Positions 1-52,613 of a DNA stretch of 52,613 nt are shown piece by piece. The DNA is from a bacterium HR37. GTDB taxonomy: Bacteria > Desulfobacterota_D > UBA1144 > Nemesobacterales > CSP1-2. The stretch spans positions 1 to 52,613 of the forward strand of contig BEIN01000017.1 of NCBI GenBank assembly GCA_002898375.1, given 5' to 3'. The notes beneath the pieces are model-generated. The model made no database searches. It saw only the letters and a program-made list of their open reading frames with translations, and was not told the DNA's origin. Position numbers and translations under genes: made by a program. Each line of letters opens with the position of its first letter. The stretch's first letter is position 1.

Positions 1-163
1 AAGGTTAAGGTTTGGTATAGACCAGGAGACCACCTACACTCTTGATGAGATAGGAAAAAAGTTTAACTTAACCAGAGAAAGAATAAGACAGATTGAGAAG
101 GCAGCGCTTGAGAAGCTTGCCAATTCAGAGATGAAAGACGTACTGGAGAGCTTTCTAAAGTAA
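1..163 (+). CDS. rpoD: RNA polymerase sigma-70 factor, C-terminal end (partial)
   Basis: Only the last 53 codons are in the window, in the frame starting at base 2 and ending with TAA at 161-163. The peptide starts RLRFGIDQE and contains LDEIGKKF and [10 protein letters not shown]. This is sigma region 4.2, the helix-turn-helix that reads the -35 promoter element. RpoD is the best guess because of the classical RERIRQIE motif, but an alternative sigma-70 group member cannot be excluded without the upstream part. The stop codon directly abuts the stop of the convergent TPR gene, with no spacer. Confidence 0.85.
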
Positions 164-982
164 TTACTCTACCCTTTTGTATTTCTTGGCAAGAAGCCTG
201 TTTAAGTTACTACCTGCCTCGGATTTTATGACCTTGTCCTGGTGATCTACTACAGGAAGCTCTAAAACCCTTCTCAGGTGATAAATCACTTTATCCTCTT
301 TACCCAAGGCCTTATAGGTTTTGGCCAATTCAAAATGAGTACGGATAATGTTTGGATTCAGTTCCAGTGCCTTTAAAAGCACCCTCTCAGAGTCCCTGTA
401 TGTTCCGTTTAAAGAGCCATTGGTTAGACTCTTTGCAAACGACTTTAGAAACCAGTTAAGACCTGCAACCTCACGGTAATAAACTCCCAAGGCAATGTAA
501 GCTGGAATAAAACTGGGATCCAGCTCAATTGCCTTTAGACAGTTTTGTTCAATATCCTTTGCAAGCTTTACCTTTTCCCTGCCACCCTTAAAAAGGGCAA
601 GGTGTCCGTAGCTCAATGCCAAAAGGAAATACGGCTCTGCCTTATCCGGAAATCTGTTATGAAGAAGACTTGCAAACCACGTAGCCTTTTCAAAATACTT
701 TTTGGCTACCTCTGTAGTCACTTTCTTTTTATCGTCAAACCAAATTCCCTGTATGTCTTCTCCAACATCATTGTAAACACGTGTTAGTCTCAATAAAACC
801 TCATAGTTATCGGGTGCAATCTTGTAAGCTTTTTCATATTCCTTTAGGGCCCTAAAACTGTTAAACTCTCTATAATACTCATCCCCTTTTTTGATAAAAT
901 CAATATAATCTTGGGCTTTAAGATACTCAGCAGGAAAACCCAACAAAACCACACATATAGAAACAAGCAAAACCTGCAACAT
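164..982 (-). CDS. Secreted or periplasmic TPR-repeat protein
   Basis: This 272-residue protein has an N-terminal hydrophobic stretch (about residues 1-20) followed by AEYLKAQ, which reads as a cleavable signal peptide. The rest is helical with tetratricopeptide-like pairs, for example around residues 30-65 (ALKEYEKAYKIAPDN), 140-165 (CLKAIELDPSFIPAYIALG) and 198-240 (LLKALELNPNIIRTHFELAKTYKALG). TPR proteins act as protein-protein scaffolds, and no catalytic motif is visible. The gene is single and convergent with the sigma factor. TATAAT lies about 40 bases upstream of the start, but no good -35 stands at the right distance. The specific partner is unknown. Confidence 0.75.
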   Translation of the reverse strand: MLQVLLVSICVVLLGFPAEYLKAQDYIDFIKKGDEYYREFNSFRALKEYEKAYKIAPDNYEVLLRLTRVYNDVGEDIQGIWFDDKKKVTTEVAKKYFEKATWFASLLHNRFPDKAEPYFLLALSYGHLALFKGGREKVKLAKDIEQNCLKAIELDPSFIPAYIALGVYYREVAGLNWFLKSFAKSLTNGSLNGTYRDSERVLLKALELNPNIIRTHFELAKTYKALGKEDKVIYHLRRVLELPVVDHQDKVIKSEAGSNLNRLLAKKYKRVE

Positions 983-1077
983 CTTTCACATTACCCAAAA
1001 AATGATTAAATAGAATTATACCTGCTAAACTTTTATAATTCTTTACAAAAAGCTAAAAACCCTGCAGAATTTTCTTG

Positions 1078-1150
1078 GGGCGATTAGCTCAGAGGATAGA
1101 GTGCTGGCCTCCGAAGCCAGAGGTCGGGGGTTCGAATCCCCCATCGCCCG
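1078..1150 (+). tRNA. tRNA-Arg (anticodon CCG)
   Basis: A full cloverleaf can be drawn by hand. The 7-bp acceptor stem GGGCGAT pairs with ATCGCCC, with discriminator G1150. The D stem is GCTC/GAGT, the anticodon stem CTGGC/GCCAG closes the loop CTCCGAA, and the T stem GGGGG/CCCCC closes TTCGAAT. The anticodon CCG (1111-1113) reads codon CGG, so arginine. The 3' CCA is not encoded. There is no variable-arm extension. Confidence 0.96.
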
Positions 1151-1312
1151 TAGGTATAGGCAATTTCAGAATTTAGGTTAGTTTAGGTACTCTATCTGAG
1201 TTTTTTGCTTTCTTTATAGCTACTTTTTAACCACTATGACTTTACCAGATTAAATACGAAGGATACCAATAATAAGCGAAACCACTTCTACTTTATCTCA
1301 TCTTAATTCAAT

Positions 1313-2263
1313 ATGAAAAAGATAAAAAAAACCTTTTTCCCGACCCTGTTTGCTGTCTTAATTAGTGTAACACTAATTCCAAATACCAGTTTATCAGATA
1401 ACCTTTATAATGGATTCAATGTATCAAAGAGTCTGATACCACAAGAAGAAATTATCAAAGGTGGCCCACCAAGAGATGGGATCCCCGCAATTCTTTACCC
1501 AAAGTTTGAGGAAGGGAAGAAAGTACAATGGCTAAGGGAAAATGACCTTATAGCAGGAATAGACTTTAGTGGTACTCAGAAGGCTTACCCCTTCAAAATA
1601 CTTGTTTGGCATGAAGCGGTGAATGACGAAATAGGTGGAATTCCAATCCTTGTATCGTATTGCCCTCTTTGCGGTTCAACTATAGTTTTTAGAAGAGATT
1701 TTGGGGAAAAGACCCTTACTTTTGGTATATCTGGGCTTCTTTACCAATCAAATGTCTTATTTTACGACCACCAAACAGAAAGCCTATGGTCTCAACTTGA
1801 GATGAAGGCCGTCACCGGAGAGATAATCGGAACAAAGCTAATAGTCTTCCCTTCTGTAATTGCAACGTGGAAAGAATGGAAAACCAGATACCCAAAGACA
1901 CTGGTTTTATCAAAGGATACCGGATTTATAAGAAACTATAGCATGGATCCCTACAGTGGATACAGCCAGTCTCCTTCAATACTCTTTCCTGTAAAGTACC
2001 AAAGCAGGAGATTTCATCCAAAAGAAAAAGTCTTGGTCATCATATCTGGATCTAAGGTAAAGGCTTATCCATTATCTGAGCTGGACAAATTAAAGAGCCC
2101 CATTGAGGATGAAGTTGGAGGAAATAACGTAATCATAACTTTTAATAAAGAGAGAAATTTTGTGGAAGCCAGGGATAGAGATGGGAAACACCTGGAATAT
2201 TTTATATCGTATTGGTTTGCATGGTTCACCTTTAGACCAGACACTGAAGTTTTTAGGAAATGA
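1313..2263 (+). CDS. DUF3179 domain protein, exported
   Basis: This 316-residue protein has a basic, hydrophobic N-terminus (residues 1-28, KKIKKTFFPTLFAVLISV) typical of a signal peptide. The body carries the DUF3179 hallmarks: WHEAVNDEIGG, the VSYCPLCGSTIVF segment with its CPLCG pair of cysteines, and FGISGLLYQSNVLFYD. The family is common in bacteria and archaea and its function is not known. The paired cysteines suggest redox or metal binding. No Shine-Dalgarno is obvious before the ATG. It stands alone between the tRNA and the egt remnant in an AT-richer stretch. Confidence 0.85.
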   Translation: MKKIKKTFFPTLFAVLISVTLIPNTSLSDNLYNGFNVSKSLIPQEEIIKGGPPRDGIPAILYPKFEEGKKVQWLRENDLIAGIDFSGTQKAYPFKILVWHEAVNDEIGGIPILVSYCPLCGSTIVFRRDFGEKTLTFGISGLLYQSNVLFYDHQTESLWSQLEMKAVTGEIIGTKLIVFPSVIATWKEWKTRYPKTLVLSKDTGFIRNYSMDPYSGYSQSPSILFPVKYQSRRFHPKEKVLVIISGSKVKAYPLSELDKLKSPIEDEVGGNNVIITFNKERNFVEARDRDGKHLEYFISYWFAWFTFRPDTEVFRK

Positions 2264-2437
2264 CCCTATATATTATCACAACAGGTATTCTAAATTTTTT
2301 GCTTTTTTCCCTTTTTTCCTTTACTATTGATTATGGTTTCTTTTAAACAACTCTTTCCATATATAAGACCTATTTTAATATAAACCCATCCACATTCGTA
2401 TCTCTAAAGAAACCCATTAAAATCAGGAGTAACAAAT

Positions 2438-3530
2438 ATGCATCCTAAAACAACTTTGGATTTGCTTGCCAAACGCTACTGTGAAATCCGCATCTTCACC
2501 GAAGCCCTATGTCAACCATTAGCTACAGAGGACTACGTAGTCCAGTCCATACCTTATGTAAGCCCGACTAAATGGCATCTTGCACATACAAGCTGGTTCT
2601 TTGAAACCTTCTTGCTCTCTAAAGACCCAAGCTATAAACCCCTAAACCCTGCATACAGCTACCTTTTTAACTCGTATTATCTACAGATTGGGAAAAGGCA
2701 CTGCCGTCCAAAACGTGGGCTTCTATCAAGACCCACGGTAAAGGATATATACGCTTACAGAAAGCACGTAGATAAGCACATAACAGAATTGTTAGAGAGG
2801 GCAAGTGAAGAAAAAACCAAAGAAATTATCCCAATAGTTGAAATCGGTCTTCAACATGAGCAACAACACCAAGAACTCATACTTACTGATATCAAACACG
2901 TATTTTCAGCAAACCCTCTTCGACCAGTATATACAGAGCCAAAGGGCCCTGCTAAATCAAATGCTGTGTCCAGAATCGAATGGATACCATTTAAAGAAGG
3001 ACTATACTGGATTGGACACAGTAGTATACTATCCTGGCTCATCGATTGGAAACTTTAACCCTAAAGAAGCGAAACGGATTTTAAAGTCAATTGCAAAACT
3101 CACAGGGGAAAAAGGGGGACTTTTGATAGGGATTGACCTTAAAAAGGATAAAGAAACACTTGAAACTGCCTACAATGATAAAAAAGGAATTACGGCTCTA
3201 TTTAACCTTAACATACTAAAGCGATTGAACAATGAGTTGCATGCAGATTTTGATCTAAGCAACTGGCTTCACCATGCGTTCTACAACAGCAATACTGGAA
3301 GAATTGAAATGCACCTTGTAAGTCTTAAGAAACAGTACGTACATATTGGTAGCAATGAGTTTTACTTTAAGGAAGGAGAAACAATTTTAACAGAGTACTC
3401 TTACAAGTACGCACCTAATGAGTTTAAGGAACTTGTTTGTGAATCCTTTAACGTTAATAACACCTGGATAGATGAAGAAGGTAAGTTCAGTATAAACTTT
3501 TTGTCCACACGCAATAACTTTTTCTTCTAG
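2438..3530 (+). pseudogene. Deletion-fused egtB'-'egtD (ergothioneine biosynthesis remnant)
   Basis: The first part (2438 to about 3022) is the N-terminal DinB-like domain of ergothioneine sulfoxide synthase EgtB. It includes SPTKWHLAHTSWFFET and the iron-site motif QHEQQHQE, and ends at EGLYWIGH, where the FGE-sulfatase domain begins. Immediately afterwards, in another frame (from about 3018), comes the C-terminal part of the histidine methyltransferase EgtD: TVVYYPGSSIGNF, LLIGIDLKKD and LHHAFYNSNTGRIEMHL, to the stop at 3528-3530. The EgtB catalytic C-domain and the EgtD N-terminus are missing and the frames do not match, so neither enzyme can be made. An in-frame Shine-Dalgarno (CAGGAG) precedes the ATG. 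A single deletion of roughly 1 kb explains the arrangement; an assembly collapse is the alternative. Confidence 0.88.
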
Positions 3531-3553
3531 AACCAAAAATAAGGAGCTAGGGG

Positions 3554-4006
3554 ATGTCAAAATACGAATTTATAACGGTATGGTGTTTTAAGGCACCTGT
3601 TGAATCAGTATGGAATGAAATTAAAAACACGGAGTGCTGGCCTAAATGGTGGAAAGGAGTTAAGGAAGTTGTAGAAGTTACAAAAGGAGATGATTTAGGA
3701 GTTGGTAAAATCTGTCATTATACATGGAAAGGTGTTCTTCCATACAAATTGAGATTCAGCATGCTTACCACATGTGTCCGTCCTTTAAAACTGATTGAAG
3801 GAGTAGCAGAGGGGGAACTAAATGGCAAAGGAACTTGGTACTTCTTTCAGATTGATAATATCACAGTTGTGCGCTATGATTGGACTATACAAACGAATAA
3901 ATTTTGGATGAATGTACTAAGCCCACTTGCCCGTCCTCTATTCCGGTGGAATCATAATGTAGTTATGCGCTGGGGCAAGGAGGGATTAAAAAACAACTTG
4001 GAATAA
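3554..4006 (+). CDS. SRPBCC (polyketide cyclase/START-like) family protein
   Basis: This 150-residue protein starts with a typical SRPBCC strand-helix pattern: FKAPVESVWNEIKNTECWPKWW. It continues with KGDDLGVGKICHYTWKG and ends with a long helix around residues 120-148. Proteins of this fold bind hydrophobic ligands in a deep cavity. No ligand can be named. The ATG follows AAGGAG by a suitable distance. It is 23 bases after the egt remnant and 25 bases before the isochorismatase gene, so the three were probably co-transcribed. Confidence 0.75.
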   Translation: MSKYEFITVWCFKAPVESVWNEIKNTECWPKWWKGVKEVVEVTKGDDLGVGKICHYTWKGVLPYKLRFSMLTTCVRPLKLIEGVAEGELNGKGTWYFFQIDNITVVRYDWTIQTNKFWMNVLSPLARPLFRWNHNVVMRWGKEGLKNNLE

Positions 4007-4031
4007 CCTTATAAAAAAGGAGAAAAGGAAA

Positions 4032-4586
4032 ATGAACTTCCCCAACAAGTCTCAAGCACTACTTGTGGTAATCGATATGCAGGAGAAACTTATGAATGCA
4101 ATACCCTCAGCAGAACGGGAACCTTTAATCAAGAATGCAGAAACTCTTATAGAATCTGCAAAGACCTTTGGAATTCCAATTATAGTTACTGAGCAGTATC
4201 CAAAAGGATTGGGTTCAACAATAGAGGAGATCAAAGAAAAACTTGGAGAATACTTTAATCCAATTGAAAAAGTTGTATTCAGCTGTGCAAGGGCTTTAGA
4301 GTTTAAATCTATCCTCACTGCGCAGAAGAAACAAGATATAGTGCTCTGTGGAATAGAGACCCATGTATGTGTCTTACAAACTGCAGTGGATCTATTAAAA
4401 GAGGGCTATAACGTTTTTGTTCCCGTTGATGCCGTTGCATCACGTAAGAGACTAGACTGGGAAGTTGGAATAAAGCTTATTGAAAAGGCAGGAGCTATTG
4501 CGGGAACTGTTGAGACGTTTTTGTTTCAGATGCTTGAGCAAGCAGGAACAGATGAATTTAAAAGGATCTCAAAGCTAATAAAATAA
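4032..4586 (+). CDS. Isochorismatase-like cysteine hydrolase
   Basis: This 184-residue protein has the full cysteine-hydrolase triad: Asp in LVVIDMQEKL (near residue 15), Lys in IEKVVFS, and Cys in GIETHVCVLQTA. The length and the ETHVC motif resemble the YcaC/ISOC1 branch of the isochorismatase superfamily, whose members hydrolyse small amides or have unknown substrates. True isochorismatase activity is not implied. A strong AAGGAG precedes the start. It is the last + strand gene before the large - strand cluster. Confidence 0.85.
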   Translation: MNFPNKSQALLVVIDMQEKLMNAIPSAEREPLIKNAETLIESAKTFGIPIIVTEQYPKGLGSTIEEIKEKLGEYFNPIEKVVFSCARALEFKSILTAQKKQDIVLCGIETHVCVLQTAVDLLKEGYNVFVPVDAVASRKRLDWEVGIKLIEKAGAIAGTVETFLFQMLEQAGTDEFKRISKLIK

Positions 4587-4611
4587 CAATTAGAAAAATT
4601 TAAATAAAAGC

Positions 4612-5862
4612 CTACAGTTTCTCAAAGACCAGCAGGTCTTCTAAGGTTTCTGCTCTTCTTATAACCTCAAACTTACCATCATCTACAAGCAAAACAGCAG
4701 GACGTGGAAAAATAAACTGAGTGGATTGAGAAAAATTATACGCACCAACATTTTTCACAATTAACATGTCACCGGCTTTAAGTTCCGGAAGCTGTGTTAC
4801 AGCAACTATATCAGTTTGAAGACAAAGAGGCCCGTATAAAATCACCTCATACCCCCCTCCTCTATTTTCCACCAAAGCCTCTACCTCCTGTCCGCTCCAC
4901 AGCGAGGTGGGAAGAAGATTAATACCAGCATCAACTACAACCCCTATCCTCCCTCCCCCTAGTTGCTTGATCCCAACAACCGTTGCCACAAGATGCATGG
5001 CATTTTTTACCAGTGCTCTACCTGGCTCCAGTATAACGGTTGGGAGTTTTTCTCGAAGACCCTTTAATACAGGTTCAGAAACGGCCAGAACGTAATCTCT
5101 TAACTTTTCCCCTATTCCTGGAAATCCCCCTCCAATATCCAGGTAATCCAAAGTGATTCCAAACCTCTCTTTCAATCTATTTGAAAATTCCACAACCTTT
5201 ATTAAGGCATTTCTATAGAGATTGTGATCCTTTGGCCAGATAAGTCTGATCTTTCTTGCGGTTATCGAACCTTTTGATATATCACCCTCCAGTATGTAGC
5301 TTGTAAGATGTACATGGAGCCCAACAACGTTTAACATTTTCCTCTCTACACACCTGGTAATAACACTCTCTGCTTCCCCAGATTCCAAATCAAACCCAAA
5401 TCTGTCAACCGAGTTAATACCAAGATTAATCCTTACCCTAACACCTATGTCAATAACCCTCCCAGCTTGTGATGAGATCTCCTCTAAAAGCTCAATCTCT
5501 TTCCAATGGTCTACATTTATTAAGGCCCTATCCTCTACAGCCCTAAAAAGCTCCTCTCTTCTTTTATAAGGACCGTTAAAAACAATCTTACCACCTGGTA
5601 CACCCAGCAATCTTGCAATCTCATACTCAAAACCAGATGCCACCTCAGCCCATACCCCTTCTTTGTGCAGTACTCTAAGCAGGCCCAGTAAAGAGTTGGC
5701 CTTATAAGAGTAAGCAATCTCTATTTTTGGATAAACGCTACTGAATTCCTCTCTAAATAACCTTACATTCTCCCTAAGAGTATTAGCTAAAATCACAAAA
5801 AGCGGTGAACCGTATTCTCTAATAGCGTTTTCTATATCTATATCCATATTCAGGATCTGCAT
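4612..5862 (-). CDS. PLP-dependent amino acid decarboxylase, alanine-racemase-fold (LysA/ODC group)
   Basis: This protein of about 416 residues has the barrel-plus-sandwich decarboxylase signature. The PLP lysine lies in AYSYKANS, followed by EVASGFEYEIA, GLHVHLTS, YLDIGGGFPG, EPGRALV and the C-terminal GPLCLQTDIV, which supplies the catalytic Cys and the substrate-binding Asp. All key residues are present, so it should be active on an amino acid, but CLQTD differs from the usual diaminopimelate decarboxylase motif. The reading frame is open to a TTG at 5874 overlapping the upstream stop. ATG at 5862 is preferred, although neither has a clear Shine-Dalgarno. It is the last gene of the cluster and follows a cysteine-synthase-like gene, the same pairing as sbnH with sbnA in staphyloferrin B loci. 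Confidence 0.85.
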   Translation of the reverse strand: MQILNMDIDIENAIREYGSPLFVILANTLRENVRLFREEFSSVYPKIEIAYSYKANSLLGLLRVLHKEGVWAEVASGFEYEIARLLGVPGGKIVFNGPYKRREELFRAVEDRALINVDHWKEIELLEEISSQAGRVIDIGVRVRINLGINSVDRFGFDLESGEAESVITRCVERKMLNVVGLHVHLTSYILEGDISKGSITARKIRLIWPKDHNLYRNALIKVVEFSNRLKERFGITLDYLDIGGGFPGIGEKLRDYVLAVSEPVLKGLREKLPTVILEPGRALVKNAMHLVATVVGIKQLGGGRIGVVVDAGINLLPTSLWSGQEVEALVENRGGGYEVILYGPLCLQTDIVAVTQLPELKAGDMLIVKNVGAYNFSQSTQFIFPRPAVLLVDDGKFEVIRRAETLEDLLVFEKL

Positions 5863-5870
5863 ACCATTAA

Positions 5871-6803
5871 TCAATATTTAGACAAGTATTTAAAGCCAGT
5901 ATCTGGAAAAACCGCAACTATGCACTTATCTTTTCCAACTGTTGAGGCATATTTAAGTGTTGCAGCCATAACAGCACCACTTGATCCTCCAACAAGGATT
6001 CCCTCTTTCTTTATAAGTGCATTCACCATCTCTATAGCCTCCTCATCCGAAACCTGGACCACATCATCTATGTACCTAAAATCAACCACACCGGGTATAA
6101 AGTTCTTTCCGATACCCTCGATATTAAAACCAGAGGCTTTTATTAGAATGCCCTCTTTAAAGTAGTTCATGTAAACCGAGCCTTTTGGCTCTACACCTAT
6201 AATTTTTATATTAGGATTCCTTCCCTTCAGATACCTTCCAACTCCCGTTATAGTTCCACCAGTTCCCATACCACACACAACCACATCAACACCTCCACCT
6301 GTATCGTACCAGATTTCGGGCCCCATAGTTTTAAAGTAGGTCTCTGGATTTAAAGGATTAAAGTACTGGTTTACATAAAAACCACCTGTTTCTTTTGCCA
6401 CCCTCTGAGCCACCTTATAACAGCTTCGCTCATCCTGTGGAGGAAGCCCTTTGGGGGTTATAATAATCTCTGCTCCAAACAGCTTAAGTGCTTTTATCTT
6501 CTCTTCGCTTGTGGACTCAGGAAGGGTAAAGATACACCGGTAGCCTTTTACTGAAGCAACGAGAGCAAAAGCCATACCCATATTTCCAGATGTAGCTTCA
6601 ACAATAACATCTCCAGGTTTTAAAAGTCCCTTACGTTCTGCATCTTCTACCACGTAGAGTGCAACCCTATCCTTCAGGCTCCCACTCGGATTACAGAACT
6701 CTAGTTTCGCATACACACTGCAACCAAAACCCCTGGTTATTCTGTTTAGCTTAACAAGTGGAGTTCTACCAATCAGTTTTAAAATACCTTCAGATATCCT
6801 CAC
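5871..6803 (-). CDS. Cysteine synthase / CBS-like PLP beta-replacement enzyme
   Basis: This 310-residue fold-type-II PLP enzyme carries LIGRTPLVKLN, the Schiff-base lysine K44 in NPSGSLKDR, the TSGNMGMA loop and GMGTGGTITGVGRYLK for the phosphate cup. The C-terminal PDTGFKYLSKY is like cystathionine beta-synthase catalytic domains. The reaction is expected to be replacement at the beta carbon of a serine or cysteine derivative. In this context the nucleophile could be sulfide, ammonia or cyanide; beta-cyanoalanine or 2,3-diaminopropionate formation are guesses. The GTG start overlaps the upstream TGA (GTGA), suggesting translational coupling. Confidence 0.88.
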   Translation of the reverse strand: MRISEGILKLIGRTPLVKLNRITRGFGCSVYAKLEFCNPSGSLKDRVALYVVEDAERKGLLKPGDVIVEATSGNMGMAFALVASVKGYRCIFTLPESTSEEKIKALKLFGAEIIITPKGLPPQDERSCYKVAQRVAKETGGFYVNQYFNPLNPETYFKTMGPEIWYDTGGGVDVVVCGMGTGGTITGVGRYLKGRNPNIKIIGVEPKGSVYMNYFKEGILIKASGFNIEGIGKNFIPGVVDFRYIDDVVQVSDEEAIEMVNALIKKEGILVGGSSGAVMAATLKYASTVGKDKCIVAVFPDTGFKYLSKY

Positions 6804-8182
6804 AGACCTTGCCTGATCCTGTGTATGATTCTGGCCGCACGTTCAGTTTGCCTTGATTCAAAAAACCTGATTACCCCTTCTCTGTAAATACCTTCTTTTG
6901 CTTCGGAAATAGCCTTGGGTAAAGAACGTACCAGGTGGTTAAAAGACCTTATATCCGGTCTTGATATATTTAGGCGTATGTACTCAGTTGCACCCACATC
7001 TCCAAGCCCATCCCCGGGATAAACCGCTATACGGTATTTAAAGAGCGCCACCGTTAGTTCCTGAGCACTTACACCTGTTTGAGAAACATCTATGACCATT
7101 GAAAATCCGTATCTTGGCTCTACAGGTATACAAACACCCTTAACCTTGTCCATCGCCTTCCTTACGTAGTGGTAGTTTCGTCTTATTATATTCTCAGATT
7201 TCTCTACATACTCCTTGTCCTTAAGAGCAGCTAAAGCTCCATACTGGGCAATTAGATTGGTGTTTAGTCTGGTTAGAGAAACCTTTGTTATAAGGCATGC
7301 TCTTATAAGGTCAGGATGGCCAGCTAGAAAACCTATACGAACTCCAGCCATTCCATACCCATGGGACACGCTGAATGTTGATACAACATTATCCACATTT
7401 GTTTCCCTCCAAAGTGAGCTCATTGGATAATGAGTAGAATTCGGATCTATGCGGTGGGTGTTGTGTGTAATGTCGTTAATTATAATTAGATCATGTCTTT
7501 GTGCGATTTCCGCAAGTGCTATTAATTCCTCCTTAGTCTGTACGGTACCAAACGGATTAATAGGATCGCAAACGATAATTACCTTTGTTTTTGGGGTAAG
7601 CCTCTCTCTTACCTCATCCGGATTCAAGCGATATCGGTTATGCTCACCAAGGGGTATCTTTACAGGTACTCCCCCTGCCATTAAGATAGCAGATTCAAAA
7701 TGAAAATAACCGGGATCAGTAACAATAACCTCTTCCCCCGGATTTAGAAATGTCTGAAGCGCATAGGAAACCCCTGCCTGAGCCCCTTCCGTTCCAATTA
7801 CTTCAAAATCCCCACTTCTCCTGCGCTTGAGTTTTATCTCCGCACACGCATCTCTAAGAGGCGCTATAAGATCAGGGGAATAGGGATTAATATTAGAGGC
7901 CTTAGTGTGAAGCCGCATGGCCCGTATAACGCTTTTGGGAGGACCTAAATGGCAGGTCATCCATCCAAAGTCAAACCACCTTTTGGGATCCAGGTCGATT
8001 CTTCCCTCTTCGTATATATCCTCAGCCCTAAGACCCAATATCCCTATCGCATCGCGATAAGTCATGTAGTTCCACATTCCGTGTGGACTCTTCATAACCG
8101 CCTTTACCCTCTCGGAAAGAACACCCTCTAAGGAGGGAAATTTACCTTGACTTTCCCATCCAAGAACAAACCTCTCTTCCTT
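6800..8182 (-). CDS. Class I/II aminotransferase-fold protein with His replacing the PLP lysine
   Basis: This protein has about 460 residues; numbering is from TTG at 8182, which has GGAGG eight bases upstream. TTG at 8200 is the longer alternative. The aspartate-aminotransferase fold is clear: DPGYFHFES, N209 in DPINPFGT, D237 in IINDITHNTH, R282 in AGVRIGF and YIRLNISRP near the C-terminus. The PLP lysine position, normally S-x-S-K followed by six residues to G-x-R, reads S-V-S-H, so H274 (codon at 7361-7363) replaces it. The usual Asp-x-x-Tyr tyrosine is His as well. The D-to-H spacing of 37 fits the family, so this is not a misalignment. It cannot be a normal transaminase. A PMP-dependent dehydratase-like role (ColD precedent in another subfamily), oxidase chemistry or a binding function are possible. 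Confidence 0.85.
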   Translation of the reverse strand, partial: KEERFVLGWESQGKFPSLEGVLSERVKAVMKSPHGMWNYMTYRDAIGILGLRAEDIYEEGRIDLDPKRWFDFGWMTCHLGPPKSVIRAMRLHTKASNINPYSPDLIAPLRDACAEIKLKRRRSGDFEVIGTEGAQAGVSYALQTFLNPGEEVIVTDPGYFHFESAILMAGGVPVKIPLGEHNRYRLNPDEVRERLTPKTKVIIVCDPINPFGTVQTKEELIALAEIAQRHDLIIINDITHNTHRIDPNSTHYPMSSLWRETNVDNVVSTFSVSHGYGMAGVRIGFLAGHPDLIRACLITKVSLTRLNTNLIAQYGALAALKDKEYVEKSENIIRRNYHYVRKAMDKVKGVCIPVEPRYGFSMVIDVSQTGVSAQELTVALFKYRIAVYPGDGLGDVGATEYIRLNISRPDIRSFNHLVRSLPKAISEAKEGIYREGVIRFFESRQTERAARIIHRIRQGL

Positions 8183-8211
8183 CAAATAAAAAACCTCCAA
8201 TATATATTTTA

Positions 8212-9072
8212 TTAAGCCTCTGTCCCTCTCATCATAACAACTGCATATATTCCGTATGGATCCATTGTAATCTCTGGATTCTCAAACCCGGCCTCTCTTG
8301 CCCATCCCACCACCCTATCCACGGGTCGAAGATGCCAAATACAGCGCTCTCCCTTTTGATTTGTAAGAACACGTGCAATAAGCTCTATCTGTGGATTATA
8401 GGTCTGCACATTAAACAAAAGTGCATCAGGATTAAGAATATTTCGCACATGATGAAGGTGTTTACGAACTAGCTCATCCTCGTGTATGATTCCATAGAGA
8501 CCAACTTCAACAACAAGATTTGGCCTAGGATATATTTCCTTAAGACTTTGGGGATCAAGGGCATCTCCCACCTCGTATTTGATCCTGTCAACCAGACCCA
8601 GCCTTTCGGCAATAACCCTGCTTTCCCTAAGGGCTTTTTCATCTATATCACGAAGAAGAACCCTTACGTTTGCACCCTCTACCTCCTTAAGGGCACAGTA
8701 AATGTAGTCTGCCTTTCCAGAAGCAAGGTCAACTATAAAGGTTGGCTTTCCATCCCTTTCTTTAAGGTACCTTTTGATCATATCCTTCTGTATCTGCTTA
8801 ATAGACCTAAAAGCCTTACAGGTAATCTGGTCTAAAAAAATCCTGTCTATAAACCTCCCTATATAGAAGCGACCCCGCGGGGTGTTCTCATATACGTAGT
8901 TCATTATCATCCCTGAATCAAAGCCGTATGTGTAACCTATTCTTATACCCTCTGAAAGCCTTCCCACCGTTCTTAGAAAGACTGAAAAAAACCCATAATA
9001 CCACCTTTTTGGGGAATACCACGGAAGAGGGTTAATTAACTCCATAAAATCAGGCATACTCTTACGAGACAT
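8212..9072 (-). CDS. Class I SAM-dependent methyltransferase (PF12147-like)
   Basis: This 286-residue protein has an N-terminal helical cap of about 115 residues (GFDSGMIMNYVYENTPRGRF) and then a Rossmann methyltransferase core. Motif I is FIVDLASGKADY, motif II is VRVLLRDIDEKAL, then YEVGDALDPQSL and VVEVGLYGIIHE. The N-terminal region plus the LRDID acidic loop resembles the putative methyltransferase family PF12147; the acceptor is unknown. The start overlaps the end of the upstream helical-protein gene by 11 bases, so the two products are probably made together. Confidence 0.75.
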   Translation of the reverse strand: MSRKSMPDFMELINPLPWYSPKRWYYGFFSVFLRTVGRLSEGIRIGYTYGFDSGMIMNYVYENTPRGRFYIGRFIDRIFLDQITCKAFRSIKQIQKDMIKRYLKERDGKPTFIVDLASGKADYIYCALKEVEGANVRVLLRDIDEKALRESRVIAERLGLVDRIKYEVGDALDPQSLKEIYPRPNLVVEVGLYGIIHEDELVRKHLHHVRNILNPDALLFNVQTYNPQIELIARVLTNQKGERCIWHLRPVDRVVGWAREAGFENPEITMDPYGIYAVVMMRGTEA

Positions 9073-9628
9073 ACCACTTTATCTCCTCGTCTTCTCTTTC
9101 GGTGTATATGCTTTCAGCAAGCAATCTAAGTTCCTCAGCTCGCTTTATCCTCTCTGGAGTACTGGCATGTGCCTTTATATATCTCTCAAGAAGCCCTATA
9201 TGCTCTTCCACATCCTTTCGAATCTCCTCAATTATTCTCTTACTTTTAGCATCGGCTACATCATAGTAGAGGTTAAGCAGTGACATAAAGTGGTTAAGCG
9301 AGCCCAAAGCATAAGCAAAACAATCAATCGTATCTTCATAGGATTCCAGAAACTCATAGATCCTTTCTCCAATTTGTGTAGGCCTATATCCTTGGGGGTT
9401 GTCCCCTAACTCTCTGGCCCTATCTGAGAAAAGCTTTGCGTGTTTTGCGTTGTCAGCTATCACACGAGCAGCAATTAACTTCGCATCAAGGTCTTTTATT
9501 GATTTTAGCTTGCCACCAAACACATCAACCCAAGTAACCATTCCGTAAACATGCCTGCTAAACGCCCTTGCAAGACATCTGGGATTACCAAGTACCTCTT
9601 TTAGTATCTCTGGGTTACGTACAGCCAT
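9062..9628 (-). CDS. All-helical protein of unknown function, possibly ferritin/haem-oxygenase-like
   Basis: This 188-residue protein is predicted almost entirely helical and fits a four- or five-helix bundle. Candidate metal ligands are in helices: D59, N60 and H63 (ADNAKHAKLF), E95 and E98 (LESYEDT), H113 (LNHFM) and E141, E142 and H143 (DVEEHIGLL). These are near, but do not match, the ExxH pairs of classical diiron ferritin-like proteins, so a diiron role is only a possibility. The ATG has a good Shine-Dalgarno (TAGGAG). It lies between a short FdrA-like gene and the methyltransferase it overlaps. I do not recognise the family with confidence. Confidence 0.6.
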   Translation of the reverse strand: MAVRNPEILKEVLGNPRCLARAFSRHVYGMVTWVDVFGGKLKSIKDLDAKLIAARVIADNAKHAKLFSDRARELGDNPQGYRPTQIGERIYEFLESYEDTIDCFAYALGSLNHFMSLLNLYYDVADAKSKRIIEEIRKDVEEHIGLLERYIKAHASTPERIKRAEELRLLAESIYTEREDEEIKWYVS

Positions 9629-9641
9629 TAAGTATCTCCTA

Positions 9642-10097
9642 TCAGTATAGCTTCTTTAAGATGTTTACCAGCCTTGTATCCCCTCCTGCAGGAACCTGCC
9701 AGTCCACATGAACCACTTCTACCCCTTGCTGTTCAAGAGCTTCTTTGAAAATCTCAAGCCCTATGTTTATCACGGTGACTTTCTGATTAAGCAGATCCGA
9801 GGTTTTTTTCACATCTTTGGAGATATCCATGGATACAAGCTCTTCCATTCTGGCAATGACCTTATCAGCTAGCTCCTCCGAGTCAGCCTCAACAACCATA
9901 ACCAGATCGCTTCCAGTAGCCTCTTTTATCTCTGGTGTTAAGAGCCCCGCACTTTCAAGGGCAAACTTGGCCTTATCAGTTGCCATAACCACAACAGCCT
10001 TTCTCACTCCTTCCGTTTCCTGCACGGTTTTAGATATCCGCATTAAACGGAGGGCGTCCTGAAAATAGTTTTTTCTTATTTTGCACTTTATAGGCAA
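9642..10097 (-). CDS. Short FdrA N-terminal-domain protein
   Basis: This 151-residue protein closely parallels the N-terminus of the full FdrA at 19066-20628. IRKNYFQDALRLMRISK matches IRKNFYQDSMKLMQISQ, and MATDKAKFALESAGLL matches MATEANINMLRESGLL. Both continue with DLxxxVEA and a helical segment. It then leaves FdrA and ends with VINIGLEIFKEALEQQGVEV followed by VHVDWQVPAGGD, a segment that I recall next to DUF1116-type proteins in other species. It has no CoA-binding or ligase domain, so it is probably a regulatory or subunit-bridging version. TTG at 10097 follows a strong AAGGAGAGGG. Its end lies 13 bases before the helical-protein gene. Confidence 0.75.
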   Translation of the reverse strand: MPIKCKIRKNYFQDALRLMRISKTVQETEGVRKAVVVMATDKAKFALESAGLLTPEIKEATGSDLVMVVEADSEELADKVIARMEELVSMDISKDVKKTSDLLNQKVTVINIGLEIFKEALEQQGVEVVHVDWQVPAGGDTRLVNILKKLY

Positions 10098-10498
10098 TTT
10101 CCCTCTCCTTTATTACCTATTGAGTATTCAATCGGGCATGAATTTATAATTGTATTGCTTACAAAGCAATACCTTTTTGCAAGTCCTAAAAGATCCTCCA
10201 TAACACCCAAAGGAAGAGAACTAAAAACACATACAAGTATCTTTGAGAAGAGAAAGTTCTCTAAGTCCTTCTCTCCTTTTACTTTAACAGTCAAATCCTT
10301 AATTTCAATCCTCTTTTTCCTGGCGACATACACAATGGCAAGACAGAAACAAGAAGCTAAGGAGCAGAGAAAAAGCTCTGTTGGCATCATACCGGTATCT
10401 TCCCCGTGAAACTCCGGAGCTTCATCAACATTAACCGAAAACTGTCTTGCTCTAACCTCGACCTGATAGTTTCTCTTCCATAGAGCTTCTACTTCCAT
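10088..10498 (-). CDS. OsmC/Ohr-family protein
   Basis: This 136-residue protein matches the OsmC fold: MMPTELFLCSLASCFCLAIVYVARKK (residues 37-62) with the first redox-site cysteine, and AKRYCFVSNTI with the second near residue 115. OsmC proteins reduce organic hydroperoxides or act as small-molecule thiol-dependent enzymes. Here it may protect or process a reactive intermediate of the cluster, which is an inference. It overlaps the short FdrA-like gene by 10 bases, and AGTAGGAT stands just before the ATG. Confidence 0.82.
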   Translation of the reverse strand: MEVEALWKRNYQVEVRARQFSVNVDEAPEFHGEDTGMMPTELFLCSLASCFCLAIVYVARKKRIEIKDLTVKVKGEKDLENFLFSKILVCVFSSLPLGVMEDLLGLAKRYCFVSNTIINSCPIEYSIGNKGEGNCL

Positions 10499-10505
10499 AT
10501 CCTAC

Positions 10506-11678
10506 TTATACCTCCAGCACACTTCTGTAAAACTCCAAATGCTCTAATCCAGCTTTTCTCCAGCTATAGTTTTTAACCGTTTCGAGTCCCCCTTTAATGA
10601 GCTTCTCCCTTAATTCATCTACCTCCAAAACCCTTACAATCTGAGTTGCCAAAGCCTTATAATCATAAGGATCAACCAGCATCGCATTAAAACCATCAAC
10701 CAGGTACTCAGTAAATGGCTCTATATTGGAAGCAATCACAGGAACACCACATGCCATAGCTTCAAGAACAACAAGACCCCAACCTTCCTTTACAGAGGGA
10801 AAAACAAAGACATCGCTTGCCATGTAGAGCTTAACAATTAAATTATCCGGTACATTTCCCGTTATAACTATATCATCCCCGATACTTAAACCAAGTTCCT
10901 TAACCTCCCTAAAAAACCTTTCACGGTAGTCTCTATAATCAAAGAGTGTCTCTCCCCCAGCTATTATCCATATTAAGCACTCACCCTTTTCCTTAAAAAA
11001 CGAACTGGCTATTTTAAAAGCCCTAAGTATCATCAGGGTATTTTTTCGGGGTTCAATTCCCCCTATACTCAAGAGTATCTTTTTTCCGTCCAAAGATAGC
11101 TCTTTCTTTGCATCTTCCCTTGAGCACAAGGGGACAAACCTCTTTTCATCAATACCGTTATAAATAAGGGTCGAGTCCAGAGAATAATGCAAACGCAACT
11201 CATTCTGCCAAAACCTGCTTACAACAATCAGGTAATTAGGCTCCCTTATACTCCTTAGCTGACATTCTATCAGTGACCTGGATTTAAAATCATCTATATG
11301 GTGAACAGTCCGGATAAACGACTTTATCAATCCCTTGCTTCTTAACTCATAAAGAACGTTTGCAGAAATACAATCACCAGCATGATATATATCGTATTTG
11401 ATTTTCCCGGACTCAGAAATCATGTAATCAGTATATACCTGTATGTATCTGCTTATCTTATCGTCAATACTCTCATACTCTATAGCTGGACAGGGAATAA
11501 GAGTATGGGGAACACCTACTTGCCTAAAGAAACCCGACCCCGTAGAAAGAGCGTATATGTGGACTTTTTGACCAAGACGAACCAACTCCTCAGCAAGGTT
11601 CAGGATATAAACCACCCCACCTCTTGGCTTTGTAGAGTAGGTAAAGAGAGCAATTTTAAGTTTCTCTGTAAAACTCAT
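10506..11678 (-). CDS. GT4 glycosyltransferase, MSMEG_0565 family
   Basis: This 390-residue GT-B glycosyltransferase has N-terminal FTYSTKPRGGVVYILNLAEEL, HAGDCISAN and RTVHHIDDF, the linker SIGGIEPRKNTLMILRAF, and the C-terminal nucleotide-sugar site FPSVKEGWGLVVLEAMACG. The opening TYSTKPRGGVV and the DCISAN/RTVHH segments are the features I associate with the MSMEG_0565 family of the Nit1 nitrogen-starvation locus. Donor and acceptor are unknown. The 23-base overlap with the DUF2877 gene upstream puts it in the same operon. Confidence 0.8.
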   Translation of the reverse strand: MSFTEKLKIALFTYSTKPRGGVVYILNLAEELVRLGQKVHIYALSTGSGFFRQVGVPHTLIPCPAIEYESIDDKISRYIQVYTDYMISESGKIKYDIYHAGDCISANVLYELRSKGLIKSFIRTVHHIDDFKSRSLIECQLRSIREPNYLIVVSRFWQNELRLHYSLDSTLIYNGIDEKRFVPLCSREDAKKELSLDGKKILLSIGGIEPRKNTLMILRAFKIASSFFKEKGECLIWIIAGGETLFDYRDYRERFFREVKELGLSIGDDIVITGNVPDNLIVKLYMASDVFVFPSVKEGWGLVVLEAMACGVPVIASNIEPFTEYLVDGFNAMLVDPYDYKALATQIVRVLEVDELREKLIKGGLETVKNYSWRKAGLEHLEFYRSVLEV

Positions 11679-12678
11679 CTATTCTTTGAACCTCTAGGTG
11701 CTCTAGTTTTGATAGCAAGAATCGAATTCCATAGAAAATACCAGTTGCAATATCTGCTCCCGAAGTCTCCCCTATGTTTAAAACAGACCTAGAGAGGGAA
11801 GCAACCTCACTTGGCTTCCCGGTTAAGATGGAATGGATAAGGTCAATTACTACTTTGGGCCCCTCCCCACTTTTAGCCTGTATTAGGAGACTCTCTCCAT
11901 ATACGTTTGTTTTACCTCTAGCAAGCCTAGATACTAGAGTTGCCACCTTCCCGTAGAAAGAAAGCTCAGTGCTTTTTCTGCCAAAAATAGCCTTTCCTCC
12001 AATCAAAAGACTTAGCATCAGCCCAGCCAAGAAATCATCGCAAGAAGGGGTAAGTCCAGGCCCCAAACCGATAAGAACAGAAGCCCTATCGAGAACCACA
12101 GAGGTACTTCCACCAAAAAGCCCCCACATAAGAGCCTCAACGGCTGGTCTGGCCCTCTGGGAAAGCGTAGGCTCTGTAGCATCTTTATCCTCTAAAAAGA
12201 GCTTAAGAGGACCTTTTTTTTCCACCTCCTCCAGTAAAGGAACCAACCCCTCTCTACTAGGGCATGTATAAATCGCATCCCTAAGGATTCTAAGATTTAA
12301 ACCTATTTGACTAACACCTTTAATGGATTTCCTGCTAAGAGAATACGAGGGAGGAGTCCAGATAGAGGCTTTCTCCAAACCAACTGTAAGGGTTCCCGCA
12401 TCAAACACAAGTGCGCTGGATTTAAGCTCAACACTGGTATCAGATCTCACCCCAAGAGATTTAAAGCTCTTATCCACTTCAAGAAGAATAGAATAAGGGG
12501 TCATGTAATCCATGTTTCCCACCATACTAACCAAGTAGCGTCTGCCAAAACCAAGATAGATGGATTTATCAAAAACACCAATTACTTTAACCAGCTTGGC
12601 CCTTCTTATCACATTAAGCGCCCTGTAGCCTATAGCTCTTGCCTTTAGCGACTCTTTTAAACCTCTTTTGCCACACAT
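11656..12678 (-). CDS. DUF2877 protein (YlbF/AllH-like, transcarbamylase-associated)
   Basis: This 340-residue protein has the DUF2877 signature LIGLGPGLTPSCDDFLAGLM (residues 202-221) and the C-terminal SGADIATGIFYG. In E. coli the DUF2877 protein YlbF, with FdrA and YlbE, is reported to form oxamate carbamoyltransferase (AllFGH). The other two partners are encoded 7-9 kb upstream in this same cluster (19066 and 20641). The family usually has SGDDF, and here the glycine is cysteine. It sits between a glycosyltransferase and a degenerate carbamate-kinase-like gene. Confidence 0.85.
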   Translation of the reverse strand: MCGKRGLKESLKARAIGYRALNVIRRAKLVKVIGVFDKSIYLGFGRRYLVSMVGNMDYMTPYSILLEVDKSFKSLGVRSDTSVELKSSALVFDAGTLTVGLEKASIWTPPSYSLSRKSIKGVSQIGLNLRILRDAIYTCPSREGLVPLLEEVEKKGPLKLFLEDKDATEPTLSQRARPAVEALMWGLFGGSTSVVLDRASVLIGLGPGLTPSCDDFLAGLMLSLLIGGKAIFGRKSTELSFYGKVATLVSRLARGKTNVYGESLLIQAKSGEGPKVVIDLIHSILTGKPSEVASLSRSVLNIGETSGADIATGIFYGIRFLLSKLEHLEVQRIDEFYRET

Positions 12679-12684
12679 ATTGCT

Positions 12685-13638
12685 TTATTTTCCCTTAACT
12701 ACCCTCGTCCCAGCCCTTCCCTCTAAAGCCAAAAGAGCACATGAGGGTGTTGTTATTATTGCCTCTTTACCCCCTGATTCCACAAACATTACCGCAGCCC
12801 TTACCTTGGGTTCCATAGACTTTGAGGGGAAGAAGCCCCTATTTATATAGGACTTTAAATCCTTAACGTCTACACAATCCAGATCAACCTGATCCCCCCT
12901 TCCATAGTTTATGGCAACCTTTTCTACATTTGTTAGAATCAAAAGCACATCAGCACCTATGCTTGAAGCAAGACAGGCAGAGGCAATGTCTTTATCAACA
13001 AGAGCCTCAATCCTACATATCCTTCCGTCTTCTTTTGTTAAAAACGTAACCCCGCTACCTAAAATCATAACCAACGAGTACTTAAGTAAAAGTTCCTCTA
13101 CGATGTCACACTGCACTATATACCTGGGTATAATACTCGGGAGCAGCCTGTGGTATCCCAAACCATCTTCACTTCTCATAAACAACCAACCCTTCTTTTT
13201 GAGTTCCCTTACCCTATCCTCACCCAATAAAGGAGCAACCGGTCTAAAAGAAAGAGGATTTAAAAAACCTTCTTTCTCAGAGATCATCTGTATCATTGTT
13301 ACCGTAAACTTAAATCTATTAACAAAGCCCTCCTCTATAAGAAGATTATAAAGAGCCTGGCTAAAAAGATAAGCCAGCTGACCATCAACCCCTGCAGCAA
13401 CCACATCAAAGGGCATCTGGGGTACATATTCCGAAGCAATCTCCTGTTGAACAAGCATATTCCTTATCAAAGGGGCTTTACCAAAAACCAAAACCACCTT
13501 ATACTCCTGCTTTAGTATCGGAAGTATGGCATCCTGACAAATTGCATCTATGTTTTTGATCTGCTCTGATATCTCTCCCTTCTGTGTAGGCTTTACAATA
13601 GAGTTTCCACCAACTGCCAGAACAACTACACCTTTCAC
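12685..13638 (-). CDS. Carbamate-kinase-like protein with degenerate active site
   Basis: This 317-residue amino-acid-kinase-fold protein aligns along its length with the carbamate kinase at 18131-19069, but conserved sites are changed. GGNA becomes GGNS, the substrate loop HGNGPQVG becomes FGKAPLIR, the glycine-rich CGGGGIP becomes LGSGVTF and SMGPK becomes SMEPK. VDKDIA and MEPKVRAA are kept. It is therefore unlikely to be a normal carbamate kinase; a new substrate or a regulatory subunit is likely. The start chosen is GTG at 13638, with GGAGAGG upstream. The open frame runs to an ATG at 13746 but would overlap the preceding gene by 88 bases and add 36 residues with no match to the family. 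Confidence 0.78.
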   Translation of the reverse strand: MKGVVVLAVGGNSIVKPTQKGEISEQIKNIDAICQDAILPILKQEYKVVLVFGKAPLIRNMLVQQEIASEYVPQMPFDVVAAGVDGQLAYLFSQALYNLLIEEGFVNRFKFTVTMIQMISEKEGFLNPLSFRPVAPLLGEDRVRELKKKGWLFMRSEDGLGYHRLLPSIIPRYIVQCDIVEELLLKYSLVMILGSGVTFLTKEDGRICRIEALVDKDIASACLASSIGADVLLILTNVEKVAINYGRGDQVDLDCVDVKDLKSYINRGFFPSKSMEPKVRAAVMFVESGGKEAIITTPSCALLALEGRAGTRVVKGK

Positions 13639-13658
13639 CTTAGGATCCTCTCCCACAA

Positions 13659-13928
13659 CTAACCAGCGTGCATTGTCTTTTTCCAACTTGGACGTTTTCC
13701 AGGTGGATAAGAGGTAAGGAGAATTATCTTCTTGCGTATACTCCATGGAATCTTAAGGTAAAGGGGAACAAATACCTTTCGCCAGAAAAAATGAGAAAAC
13801 CCCTTTTCACGATAGGGTTCTGCACACATCCCAGGGTATAGCTTTCTCATCTCATCAGCTGCAGCCTCCATTAAGTACTTCTCTGCGTTCTTTCTTAACC
13901 ATTCTCCAAAGGTTTTTTTCTCTGGCAT
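13659..13928 (-). CDS. Small conserved-looking protein of unknown function
   Basis: This 89-residue basic protein begins MPEKKTFGEWLRKNAEK. It contains AAADEMRKLYPGMCAEPY, FSHFFWRKVFVPLYLKIPWS and a lysine-rich tail. A single cysteine lies near residue 38. There is no signal peptide and no motif I recognise. The ATG at 13928 follows AGGGAGTG at ideal spacing; an upstream TTG extends the frame by 10 codons but has no ribosome site. It lies 34 bases after the flavoprotein and 20 bases before the carbamate-kinase-like gene, so it may be a small subunit or adaptor for either. Confidence 0.6.
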   Translation of the reverse strand: MPEKKTFGEWLRKNAEKYLMEAAADEMRKLYPGMCAEPYREKGFSHFFWRKVFVPLYLKIPWSIRKKIILLTSYPPGKRPSWKKTMHAG

Positions 13929-13962
13929 TTTCACTCCCTGTACCTGGTCTGCGGTCAAGAAC

Positions 13963-15312
13963 CTATTTTAACTTCCCCAATTTGCTAAGTCCTGCCTGAG
14001 CAGCTAACGCAATTGGCTCCATGAGTGCACCAATAGGAGGAGAATACACATTCTCCATCCATGCAAAATCCTCAAGCGTTGCTCCACGTTTTATGGCAAA
14101 GGCAAGAAAATCTGCTCTTTCCTTAATCCCTTCTCCACCAACCAGTTGTGCTCCGGTTACACGAAGGGTATCAGGATCTGCAATCAGCTTTACCCTAATC
14201 TTACTAACCCCTGGATAGTATCTTGCCCTAGAGATCCCCTCAGCAACAGCAACAAAATGGGGAATTCCCAAAGCCTTATGGAGTGTTTCTCCAAGAGAAA
14301 CGCCTCCAATCATCACTTTCCCACCTACCATACCCCAGGGAACAAAAACAGGGTCATAACTGCGATCACCACCTGCAGCATTAGCCCCTGCAACTTTTCC
14401 CTGAGAATAGGCATGACTGCCAGAAAGCCCCTGAATGGGAATCTCCGTTACACCGTGGATGACCTCTATGCAGTCACCGGCTGCGTAAACATCCTTTACA
14501 GATGTCCTCATATGATCATCAACCACTATTCCGCCTGTTGCCCCAATCTTTATACCAGCCTCACGAGCTATACGGTTATTTGGAACCTTATGTGTAGCAA
14601 CAACAACTAGTTCACAATCTATCTCTCCCTCCGTTGTACTTACAGCCTTTACCCTTCCATTTTCTCCTTTAAATGCAAGAACCTTAGTTCCCAAATGGAT
14701 TTTAACACCCATCTCTTCCAGGGACTTATGTACCGGTTCCATTATATCAGGGTCAGCAACCTTAGACATAAGCCAGGGTCCTTCATCTACCAGATAGGTT
14801 TCAAGTCCCCTGTGGGCAAGATTCCCAGCCATCTCGATCCCAAGTGGTGTTGCCGATACCACAACAACTCTCTTTATTTGATCAAGCACCTTGTCAAACT
14901 CCATCGCACGACGAATGTTCTTCACATAGTAAAGACCCTCTAGATCAATACCCGGTATATCAGGCTTATCATACTCAAATCCCGTAGCAATTATAAGACG
15001 GTCCCATCCAAACTCTTGAGAACCAACGCTTACGGTTCGCCTCTCAATGTTGATCCCTGTAACCTTAGTCTGCAACCTAAGATCTATTCCAATCTCTGCA
15101 TAGTGTTCCGGAGTCTGAAGGAACAACGACCTAAAATCGGGAATTTCTCTTCCGTGTACAAACGGAATACCACATGGGCTGTAAGCTACATCTTCAAATT
15201 CGGTAAAAAGTGTTACAGAGGCATCGGGTGCAACCGATTTTGCGGTAGAAGCTGCAGAAATACCAGCAGCCCCTCCGCCGATTACAATGATACGCAAACC
15301 ATCTTTAGCCAT
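13963..15312 (-). CDS. FAD/NAD(P) pyridine-nucleotide-disulfide oxidoreductase, CoA-disulfide-reductase type
   Basis: This flavoprotein of about 449 residues has the FAD-binding GGGAAGISAAS, a single active-site cysteine in YSPCGIPFV, the second Rossmann segment VVVVSATPLGIEMAGNLA, the FAD motif DVYAAGDCIEV and a dimerisation domain to the end. A lone N-terminal Cys rather than a CxxxxC pair places it with CoA-disulfide reductase, NADH oxidase and persulfide reductase. Position 3 of the NAD motif is Ala-Thr-Pro rather than GxG. ATG at 15312 with AGGTGAG upstream is preferred to GTG at 15321. It follows the radical SAM gene and may supply electrons to it or handle thiol intermediates. Confidence 0.85.
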   Translation of the reverse strand: MAKDGLRIIVIGGGAAGISAASTAKSVAPDASVTLFTEFEDVAYSPCGIPFVHGREIPDFRSLFLQTPEHYAEIGIDLRLQTKVTGINIERRTVSVGSQEFGWDRLIIATGFEYDKPDIPGIDLEGLYYVKNIRRAMEFDKVLDQIKRVVVVSATPLGIEMAGNLAHRGLETYLVDEGPWLMSKVADPDIMEPVHKSLEEMGVKIHLGTKVLAFKGENGRVKAVSTTEGEIDCELVVVATHKVPNNRIAREAGIKIGATGGIVVDDHMRTSVKDVYAAGDCIEVIHGVTEIPIQGLSGSHAYSQGKVAGANAAGGDRSYDPVFVPWGMVGGKVMIGGVSLGETLHKALGIPHFVAVAEGISRARYYPGVSKIRVKLIADPDTLRVTGAQLVGGEGIKERADFLAFAIKRGATLEDFAWMENVYSPPIGALMEPIALAAQAGLSKLGKLK

Positions 15313-15389
15313 TACACTCACCTCACCAAAGTATTTATCTCTCCACCCTGCCTATAAATACCAGAAACAACTTCTATTCCACAAGCTGG

Positions 15390-16523
15390 CTATCCTGTAT
15401 TAATAGGCTTTATAAACTTCCTGAATTTTACATTACTGCCCTCAGTAAAAGCCTTCTCGAAATCAGGAAGTGCAGAACACTCTCCACAGCTTACGCACCC
15501 AGCTTTGCTACTCTTTGCGCTTCCTTCATACCTTGAGAGTATCTTTGCAACTTCTGTATACACATACTCCATAACCTCGGGTCTAGGAGGTTTTACATTT
15601 TCCATAGGGGTTCCTGCGATGGGGCGAAACGGAACAACGAAGGGATAAACCCCTATACTGGCACATAGAGCAGCACCTTCTATTACGGTTTCTAATCTTT
15701 CTCCAAGTCCAACCAGTATGTAGGTACTTACCTGCCACCTTCCAAAAACCCTTACAGCCTCCTTCCAGGTTTCAATGTACTTGTTGAAACCGATTCTCGC
15801 TTTACCCGGTGTGATCTTCTCAAAAACCTCGGGATCAAAAGTCTCTATATGCACCCCCAGAGCATCAACACCCGAGTCCTTTAAGACCCCAAGCCATGAG
15901 AGATCCTCGGGAGGGATTATCTGAAGTTGAATTGGCAAACCTGTTGCCCTTTTAACCTCAGAGCATATCTCAGCGTATTTTCGAAGGGCCTTTTCCTCAT
16001 CCTTTGCCACCCCGGAGGTAAAAACAATATTGGAGATCCCATCTAGTTCCTTTGCAAGCAAAATAGTCTCTACCAAATTCTTTGCATTTTTAAAACCTAC
16101 AGTACTTCTGTCCTTAAGAGTAAGCTCAATTCCGCAGAATTTACAACGCCTATCATCTTCCCAGAAAACACACGTTTGAAGGAGAGTTGTAGCAAAGGTC
16201 GTTGGGCAGTGAAGAAGGCCTATCTTCTGCATCGGAATCCCGGTAGAGGTCTTATGGTTGTAAAACTTTGCCACTCCCATAAGTTCAACCTGAACCAAGG
16301 CCACATCGTCTTTAAATATCCAGTACTCACCATTTATCTGGTCAAGATAGTATGGGGAAGAGCTAACGAAGTCTCCAACCACAGGTATGTTCGCTTCGGT
16401 ATCAGGCAGAATCCTTAGGTGAATTCCACCCGTAGGTCCGGCACCTCCCCTCCTTATATCTTTTGTATTTGGAATCCTTAGTCCATAACTCTGTAATTCC
16501 ACTTTTAGGATTCTAGAATCCAT
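15390..16523 (-). CDS. Radical SAM enzyme, MSMEG_0568 family, with CX8CX2C cluster motif
   Basis: This 377-residue protein carries TCVFWEDDRRCKFCGI, a C118-x8-C127-x2-C130 motif in place of the usual CX3CX2C. IVFTSGVAK, LQIIPPEDL and ALGVHIETFD follow in the TIM barrel. A C-terminal cluster, C343, C346 and C349 (AGCVSCGECSA), could ligate an auxiliary iron-sulfur centre. Length, order and context match the MSMEG_0568/sll0785 family of the Nit1 locus, whose reaction is not established. The start follows AAAAGGAGAGG, itself 15-20 bases after a perfect hairpin. Upstream is the MSMEG_0572-like gene, as in Synechocystis, but without the nitrilase between them. Confidence 0.87.
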   Translation of the reverse strand: MDSRILKVELQSYGLRIPNTKDIRRGGAGPTGGIHLRILPDTEANIPVVGDFVSSSPYYLDQINGEYWIFKDDVALVQVELMGVAKFYNHKTSTGIPMQKIGLLHCPTTFATTLLQTCVFWEDDRRCKFCGIELTLKDRSTVGFKNAKNLVETILLAKELDGISNIVFTSGVAKDEEKALRKYAEICSEVKRATGLPIQLQIIPPEDLSWLGVLKDSGVDALGVHIETFDPEVFEKITPGKARIGFNKYIETWKEAVRVFGRWQVSTYILVGLGERLETVIEGAALCASIGVYPFVVPFRPIAGTPMENVKPPRPEVMEYVYTEVAKILSRYEGSAKSSKAGCVSCGECSALPDFEKAFTEGSNVKFRKFIKPINTG

Positions 16524-16545
16524 AACCCTCTCCTTTTGGGTATTC

Positions 16546-16578
16546 CGGTTTCAATCTCCCTTTGGGAGATTGAAACCG
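16546..16578. repeat. Perfect 15-bp inverted repeat with TTT loop, CRISPR-handle-like
   Basis: CGGTTTCAATCTCCC (16546-16560), TTT, then GGGAGATTGAAACCG (16564-16578), with no mismatch. It lies between the MSMEG_0572-like gene and the radical SAM gene, just before the latter's ribosome site. No U-run follows, so it is not a classical terminator. The outer ATTGAAAC matches the common 8-nt crRNA 5' handle of type I and III CRISPR repeats, but there is only one copy. It could stabilise or process the mRNA between the two genes. Confidence 0.85.
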
Positions 16579-16631
16579 ACTACCCTAGCAACTTATTAGA
16601 CTTGTCTTCAAACAACCACAGTAAAAACTAT

Positions 16632-17123
16632 TTAAACCGTCCAGGTGCTAAATATCATTGCTCCAGCCCTGTGATGCTCTATCACTATATCTAGAATATC
16701 GGTTGGATGAATGGGTCTAACACCTTCTATAAAGTCCTCTTCTCTTAACCCCAGAAGTGCAGCAGCAGAAAACCTACAGGCATAGACCTTTATTCCTTCC
16801 TTTAACATCCTCTCCACGAGGTTTGGATAAAGCTGAATACCGGCTCCATAACCATCTTCTCCAACATTTGGCCACCCTCTATAAACCGGTATACCCGAAG
16901 CAGGTCCATAGAAAACCACACTTACATCGTATCCTTTCCTCTTACATCTTATAGCCGTAAGCATGTTTATACCCGCTACAGAGCCCTCATAAGGAACGGT
17001 ATGTACCAAGAACAGAGCCTTCTCTCCCGGATTTGCTTTATGGTCTGGAAATACCTTCTCCTCATAATTGACCAGGGCCTTTCCCTTTTCAGGTCTTTCT
17101 CCTTTTACTCTTTCTACAGCCAT
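16632..17123 (-). CDS. MSMEG_0572/Sll0783 family nitrogen-starvation protein (DsrE-like)
   Basis: This 163-residue protein opens with a charged segment and EEKVFPDHKANPGEKALFLVHTVPYEGSVAGINMLTA. That is followed by RKGYDVSVVFYGPA, KVYACRFSAAALLG, IHPTDILDIVIEHHR and a terminal FSTWTV. This pattern is the one I know for MSMEG_0572/Sll0783, the first gene of the cyanobacterial Nit1 operon induced by nitrogen starvation. The fold is DsrE-like, with one cysteine (YACRF). The biochemical role is unknown. The ATG has a full AGGAGGTAAT Shine-Dalgarno, implying strong translation. The amidohydrolase lies 24 bases upstream. Confidence 0.88.
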   Translation of the reverse strand: MAVERVKGERPEKGKALVNYEEKVFPDHKANPGEKALFLVHTVPYEGSVAGINMLTAIRCKRKGYDVSVVFYGPASGIPVYRGWPNVGEDGYGAGIQLYPNLVERMLKEGIKVYACRFSAAALLGLREEDFIEGVRPIHPTDILDIVIEHHRAGAMIFSTWTV

Positions 17124-17147
17124 TTCTATTACCTCCTTTTTTTTGTT

Positions 17148-17993
17148 TTATCTAGAATAAAGCTTTTGGGCATTTTCCCAGAATATCTTGTTTTTTAACT
17201 CCTCTGAAATCTTTGCTCCCTCTATCTTCCAGTACTCTGAAGGGAAGTCTCCCCAAGGGGTATCAGAGGCAAAAACCACATTATCGGTACCTATACCGGT
17301 ACGCTCAATCTCGTAAAGCAACCAGCGGGAGCCAAATCCAATTGACCACGTCGTATCGGTGTAAATCTGGTATCCATCCTGTATAAGCTCAAGAAACCTG
17401 GGGACAAGCCTTATATGACCACTTACCCCACCTCCCATATGCACAAGATGAATCTTTATCCTCTTTCCGTACTCTTTAACAAACTCAAGCGCATTTCCTA
17501 TATCAGAACCGCCTCCAGGGCTTGTGTGTAAGTGGAGAACGAGGTTGTTTTCTTCAGCAGCCTTTACAATGCTATCCCATATACCCCTTACCGTATCATC
17601 CCATTCACTTGGATTGTAAGTCCCTCCAAGAAGAGAGGTAGCCTTTAGTGCAACTATTCCCTTTTCCTTTACGTGCTTAAGAGCCTCTTCAGTCCGCTCC
17701 TTATCCTTTGCCAGACCAGAAACCCATATGGCCCCAACAAGTCGATCAGCCTTGTGAACACTATCAAGCACAACGGGATTTAGAGAGAAAGGCTGAGAAG
17801 AGTCAGGAACACCGTAGTTGGATATCACCATTGCCCTGTCTATACCATAGTAGTCCATATGCTTTATGTACTCCTTGGCAGATGGGTACTCTATTACAGT
17901 TGGTTTCACAGGTTCCTTTAGGTCATAAAACTTATATGGGGGCAACTCCCCTATATGAGTATGAGCATCAAATACCTTTCTTTTTACCTTCAT
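17148..17993 (-). CDS. TIM-barrel amidohydrolase (PF04909 type)
   Basis: This 281-residue metal-dependent hydrolase has metal ligands HTH in FDAHTHIGE (residues 9-14), LHLHTSPGG, IHLVHMGGG and the catalytic Asp in FASDTPWGD. The family includes hydrolases and decarboxylases of small amides, lactones and aromatic acids. The gene occupies the place beside MSMEG_0572 where Nit1 loci have their nitrilase, so it may perform the hydrolytic step of this variant, which is an inference. The ATG is preceded by AGGAGGTGAT. A 137-base gap to the carbamate kinase contains a promoter candidate. Confidence 0.85.
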   Translation of the reverse strand: MKVKRKVFDAHTHIGELPPYKFYDLKEPVKPTVIEYPSAKEYIKHMDYYGIDRAMVISNYGVPDSSQPFSLNPVVLDSVHKADRLVGAIWVSGLAKDKERTEEALKHVKEKGIVALKATSLLGGTYNPSEWDDTVRGIWDSIVKAAEENNLVLHLHTSPGGGSDIGNALEFVKEYGKRIKIHLVHMGGGVSGHIRLVPRFLELIQDGYQIYTDTTWSIGFGSRWLLYEIERTGIGTDNVVFASDTPWGDFPSEYWKIEGAKISEELKNKIFWENAQKLYSR

Positions 17994-18027
17994 TGTCTAT
18001 CACCTCCTGTTTTTTAACCCAACTTCC

Positions 18028-18056
18028 ATCTTATTACAAAACTTGAAAAATAGCAA
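18028..18056 (-). promoter_or_regulatory. Candidate internal promoter for amidohydrolase to decarboxylase genes
   Basis: On the - strand TTGCTA, 17 bases, TAAGAT ends about 35 bases before the amidohydrolase start. It is in the largest gap (17994-18130) of the cluster. The -10 has two mismatches to TATAAT, so this is a moderate candidate only. Confidence 0.4.
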
Positions 18057-18130
18057 AGTATAAAATTTCCAGTTTTTAACAATTGCAAATAACATGCCAA
18101 GAAAAACCTTCTAACATAAACCACCCAAAT

Positions 18131-19069
18131 TTACAGAACTATCTCAGTTCCTCCCTCCCCCTTGATTGCAGACTCTATACCCTCAAGAGATGTTATAATT
18201 ACTTTTTTACCTCCAGATTCCAAGAAACTAATGGCAGCTTCAATCTTTGGACCCATACTTCCAGGAGGAAAATGACCCTCTCTATAGTACTGCTTTGCTT
18301 CTTTAAGAGTCATAAACCTTATGTTCCTCTGCTTAGGTGTGCCAAAAAATATAGCAACCTGATCCACTGGAGTAATCAAAAGAAGCATCTCTGCTTCTAT
18401 AAGGCTTGCAAGCCTCTCAGCAGCAAAGTCTTTATCAATCACCGCGGCTACCCCTCTTAGCAAACCGTTTGAGTCTCTAACTACAGGTATACCTCCGCCA
18501 CCGCATGCTATTACAACAAAGCCCCTTCTTACCATATCTGCAATCTCATACTTCTCTACTATATCAATTGGCTTTGGAGAGGGAACAACCCTTCTCCAAC
18601 CTCTTCCAGAATCTTCTTTTATCTGCCAGCCTCTCTCCCTTTTTAGTCTTTCACCCTCCTCTCTGCTAAAAAATGGTCCTATAAACTTTGTGGGATTAGA
18701 GAAAGCTGGATCATCTTCTGAAACCACAACCTGAGTTACAACAGCTACTACAGGTTTATTTATACCCATACTAAAAAGCGTATTTTTAAGAGACTGCTCT
18801 ATCATATAGCCCATCTGCCCCTGTGTCATCGCATTACAGACATCAAGAGGCATAGCCGGAAGAATACTTGCCATGCACTCCTGTTGCATAAGAAGATTTC
18901 CAACTTGAGGTCCATTACCGTGAGTGATAACTAGGTTGTATCCAAAGTCAAATAGCCTTACTATTTTTTCGCACATCCTCCGGGCCTTAACCAGCTGTTC
19001 CTGATAGCCACTCTTACCATCACTTCCCATAAGAGCGTTCCCACCAAAGGCAACAACTGCTGCCTTCAT
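18131..19069 (-). CDS. Carbamate kinase
   Basis: This 312-residue amino-acid-kinase-fold enzyme has all carbamate kinase motifs: VAFGGNALM, ITHGNGPQVGNLL, CGGGGIPVV, AVIDKDFAAERLA and PPGSMGPKIEAA. It makes ATP from carbamoyl phosphate and ADP, releasing carbamate. The gene overlaps fdrA by 4 bases and lies two genes after the DUF1116 gene, as in the E. coli allantoin-degradation region where carbamate kinase follows the transcarbamylase genes. There is no arginine deiminase or ornithine carbamoyltransferase in the window, so the supply of carbamoyl phosphate is more likely the FdrA system. Confidence 0.93.
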   Translation of the reverse strand: MKAAVVAFGGNALMGSDGKSGYQEQLVKARRMCEKIVRLFDFGYNLVITHGNGPQVGNLLMQQECMASILPAMPLDVCNAMTQGQMGYMIEQSLKNTLFSMGINKPVVAVVTQVVVSEDDPAFSNPTKFIGPFFSREEGERLKRERGWQIKEDSGRGWRRVVPSPKPIDIVEKYEIADMVRRGFVVIACGGGGIPVVRDSNGLLRGVAAVIDKDFAAERLASLIEAEMLLLITPVDQVAIFFGTPKQRNIRFMTLKEAKQYYREGHFPPGSMGPKIEAAISFLESGGKKVIITSLEGIESAIKGEGGTEIVL

Positions 19070-20628
19070 CCACCAACCCCCTTTTTTCCTCTAGTTACAA
19101 TCCATCCAGCTACCCTAGAGGCAAGTGCATTTGTGGGGAGAACAAAAACCCCTGCTTTCTTTAGCTTCTCTTCCTGCAGACTCAACCTTTGAGGGTCATC
19201 TTCGGTTCCACAGACATGTGATACAAAAGCAATCACTCTACCTTTACTCTTTGCAATTTCTTGAGCTCTTTTAATTGCTGGTACAAGCTCACCAGCAGGA
19301 TCAGGATGAGCTACATAACCGAGTACCACATCGAAAAGGATAACAGCCGTAGAAGGGTCTTTTGCTTCCTCTATCATCCTCTCTATCCTCAGGGTAAGGT
19401 CTATCATTGGATGTGGTCGACCTCTGGTAAACTCTTCTTCCCCCATGTCGATACAGGTATGCCCCTTACTCCTGTTTGGGTTCTCCAGTTTGTTTTCTTC
19501 TTCTATGGGAGCATTGGAGTAAATCCTCTTTAGCACAGGAGTAAGAACCTGCTGGGCCTCATAGCAAAGCGTTCCTCCTGAAAACAATCCTCGTAGATAC
19601 TTTTGTCTTGTATTAAGAGAGCCAATAAACTTTTCGGCTCTTCTCTTCCAAGCTCTTTCAGATACAAACGTACTTTTTGTAAAATTCCCATCAGCCAGCT
19701 TAAACGCCTCTAAGGCCGCCTCTTCCAGAGTGGAGGCAAATCTAATATTTAAATACCCATTCTGATCAAATCTTTTCCCCAGAAAACACATAACTGCTGG
19801 TTTACTAAAAGCACTGGCTATATCTAGAATCTTCTTGGCTATTTTCTCGGAAGGTGGTTTGGAAACAACAAGAATAACCCTTGTATTTGCATCCTCCTGC
19901 AACATCTTTATCGCTTCTATTGCAGTAATCCCTCCAACCTTCTCAGATAGATCCCTTCCACCCAGACCAATTGCATGGGATATACCCAAACCCCAATTGT
20001 GAATTAGGCTTGTAACCTCCTGTATACCAGTACCTGCTGCAGCAACCACACCAATGGGACCTCGTCTAACCACGTTTGCAAACCCAAGCCCCACTCCATT
20101 TATTATCGCAGTTCCACAGCCAGGTCCCATTACCAGAACACCTCTTCTTCTTGCACGTTCTTTAAGCTCAACCTCTTCCTCTATCGTCACATTATCACTG
20201 AAGAGAAAAGTGTGGAGTCCCTTTTCAATTGCCTTTACAACCTCTAACTTGGCATATTGACCAGGTATAGACACAAGCACGATATTTGCGTTAGGCATTG
20301 CTTGATAAGCAGAGTCAAAATTTCTGTACTTCACCTCAGATAGGACACCTGACCTTACAGGCATCAAAAGGGAATCTAGCTTTTCTATAGCCTCTTTTGC
20401 AGCATCTTCCGTTTCAGCTTCAACAGCTACAATTAAATCGTTTGCACTTACCGAATCCGGAACCTCTTTTAACAAACCGGATTCCCTTAGCATATTAATA
20501 TTTGCTTCCGTTGCCATTATGGCCGAAGCCTTTTTAACCCCCGGAAGTGTGCTAAGCCTTTGACTTATCTGCATAAGCTTCATTGAGTCCTGATAGAAGT
20601 TCTTTCTAATGGTACTTACTACAGCCAC
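19066..20628 (-). CDS. fdrA: FdrA-like acyl-CoA-synthetase-fold protein (transcarbamylase subunit)
   Basis: This 520-residue protein has an N-terminal ACT-like or ferredoxin-like domain (residues 1-115) and a SucD-like Rossmann region with LVMGPGCGTAIINGVGLGFAN and VAAAGTGIQEV. The ligase-type half contains RGLFSGGTLCYEA and ends near VLPTNALASRVAGWI. Despite the acyl-CoA synthetase fold, E. coli FdrA (AllF) is reported to be part of oxamate carbamoyltransferase with YlbE and YlbF. GTG start with AGGAGG. The gene is 13 bases after the DUF1116 gene and overlaps carbamate kinase, so the order DUF1116-fdrA-kinase forms a tight unit. Confidence 0.92.
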   Translation of the reverse strand: MAVVSTIRKNFYQDSMKLMQISQRLSTLPGVKKASAIMATEANINMLRESGLLKEVPDSVSANDLIVAVEAETEDAAKEAIEKLDSLLMPVRSGVLSEVKYRNFDSAYQAMPNANIVLVSIPGQYAKLEVVKAIEKGLHTFLFSDNVTIEEEVELKERARRRGVLVMGPGCGTAIINGVGLGFANVVRRGPIGVVAAAGTGIQEVTSLIHNWGLGISHAIGLGGRDLSEKVGGITAIEAIKMLQEDANTRVILVVSKPPSEKIAKKILDIASAFSKPAVMCFLGKRFDQNGYLNIRFASTLEEAALEAFKLADGNFTKSTFVSERAWKRRAEKFIGSLNTRQKYLRGLFSGGTLCYEAQQVLTPVLKRIYSNAPIEEENKLENPNRSKGHTCIDMGEEEFTRGRPHPMIDLTLRIERMIEEAKDPSTAVILFDVVLGYVAHPDPAGELVPAIKRAQEIAKSKGRVIAFVSHVCGTEDDPQRLSLQEEKLKKAGVFVLPTNALASRVAGWIVTRGKKGVGG

Positions 20629-20640
20629 ATTACCTCCTCC

Positions 20641-21942
20641 CTATATTGCTGCTAACCCGTATTTTTCTGCAAAAGCATCTATGGCCTTTACAAAACACTC
20701 ATACGGTGCCTTTACAATCCCTGCACCAATCTGTCCTACTCCCAAACTCTTATGAACAACAGCGCTGTTTATACTGGGCAGGATACCAGTCTCTACAACC
20801 TTGCGTATGTCAATGCCAGTTGGAGTACCTTCGAAATCCAAAGCAGGTATCCCGAACTTTGGATTCTTTGCAGTGGTAATTAGCCCCATATCCCTTGTTA
20901 TACGAACGGCATCTTGAAAACCTCCTCCAGCAAATGAAGCCATGGCAGGAGCAGCTGCTATAGCAAATCCACCGAGTCCCATGGTCTCTATTATTGAGCT
21001 GTCTCCTATATCGGGGGCTCCATCATCAGGGCCATAACCTGGATTGTAAAGGGCATCAAGCAGGTAAGGTGCAGGGGCAATAAACCATGTATCTCCAAGA
21101 CCACTTACCCTGATTCCAAAGTCAGTGCCGTTTCGGGACATAACGGTAACCACCGTAGAATCCTCTATGTTGTGAGCCGCATCCATAGCAAGCTTGCAGG
21201 CGGTCATGGTTACGTTGAGAAAAAAATGACTGTTTCCAGCAATAAACCTGTAAACCCCAAGTGCTATATCACGCGGTAGCTCTGTTGAGAGCAGATGCTC
21301 GGTAATGATCTTTAAAAAGATGTTTGTAGAAGCAGCATGTCTATTGTGACACTCATCCCCCATTTGAATCCCTTGAGCCAGTATACTCCATACGGGAATC
21401 CCTCCGGCTTTTGAGATCACCTTCTTCATAACGGGGGCAAATACATCCCGCATCCACTTAAGACGCTCAAGTGTTTCTTTTCCAAAAGAACCAAACCAGA
21501 GAACCCTTCCCCCCCCTTCGTTAAAAGTAGAGTATGCCGTTTTACCAAACGTTAAATCCTTTGTAACGATAACAGGCATGGAGGCAGAGATAACCCCGGT
21601 CATAGGGCCTACAGAGTCGTGGTGATGATTGGGAGAAAGGGTTATTCTATTTGAAACCAAAAGTTTTTCTGCACCCTCCTCATCATCTGCTAGCCCTTCA
21701 AATACCAATGCACCTCTAATAGCTCTTTTCATAGGGTCACACATCCTTTCCCACTCAATAGGAGGGCCGGCATGGAGAACGGTATCTGGGGTCATCCCGG
21801 GAATCACATTAAGCGCAACATCCACATCAACAACCACAGGCTCAACCGAAAGCACCTTCTCTATAGCAAGCCTGTTTGCCTCCTGAATTCTTTCCCCTAA
21901 GTACCTGGCCAATTTCTCCGTTTTTTTATTATCTGTCTCCAT
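20641..21942 (-). CDS. DUF1116 protein (YlbE/AllG-like, transcarbamylase subunit)
   Basis: This 433-residue protein has DUF1116 features: GAPPIEW-like HAGPPIEWERM, RITLSPNHHHDSVGPMTGV, QMGDECHNRHAAS, GNSHFFLNVTMTACKLAMDAA and GIGAG-like GQIGAGIVKAPYECF. The many conserved His, Asp and Asn residues suggest an active site. In E. coli its homologue YlbE (AllG) works with FdrA and YlbF in oxamate and carbamoyl-phosphate interconversion. It follows the XRE-cupin regulator by 7 bases. Confidence 0.9.
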   Translation of the reverse strand: METDNKKTEKLARYLGERIQEANRLAIEKVLSVEPVVVDVDVALNVIPGMTPDTVLHAGPPIEWERMCDPMKRAIRGALVFEGLADDEEGAEKLLVSNRITLSPNHHHDSVGPMTGVISASMPVIVTKDLTFGKTAYSTFNEGGGRVLWFGSFGKETLERLKWMRDVFAPVMKKVISKAGGIPVWSILAQGIQMGDECHNRHAASTNIFLKIITEHLLSTELPRDIALGVYRFIAGNSHFFLNVTMTACKLAMDAAHNIEDSTVVTVMSRNGTDFGIRVSGLGDTWFIAPAPYLLDALYNPGYGPDDGAPDIGDSSIIETMGLGGFAIAAAPAMASFAGGGFQDAVRITRDMGLITTAKNPKFGIPALDFEGTPTGIDIRKVVETGILPSINSAVVHKSLGVGQIGAGIVKAPYECFVKAIDAFAEKYGLAAI

Positions 21943-21949
21943 ATCCCCT

Positions 21950-22534
21950 CTACGAGGGGGAAACAGCCAGTATCCAAATCAGCTTTGCCTTCCCCTTCCC
22001 TACATTCTTCCAGCTATGCTCCAGATGTGTTTTAAAATGAAGGCTGTCTCCCGGATTTAAGATATAAGTTCTGCCATTTACCTTAAATTCCATACTGCCC
22101 TCAAGGCAGTATATGAGTTCCTCTCCCCTATGACTCATTTTCTTTCTACCACTTGAGGCTCCAACCTCCACCTCCGCATACGCTGCGGTCATGATAAAAT
22201 CACCATACTTCTTTGCTGAGATACCCTGGAGAAGAAGTCCTTTTTTAAAAGTAAAAATAGGTTTACGTTCACCTGCATGGACAAAAACCACATCCCTTTC
22301 CTCTTCCTCCTCCAGAAAGTAGCTAATTCTTTTACCAAGAGCATCTGCTATCTTCATCATGGTGGTAATTGTGGGAATTATCCCGTTTGATTCTATCTTA
22401 TGGATACCTGCAGCGGAGATACCAGACCTCCTTGCAAGATCCTGGAGTGAAAGCCCTTTTTCCTTACGAACGGCTCTAATCTTCTGACCCAGTTTCGAAA
22501 CTATCTTCTCCACCTGATTATCCTGCTTAGACAT
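21950..22534 (-). CDS. XRE-family regulator with C-terminal cupin domain
   Basis: This 194-residue protein has an XRE helix-turn-helix at residues 15-70 (IRAVRKEKGLSLQDLARRSG, then IESNGIIPTITTMMKIADAL) and a cupin sensor at residues 110-190 (RGEELIYCLEGSMEFKVNG, LNPGDSLHFKTHLEHSW). Such proteins sense a small metabolite and regulate adjacent catabolic genes. Encoded within the cluster, it is the natural candidate to bind the palindromes in the promoters at 24026-24043 and 25472-25488. It lies 4 bases after the PurM-like gene. Confidence 0.92.
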   Translation of the reverse strand: MSKQDNQVEKIVSKLGQKIRAVRKEKGLSLQDLARRSGISAAGIHKIESNGIIPTITTMMKIADALGKRISYFLEEEEERDVVFVHAGERKPIFTFKKGLLLQGISAKKYGDFIMTAAYAEVEVGASSGRKKMSHRGEELIYCLEGSMEFKVNGRTYILNPGDSLHFKTHLEHSWKNVGKGKAKLIWILAVSPS

Positions 22535-22538
22535 TTCC

Positions 22539-23522
22539 TTACCTCACATGTTGAACTCCTAACCCGGTAATGGGTTCATGTCTTATATCCCAAAAAAGCT
22601 CTTTGTTTCCCTTATCATCGATAAAAAAAACCCTTTGCTCCAAAGTTACCTTCCCGATTTGGCCACAAAACAGTCCCATCCTCTCACATTCACCTTTGAC
22701 CTTGAGGGTATTTTTAGGTCTTAAAGAAAGAACGAAGCCGAAACTCGGGAAGGTAAGAAGCCACTGCTTAAGGGTTACCTCATCGGGAACAGGAATCCTA
22801 TCTATGTATATATCAGCTCCTTTACCAGAACTCTCAAGAAGCATAAGCAACGAACCTATAATACCCCCCATACTTATATCCTTCCCCGCATCAGCAAGCC
22901 CCTCTTCAGCAATCCTTGGCAAAAGCTCAAGCTGCTCGATTAGTTCTTTAGAGCCAAGCTCACCAGAAGAATCCCAGAAATTGAAACCAGGGTAAAATCT
23001 GCCCTTGTTATTGAGTATAAGAACAAGATCATCGCCTGCTTTTGCATTAAAGCTTGAAACCAGTTTTCTTGCCCTGCCAACTATACAAACACAAAGGGAT
23101 GAGATCCCTTCCCCTTCTGTAAAGTGACCACCAATTACTGGCACACCGTACCTAAACGCATTGTCTCTTATTCCTTTAAGTACCTCACCCGCCTCACTTA
23201 AATCACTGGCAAATAGAACATCCACAATTGCTAAAGGCCTTCCTCCCATAGCGTATATATCGTTTACGTTTGTAAGAACAGAGGTACGTCCAGCAAGGTA
23301 AGGATTTGCCTTAAGAAGCGGAGGATATACACCTTCAGCGGCAACAAGCAGATACTCATCCCCATACCTGATAGCAGCAGCATCATCCCCAACCATTACC
23401 TTAGCCCCGTTAATCTCACACACCTTTGGCAATATGCTCCAAAGGTTTCTTATGTTTCTCTTCTGAAGCAAACGAGAAGAGGAACGCAGGGTTGTAATCA
23501 AATCCTGTAGTACTTCATCCAT
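22539..23522 (-). CDS. PurM/AIR-synthase-like protein, sll0787 family
   Basis: This 327-residue protein has a PurM-like ATP-binding fold: VGDDAAAIRYGDEYLLVAAEGV, RTSVLTNVNDIYAMGG, VIGGHFTEGEG, and the second domain with DAGKDISMGGIIGSL. PurM-like enzymes use ATP to activate a carbonyl or amide oxygen, as in PurM, ThiL, HypE and SelD. The sequence and the adjacent GNAT match sll0787 of the Nit1 locus. The start is about 3 bases after the GNAT stop, so they are co-translated. Confidence 0.87.
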   Translation of the reverse strand: MDEVLQDLITTLRSSSRLLQKRNIRNLWSILPKVCEINGAKVMVGDDAAAIRYGDEYLLVAAEGVYPPLLKANPYLAGRTSVLTNVNDIYAMGGRPLAIVDVLFASDLSEAGEVLKGIRDNAFRYGVPVIGGHFTEGEGISSLCVCIVGRARKLVSSFNAKAGDDLVLILNNKGRFYPGFNFWDSSGELGSKELIEQLELLPRIAEEGLADAGKDISMGGIIGSLLMLLESSGKGADIYIDRIPVPDEVTLKQWLLTFPSFGFVLSLRPKNTLKVKGECERMGLFCGQIGKVTLEQRVFFIDDKGNKELFWDIRHEPITGLGVQHVR

Positions 23523-23525
23523 GAT

Positions 23526-23984
23526 CTAGTCAGAATCTAAATTTGCTCTCATCAGTTGATGGGGGCGTCCATGATACAGTACAGGCTCCCCAACTGCCCT
23601 CCATCCTAACCTTTCAAAGAACCTAACGTTTTGTGGTTGTATGTATGCAAGGAACTCTTTACACCCCCTTGACTTTACCACCTGTACCGCAAGCTTTACC
23701 AGATTGGATCCCACCCTTCCATTACGGTAACCAGGGGCAGCACTTAAACGACCACCGAACCAGGTGTTGTTGTCCTTTCTATAACACCTTACCCCACCAA
23801 CCACATTGCCTGTAGACTCTTCAACTGCAACTATGTGCAGTGCATCTTTATCGTATTCATCAACATCGGTTTCCTTAAAAATACCCTGTTCCCTAACAAA
23901 AACCTCGTAACGAAGGCGGAAATACTCTTCCAGTTCCTTCTGGGTTTCAGCTATCTTAAAAACAATACCCCCTATCTTCTTCAT
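23526..23984 (-). CDS. GNAT acetyltransferase, MSMEG_0567/sll0786 family
   Basis: This 152-residue GNAT protein starts FKIAETQKELEEYFRLRYEVFVREQGIF, has the CoA pyrophosphate loop AAPGYRNGRVGSNLV and ends ERLGWRAVGEPVLYHGRPHQLM. The RYEVFVREQGIF opening and the YHGRPHQLM end are what I know for the MSMEG_0567/sll0786 family next to the sll0787 PurM-like gene. An acyl group would be transferred to an amine of unknown identity. It is the first gene after the promoter at 24024-24052. Confidence 0.87.
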   Translation of the reverse strand: MKKIGGIVFKIAETQKELEEYFRLRYEVFVREQGIFKETDVDEYDKDALHIVAVEESTGNVVGGVRCYRKDNNTWFGGRLSAAPGYRNGRVGSNLVKLAVQVVKSRGCKEFLAYIQPQNVRFFERLGWRAVGEPVLYHGRPHQLMRANLDSD

Positions 23985-24023
23985 CCACCCATCCAGACTT
24001 CTGTTTTGTTTACTATAGTTTAG

Positions 24024-24052
24024 ATTTTATTAACTTTAATAAATAAGGTCAA
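24024..24052 (-). promoter_or_regulatory. Promoter with palindromic operator candidate before the GNAT gene
   Basis: On the - strand TTGACC (24047-24052), 17 bases, TAAAAT (24024-24029) is a strong sigma-70 match. Transcription would start about 35 bases before the GNAT ATG. The spacer carries an 18-base palindrome, TTTATTAA-CT-TTAATAAA (24026-24043), which could be an operator. AT-richness makes short palindromes less surprising. Confidence 0.7.
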
Positions 24053-24060
24053 GTACTTTT

Positions 24061-25416
24061 TTACTTTAGAGAAATTTCAGTTATCAGATACTTTTTTGTT
24101 TCCTCAACCACATCTTTAGAAAGACCTATAAGTCCTATAAGGTTTGGAAAGGCCATAAGTCCATTCATTATGTCTGCAAAGTACCAGACAACATCTAACT
24201 CTACCGTTGCACCTACAAAAACAAACACCGTAAATACAATCCTGTATGGCCTTACAGCAGACTCCCTAAGAAGATACTCTATAGCTTTTTCCCCATAATA
24301 ACACCATCCTAGAATTGTTGAATAAGCAAAGAAAACAAGACTTATGGAGACCATATCGTCACCTATATCCTTTGGTATACCCTGCTCAAACGCAAAGGCA
24401 GAGAGAGCAGCCCCTGTCTTTCCGCTACTCCAAACACCGCTTGCAACGATTACAAGACCTGTAAACGTACAGACAACGATTGTGTCTATAAATGTCTGTG
24501 TCATAGAAACCAGAGCCTGTCTTACGGGATTTCGTGTCTTTGCCGCTGCTGCTGCAATGGGAGAGCTCCCAAGACCTGATTCGTTTGAGAATATTCCACG
24601 TGCAACCCCCATACGTATTGTTTGCTGTACAGTAGCTCCCATAAATCCCCCTACAGGAGCAGTTGGGGTAAAAGCATGAGAGAAAATCAAGCCAATTGCC
24701 TCAGGTATGTTTTGCCAGTGAATAAAGAGCAGTATAATAGAGCCGGTTATATAAAAAGCTATCATAAACGGAACCATAACGCTTGTTACCTTCGCAATGG
24801 TTTTAATTCCACCTATAACAACAAAACCCGTTGCAATACACATCGTAATACCGGAAAGCCAGTGGGGAATTCCAAAAGTGGAGTTAAGAGCGTCTGCTAC
24901 GGAATTTGACTGAACCATATTGCCAATACCAAAAGCAGCAACTGAAGCAAACAAAGCAAACAATCCCCCAAGCCATCTAAGTCCCAGCCCTTTTGATATG
25001 TAATACATAGGACCTCCACTCATGGTTCCAAACTTATCGGTTTCTCTGTATTTAATTGCAAGTACAGCCTCCGAGTACTTAGTGGCCATTCCGAAAAGTC
25101 CTGTAATCCACATCCAGAACAGTGCCCCTGGTCCTCCAGAAGCAATGGCAGTTGCAACCCCTGCAATGTTTCCCACCCCAACGGTTGCAGACAGTGCAGT
25201 CATAAGAGCCTGAAAGTGTGATATATCACCCTCGGATTCCCCTTCTTCCCCCCTCTTTACAAGTGCAATATATAAAGAAGGAAAAAGAGCGCGAAACTGC
25301 ACTCCTTTTAAAACCACCGTAAGATACACTCCAGTACCCAACAGAAGAACCACCAAAGGCACTCCCCAGATAAGATTGCTTATATAAGAAAGGATCCCAA
25401 TGAGTTTCTGTTCCAT
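24061..25416 (-). CDS. Sodium:alanine (AGCS family) symporter
   Basis: This 451-residue membrane protein starts [33 protein letters not shown]. About eleven hydrophobic helices follow and it contains the AGCS family signature, [22 protein letters not shown] followed by [10 protein letters not shown]. It imports alanine or glycine with sodium. ATG at 25416 has AAGGAGAG before it; the open frame continues upstream across the divergent gene's start. Being first in the cluster suggests an amino acid or analogue is the imported substrate, but it has its own promoter and could be independent. Confidence 0.92.
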
Positions 25417-25464
25417 AAATTTGCTCTCCTTGTGACCAAGAGTTTTGCGTATCCCACATACGAT

Positions 25465-25493
25465 TTTATAATATCTTTTCAAAAGATAAACAA
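25465..25493 (-). promoter_or_regulatory. Overlapping divergent promoters with a palindrome (AGCS and ABC-2 genes)
   Basis: On the - strand TTGTTT (25488-25493), 17 bases, TATAAA (25465-25470) drives the symporter. On the + strand TTGCGT (25445-25450), 16 bases, TATAAT (25467-25472) drives the ABC-2 gene. A 17-base perfect palindrome, TATCTTTT-C-AAAAGATA (25472-25488), fills the - strand spacer and abuts the + strand -10. A protein bound there could control both genes. Confidence 0.65.
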
Positions 25494-25511
25494 AACGAAA
25501 AGGCAAAGATA

Positions 25512-26294
25512 ATGAAGATCGCACAGATACTGCCAAACATAACCTACAGATGCAGATGGGTATGGTACAGAAACCTTATTGTCTGGACCAAGTTTTACAA
25601 ATCTAGCATCGTAGCAAACGTTGGAGAACCCCTGCTCTACTTAATTGCTCTAGGTTACGGGTTTGCACCTTTAATATCGGATATAAACGGAATGAGCTAC
25701 ATGCAGTTTATTGCTCCTGGATTGATAGCTTATACAGCTATGAATGCAGCAACATATGAATGTACATTTGGCGCCTACGCAAGAATGTCTGCTCAAAAGA
25801 CTTACGATGCGATAATATCTACACCGGTTAACATAGATGAGGTGGTTGCAGGGGAGGTGCTGTTTGGCATGACAAAGTCCCTATTTGCAAGCGCCGCTAT
25901 GATGTTTGTACTAGCACTTTTTAGATTAATACCTTCCCCCATAGCACTGCTTATACCACTTGTTGTCCTTCTTACGGGATTTGTTTTTGCATCTCTTGCA
26001 ATGCTCTTTACCTCTTTCTCCCAATCTTGGGATTTCTTTAGTTATTACTTTACCCTCTTTGTTGCACCTCTTTACTTTCTTTCAGGCATTTTCTTCCCAC
26101 TTTCCACACTACCGGAATGGGTAAGAACAGTTGCATGGTTTACACCTCTCTACCATTCTGTGGAACTTACAAGAGGGCTTATTATGGGAAATCTGACTTT
26201 TGAAATGGTTAAAAACGCAGTTTGGCTTTTTGTTTTTGGAACGCTAGCCTTTACACTTGCAGTAAAAAGAATAAGAGATAGATTGATTGTGTAG
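25512..26294 (+). CDS. ABC-2 type transporter permease (NodJ-like)
   Basis: This 260-residue protein has six hydrophobic segments and the ABC-2 permease pattern. It includes [52 protein letters not shown] and [14 protein letters not shown]. Similarity is greatest to NodJ/DrrB-type exporters of lipids, polysaccharides or small molecules. No ATPase gene adjoins it in this window, so its partner must be encoded elsewhere. It reads away from the large cluster from a shared divergent promoter. Confidence 0.87.
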
Positions 26295-26295
26295 T

Positions 26296-26766
26296 TTATT
26301 CAATCTTTAGTATAACAAATTCCCTTATTCCACCGGGAGTTTGAACCCTTACCTCATCATCCACACGCTTCCCCAGAAGCGCACGACCTATAGGAGAGGT
26401 TACGGAGATCAAACCCTTTTCAGGCTCAGATTCATCGGGTCCAACAAGTTGATAGGTTACAACGTTTCCCGAATCAACCTCCTCAAGCGTTACACGAACC
26501 CCAAACATAACACGGTCCTTATTAGGAAGACTAGATGGGTCTATTACCTCTGCCCTTGCAAGCTTGCTTTCTAACTCCTTTATCCTTGCCTCAATAAACC
26601 CCTGCCTATCCTTTGCCGATTCATACTCAGCATTCTCAGAAAGATCACCAAATGCCCTTGCCTGTTCTATAAGCTTTATTACCTGAGGGCGTTCTACCGT
26701 TTTTAGCCTGTGAAGTTCTTCCTGTAGCTTCTTATATCCTTGAGGTGTAATAGGAACCCTATCCAT
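26296..26766 (-). CDS. greA: Transcription elongation factor GreA
   Basis: This 156-residue protein has the two GreA domains. The N-terminal coiled coil is at residues 1-75, with the acidic tip GDLSENAEYESAKDRQ, whose Asp and Glu residues place Mg2+ in the polymerase secondary channel. A C-terminal FKBP-like domain ends with ISVTSPIGRALLGK. It rescues backtracked RNA polymerase. It is the last gene of the thiC-dac-bpsA-carB-greA run and converges on the ABC-2 gene with a one-base gap. Confidence 0.96.
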   Translation of the reverse strand: MDRVPITPQGYKKLQEELHRLKTVERPQVIKLIEQARAFGDLSENAEYESAKDRQGFIEARIKELESKLARAEVIDPSSLPNKDRVMFGVRVTLEEVDSGNVVTYQLVGPDESEPEKGLISVTSPIGRALLGKRVDDEVRVQTPGGIREFVILKIE

Positions 26767-26832
26767 TTGTTTTTTCCCCCCTAAACTTGGTTTAACCTAT
26801 GCCTAGAAAACCAGAAGAGCAGGTTTGCTAAC

Positions 26833-29800
26833 TTATTTTATTATACTATCTTTATAGTAATCTTGAAGTGCTTTTACACTTAGCCCCTCTTTCTTTAGAA
26901 CCTCTATTGCCCCAACTGCTGCTCTAGCACCAGAAACGGTAGTAAAGTAGGGGATATTATAGATAAGAGCTGTTCTTCTAATAGAGTAGGACTGGGAAAT
27001 CTCCTTCTCCCCCAAGGTGGTATTTACCACAAGGTTTATTTCCCCGTTCTTTATGTGGTCCACGATATTTGGTCGTCCTTCTATAACCTTTTTTACAACC
27101 CTACAATCAATCCTTTGTTCCTTAAGATAGCTGGCCGTCCCCCGGGTTGCTACTATTTCAAACCCTAGCTCCCTTAGTTTTCTTGCCAGATTAACTACCC
27201 TGGGTTTATCTTCGTCTTTAACGCTTATAAAAGCTGTTCCTGAGGTTGGCAGATTATTACCAGCGGCAATCTGAGCCTTAGCAAATGCCTTTCTGAGCTC
27301 TACATCAATACCCATAACCTCTCCTGTAGATTTCATCTCAGGTCCCAAAATGGTATCCACACCAGGGAACTTTATAAAGGGAAAAACCGACTCCTTTACA
27401 CAAAAATGCCTTGGAATAACCTCTCTTGTAAAGCCTACTTCTTCTAAGCTCTTTCCCGCCATAACCTTTGCCCCTATCTTTGCAAGAGGCACCCCTATTG
27501 CTTTACTTATAAATGGAATGGTACGACTTGCCCTTGGATTCACCTCAAGTACGTATATATCTCTGTTTCTTACAGCAAATTGAACATTTACAAGACCCAC
27601 AACACCAAGAGAAAGAGCAATTTCCCTTGTCTGGCGTTTTATCTCCTCCACTATGTACTCACCTATGGAAAAAGGGGGCAAAACCATTGCGCTATCCCCT
27701 GAGTGCACACCAGCCTCCTCTATGTGCTCAAGCACCCCTCCTATTACGACCATCTTTCCATCTGATACCGCATCAACATCTACCTCAATTGCATCTTTTA
27801 AGAACTTATCAATCAAGACAGGGTGCCTTGGAGAAACCCTTACAGCCTCCTTAATATAGCGTCTAAGTGCATCCTCGGTGTAAACGATCTCCATTGCACG
27901 ACCACCCAGCACATAGGATGGTCTGACAACCACAGGATAACCTATTTGTGAAGCAACTTTTAGTGCTTCTTCCTCACTCCTTGCAATTCCACTTTCCGGT
28001 TGAGAAAAACCCAGCTTTTGAATAAGCTCTTTAAACCTTTCCCTGTCCTCCGCAAGGTCTATACCTTCTGGAGAGGTCCCTATTATCCTTGCTCCTTTTT
28101 TCTCAAGGGGTATTGCAAGCTTAAGCGGTGTTTGTCCACCAAGGTGAACCACCACTCCCCAGGGGTTTTCTTTCTCAATTATAGAACACACATCCTCAAG
28201 GGTTAGGGGTTCAAAATACAGTTTGTCAGATATATCGTAATCTGTACTTACAGTCTCGGGATTACAGTTTACCATTATGGTTTCAAATCCCTCTTCTTTT
28301 AAAGCAAAAGATGCATGAACGCAACAGTAATCAAACTCTATACCCTGACCAATCCTGTTAGGTCCTCCTCCCAGAATAAGGATCTTTTTCCTATTGCTTG
28401 GAATGGATTCATCCTCCCTCTCATAGGTTGAATATAGATAAGGGGTATAAGCTTCAAACTCGGCAGCACAGGTATCAACAAGCTTATAAACCGGTTTAAC
28501 CTCCAGATTTTTCCTTGCGCTCTCTATATAATCCTCTCTAACACCAATAAGCTCTGCCAGCCTGGTATCTGAAAACCCTATCTCCTTTGCCTTCCTTAAA
28601 AGCTCACGGGGAAACTTACCCTCCTTTATAGCTGGTGCAGACTTTTTTATTTCCTCTTCCATCTCAACAATCTGCTTTATATTATGCAAGAACCATGGGT
28701 CTATACTGGTTAACTGGTAAACCTCCTCAACGCTTATTCCACATCTAAAAGCATCAGCTATATACCACAGTCTCCTAGGGTTTGGGGTCCTTAACTTCTC
28801 ACAGATCTCTTCCGGATCCCCTGAATTCGGTTCAAAGCCGTAAGAGTCAATCTCAAGAGACCTCATAGCCTTTTGAAGTGCCTCTTTAAAAGTTCTGCCA
28901 ATAGCCATTACCTCTCCAACAGACTTCATCTGGGTAGAAAGAACAGGTTTGGTCTGGGGAAACTTCTCAAAATCAAATCTGGGTATCTTTACAACCACAT
29001 AGTCTATTGTTGGCTCAAATGAGGCAGGGGTGTAACGTGTTATGTCATTTGGTATCTCATCCAGTGTATAGCCTACCGCAAGCTTTGCGGCAATCTTTGC
29101 TATAGGAAAGCCGGTTGCTTTTGAAGCCAGTGCAGAGCTGCGGGAAACCCTTGGGTTCATCTCTATTACCACCATACGTCCATCCCTCGGGTTTACAGCA
29201 AACTGGATGTTAGAGCCTCCTGTATCAACACCTATCTCCCTTATTATGTTTATGGCTGCATCTCTCATCCTCTGGTATTCTTTGTCGGTTAAGGTCTGTA
29301 CCGGAGCCACAGTTATGCTATCTCCCGTGTGCACACCCATTGGATCCAGATTCTCAATTGAGCATATAATTACAACGTTATCCTTCCTGTCCCTCATTAC
29401 CTCGAGTTCAAATTCCTTCCATCCGAGAACAGATTCTTCAATTAGAATCTCCCTTACAGGGCTTGACTCAAGTCCGATTTTGGCAAACTCTTCAAACTCC
29501 TCCCTGTTGTAAGCAATGCTTCCACCGGTTCCCCCAAGTGTAAATGATGGACGAATAATTGCAGGAAAACCCACTTCTTCAACCACCTTCCAGGCCTCAT
29601 CCATTGAATGGGCTACTCCACTTTTTGGCACCTCAAGCCCTATACGGAGCATAGATTCCTTAAACAATTCCCTGTTTTCTGCCTTTTTAATTGCCGGAAG
29701 CTTTGCACCTATAAGTTCAACACCATACCTATCGAGAACTCCCGATTGGGCAAGCTCTACTGCTATGTTTAGGGCTGTTTGCCCACCAAGGGTTGGAAGA

Positions 29801-30057
29801 AGAGCATGGGGTCTTTCCCTCTCTATTATCTTTTCAACTACATAAGGGGTAAGGGGCTCTATATAGGTTCTATCGGAGAAAGCAGGATCTGTCATTATGG
29901 TTGCTGGATTACTGTTTACAAGAACCACCTCATAGCCCTCTTCCTTAAGGGCTTTACACGCCTGGGTACCAGAGTAGTCAAACTCACAGGCCTGCCCTAT
30001 CACTATGGGGCCTGAACCTATTACCAGAATCTTTTTTATATCTGTTCGTTTTGGCAT
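26833..30057 (-). CDS. carB: Carbamoyl-phosphate synthase large subunit
   Basis: This 1074-residue protein is a full-length single-chain CarB. It has two ATP-grasp halves, each beginning with an HMM-repeat-like start ([21 protein letters not shown] and [22 protein letters not shown]), and a C-terminal MGS-like regulatory domain (residues 935-1070). It forms carbamoyl phosphate from bicarbonate, ammonia and ATP for pyrimidines and arginine. The carA partner is not in the window. It lies 43 bases downstream of bpsA. It is not physically linked to the carbamate kinases of the other cluster. Confidence 0.97.
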
Positions 30058-30100
30058 CTAAACTAAAGACCCATTAAATCAGACTTTACTAGAACACAAA

Positions 30101-31147
30101 CTAGGTGGTTGAACTCTCTATATCCTCGTATATGTTCTCATCACCGTAGTCTTTAAAATTCCCTTTAAAACCTGACAGGGTTTCAAACCTGTATAGCGCA
30201 GACCTGTACCAGTTCCTCTTTGGTTTTACCTTTACCGGAGAAAGCCTCCAGGCTTTTGTTTCCTCCTCATATCCCCAGTTTACGTACTCATTAAAGTTAT
30301 GGATTATATCGGTAAATACAATTCTGTACTTAAGAAGCATTTTCTGAAGCTCATACCACTTTGAAAGGGAAGCCTCCCTTCTTGTAAAGCCAAAGTATCC
30401 AGCAGATCCCGTAGAGCGAAGAGCAGCAATCCCGCGTCCAATAAATGCATCTGCAGCCTTAAGTGTTTCAGGAGGGTCTGTAAAAAAGGTATCATAGGCC
30501 TTAACGTGTTCCTTTGGTAAAGGGTGTCTTAAATCAAAGGTTTCAACCCTAACCTGAAACCCCTCTTTCTCCGCAGTTTCCTGTATAAAATCTGTAAGCC
30601 TTTTATCTATCTCCACAACCGTAATTTTTCTGGGCAACCCACTTAGTCCAAGCACAATGCTCATAAGGTCATCATCTCCCAGGATAATTATATCCTTTCC
30701 CACCACATCCCCTCGCTCATAAGCAAGGGCAAAACGGAAAAGGGTGGTTTTTGGGGTAACATATCCCTGGTCAAAGTTCCTCACAGGTTTGGGTCTGCCC
30801 TTTTGTATCCTTAGAAACCGCTTTTCAATATCTGAAAACCTACTTAAACTTATCCCCCGTCCTTCACAGGCAGGACACGAAAGGTCTTCAAGTGGATGCA
30901 CCTCCCTTGCTAAAGTCCTTCCCTCTTGGGTAAGTCTAAAACCGTTTTCCGATACGGTTAACAACCCCTTTTCCTCTAGTAACCTTATTGATTCAAAAAC
31001 AGCAGGAACCGGAAAATCTGAAAGGTCTACAACATCCCAGGGTAACCTAGCCTTTCTTAGTGCGCCCAGCAATCTCTCCACATCCTTTGGGGAAACCTCT
31101 ATACTGGATCTCTGTGTTATTTCTTTGGCAAGCAGGGTTATATCCAT
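30101..31147 (-). CDS. bpsA: N4-bis(aminopropyl)spermidine synthase family protein
   Basis: This 348-residue protein has an N-terminal winged-helix segment (LLEEKGLLTVSENGFRLTQE), a zinc-type CPAC in LSCPACEGRG, and the aminopropyltransferase core. The core includes FDQGYVTPKTTLFR, IIILGDDDLMSIVLGLS, VVEIDKRLTDF and the catalytic FFTDPPETLKA. BpsA makes branched-chain polyamines in hyperthermophiles and thermophiles. ATG at 31147 with GGAGAAGG is chosen over the longer frame to 31201. It is followed by carB and preceded by the diadenylate cyclase gene. Confidence 0.9.
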   Translation of the reverse strand: MDITLLAKEITQRSSIEVSPKDVERLLGALRKARLPWDVVDLSDFPVPAVFESIRLLEEKGLLTVSENGFRLTQEGRTLAREVHPLEDLSCPACEGRGISLSRFSDIEKRFLRIQKGRPKPVRNFDQGYVTPKTTLFRFALAYERGDVVGKDIIILGDDDLMSIVLGLSGLPRKITVVEIDKRLTDFIQETAEKEGFQVRVETFDLRHPLPKEHVKAYDTFFTDPPETLKAADAFIGRGIAALRSTGSAGYFGFTRREASLSKWYELQKMLLKYRIVFTDIIHNFNEYVNWGYEEETKAWRLSPVKVKPKRNWYRSALYRFETLSGFKGNFKDYGDENIYEDIESSTT

Positions 31148-31267
31148 TTTAACCTTCTCCGTACAAGTTTTTTGGAACTGGAATTTATACCCAAAAATCA
31201 AAGAACTTTCAAATCTTGGAATTTGAGATCAGGAGGGATAAAAACTAGAACTAGCAGAAAAAGGCCT

Positions 31268-31906
31268 TCAATCCTTACTTATAACCGTTATCTCTTCCTT
31301 ACAACGCTCAGAATAAGGAGCAGCAAGGTGCAAGGAGTACCGGTTTATCATCCAGAGTTCGGGTATAATTTCTGCAACTATCTCACCATCATCAAAAACA
31401 CGTACAATCGAGCTTTCAGAAACAACCACCGCAACTGCGTTTGTCTGCTTTGTGATAGAGGCAGCGGCCATATGACGGCTACCCAACCCCAACGGAAGAT
31501 CTATTCCCTCTGAGGAAGCATTAATATACCTGCATGCAGAAATAACCACACCATCATCAGATACTATAAAAGCCCCATCCAGCTGTGCCAGCTCCTTTAT
31601 AGTCTCGCGCATATTATGGTTGTCTATATGTTTTTGGCTATCGGGATGACCAAGCAGGGGATCCAGTATAAGACACTTTGAACGCTTAAGAACCTCGTCA
31701 GAATCTGAAACCACAAACATGGTTCCTATTTTTCTGCCCTCTCTACCTTCACGGGCGATCTCAATAGCAAGGGTTATAACCTTTTCAAGCGTATCGGGAT
31801 TGACTTTCCTTTTCTCAGAACATATCCCTGCAAGCAGATCCTTATAGTCCCTTACCACATCCCTTTTTAAATTCCTCTTCCGAATTGTTCTTTCTCCCTC
31901 GTGCAT
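31268..31906 (-). CDS. Diadenylate cyclase (DisA_N domain), archaeal-like stand-alone form
   Basis: This protein of about 212 residues has a helical N-terminus (residues 1-95) and a DAC domain. The DAC domain has the catalytic DGA motif in AQLDGAFIVSDDG, the GLGSRHMAAASITKQTNAVAVVVSE segment where RHR is RHM, and DDGEIV. It converts ATP to c-di-AMP. No membrane helices and no DNA-binding RuvA-like domain are present, so it differs from CdaA and DisA and looks closer to archaeal DacZ. ATG at 31906 follows GAAGGTG; GTG at 31921 would give a 4-base overlap with thiC. Confidence 0.82.
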   Translation of the reverse strand: MHEGERTIRKRNLKRDVVRDYKDLLAGICSEKRKVNPDTLEKVITLAIEIAREGREGRKIGTMFVVSDSDEVLKRSKCLILDPLLGHPDSQKHIDNHNMRETIKELAQLDGAFIVSDDGVVISACRYINASSEGIDLPLGLGSRHMAAASITKQTNAVAVVVSESSIVRVFDDGEIVAEIIPELWMINRYSLHLAAPYSERCKEEITVISKD

Positions 31907-31917
31907 ACAAAACACCT

Positions 31918-33846
<1,929 letters not shown>

Positions 33847-33857
33847 CTAATAAATCC

Positions 33858-33887
33858 TTGTTGAGGCCTGCACACATAAGGTAAAAT
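33858..33887 (+). promoter_or_regulatory. tsaD promoter, leaderless
   Basis: TTGTTG (33858-33863), 18 bases, TAAAAT (33882-33887). The tsaD ATG starts at 33894, 6 bases later, at the expected transcription start. AAGG at 33878-33881 overlaps the -10 region and would not be transcribed. Confidence 0.55.
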
Positions 33888-33893
33888 AACTAT

Positions 33894-34928
33894 ATGCTTT
33901 CGTTGATACTAGGTATAGAATCATCCTGTGATGAAACGGCTGCAGCTGTTATTAAGGAAGGAAGAACTGTACTTTCCAGTATCGTGTCTTCTCAAATAGA
34001 AGTACACAGAGAGTACGGAGGGGTGGTTCCTGAACTTGCATCCAGAAAGCACGTTGAAAAAATACTACCTGTACTGAGGGAAGCACTTACCAAAGCAGGG
34101 GTCACACTATCGGATATAGATGGAATTGCCGTAACCCAGGGACCCGGTCTTATTGGCTGTCTTATGGTTGGTATATCAACTGCAAAGGCAGTTTCTTTTT
34201 CCCTGGGAGCCCCTCTGGTAGGGGTTGACCACCTAGAAGCCCATCTTGCTGCCTCCTATTTGGAGTATGATATTTCCTTTCCATTCGTAGGCCTTGTTGT
34301 GTCAGGAGGACATACAAGCCTCTACCTTGTAAAGAACCACACGGAGTTTGAGCTACTTGGGAAAACAAGAGATGATGCAGCAGGTGAGGCATTTGATAAG
34401 GCAGCAAAACTCCTTGGACTTGGTTATCCAGGAGGAGTGGAGATAGACAGGCTATCAAGAGAGGGCGATGCAAGAGCAATTCATTTCCCGCGTCCCTTTA
34501 ACACAACAGACTCCTTCGACTTTAGTTTTAGCGGAATAAAAACTGCCCTTGTGTACTACCTTAAAAAGAATCCAAACCCCAACCAACAACAGCTAAAAGA
34601 CATATGTGCAAGCTACCAGGAAGCAATTGTGGAAACCCTTGTACAGAAAACACTAAGGGCTGCAACCTCGCACAATATAAAAACGGTTGTGATTGCGGGT
34701 GGGGTAGCCTGCAATTCAAGATTAAGAGAGCTTGCAAGGGAGAGGTTCGAGCAAGAAGGAATATCCCTTCTTATACCTTCCCCAAGATACTGTACCGATA
34801 ACGCTGCCATGATCGGTGCTCTTGGCTTTTACAGATTCCAAAAAGGAGAGAGGTCAGAGCTCAACTTAAATCCCTACTCTACATCCAGACCAAGATACAT
34901 AAGAGGAAGAGGCCTGGTCTCACACTAG
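33894..34928 (+). CDS. tsaD: tRNA N6-adenosine threonylcarbamoyltransferase TsaD
   Basis: This 344-residue ASKHA protein starts [15 protein letters not shown], has the metal site HLEAH in [15 protein letters not shown], the [11 protein letters not shown] phosphate loop and the C-terminal CTDNAAMI. It transfers the threonylcarbamoyl group to A37 of ANN-decoding tRNAs, together with TsaB and TsaE. Length is normal. The stop shares CTAG with the convergent gltD stop. Confidence 0.97.
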
Positions 34929-36409
34929 GGAAGGTTAGTATAGCCCATAAGGTATCTGTCACACTCACGTGCAGCCCCTCTACCCTCATTTATGGCCCAG
35001 ACGACAAGGCTCTGTCCACGGCGCATGTCACCAGCAACAAACACGCCCTTTACATTGGTTGCAAACTTTCCATACTCGGCTTTAGCATTGGAGCGCTCAT
35101 CACGCTCAATTCCTAGCTGATCAAGAATTGTATCCTCAGGCCCCACGAAACCCAAGGCCAGAAGAACCAACTGTGCAGGCCACACACGCTCCGTACCCGG
35201 AATCTCTTTAAGAGCAAGTTTGCCTTGGCTGTCCTTGTACCACTCAACGCAAACGGTGTGTAACTCCTTTACATGACCCTTCTCATCTCCAACAAACCTC
35301 TTTGTCATAACACGGTACCTGCGAGGGTCACGACCAAAAACTGCCATAGCTTCTTCTTGACCATAATCTATGCGATACACTCTGGGCCATTGAGGCCATG
35401 GATTATCCGGGGCGCGACTGAGAGGAGGTTTTGGCAGTATCTCGAACTGAACCAAACTCCTACATCCCTGGCGCATTGCTGTAGCAACACAATCCGTTCC
35501 GGTATCCCCTCCACCTATTACTATTACGTCTTTGCCTTTAGCAGATATGTATTTACCATCCTGAAGGTTACTATCGAGGAGGCTTTTGGTAGTTGAACGA
35601 AGAAACTCCATAGCAAAGTGTATTCCCTTTAACTCCCTTCCTTCAATTGGAAGGTCCCTTGGTTTGGTAGCCCCACAACACAAAACCACTGCATCAAAAT
35701 CCCTTAACAACTTCTCCGCAGGATAGTCCTTACCCACCTCTGTGTTGGTTACAAACTCTATCCCTTCCTTTGCAAGCAAATCCACACGACGCTGAACAAT
35801 CCTTTTATCAAGGTGGGGATTTGGAATCCCATACATGAGCAATCCCCCAATGCGGTCATCCCTCTCAAAGACAGTTACCCAGTGCCCCGCCTTGTTAAGC
35901 TGGTCTGCACAGGCAAGCCCTGCAGGTCCCGAGCCAACAACCGCCACCCTCTTACCCGTTCGCTTTGCTGGGGGGCGCGGAACGATCCACCCCTCCTCAA
36001 AACCCTTATCCACAATTGCACACTCTATACTCTTTATGGTAACCGGCGGTTCATTTATCCCCAACACACACGCTGCCTCACAGGGGGCAGGGCAAACCCT
36101 GCCGGTAAACTCAGGGAAGTTGTTTGTCTTGTGAAGTCTTTCAAGGGCCTCCTTCCAGAGTCCCCTATAAACCAGGTCATTCCACTCAGGAATAAGATTG
36201 TATACAGGACACCCAGATGTTAAACCGTTTATAATAATCCCTGAATGGCAAAAAGGAACACCACAGTCCATACAGCGAGCCCCTTGCATCTGCAAAACCT
36301 CTTCAGGAAGTGGTATATGGAACTCATTCCAATCACGTATCCTCTCAGCAGGATGACGCTCCCTTGGAGTCTCACGTTTGTACTCTAAAAACCCTGTAGG
36401 TTTACCCAT
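34925..36409 (-). CDS. gltD: Glutamate synthase small subunit (NADPH)
   Basis: This 494-residue protein has the N-terminal iron-sulfur segment ([13 protein letters not shown], then CPVYN and [12 protein letters not shown]), FAD binding at [17 protein letters not shown] and the NADPH site [15 protein letters not shown]. It supplies electrons to GltB for glutamine plus 2-oxoglutarate to two glutamates. It is 48 bases downstream of gltB, and convergent with tsaD (4-base overlap). Nothing is missing. Confidence 0.96.
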
Positions 36410-36456
36410 TTTACAGTCCCTTTTCCCCCTATTTGTATTTATTTTATTATACCATT

Positions 36457-39400
36457 TTAGTTTCCACTAATACGCATAAGATCCCGTTTGTTCTCCTCAA
36501 ACGCAGCCATTATAGCTTCTTCTCCACTCAAACCCGATTCCCGAACCCGCTTCATAGCGTTTAACATACGCTTATAGTCCTTGGGAATTACCTTAACAAA
36601 CTTCGGAACCATTCTGTCCCACATTGAAAGCACCTTTCGTGCACGCTCACTCTTTGTGTATCTGGCGTGTTTAAGGATCATCTCTTTTACCTGATTTATC
36701 TCCTCCTCATCTTCCAGACGCTCAAGATAGATCATATCCTTGTTGCAGCGACGGTTAAAATCTCCATCCTCATCTAACACGTAAGCAATTCCGCCAGACA
36801 TACCAGCAGCAAAGTTTCTCCCGGTAGGACCAAGCACCACAACTCGACCACCCGTCATGTACTCACAACCGTGATCACCAACGGCTTCAACAACAGCATG
36901 AACCCCACTGTTTCTAACACAGAATCTCTCCCCAGCCATACCCCTTATATAAGCCTCTCCAGCAGTTGCTCCATAAAACGCCACGTTCCCTATTATGATG
37001 TTTTCCTCAGGCACAAAAGTTGAGCCCCTTGGCGGATAAACTATGATCTTCCCCCCAGAGAGCCCTTTGCCTATATAGTCATTTGCATCACCCTCAAGAA
37101 TAAGGGTAATCCCCTTGGGGATAAAAGCACCAAAGCTCTGTCCAGCCGAACCCTGAAAATGCAGACGAATCGTGTCTTCTGGAAGCCCTTCGGGTCCATA
37201 CCTTTTGGTAACCTCACTGCCCAAAAGTGTACCCACCACGCGGTTCGTATTACGAATTGGAAGAATAGCCTCAACGGGTTCACCCCTTTCAAGAGCAGGC
37301 TTACACAGCTCAAGCAACACAAGGTTATCAAGCGACTTCTCCAGACCGTGATCCTGAGAAATCTGACAGTACCTTCCAACATCTGGAGAGACCTTTGGCT
37401 TATAGAGTATATTTGAGAGATCAAGGCTTTTTGCCTTCCAATGGTTTATGTCCTTTCTTACCTCAAGTTTATCTGTTCGCCCTACCATCTCATTAAAAGT
37501 GCGAAATCCAAGCTTTGCCATAAGTTCCCTTACTTCCTGAGCTATAAATCTCATAAAATTGACAACGTACTGTGGGTCCCCTTGGAATTTCTTGCGAAGC
37601 TCGGGATTTTGTGTTGCTATGCCTACTGGACAGGTATCAAGATGGCAGACACGCATCATTATGCAACCCAGCACTATAAGGGGAGCTGTTGAGAAACCAA
37701 ACTCCTCAGCACCTAAAAGAGCGGCAATAACCACATCCCTTCCGGTTTTAAGCTGACCATCTGTTTCAAGGACAACACGGCTCCTAAGGTTGTTTAAAAG
37801 CAAGGTTTGGTGGGTCTCAGCCAATCCCAGTTCCCATGGAAGACCTGCATGATGAATGCTTGTTTGCGGAGAAGCCCCTGTTCCTCCTTCAAAACCGCTT
37901 ATAAGTATTACATCGGCATGTCCCTTTGCCACCCCGGCAGCAATCGTTCCAACTCCAACCTCTGAAACAAGCTTAACACTTATGCGGGCCTGTGGATTGG
38001 CGTTTTTGAGATCATGGATTAACTCCGCAAGGTCTTCAATCGAGTAGATATCGTGATGCGGTGGGGGAGAAATAAGCCCAACTCCGGGAACAGAAAACCT
38101 AACCTTTGCTATCCACGGATAAACCTTAGCTCCAGGCAACTGTCCCCCCTCCCCTGGCTTTGCCCCCTGAGCAATCTTAATCTGTATTTCCTTTGCATTG
38201 ACCAGATACTGACTTGTAACGCCAAACCTTCCAGATGCAACCTGCTTTATAGCACTGTTTCGTGAATCACCATTTGGCTCCGGGATGTAGCGCTCTGGAT
38301 CCTCTCCACCCTCTCCAGTGTTACTTTTACCGCCGATGCGATTCATTGCTATTGCCAAAGCCTCATGAGCCTCCTTACTTATGGAGCCATAAGACATAGC
38401 ACCTGTCTTAAATCGCCTACAAATTGACTCCACAGGCTCAACCTCTTCTATTGGAATAGGCTTGTCTGCAAACTTAAACTCAAAAAGGCCCCTTAGAGCA
38501 CAGACCTTTGTATACTGGGCAACAAGCTCAGAGTACTCTTTATATACCTCATAGTTGTTTGTTCGACAGGCATACTGAAGCTTGTGAATGGTGATTGGAT
38601 TATACATATGGTACTCACCGTCATGACGCCACTGGTACTTTCCACCTGGGTCTAGAACCTTTATATCAGCTGTCAACCTCTCAGGAAATGCACGTCTGTG
38701 CCTCATGCGAACCTCTTCCGCTATAACATCTATACCCACCCCACCCACACGTGAAGGTGTCCAGGTAAAGTACTTATCTACAAACTCCTGACTTAGCCCA
38801 ACGGCCTCAAAGATCTGAGCTCCGCGATAACTCTGAATCGTGGATATGCCCATTTTTGACATAACCTTAACTATCCCCTTAACAACCGCTTTAATGTACT
38901 TATTTACAGCCTCTTCATAGGTTATGTCCCTGAGCAACCCTTCCTTAATCATCTCGTCCAACGTTTCATAAGCCAGGTAAGGATTTACAGCACCAGCACC
39001 ATAACCTATAAGAAGGGAGAAATGATGCACCTCTCTTGGCTCACCTGATTCAACAACCAAACCCACCTTGGTTCGGGTTCCTTCGCGGATAAGATGGTGG
39101 TGCAAGCCAGACACAGCAAGCAGAGCAGGAATAGGAGCGTTTTCACTGTCCATACCACGATCAGAGAGTATAAGTATGTTTACCCCCTCTGAGATAGCCT
39201 CACTTGCCCTCTGGCAAAGCTCCTCCATTGCCCTTTCAAGCCCCCTGCCTCCCTCTGACACCTTAAAAAGAATAGGCAAGGTCATTGTCTTAAAACCTGG
39301 AACGTTTAGATGACGAAGCTTCTCCAGTTCCTCATTCGTTAAAATAGGCACCTTTAACTTAATCTGTCTACAACTCTGTGGCTCAGGGCGTAGTAGGTTC

Positions 39401-41055
39401 CTCTCAGGTCCTATTGTTGTCTCAGTTGATGTGATAATCTCCTCACGAATAGCATCGATAGGCGGGTTGGTAACCTGAGCAAAGAGCTGTTTAAAGTAGT
39501 TGTAGAGAAGCTGGGGTTTTTCAGAAAGCACAGCAAGTGGAGCATCGTTTCCCATAGAACCAATAGGCTCAACCCCGTTTAGAGCCATTGGAGCCATAAT
39601 TATACGCAGGTCCTCAAAGGTGTAGCCAAACGCCTGTTGTCGCTGGACAACGGTTTCATGATCCGATTTCCAAACATAAGGAGCATCAGGCAGCTCCTCA
39701 AGAGAGATAAGATGCTCATCCAACCAGACACGATAGGGATGCTCGGTTGCTATTTTATGTTTAAGCTCATCATCGTTAACGATCCTTCCCTCACGGGTGT
39801 CAATAAGCAACATCCTGCCCGGTTGAAGACGGCCCTTATACAGAACCCGATCAGGTGGTACATCAAGAACCCCAACTTCAGAAGCCATAATCACAAGGTC
39901 GTCTTTTGTAACGTAATAACGCGAAGGCCTTAAGCCATTTCTATCAAGAACCGCACCTACCTGGATGCCGTCGGTAAACGCAATTGAAGCAGGGCCATCC
40001 CAGGGTTCCATAAGACAGCTATGGTACTCATAGAATGCCTTTTTCTCATCACTCATGCTTTCGTGATTTGACCAGGGCTCAGGGATCATCATCATAACCG
40101 CATGAGGAAGGGACCTTCCAGCCAGAACCAGAAACTCCAGACAGTTATCAAACATTGCCGAATCGCTTCCATCCGGGTTTATAACTGGAAGAACCTTTGA
40201 GAGGTCTTCTCCAAAAAGCTCTGATTCAAACATGGATTGCCTAGCATGCATCCAGTTTACATTTCCCCGCAGGGTATTTATCTCCCCATTATGAATGAGA
40301 TAACGATAAGGATGGGAACGCTCCCAGCTTGGGAAAGTGTTTGTGCTAAACCTAGAATGGACAAGCGCTATAGCGGTTTCAACATCAGGGTCTGAGAGGT
40401 CAGGATAGTACTCCTCCACCTGTTCAGGGGTAAGCATTCCCTTATAAACAATGGTCTTATAGGAAAGGCTGGCAATATAGAAATACTCCCCACCCTCCAT
40501 TCCAGAATACCTTATTGCACTCTCTGCTCTCTTACGAATCACATAAAGTTTGCGTTCAAAATCCATATCATCTTTTATCTTTGGATTGCGACCAATAAAT
40601 ACCTGGCGAATAAAGGGTTCACATAACTTAGCAGTGTTTCCCAGGGAAGCATTGTTAGTAGGAACTGTTCTCCACCCAAGGACATACTGCCCCTCATCCC
40701 TTACTATATCCTCAAAGATCCTCTCAAATTCCTTTCGTCTATTGGGATCCGGGGGAAGAAAAACCATTCCCACCCCGTATTCCCCGTAAGATGGGATGTT
40801 AAAGCCACAGTTGGCACTTACTTTCTTAAAAAATGCGTGTGGAACCTGTATAAGGATGCCAGCTCCATCTCCGGTATTAGGTTCACAACCACAAGCACCA
40901 CGATGCGAAAGGTTTACAAGAACGGTAAGTGCCTGACGTACAATCTCGTGAGACTTTCTACCCTTTATATTTACCACAAACCCAATACCACAGGAATCAT
41001 GCTCAAACCTAGGATCATAGAGACCCTGCCTGGAAGGTAATCTGCTGTGCTTCAT
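36457..41055 (-). CDS. gltB: Glutamate synthase large subunit
   Basis: This protein has about 1532 residues from ATG at 41055, which has AGGAGG upstream; the open frame goes on to 41121 through the promoter. A short propeptide precedes the catalytic cysteine C22 (EHDSCGIGF), which becomes the N-terminus of the glutaminase domain after cleavage. The central and FMN domains follow ([40 protein letters not shown]), then the 3Fe-4S segment [19 protein letters not shown] and the C-terminal beta-helix ([14 protein letters not shown]). It is the full bacterial type. Together with gltD it assimilates ammonia. Confidence 0.97.
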
Positions 41056-41092
41056 GTTTCCTCCTTCCCCATGTTTTTGACCTGTTCGAAAG

Positions 41093-41121
41093 ATTTTAAC
41101 CCTGTTTAAACTAACAATCAA
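41093..41121 (-). promoter_or_regulatory. gltBD promoter
   Basis: On the - strand TTGATT (41116-41121), 17 bases, TAAAAT (41093-41098) lies about 38 bases before the gltB ATG. The spacing and -10 match the pattern seen for the neighbouring clpX-like gene. No clear operator is seen. Confidence 0.6.
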
Positions 41122-41166
41122 GGGTTTATCCCTTACAATGCGAGAACATCAAATTGAAATTTAAAC

Positions 41167-41195
41167 TTGAAAAAGGGTTATAAAATTTATAAAAT
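41167..41195 (+). promoter_or_regulatory. Promoter of the ClpX-like gene
   Basis: TTGAAA (41167-41172), 17 bases, TAAAAT (41190-41195), then a short leader with CGGAGG before the ATG at 41218. It is the best match seen on the + strand. It shows that the open frame 5' of 41218 is not coding. Confidence 0.7.
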
Positions 41196-41217
41196 ACTAA
41201 ATTCACGGAGGTTAGAT

Positions 41218-42333
41218 ATGAGAAGAGGAGAAAGGATATACTACGTCAAGGACTTTGTTCAATCTATTCCTCTTCTTCCACCAAAAAAGATCTTCGAAGA
41301 GCTAGAGAACCTTGGCTACAGAGGTCAGGTTAAGGCAAGGCGAGCAGTATCTCTTGCAGCGTATCGCCATGTAAAGAGACTTAAACTCCTTCACACAAAA
41401 AAAGTTCCTCGTTCAGAGCTTCCACCAAGACCAAACTCCATTCTTATGGGACCAACAGGTTGCGGTAAAACTTACCTAATAGAGCTTTTATTTGGGGAGA
41501 TCTTTAAGCTACCCTTTGTCATAGTGGATATGACAAAGTTTACCGAATCGGGTTACGTTGGAGACGATGTTGTAAACATACTGGTTCAACTCGTTTATGC
41601 AGCAAACGAAAGCATAGATATTGCTGAATGTGGTGTTGTTGTTCTTGATGAGTTTGATAAGATAGCCGGAGCCTACAGCAGTGCAAGGTTTGCCGGCCAA
41701 GGAACAACAAAAGATGTTTCAGGATATGGAGTCCAAAGAGAGCTTCTTAAAATACTGGAAGGTACAGATATACAGATTCCGCTTGACTTTGGCTTCTCAA
41801 GCAGAGGGCCAAGGGCACTTATATCCACACGGGATATATCCTTTTTTGCAGTAGGTGCATTCTCCGGAATCCGGAGTCTTTTTGAAAAAAGTGGCATGGG
41901 ATTTCTACAGAGCCTCGAAAGGGATGAAGAAAACGGGGCTATTGCGTACAAGATAAGCGAAGAGGAAGCAGACGATATTAGTCGCTTCCACCTGTTTGGT
42001 TTTCTTCCAGAGCTTATAGCCAGATTTAATAGAATTGTCCCCTTCTCCCCTCTGGATAACGAAACCCTAAAGGAGATATTTCTCCTTAAAGTTCAAAAGT
42101 ACAAAAAGGAATTTGAAGAAGAGGGCTTCCAACTTCATGTAGATCCCAGGATAGCTGATTTTATAATAAAGGAGGCTATAAACAGACAAACGGGAGCACG
42201 AGGCCTGGATGTGCTTATCTCAAAATACCTGGAAGAAATAGCGTTTGAGATATTTGGAAAAGGAGATGAGGGAGAGGTAATCCTTACCGTATCCTCCGGA
42301 AAGATCTCCCATATAATAAAGAGACGGGCATGA
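41218..42333 (+). CDS. ClpX-like AAA+ ATPase without zinc-binding domain
   Basis: This protein of about 371 residues has Walker A GPTGCGKT (78-85), Walker B VVVLDEFDKI, the ClpX pore loop GYVG (112-115), a GGAF-like AVGAFSGIRSL, MGF (227-229) where ClpX has its ClpP-binding IGF tripeptide, and a sensor-2 region with GARGLD. The N-terminal C4 zinc domain of ClpX is absent and the RKH pore loop is not conserved. It is either an unusual unfoldase for ClpP or HslV-like peptidase, or an unrelated member of the Clp/HslU group. Its stop overlaps rimO by 4 bases. Confidence 0.85.
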   Translation: MRRGERIYYVKDFVQSIPLLPPKKIFEELENLGYRGQVKARRAVSLAAYRHVKRLKLLHTKKVPRSELPPRPNSILMGPTGCGKTYLIELLFGEIFKLPFVIVDMTKFTESGYVGDDVVNILVQLVYAANESIDIAECGVVVLDEFDKIAGAYSSARFAGQGTTKDVSGYGVQRELLKILEGTDIQIPLDFGFSSRGPRALISTRDISFFAVGAFSGIRSLFEKSGMGFLQSLERDEENGAIAYKISEEEADDISRFHLFGFLPELIARFNRIVPFSPLDNETLKEIFLLKVQKYKKEFEEEGFQLHVDPRIADFIIKEAINRQTGARGLDVLISKYLEEIAFEIFGKGDEGEVILTVSSGKISHIIKRRA

Positions 42334-43646
42334 AAGTATCAATAGTGAGCCTTGGATGTTCTAAGAACCTTGTAGATACCGAACTCATTCTTGGTTCTTT
42401 AAAGAAAGTAGGGTACGAGATATCCCCAAGTGAAGCAGATGCAGACATAATAATAGTTAATACCTGTGGCTTTATAGGTGATGCCAAAAGGGAGTCTATA
42501 AATACCATAATTGAGCTTGCAGAGTATAAGTATCGTGGGAAATGCAAAAGGCTTATCGTAACGGGCTGTCTTGTAGAAAGATATGCAGATGAACTCAAGC
42601 GCGAACTTCCGGAGGTGGATTCATTCTGGGGTACGGGAAACCTCACCAAGATAGGAGAGGTTTTAAGAAAGGAGAAGCTTAAGAAAATCTACAAGTCCCC
42701 ACCAGGTACACTCTATGATCCAGATACTCCACGGATACTTACAACTCCCTCTCACACCGCTTACGTAAAGGTATCTGAAGGATGCTCTAGAACGTGCTCC
42801 TTCTGTATTATTCCGAAGATGAGGGGCCCAATGAAGAGCAGACCTGTAAGGTCAATTGTGGAAGAAGTAAAAAGACTCTCTGATCAGGGGGTAAAAGAGA
42901 TAAACCTTATTGCTCAAGACATGACAAGTTACGGAAGGGATATAGGAACAAACCTAGAGACTTTACTCAGAGAGCTAGCGAAGGTAGAGGGTATAAGGTG
43001 GATAAGGATACTTTACTGCTATCCATGGGGATTTACCGACTCTCTTATAAACCTTATAGCTGAAGAAGATAAGATACTTTCCTATATAGATATGCCAATT
43101 CAACACATAAACGACAGAATACTTAAGCTTATGAATAGAAAGACCACAAGATCAGACATAGAAGACATAATCTACAGGCTAAGGACAAAGATACCAGACC
43201 TAACCCTAAGGACCACATTCATTGTAGGGTTTCCGGGTGAAACGGACAGGGAATTTGAAGAGCTCCTGGAGTTCATAAAGGAAGTAAGATTCGAACGGGT
43301 TGGGGCATTTAAGTACTCTAGGGAAGAAGGAACAAAAGCCGGGGAGATGCCAGAGCAGATTCCAGAAGATGTAAAGGAAGAGAGGTTTGAAAGGCTTATG
43401 GAGACCCAATCTGAGATCTCTCTTCAAAAAAACCTGCAACTAATAGGAACAGTACACGAGGCTTTTATCGAAGGAGTGGAAAGTAACGGTTATCTGGCAA
43501 GGATACCCTCACAGGCTCCAGAAGTAGATGGTATTACCTACGTAGAAAGAAACAGAAGGTTAAGTACAGGTGAACTTGTAAGGGTAAGGATTACCGGTGC
43601 AGACATTTATGACCTTTTTGGAGAGACTGTAAGCCTTCCAAATTAA
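42330..43646 (+). CDS. rimO: Ribosomal protein S12 methylthiotransferase RimO
   Basis: This 438-residue protein has the UPF0004 domain with three cysteines (LGCSKNLVDTE, NTCGFI, TGCLVERY), the radical SAM motif VSEGCSRTCSFCIIP, SYGRDIG, TTFIVGFPGETDREFEEL and a C-terminal TRAM domain (GTVHEAFIEGVES). RimO adds a methylthio group to Asp89 of S12. It overlaps the ATPase by ATGA, implying coupling. Confidence 0.95.
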   Translation: MKVSIVSLGCSKNLVDTELILGSLKKVGYEISPSEADADIIIVNTCGFIGDAKRESINTIIELAEYKYRGKCKRLIVTGCLVERYADELKRELPEVDSFWGTGNLTKIGEVLRKEKLKKIYKSPPGTLYDPDTPRILTTPSHTAYVKVSEGCSRTCSFCIIPKMRGPMKSRPVRSIVEEVKRLSDQGVKEINLIAQDMTSYGRDIGTNLETLLRELAKVEGIRWIRILYCYPWGFTDSLINLIAEEDKILSYIDMPIQHINDRILKLMNRKTTRSDIEDIIYRLRTKIPDLTLRTTFIVGFPGETDREFEELLEFIKEVRFERVGAFKYSREEGTKAGEMPEQIPEDVKEERFERLMETQSEISLQKNLQLIGTVHEAFIEGVESNGYLARIPSQAPEVDGITYVERNRRLSTGELVRVRITGADIYDLFGETVSLPN

Positions 43647-43664
43647 GCCTTATAATATTAAGTA

Positions 43665-44603
43665 ATGAGAATAGTTTTTATGGGAACCCCTGAGTTTGCT
43701 GTGCCATCCCTAAAGGCCTTAATCGAATCAGGAGATGAGGTCGTTGCTGTTGTTACACAACCAGACAAACCCAAGGGAAGGGGTCTTGAAGTCACTCCTC
43801 CTCCCGTAAAAATCCTTGCTCAAAAATACGGGATTCCAGTTTTGCAACCCCAAAAGATTAAAACGGAAGAGTTTCTTAAACAGCTTGAAGAACTTAGGCC
43901 CGATATAATATGTGTGGTAGCCTACGGGAAAATACTACCAAAAGACATTCTAGAGCTTCCCCGATATGGATGTATAAACGTTCACGCTTCGCTTCTTCCC
44001 AAGTACAGGGGGGCAGCACCTATTAACTGGGCAATAATAAGGGGGGAGAAAGTAACGGGAATAACAACGATGAAAATGGATGAAGGTATGGATACAGGAG
44101 ATATACTGCTTCAGAGAGAGGTACCAATTGAAGATGAGGATACAGCTGAAACCCTTTCTCATAAGCTTTCACTGACCGGGGCAGAGGTTTTAATTGAGAC
44201 CTTAAATCTACTTAAAGAGGGAAAACTAAAACCGATTCCACAGAATCACTCTCAAGCCACCTACGCCCCGATGCTAAAGAAAGAAGATGGGAAAATAGAT
44301 TGGGGAAAAACCGCAGAAGAGATAAAGAATCTGGTTCGAGGAACCCTCCCGTGGCCTGGTGCTTATACCTTCTTGGACAACAAGATCCTTAAGGTCTACA
44401 AGGTAAGGGTTGTTGAAGGACAGGGAAAGCCAGGAGAGGTAATAAAATCGGATAAAGAAACCCTAAGAGTTGCAACGGGAGAGAACGCTCTAGATATCCT
44501 TGAACTCCAAATAGAGGGAGGAAAAAGACTGGACACAGCAACCTTTTTAAGGGGAAGAAAAATAAGAGAAGGGACTATACTGGGGAGAAAAACACAGGCT
44601 TAG
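43665..44603 (+). CDS. fmt: Methionyl-tRNA formyltransferase
   Basis: This 312-residue protein has the formyl-transfer core: MGTPEFAVPSLKAL, VVTQPDKPKGRG, NVHASLLPKYRGAAPINW with the catalytic Asn-His pair, and a C-terminal OB-like domain. It formylates initiator Met-tRNA. A perfect TATAAT (43651-43656) lies 8 bases before the ATG, and no Shine-Dalgarno is visible. The rimO stop is just upstream, so initiation could be leaderless or coupled. Confidence 0.96.
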   Translation: MRIVFMGTPEFAVPSLKALIESGDEVVAVVTQPDKPKGRGLEVTPPPVKILAQKYGIPVLQPQKIKTEEFLKQLEELRPDIICVVAYGKILPKDILELPRYGCINVHASLLPKYRGAAPINWAIIRGEKVTGITTMKMDEGMDTGDILLQREVPIEDEDTAETLSHKLSLTGAEVLIETLNLLKEGKLKPIPQNHSQATYAPMLKKEDGKIDWGKTAEEIKNLVRGTLPWPGAYTFLDNKILKVYKVRVVEGQGKPGEVIKSDKETLRVATGENALDILELQIEGGKRLDTATFLRGRKIREGTILGRKTQA

Positions 44604-44621
44604 TATCATTAGCAAAGAGCC

Positions 44622-44990
44622 TTATATACTTAAGACAACATCGAAAGAGCCGAGCTTCACCTTGGCCGCTATTCCTTTCTTCCAGCATATCTCCCTTGCC
44701 AGATTCTGTAGCTCCCTTGGAACCAAAAGTACCAACTGAACTCCAAGTTCTGATAGTTCCTTCCACTCCTGAGCTTCCTCTGCATTTATGGTCTCTTGAG
44801 TTTCAACCTCCACAATCAGAACAACCTGACCGTAGTTTACGAAAACCGCATCCGGATAGTGTCCTTTAAATTCAAAGTTCTTTTCATTACCGGGATTTAC
44901 ATGAACCTCCTTATACATCCTGGAGTATTTCTCCTTAAGCCTTTCGATCACCCAATCGTGGAGGAACTGCTCATTCTTCGATCGAGCCAT
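44622..44990 (-). CDS. Small PD-(D/E)XK-like nuclease-fold protein
   Basis: This 122-residue protein has an N-terminal helical part and then YPDAVFVNYGQVVLIVEVETQETI. D47 and E61, E63 are the residues expected in a PD-(D/E)XK active site, but the lysine is not in place (EVET). The rest is alpha/beta. It may be an inactive or variant nuclease-like protein. It overlaps nadK by 20 bases and converges with fmt. The family name is not known to me. Confidence 0.6.
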   Translation of the reverse strand: MARSKNEQFLHDWVIERLKEKYSRMYKEVHVNPGNEKNFEFKGHYPDAVFVNYGQVVLIVEVETQETINAEEAQEWKELSELGVQLVLLVPRELQNLAREICWKKGIAAKVKLGSFDVVLSI

Positions 44991-45846
44991 ACCTTTCTCC
45001 CCACATAAGCTTTGTTTTGAGGATCGTAAAGTAATCCCTGAAAGGGGACTTTATAAGCTTCACCGAGGTGTCTGATTTCCTAACCTCAACAACATCTCCT
45101 AACCTTAGATTAACTCCAAGCTGACCATCCAGTGTAAGATAAACATCAGTGGTATCGGTTAGCACCTTCACCCTTATTCGGGTTTCATTTGAAACAACAA
45201 GAGGTCTATTTGTAAGGGTATGGGGGCATATAGGGGTAACTATAGTAACGGGAAGAGTCGGATATACAATAGGACCACCTGCAGAAAGAGAGTAAGCTGT
45301 GGACCCAGTAGGGGTAGAAAGAATTATGCCATCTGCTCTAAAGGTAGTCACATGAGAACCATTTACGTAAATTGCAAGATCCACCATTCTTGCAACCGCT
45401 CCTTTGTTAATTACCACGTCATTAAGAACCACGTAATCCCCTACTCTGTCACCAGAACCTCTGTGGATGGTTGCATAAAGCATCTCCCTCTTCTCGATGC
45501 TGTAGTCTCCTGAAATAATACGCTCAACCATCGGATAGAGCTCATCAGTTGTTATCTCGGTAAGAAAGCCCAATCCACCTAAGTTAACACCAAGTATCGG
45601 GATCTCGTATTTACAGACAAGGCGGGCAACTCTGAGGAAGGTTCCATCCCCACCTAAAACCAAAACCACATCCACGCATTCTGGGATTTGAGTACTCGGT
45701 ATACAGTACTTACCCGGTAGACTTATTCCCAGTTCTCTTTCAACATAGACCTCTACCTTCTTCTTCTCAAGCCACTTACATAGTTCCCTTGCAATTTCAA
45801 AAACCTTCTTATTATTGGTTTTACCAATAATACCTATTCTCAACAA
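44971..45846 (-). CDS. nadK: NAD kinase
   Basis: This protein of about 291 residues has the NAD kinase signature VVLVLGGDGTFLRVARLV and the conserved LGVNLGGLGFLTEI, VLNDVVINK and STPTGSTAYSLSAGGPI. It makes NADP from NAD and ATP or polyphosphate. Two adjacent TTG codons (45846 and 45843) are possible starts after AGGAAG. Confidence 0.96.
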   Translation of the reverse strand: MLRIGIIGKTNNKKVFEIARELCKWLEKKKVEVYVERELGISLPGKYCIPSTQIPECVDVVLVLGGDGTFLRVARLVCKYEIPILGVNLGGLGFLTEITTDELYPMVERIISGDYSIEKREMLYATIHRGSGDRVGDYVVLNDVVINKGAVARMVDLAIYVNGSHVTTFRADGIILSTPTGSTAYSLSAGGPIVYPTLPVTIVTPICPHTLTNRPLVVSNETRIRVKVLTDTTDVYLTLDGQLGVNLRLGDVVEVRKSDTSVKLIKSPFRDYFTILKTKLMWGERYGSIEE

Positions 45847-45927
45847 AAACTTCCTACCCTTAATACTATTCTTAGCCTAGATATGATAACCTGAGAAAAC
45901 AAACTATCAAAGCCTTATAAAAAGCAT

Positions 45928-47077
45928 TTAAGTAACCTCTACCTCACTTCCCTCCACTCTCCCCTCATCCTTCTTCTCTTCATCTGCTTTATAGAGGAGG
46001 TAACTCTTTATAAACTCATCTATCTCTCCATCAAGAACGGCTTCAACGTTTCCGGTTTCAAACCCGGTTCTATGGTCCTTAACCATCTTATAGGGATGAA
46101 GGACATAGGAACGGATCTGGTTTCCCCATCCTATTTCCTTCTTTGTTGAATATAACTCCTCTAGTTTTTCTCTTTGCTTTTGCTTCTCAAGCTCATAGAG
46201 CCTTGCACGGAGAATCTTCATAGCAACAGCACGATTCTGATGTTGAGACCTTTCGTTCTGACAACTTACCACAATCCCGGTGGGGATATGCGTAATTCTT
46301 ACAGCCGAGTCGGTCTTGTTTACATGCTGTCCCCCTTTACCACTTGCTCGAAAAGTATCTATTCTTAGGTCTTTCTCATCAATCTCAACCTTTATATCCT
46401 CATCTATCTCTGGGGAAACAAAAACAGAAGCAAAGGAGGTGTGTCTTCTCCTGTTTGCATCAAAAGGTGAGATTCGAACCAGACGATGAACCCCACTTTC
46501 AGACTTAAGATACCCATAGGCGTAAGGACCCTTTACGAGAAACGTTGCGCTTTTTATACCCGCTTCCTCTCCAGGCTGGTAATCGAGCATCTCCACCTCA
46601 TAGCCCTTTCTCTCCGCATACCTTAGATACATCCGAAGAAGCATCTCAGCCCAGTCTTGAGCCTCTGTTCCTCCTGCACCAGCATTGATAGAAACTATAG
46701 CGTTTTTCTCATCATCTGGATTGCCAAGTATTCTCTTAAATTCCAGCTCACCGATTCTTCTCTCAAGCTCCGATATCCTAGCTTGAACTTCCCTTGCAGT
46801 TTCCTCATCTCCCACCTCCGAAGAAAGCTCAAACAATACCTCTGTGTCTTCAAGTTCCCTAGATAGCTCCTCTATATCGTCAACTACTTCCTTTATCTGG
46901 GCTCGTTCTCTGAGAAAACGTTGGGCCCTGGTGCTATCTGTCCAAAAATCCTGTTGACCAGCTAATCTTTCCAGTTCTTTCAAACGGGCCTTTTTACCCT
47001 CCAGGTCAAAGAAAGCCTCTCAAGGTAATTAGTCTTTGCTTAAGCTCCTCAATCTTTTCCCCGTATTCTTCAAGCAT
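45928..47077 (-). CDS. prfB: Peptide chain release factor 2 (programmed +1 frameshift)
   Basis: The first 23 codons (ATG at 47077, MLEEYGEKIEELKQ...LRGFL) end in TGA within CTTTGAC (47005-47011). Skipping one T joins DLEGKKARLKEL, giving RF2 of about 382 residues. It has the SPF tripeptide (RISPFDANRRR) that recognises UGA or UAA and the catalytic GGQ (KGGQHVNKT). An internal Shine-Dalgarno-like AGAGG precedes the shift site. This is the standard RF2 autoregulation: low RF2 favours shifting at UGA. It has a good AGGGG ribosome site. Confidence 0.95.
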
Positions 47078-47116
47078 ACACTACACCCCTTTAAACCTAT
47101 CTTTGTTAGCCAAATT

Positions 47117-47145
47117 AATATAAATACCGACTGTGGCAAAAGCAA
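47117..47145 (-). promoter_or_regulatory. prfB promoter
   Basis: On the - strand TTGCTT (47140-47145), 17 bases, TATATT (47117-47122), about 40 bases before the prfB ATG. It is a good match in spacing and -10. Confidence 0.55.
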
Positions 47146-47219
47146 GATATATTGAATTATACTTTAGGTAAGGTAGATTAAAACATTTAATAACAAAACA
47201 CAAAAGGAGAACAACCAAG

Positions 47220-48359
47220 GTGAAAAGGTATCTTTTTACACCAGGTCCGGTCCCCGTTCCAGAAGAAATACTTCTTGAGATGGCAAAACCAATTATACAT
47301 CACCGTACAGCAGAGTTTGAAAACATATTTGCTGAGGCAAGAGAAGGGCTTAAATACGTGTTCCAGACAAGGGAAGAGGTATTTATACTTGCTTCCTCTG
47401 GCACAGGAGGCATGGAAGGGGCTGTTGCAAACACCCTTTCAAGTGGGGATAAAGCACTTGTTGTAAACGGTGGAAAGTTTGGAGAAAGATGGATGAAGAT
47501 ATGTCAGGCCTTTGGGGTTGAAGTACATGAGATAAAGGTAGAATGGGGAAATGCAGTTGACCCACAACAGATTGAAGAAGTATTAAAGAAAGATAGCTCA
47601 ATACGCGCAGTCCTGGTTCAGGCAAGTGAAACCTCAACGGGAGTTATGCATCCTGTAAAGGATATAGCCGAGATTACAAGGCAAAGAGACGATGTCTTGC
47701 TTATAGTTGATGGTATTACCGCTGTTGGTGTGTTTCCCATTCCCTTTGACGAGTGGGGAATAGATGTTCTGGTTGGAGGCTCCCAAAAAGCGTTTATGCT
47801 GCCTCCTGGGCTTGCCTTTGTTGCTATGAGCCAGAAAGCGTGGAAATTCAATGAGAAATCAAACCTGCCAAAGTTCTACTTTGATTTTAAAAGATATTTA
47901 AAAGATGCAAAGAACAACACAACACCGTGGACACCTGCAGTAACCCTTATAATAGGGCTTGCAGCCGTACTTAGAAGGTTTAAGGAGGAAGGACTGGAAA
48001 AGATATACACAAGGCACGCAAGGCTTGCTCATGGAACAAGGGAAGGGTTAAAAGCTATAGGGCTTGAGCTTTTTGCTAAAAACTCTCCAAGCCCTGCCCT
48101 TACTGCAGCATTTGCCCCCTCAGGAATAAATGCGGGAGCGATCATAAGCAGGTTAAGAGAAAGGTTTGGCATGACGCTTGCCGGAGGACAGGACCAGGCA
48201 AAGGGTAAGATCTTCAGGATATCCCATATGGGATTTATTGACAGGGCAGATATCATAGCCGTTATCTCAGCAATAGAGTGCGTCCTTAAGGACCTAGGAT
48301 ACGATTTTGAATTCGGGGCAGGGACAAAAAGGGCTTCAGAGATTTTAGGAACCGAATAG
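47220..48359 (+). CDS. Class V aminotransferase, alanine/serine-glyoxylate type
   Basis: This 379-residue fold-I PLP enzyme starts LFTPGPVPVPEEILLEMAKP, has GTGGMEGAVANTLS, VDGITAVGVFPIPFDEWGID and the PLP lysine in GGSQKAFMLPPG. It is very near serine-glyoxylate, purine-catabolic PucG or phosphoserine-like aminotransferases; the exact donor and acceptor are uncertain. GTG start with AAAAGGAGA. It is a normal enzyme with a PLP lysine, unlike the one at 6800-8182. The next gene follows by 5 bases. Confidence 0.9.
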   Translation: MKRYLFTPGPVPVPEEILLEMAKPIIHHRTAEFENIFAEAREGLKYVFQTREEVFILASSGTGGMEGAVANTLSSGDKALVVNGGKFGERWMKICQAFGVEVHEIKVEWGNAVDPQQIEEVLKKDSSIRAVLVQASETSTGVMHPVKDIAEITRQRDDVLLIVDGITAVGVFPIPFDEWGIDVLVGGSQKAFMLPPGLAFVAMSQKAWKFNEKSNLPKFYFDFKRYLKDAKNNTTPWTPAVTLIIGLAAVLRRFKEEGLEKIYTRHARLAHGTREGLKAIGLELFAKNSPSPALTAAFAPSGINAGAIISRLRERFGMTLAGGQDQAKGKIFRISHMGFIDRADIIAVISAIECVLKDLGYDFEFGAGTKRASEILGTE

Positions 48360-48364
48360 AAAAG

Positions 48365-49603
48365 GTGGATGCGATTAAATTTATACACCTCTCCGATATA
48401 CACATAGGATTTGAAACCTATGGAAAGATTAATACCGTAACGGGAAGGAATACAAGGCTTGAGGATGTTCTAAACTCACTGGATTTCATCTTTGATACGG
48501 CAATCAAAGAATCCGTAGAGCTGGTTCTGATATCAGGAGATGTATTCCACAGAGAAAACCCTCATCCAACAGAGGAAACGGAATTTGCAAAAAGGATAGC
48601 AAGACTTGTTAGAGAAAGAGATACAAATGTCGTAATAGTCCTTGGGAACCACGATTACCCGACAAGCTTTGGAAAAGCAGCCGCAGTTGAGATTTTCCCT
48701 GCACTTAATCTGGATAAGGTTCTTATAGCAAGAAAACCGGATGTACATACAGTTAAGCTAAAAAACAAAGTAATCCAGATTGCCTGTCTTCCCTGGGCTC
48801 GAAAAAGCACTCTCCTTTCAAAAGACGAGTACAAATCACTTTCCCCAGAGGAGGTAAGGGTAGAGATAGAAAATAAACTGATACATATAGTGCGAAACCT
48901 CATTGCCAAAATTGATAACAGCCTCCCGGCAGTGTTTGTAGGACACGTTGCACTTAGAGAAGCTGAATTTTCGGGTACAGAGATGGGCTCTCTTTTTTCA
49001 TCGGATCCTTCTATTCCCAAAGCTGAGCTTTTGCAACCCGTTCTTAACTACGTTGCACTCGGGCATATACACAAATTTCAAAATCTAAATCAGGGACATA
49101 CCCCTCCAATCGTATACTCAGGAAGTATAGAGAGAATAGACTTCTCCGAGGAAAAAGAAAAGAAAGGTTTTGTTATTGGAGAGATCTTTAAAGGACCCCG
49201 GGGGGGATGGGAATGTAAGTTTGAGTTCAGGGAAACTCCAGCAAGAAAGTTTTTAACTATAGAGCTAAGCGAACGGGATAAAGATATAGAAACAATTATA
49301 AAAAACATAGGACAAGAAGATATAAAAGATTCCGTTATTAAGATAAAGTACAGGGTATCTAGACTTAACCAAAAGCTCGATGAGAAGAGGATAAGGGATA
49401 TACTTTCAGATGCCTATATGATAAAAATAGAAAAGATTGTAGAAGATACGGAAAAAAGGATAAGGTCTCAAATCTCAAAAACCATGGATATAATGGAAGC
49501 CCTTGAGAAGTACATAGGTACGAAGCCGGGTATTAAACACATAGCTGAGGATATGAAAAAGTACGCAAGGAAGCTTATAGAGGAGCTCGAAAACCAGGCT
49601 TAG
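48365..49603 (+). CDS. Mre11/SbcD-type DNA repair exonuclease
   Basis: This protein of about 412 residues has the calcineurin-like phosphoesterase motifs: IHLSDIHIG, ISGDVFHR, LGNHDYPT, VGHVALRE and LGHIHKF. It has a long C-terminal helical region that would bind Rad50/SbcC. The SbcC/Rad50 gene does not follow in the window. The start is uncertain: GTG at 48365 has its ribosome site too close, and ATT at 48374 gives the usual KFIHLSDIH start with AAGGTGG at ideal distance. Confidence 0.9.
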   Translation: MDAIKFIHLSDIHIGFETYGKINTVTGRNTRLEDVLNSLDFIFDTAIKESVELVLISGDVFHRENPHPTEETEFAKRIARLVRERDTNVVIVLGNHDYPTSFGKAAAVEIFPALNLDKVLIARKPDVHTVKLKNKVIQIACLPWARKSTLLSKDEYKSLSPEEVRVEIENKLIHIVRNLIAKIDNSLPAVFVGHVALREAEFSGTEMGSLFSSDPSIPKAELLQPVLNYVALGHIHKFQNLNQGHTPPIVYSGSIERIDFSEEKEKKGFVIGEIFKGPRGGWECKFEFRETPARKFLTIELSERDKDIETIIKNIGQEDIKDSVIKIKYRVSRLNQKLDEKRIRDILSDAYMIKIEKIVEDTEKRIRSQISKTMDIMEALEKYIGTKPGIKHIAEDMKKYARKLIEELENQA

Positions 49604-50535
49604 TTAGCCCCTGAATCCGTTTCATAGCAGGTTTCACTTGATAGCTCGCATCTTTTAGTTTCCACCTGAAGTGTTACATGACTTATATTAAACTCGTTAT
49701 AAAGACGTTTTTTAATCTCCTGTGTTAGTTTCTCTCCCTGGTTTATATCCTCGACAACAAGATGGGCACTAAGGGCTTCAAACCCCCGGGTAAGAGTCCA
49801 AGCATGAAGGTCATGGACATTTACAACACCCTTGTGGGAGCTTATTGCCTCTTCAATAGACCTAATATCTACACCCCTAGGAGTTCCCTCAAGCAATATA
49901 TGAACCGACTCGCTAAAGAGCTTCCATGCTCCTCTTAATATCAAAGCTGCAATCACCACACTTATTAAGGGATCAGCATAGTACCACCCTGTCTTTAGCA
50001 TCACCAAACCAGCCAAAAGAGCACCAATAGAACCAAGTGCATCGCTTAGAATGTGGAGAGCAGCTCCACGAATATTTAGGTTCTCTCTATTCATACCCGA
50101 AATCAGATAAAACCCTACCAGGTTGACACAAAGCCCTATAAATGCAACACCAATCATCTCTAGGCTCTTTACTTCTGTTGGATTGTTAAACCTTTTATAA
50201 GCCTCAATGCAAATTCCAGATGACACCACAAACAAAAGCAAGCTGTTTAGAAATGCAGCTAGAACCTCAGCCCTATAGAAACCAAATGTTTTTCTGGATG
50301 TAGGAGGCTTTAGAGAAAACCATATAGCAAGCAGGGCAAGGGATATAGAGAAGACATCCATAAACATATGGGCTGCATCTGATATAAGGGCCAGGCTCCC
50401 GGTAAAGAGACCAGCTATAGCCTCAACCAACATAAAAACCAGATTAAGGCAAAGTATAATAAAGAGAGTCTTCCTTTCCCTTAACTTTTCCTTTACAGAA
50501 GAGCTGTTGTTTTTAGAACTACCTTCAAAGCCCAT
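49600..50535 (-). CDS. Cation diffusion facilitator transporter (CzcD/ZitB type)
   Basis: This 311-residue protein has six membrane helices with metal sites SDAAHMFMDVFS and LHILSDALGSIG, the HxxxD pair typical of Zn/Cd/Co efflux. A cytoplasmic C-terminal domain includes HDLHAWTL. It exports Zn2+ or related metals using the proton gradient. A TTCACC-17-TATACT promoter lies near 50570-50600. It converges on the SbcD gene with a 4-base overlap. Confidence 0.93.
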   Translation of the reverse strand: MGFEGSSKNNSSSVKEKLRERKTLFIILCLNLVFMLVEAIAGLFTGSLALISDAAHMFMDVFSISLALLAIWFSLKPPTSRKTFGFYRAEVLAAFLNSLLLFVVSSGICIEAYKRFNNPTEVKSLEMIGVAFIGLCVNLVGFYLISGMNRENLNIRGAALHILSDALGSIGALLAGLVMLKTGWYYADPLISVVIAALILRGAWKLFSESVHILLEGTPRGVDIRSIEEAISSHKGVVNVHDLHAWTLTRGFEALSAHLVVEDINQGEKLTQEIKKRLYNEFNISHVTLQVETKRCELSSETCYETDSGAN

Positions 50536-50678
50536 TTTTAAGAATAGCAGGTCAGGAACCTATATTTTGAGTATACACTGTACAAAAACCAAGGTGAATA
50601 CATTATGTAATTCTCATAAATTAAAGCGGCTTAACCTATGTTAAAATTCTTTAATAACAATAAAAAGAGGTAGGTCCC

Positions 50679-51491
50679 ATGGTAAGTAGAAAACCCTCAT
50701 TTGCTGGCAGATTCTACGAAAGCAATCCAGCAAAACTAAAGCAGGAGCTTGGCAAGCTGTTAAAACCGATACCGGAGAGCGAAAAGGAAAAAATAATAGG
50801 GGCATTATCCCCACATGCAGGATACATGTATTCAGGTCATGTGGCAGCGGAGTTGTACTCAAAGATAAAAATACCCGAAAGGGTTATAATCCTCTCACCC
50901 AACCACACAGGCTACGGGGCAAGAATATCTATGTTTCCCGATGGATACTGGGAAACACCCCTTGGCAAGGTACATGTTGACTCCAAGCTCTGCTCGCTTA
51001 TACAGTCAAAGAACAAAGGAGTGGAAAGGGATGTTGAAGCCCACATGTTTGAGCACTCACTTGAAGTTCAACTGCCGTTTCTTCAATATCTAAAGGAAAA
51101 CATCCTTATCGTTCCAATAACACTTATGCAACTTACATACGAAGAATGCAAAGAGCTTGCAAAGGATATTGCCAGCTCCATTAAAGAACTCGGGGAGGAG
51201 GTACTCATAATAGCAAGTTCTGATCTAAACCACTACGAAAACCAGAGGGTAACAGAGCAAAAGGATATGATGGCAATTAAGAAGATACTATCCATTGACC
51301 CCAAGGGATTGCTGGAGGTGGCATCAGAGCACCGCATCTCCATGTGTGGGCTAATCCCTACGGTCATAATGCTTGAGACATGTAAAGAGCTTGGGGCAAA
51401 GAAGGCTAAGCTCCTCAAGCATGCAACCTCAGGAGATATAAACGGGGATTATGACTGTGTTGTTGGATACGCAGCGGTATTGATACACTAA
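50679..51491 (+). CDS. MEMO1-like protein (AmmeMemoRadiSam system protein B)
   Basis: This 270-residue protein of the MEMO family has SPHAGYMYSG, ILSPNHTGYG and ASSDLNHYE, where His and Asp residues line up with the copper/iron site of human MEMO1 and extradiol dioxygenases. The companion AmmeMemoRadiSam A protein and radical SAM protein are not in this window. The biochemical role in bacteria is not known. AAGAGGTAGG precedes the ATG. Confidence 0.9.
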   Translation: MVSRKPSFAGRFYESNPAKLKQELGKLLKPIPESEKEKIIGALSPHAGYMYSGHVAAELYSKIKIPERVIILSPNHTGYGARISMFPDGYWETPLGKVHVDSKLCSLIQSKNKGVERDVEAHMFEHSLEVQLPFLQYLKENILIVPITLMQLTYEECKELAKDIASSIKELGEEVLIIASSDLNHYENQRVTEQKDMMAIKKILSIDPKGLLEVASEHRISMCGLIPTVIMLETCKELGAKKAKLLKHATSGDINGDYDCVVGYAAVLIH

Positions 51492-51497
51492 AACACC

Positions 51498-51526
51498 TTA
51501 CAACTTAGAAACATTAATGCTATAAT
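51498..51526 (+). promoter_or_regulatory. Promoter of the PhoU-like gene
   Basis: TTACAA (51498-51503), 17 bases, TATAAT (51521-51526), 32 bases before the PhoU-like ATG and just after the MEMO stop. The -10 is perfect. No pho-box pattern is apparent. Confidence 0.65.
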
Positions 51527-51558
51527 TTGTATAAGCCTTGTTAACCTGAGAGGGTAAT

Positions 51559-52173
51559 ATGTCCAGAGAAATAGCCACAAAAGAACCAAGAGACCTTGAA
51601 GAAGAAATTATAAACATGTGTTATCTTGCAAAAGACATGCTTGAGGCAACATGGGAGGGGTTTAGAAAACACTCAATAGAGAGACTCAGTGAAGCAGAAC
51701 ACATAGGACGAGAAATACACGAAAAGGAAAAAGAGCTTACATACACAATTACCCACCACCTCTCCTATAAGGAACCTCATATAGAGAAACTGGCTTTAGT
51801 TCCCGGGCATATAGAGAGAATAGGAGATAACATAGAGCTCCTTATAAGATGCATAAAAACCATGATAAGAGAGGGAATCCCCTTTAGTGAAAGGGCCATA
51901 AAGGAAATAAACACACTTTTTACAAAATGTATAGAGCTTATTGAATGCTTGGGAGATGTTATAAAAACGAGGAATAGGGTGCTTGTAAAATACGTAATTG
52001 AGGAGGGGAAAAAGTTTCAGGATATGGTTAGCGAATATGCCCTTGCACATCAGGAACGTTTGATAGAGGGTACATGCCTGTCAAAGGCCTCTTCTATCTT
52101 CCTTGCCATGCTAGACTACCTAACAGAGATTGAAAGACACATAAGGCAAATTACAGGCAAGGTGGGAAAGTAG
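51559..52173 (+). CDS. PhoU-domain protein
   Basis: This 204-residue all-helical protein has two PhoU-type three-helix repeats: MCYLAKDMLEATWEGFRKHS (19-38) with the acidic ...EHIGREIHEKEKELT, and a similar second half with HIERIGDNIELLIRCI. PhoU proteins regulate phosphate uptake or associate with Na/Pi cotransporters. No pst or phoB gene is in the window. A GAGAGGG ribosome site stands before the ATG. Confidence 0.85.
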   Translation: MSREIATKEPRDLEEEIINMCYLAKDMLEATWEGFRKHSIERLSEAEHIGREIHEKEKELTYTITHHLSYKEPHIEKLALVPGHIERIGDNIELLIRCIKTMIREGIPFSERAIKEINTLFTKCIELIECLGDVIKTRNRVLVKYVIEEGKKFQDMVSEYALAHQERLIEGTCLSKASSIFLAMLDYLTEIERHIRQITGKVGK

Positions 52174-52264
52174 TCTCTATTTCCAAACCTTTAAAAATCA
52201 GTATAATTAAACGCCATCTATAAAAAAGGCGACGATACCTGGCTTTAACCACTAGGAGGAAGGT

Positions 52265-52462
52265 ATGCATAGGATTAAAAACATAGCCGTGCTAATTATA
52301 GTTATACTTATAGTTATAGTTTTAGCCCAGAATGCAGGTTCCGTTGAGGTGAGGTTTCTCTTCTGGAATTTCTCTACTTCCGCTTTTATTATGTACCTTA
52401 TTTTTTACATCGCGGGAATCCTCTCTGCAATAATAGGTCGTATGCTATGGCAAAGCAAATAG
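52265..52462 (+). CDS. LapA-domain membrane protein
   Basis: This 65-residue protein has two membrane segments: IAVLIIVILIVIVLAQNAGSV and AFIMYLIFYIAGILSAIIG. AQNAGSVEVRFLFW is the DUF1049 (LapA) signature. The E. coli homologue LapA works with LapB in lipopolysaccharide balance. The ATG follows AGGAGGAAGG; TATAAT lies about 60 bases upstream with no good -35. Confidence 0.85.
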   Translation: MHRIKNIAVLIIVILIVIVLAQNAGSVEVRFLFWNFSTSAFIMYLIFYIAGILSAIIGRMLWQSK

Positions 52463-52471
52463 GGATAAGCC

Positions 52472-52613
52472 CTATGCAAGGATAAGCAGTCCCCCAAACT
52501 TTTCCACTATCTTTAGGTTTTCTCTATAGTCTATTGGGCAATCTATTATTACTGGTTTGTTTTGTGAGAATGCTTCTTGTAGTGCTGGTTTTAACTCATC
52601 TGTAGCCTCTATT
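52472..52613 (-). CDS. Acetolactate-synthase-like TPP enzyme, C-terminal end (partial)
   Basis: Only the last 46 residues are present, ending at TAG (52472-52474) on the - strand. The peptide IEATDELKPALQEAF, KPVIIDCPIDYRENLKI and VEKFGGLL is the C-terminus of thiamine-diphosphate enzymes such as acetolactate synthase (AlsS/IlvB). The CPIDYRENLKI ending is closest to catabolic AlsS. The rest is beyond the window. Confidence 0.75.
   Translation of the reverse strand, partial: IEATDELKPALQEAFSQNKPVIIDCPIDYRENLKIVEKFGGLLILA

Follow-up and report, generated by a model that had tools for sequence, protein, structure and literature searches.

The lysine of pyridoxal 5'-phosphate (PLP) enzymes is a textbook catalytic residue, and histidine cannot form an internal aldimine. 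To our knowledge, the natural enzymes that have histidine in place of this lysine all use nucleotide sugars. In the 3-dehydratases E1, ColD and SpnQ, the natural histidine works as an acid/base together with pyridoxamine 5'-phosphate (PMP), while the reverse mutant of E1, H220K, transaminates only non-catalytically (PMC8987622). In aspartate aminotransferase (AspAT) the same substitution was engineered, and the K258H enzyme is reported to be catalytically active (Malashkevich et al. 1995, Biochemistry 34:405); a histidine alone is therefore compatible with slow transamination. Another PLP enzyme of relevance here, GntC, binds the cofactor on K219 (PMC10367076).

Two gene sets are also of interest for comparison: the nit1C gene cluster, which includes a nitrilase, and the AllFGH-K genes, which make up the oxamic transcarbamylase pathway of E. 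coli (PMC11326118).

We describe HisAT, a protein of the class I/II aminotransferase fold encoded in contig BEIN01000017.1 of bacterium HR37 (the window, i.e. the whole stretch of 52,613 nucleotides that was analysed). The open frame spans positions 6800-8200 of the minus strand, and the likely start is the TTG codon at 8185, with GGAGG at 8198-8194. The residue numbers used below count from the AAG codon at 8182; with the TTG start, the true number of H274 is H275. The features of the locus are collected in Table 1.

Table 1. HisAT, its active-site codons and the genes around it (positions in the window).
Feature	Positions	Strand	Remarks
Fold-type III PLP decarboxylase-like (DAP/N-citrylornithine decarboxylase-like)	4612..5874	-	
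PALP, cysteine-synthase-like PLP enzyme, fold type II	5871..6803	-	GTG start overlaps HisAT stop
HisAT, class I/II aminotransferase-fold protein, 461 aa	6800..8185	-	start TTG 8185-8183, stop TGA 6802-6800
H274 codon CAT	7361..7363	-	position of PLP Schiff-base lysine (Lys258 of AspAT)
H240 codon	7463..7465	-	position of AspAT Tyr225; His in both subfamilies
D237 codon	7472..7474	-	Asp222 of AspAT; Asn in Lys-type sister clade
MT20, Methyltransf_20 SAM methyltransferase	8212..9072	-	directly upstream of HisAT
All-helical protein, predicted TenA/CADD/BesC-like (heme-oxygenase-like) fold	9062..9628	-	
Short protein like N-terminal domain of FdrA/AllF	9642..10097	-	
OsmC-like protein	10088..10498	-	
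MSMEG_0565-family glycosyltransferase	10506..11678	-	above NCBIfam cut-off
AllH-like protein	11656..12678	-	Pfam
Carbamate-kinase-like, divergent copy	12685..13746	-	
CoA-disulfide-reductase-like flavoprotein	13963..15321	-	SPCGIP motif
MSMEG_0568-family radical SAM protein	15390..16523	-	above cut-off
MSMEG_0572/Sll0783-family protein	16632..17123	-	above cut-off
Amidohydro_2 amidohydrolase	17148..17993	-	
Carbamate kinase	18131..19069	-	above cut-off
FdrA/AllF-like	19066..20628	-	above cut-off
AllG-like	20641..21942	-	Pfam
PuuR-like HTH-cupin regulator	21950..22534	-	
sll0787-family AIR-synthase-like protein	22539..23522	-	above cut-off
MSMEG_0567/Sll0786 GNAT acetyltransferase	23526..23984	-	above cut-off

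HisAT scored 122.8 bits against the Pfam family Aminotran_1_2 (PF00155, cut-off 19.7), which places it in the class I/II fold, compared to a partial DegT match of 39.1 bits that covered residues 134-246 only. Since Aminotran_1_2 was the best family, we rejected membership in the DegT/DnrJ/EryC1 family of E1 and ColD, and the initial annotation was right to put this His variant in the AspAT group. The closest NCBIfam models, PRK06225 (NF004870) with 191.5 bits and GntC with 166.2 bits, stayed far below their cut-offs (351 and an equivalog cut-off of 415, respectively), and HisAT was therefore assigned neither to the PRK06225 aminotransferases nor to the GntC cyclodehydratases.

The AlphaFold model of HisAT (pLDDT 89.5, pTM 0.90) predicts an AspAT-type three-dimensional fold. 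In the best rows of a Foldseek search, the model matched the AspAT-type structures 1xi9, 1gd9 and 1bjw with E ~1e-25 and query TM 0.70-0.75. Searches with phmmer and with profiles also led to AspAT-type chains, with 1dju/1gd9 and 1j32 at the top.

From the alignments and the established AspAT numbering we derived the equivalences of His274 to Lys258, N209 to Asn194, D237 to Asp222, R282 to Arg266 and R403 to Arg386. The codon and the motif around it (FSVSH-GYGMAGVR, within FSVSHGYGMAGVR) confirmed that H274 stands in place of the PLP lysine. Of the residues expected in an active transaminase, HisAT thus lacks the Schiff-base lysine and has, in D237, N209, R282 and R403, the equivalents of the other four; at the lysine position it carries the residue typical of E1 and ColD. 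Compared to the AspAT-type enzymes 1gd9, 1j32 and 1bjw, with which it shares the fold and these four equivalents, it has His for Lys258, His (H240) for Tyr225 and a long conserved N-terminal segment, SPHGMWNYMTYRDAI. Like E1, ColD and SpnQ, it has His for Lys; unlike these DegT/DnrJ enzymes of sugars, it belongs to the other subgroup and has kept the alpha-carboxylate Arg.

We found orthologues of HisAT with 65-76% identity in 22 of the 61 genomes searched (its own genome included), and His274 was invariant in all 20 close orthologues that were aligned. A scan with one genome per species gave 32 loci, the relatives being mostly Candidatus Dadabacteria. Orthologues were also present in 13 of 349 sampled Thermoleophilia genomes and in one of 245 Dehalococcoidia genomes.

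The initial annotation had proposed to check the substitution in an alignment of homologues. Among 38 distinct orthologues from Dadabacteria, Thermoleophilia and the one Dehalococcoidia genome, with a mean pairwise identity of 57% and a minimum of 41%, His was present at position 274 in 37. The residue stayed fixed while the identity dropped to 41%, therefore we conclude that it is under selection. That the His codon arose from a sequencing or assembly error, by chance or as a one-off mutation is practically ruled out by this conservation, as the same His was seen in three bacterial groups that are only distantly related and whose genomes were assembled independently. The lone exception was a Thermoleophilia locus (L059, 10757-10795), where a one-residue deletion took out the His codon; the flanking residues were changed and the cluster was apparently intact.

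The residues G133, Y101, Y159, N209, D237 and R282 were invariant in the 38 His-type rows, and R403 was found in 36 of the 36 rows that reach it; the earlier remark that N209, D237 and R282 are retained thus holds across the whole subfamily. In contrast to HisAT, the class I/II paralogues from the same genome had a lysine: it was clearly aligned at 274 in five of the six in pairwise alignments, and for the sixth (L002) the multiple alignment shows an SK in this motif.

Homologues with Lys at position 274, which the initial annotation had taken as a sign of a one-off mutation or sequencing error, do exist. However, they form a separate sister clade, with Asn instead of Asp at position 237. This Lys-type subfamily comprised six sequences, 48-50% identical to HisAT, from alphaproteobacteria and Tissierellia: Rhizobium herbae, two Pararhizobium, a Rhodobacteraceae, a Rhodospirillaceae and a Tissierellia (loci L049, L050, L051, L054, L055 and L062). 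They were recovered as one clade in two trees, with support of 96/99 and 100/100.

The Asp at the position of D237 (Asp222) is otherwise near-universal. Judging by these six sequences of one clade, each of the two subfamilies would lack a different one of two classic catalytic residues. Only 12 columns were fixed but different between the His and Lys subfamilies; these include 237, 274, 305, 307 and 308, and the segment with the last three is expected to line the active site. On the other hand, the His at H240 was common to both subfamilies. Monophyly of the His form was not rejected (p-AU 0.33, in a tree with a distant outgroup), and the root is too distant for the tree to settle the order of His and Lys.

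A related GntR regulator was located nearby in all six Lys-type loci. The sequence stretches around the six genes contained HisAT cluster genes in none of the cases (0/6), and no Lys-type copies were found on plasmids.

A different lysine might form the Schiff base in HisAT, and K300 would be the candidate, since no other lysine was conserved throughout (38/38 rows of the His type, 6/6 of the Lys type). However, the sister clade has K300 in addition to Lys274, and K300 aligns with a Lys of 1j32, an enzyme that has a catalytic Lys of its own. Moreover, the comparison of the 38 His-type with the 6 Lys-type rows revealed no compensating lysine gained specifically in the His subfamily. We consider a Schiff base on K300 to be quite improbable.

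HisAT lies in a closely packed run of genes on a single strand, with MT20 upstream, the PALP gene overlapping its stop and the decarboxylase-like gene after that. The operon-like setting with MSMEG_0568-like genes, which had been noted earlier, was borne out by the radical SAM protein. Wherever the cluster is complete, in any of the groups, the decarboxylase-like gene comes with HisAT, while the PALP gene is present only in a part of Dadabacteria. In Thermoleophilia most of the cluster genes are found as well, though arranged differently. Among the annotated neighbours we found no Lys-bearing class I partner enzyme. Judging from the decarboxylase-like, AllFGH-like, cysteine-synthase-like and SsuD-like proteins among them, the neighbours may be concerned with the chemistry of amino acids, of carbamoyl groups and perhaps of sulfur.

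Several features of the region deserve mention for their own sake. The three successive genes at 4612-8185 represent three PLP fold types (I, II and III). Of the two carbamate-kinase genes of the cluster, one (12685-13746) falls short of the curated arcC cut-off and the other (18131-19069) exceeds it. In the helical protein (9062-9628), H26, H63 and H113 are conserved, but in Thermoleophilia some of the metal ligands that one would expect are missing. We did not adopt its assignment as a diiron oxygenase, as the fold match was only suggestive (best E 1e-3) and the ligands differ between groups. At 2438-3530 on the plus strand, the N-terminal part of EgtB (profile positions 2-186 of 413) overlaps the C-terminal part of EgtD (127-299 of 301), each in its own frame, which looks like the result of a deletion within egtB-egtD.

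The cluster shares with nit1C the MSMEG_0572 protein, the radical SAM protein MSMEG_0568, the GNAT protein MSMEG_0567 and the sll0787 AIR-like protein; homologues of NitB, NitD, NitE and NitF thus stand together, with matches above cut-off to TIGR04044, 04043, 04045 and 04049. However, it adds to them an amidohydrolase, AllFGH-like proteins, carbamate kinase, PLP enzymes and OsmC. No sll0784-type (nit1C) nitrilase was detected above cut-off in the genome (best score 226 bits versus 502.6), and we rejected a simple nit1C locus on this ground.

With AllFGH-AllK of E. coli the cluster has in common AllF/FdrA-, AllG- and AllH-like proteins and carbamate kinase (FdrA and carbamate kinase above cut-off, AllG and AllH as Pfam matches), but here this set stands among nit1C-type genes. 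No allantoin genes were present among the annotated neighbours of HisAT. The combination of nit1C-type and AllFGH-type genes was not found in the literature searched, whose coverage was partial and gives no proof of novelty; searches on Dadabacterial clusters, aminoacrylonitrile and lysine-free class I enzymes returned nothing useful.

The genes directly beside HisAT came in two alternatives, either MT20 with the helical protein or an alkanesulfonate-monooxygenase-like gene of the luciferase family (SsuD-like, 331.9 bits, below its own cut-off). MT20 and the luciferase-family gene never occurred together in the loci compared, which suggests that they replace one another. In Dadabacteria, MT20 was the constant upstream partner of HisAT, including a stand-alone two-gene unit. 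A paralogous Dadabacterial branch (L014, L016, L029 and L030, with the neighbourhood taken from L036) had the MT20-HisAT pair only; in L036 this unit, at 9122-11380, had unrelated genes on both sides.

Among the 45 good genomes (at least 90% complete), HisAT, the MSMEG_0568-like radical SAM gene and MT20 were found in an identical set of 16. The Fisher test of this co-occurrence gave p 1.5e-12 with kinship ignored, but within a single genus (g11) three genomes carry these genes and most do not. With His in all close relatives but one, and with the constant company of the cluster or of the methyltransferase, HisAT is conserved and probably functional, an unusual enzyme and not the product of a chance mutation.

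The loss of the Schiff-base lysine could also mean a pseudoenzyme, i.e. a protein that catalyses no reaction but takes up PLP, PMP or a metabolite of the pathway as a ligand, or serves as a scaffold for a partner such as the methyltransferase. The conserved N-terminal extension could bind a partner, and both the stand-alone MT20-HisAT unit of the paralogous branch and the member without His (L059) fit this explanation. However, all cofactor and carboxylate contacts are invariant across phyla, and the phosphate, ring and alpha-carboxylate contacts would be of no use to a protein that had decayed or taken on another purpose. Besides, loci with the luciferase-family gene have no MT20, and the same family scaffold does carry the lysine in the Lys sister clade. 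We regard a non-catalytic role as unlikely.

HisAT may alternatively be a nearly normal aminotransferase in which PLP is bound noncovalently and His274 serves as a slower 1,3-proton shuttle in place of Lys. The retained R403 and N209, the overall resemblance of the fold to 1gd9 and 1j32 and the activity stated for AspAT K258H are all in line with it. That mutant has the same substitution in the same fold group but is a laboratory construct, whereas HisAT presents a naturally fixed state with a further change, H240. The fixation of His over such divergence, along with H240 for Tyr225, suggests a different optimum, and a transaminase that gives up its lysine should become slower and hold its cofactor less well, with no gain in return. 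Near-normal transamination thus appears improbable.

From the sequence, its conservation, the predicted fold, the gene context and the co-occurrence we infer how HisAT may bind its cofactor, what His274 may do, and what kind of reaction and substrate to expect. The reading we favour, with some confidence, is that of a working PLP/PMP enzyme of the AspAT fold in which the lysine was permanently replaced by a His that moves protons, and which is not a normal transaminase. As the PLP- and carboxylate-binding residues are all retained, AspAT structure-function relations suggest that HisAT still binds a cofactor as well as an amino or 2-oxo acid. The phosphate cup and contacts of Asp237 and Asn209 would keep the cofactor in place instead of an internal aldimine. 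Because His cannot make such a bond, an alpha-amino or 2-oxo acid substrate, held by Arg403 and perhaps Arg305, would form the imine directly with free PLP or PMP.

His274, aided by His240, could then shuttle protons among C-alpha, C4' and the leaving group, as the His of ColD and E1 does for sugars. Elimination, tautomerisation or similar imine chemistry would be favoured over ping-pong transamination. HisAT would act in a conserved multi-gene pathway with the radical SAM/GNAT/AIR-like core, the decarboxylase-like enzyme, the AllF/AllG-like transcarbamylase parts and carbamate kinase, and with either the methyltransferase and the helical protein or the alkanesulfonate-monooxygenase-like flavoenzyme beside it.

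Three observations count against this proton-shuttling enzyme: the loss of the residue in L059 within an apparently intact cluster, the invariant K300 as a candidate Schiff-base lysine, and the carboxylate-binding Arg kept in HisAT, whereas the natural enzymes known to have His for Lys work on nucleotide sugars. The initial annotation, which had suggested non-transaminase chemistry or a binding role, was correct in its observation but incomplete, as it did not include the Lys274/Asn237 sister subfamily, H240 for Tyr225 and the AspAT K258H precedent.

A more specific proposal can be put forward tentatively, at a little under even chances. HisAT may represent a naturally lysine-free class I/II PLP/PMP family, an amino-acid counterpart of ColD. 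With its His274/His240 pair it would convert an amino or 2-oxo acid in one defined reaction other than transamination, and the pathway around it, so far undescribed, would link chemistry of the nit1C type with the transfer of carbamoyl groups; the sister subfamily would have kept the lysine and given up the ring-nitrogen aspartate.

A naturally fixed His at the PLP lysine has so far been described for sugar dehydratases of another subgroup. The two sister subfamilies, one without the Lys258 and the other without the Asp222 equivalent, offer a ready evolutionary experiment on the need for each residue. The gene set, with its radical SAM, GNAT, AIR-like, transcarbamylase, carbamate kinase, decarboxylase-like and oxygenase-like components, points to an uncharacterised pathway in Dadabacteria, Chloroflexota and Thermoleophilia.
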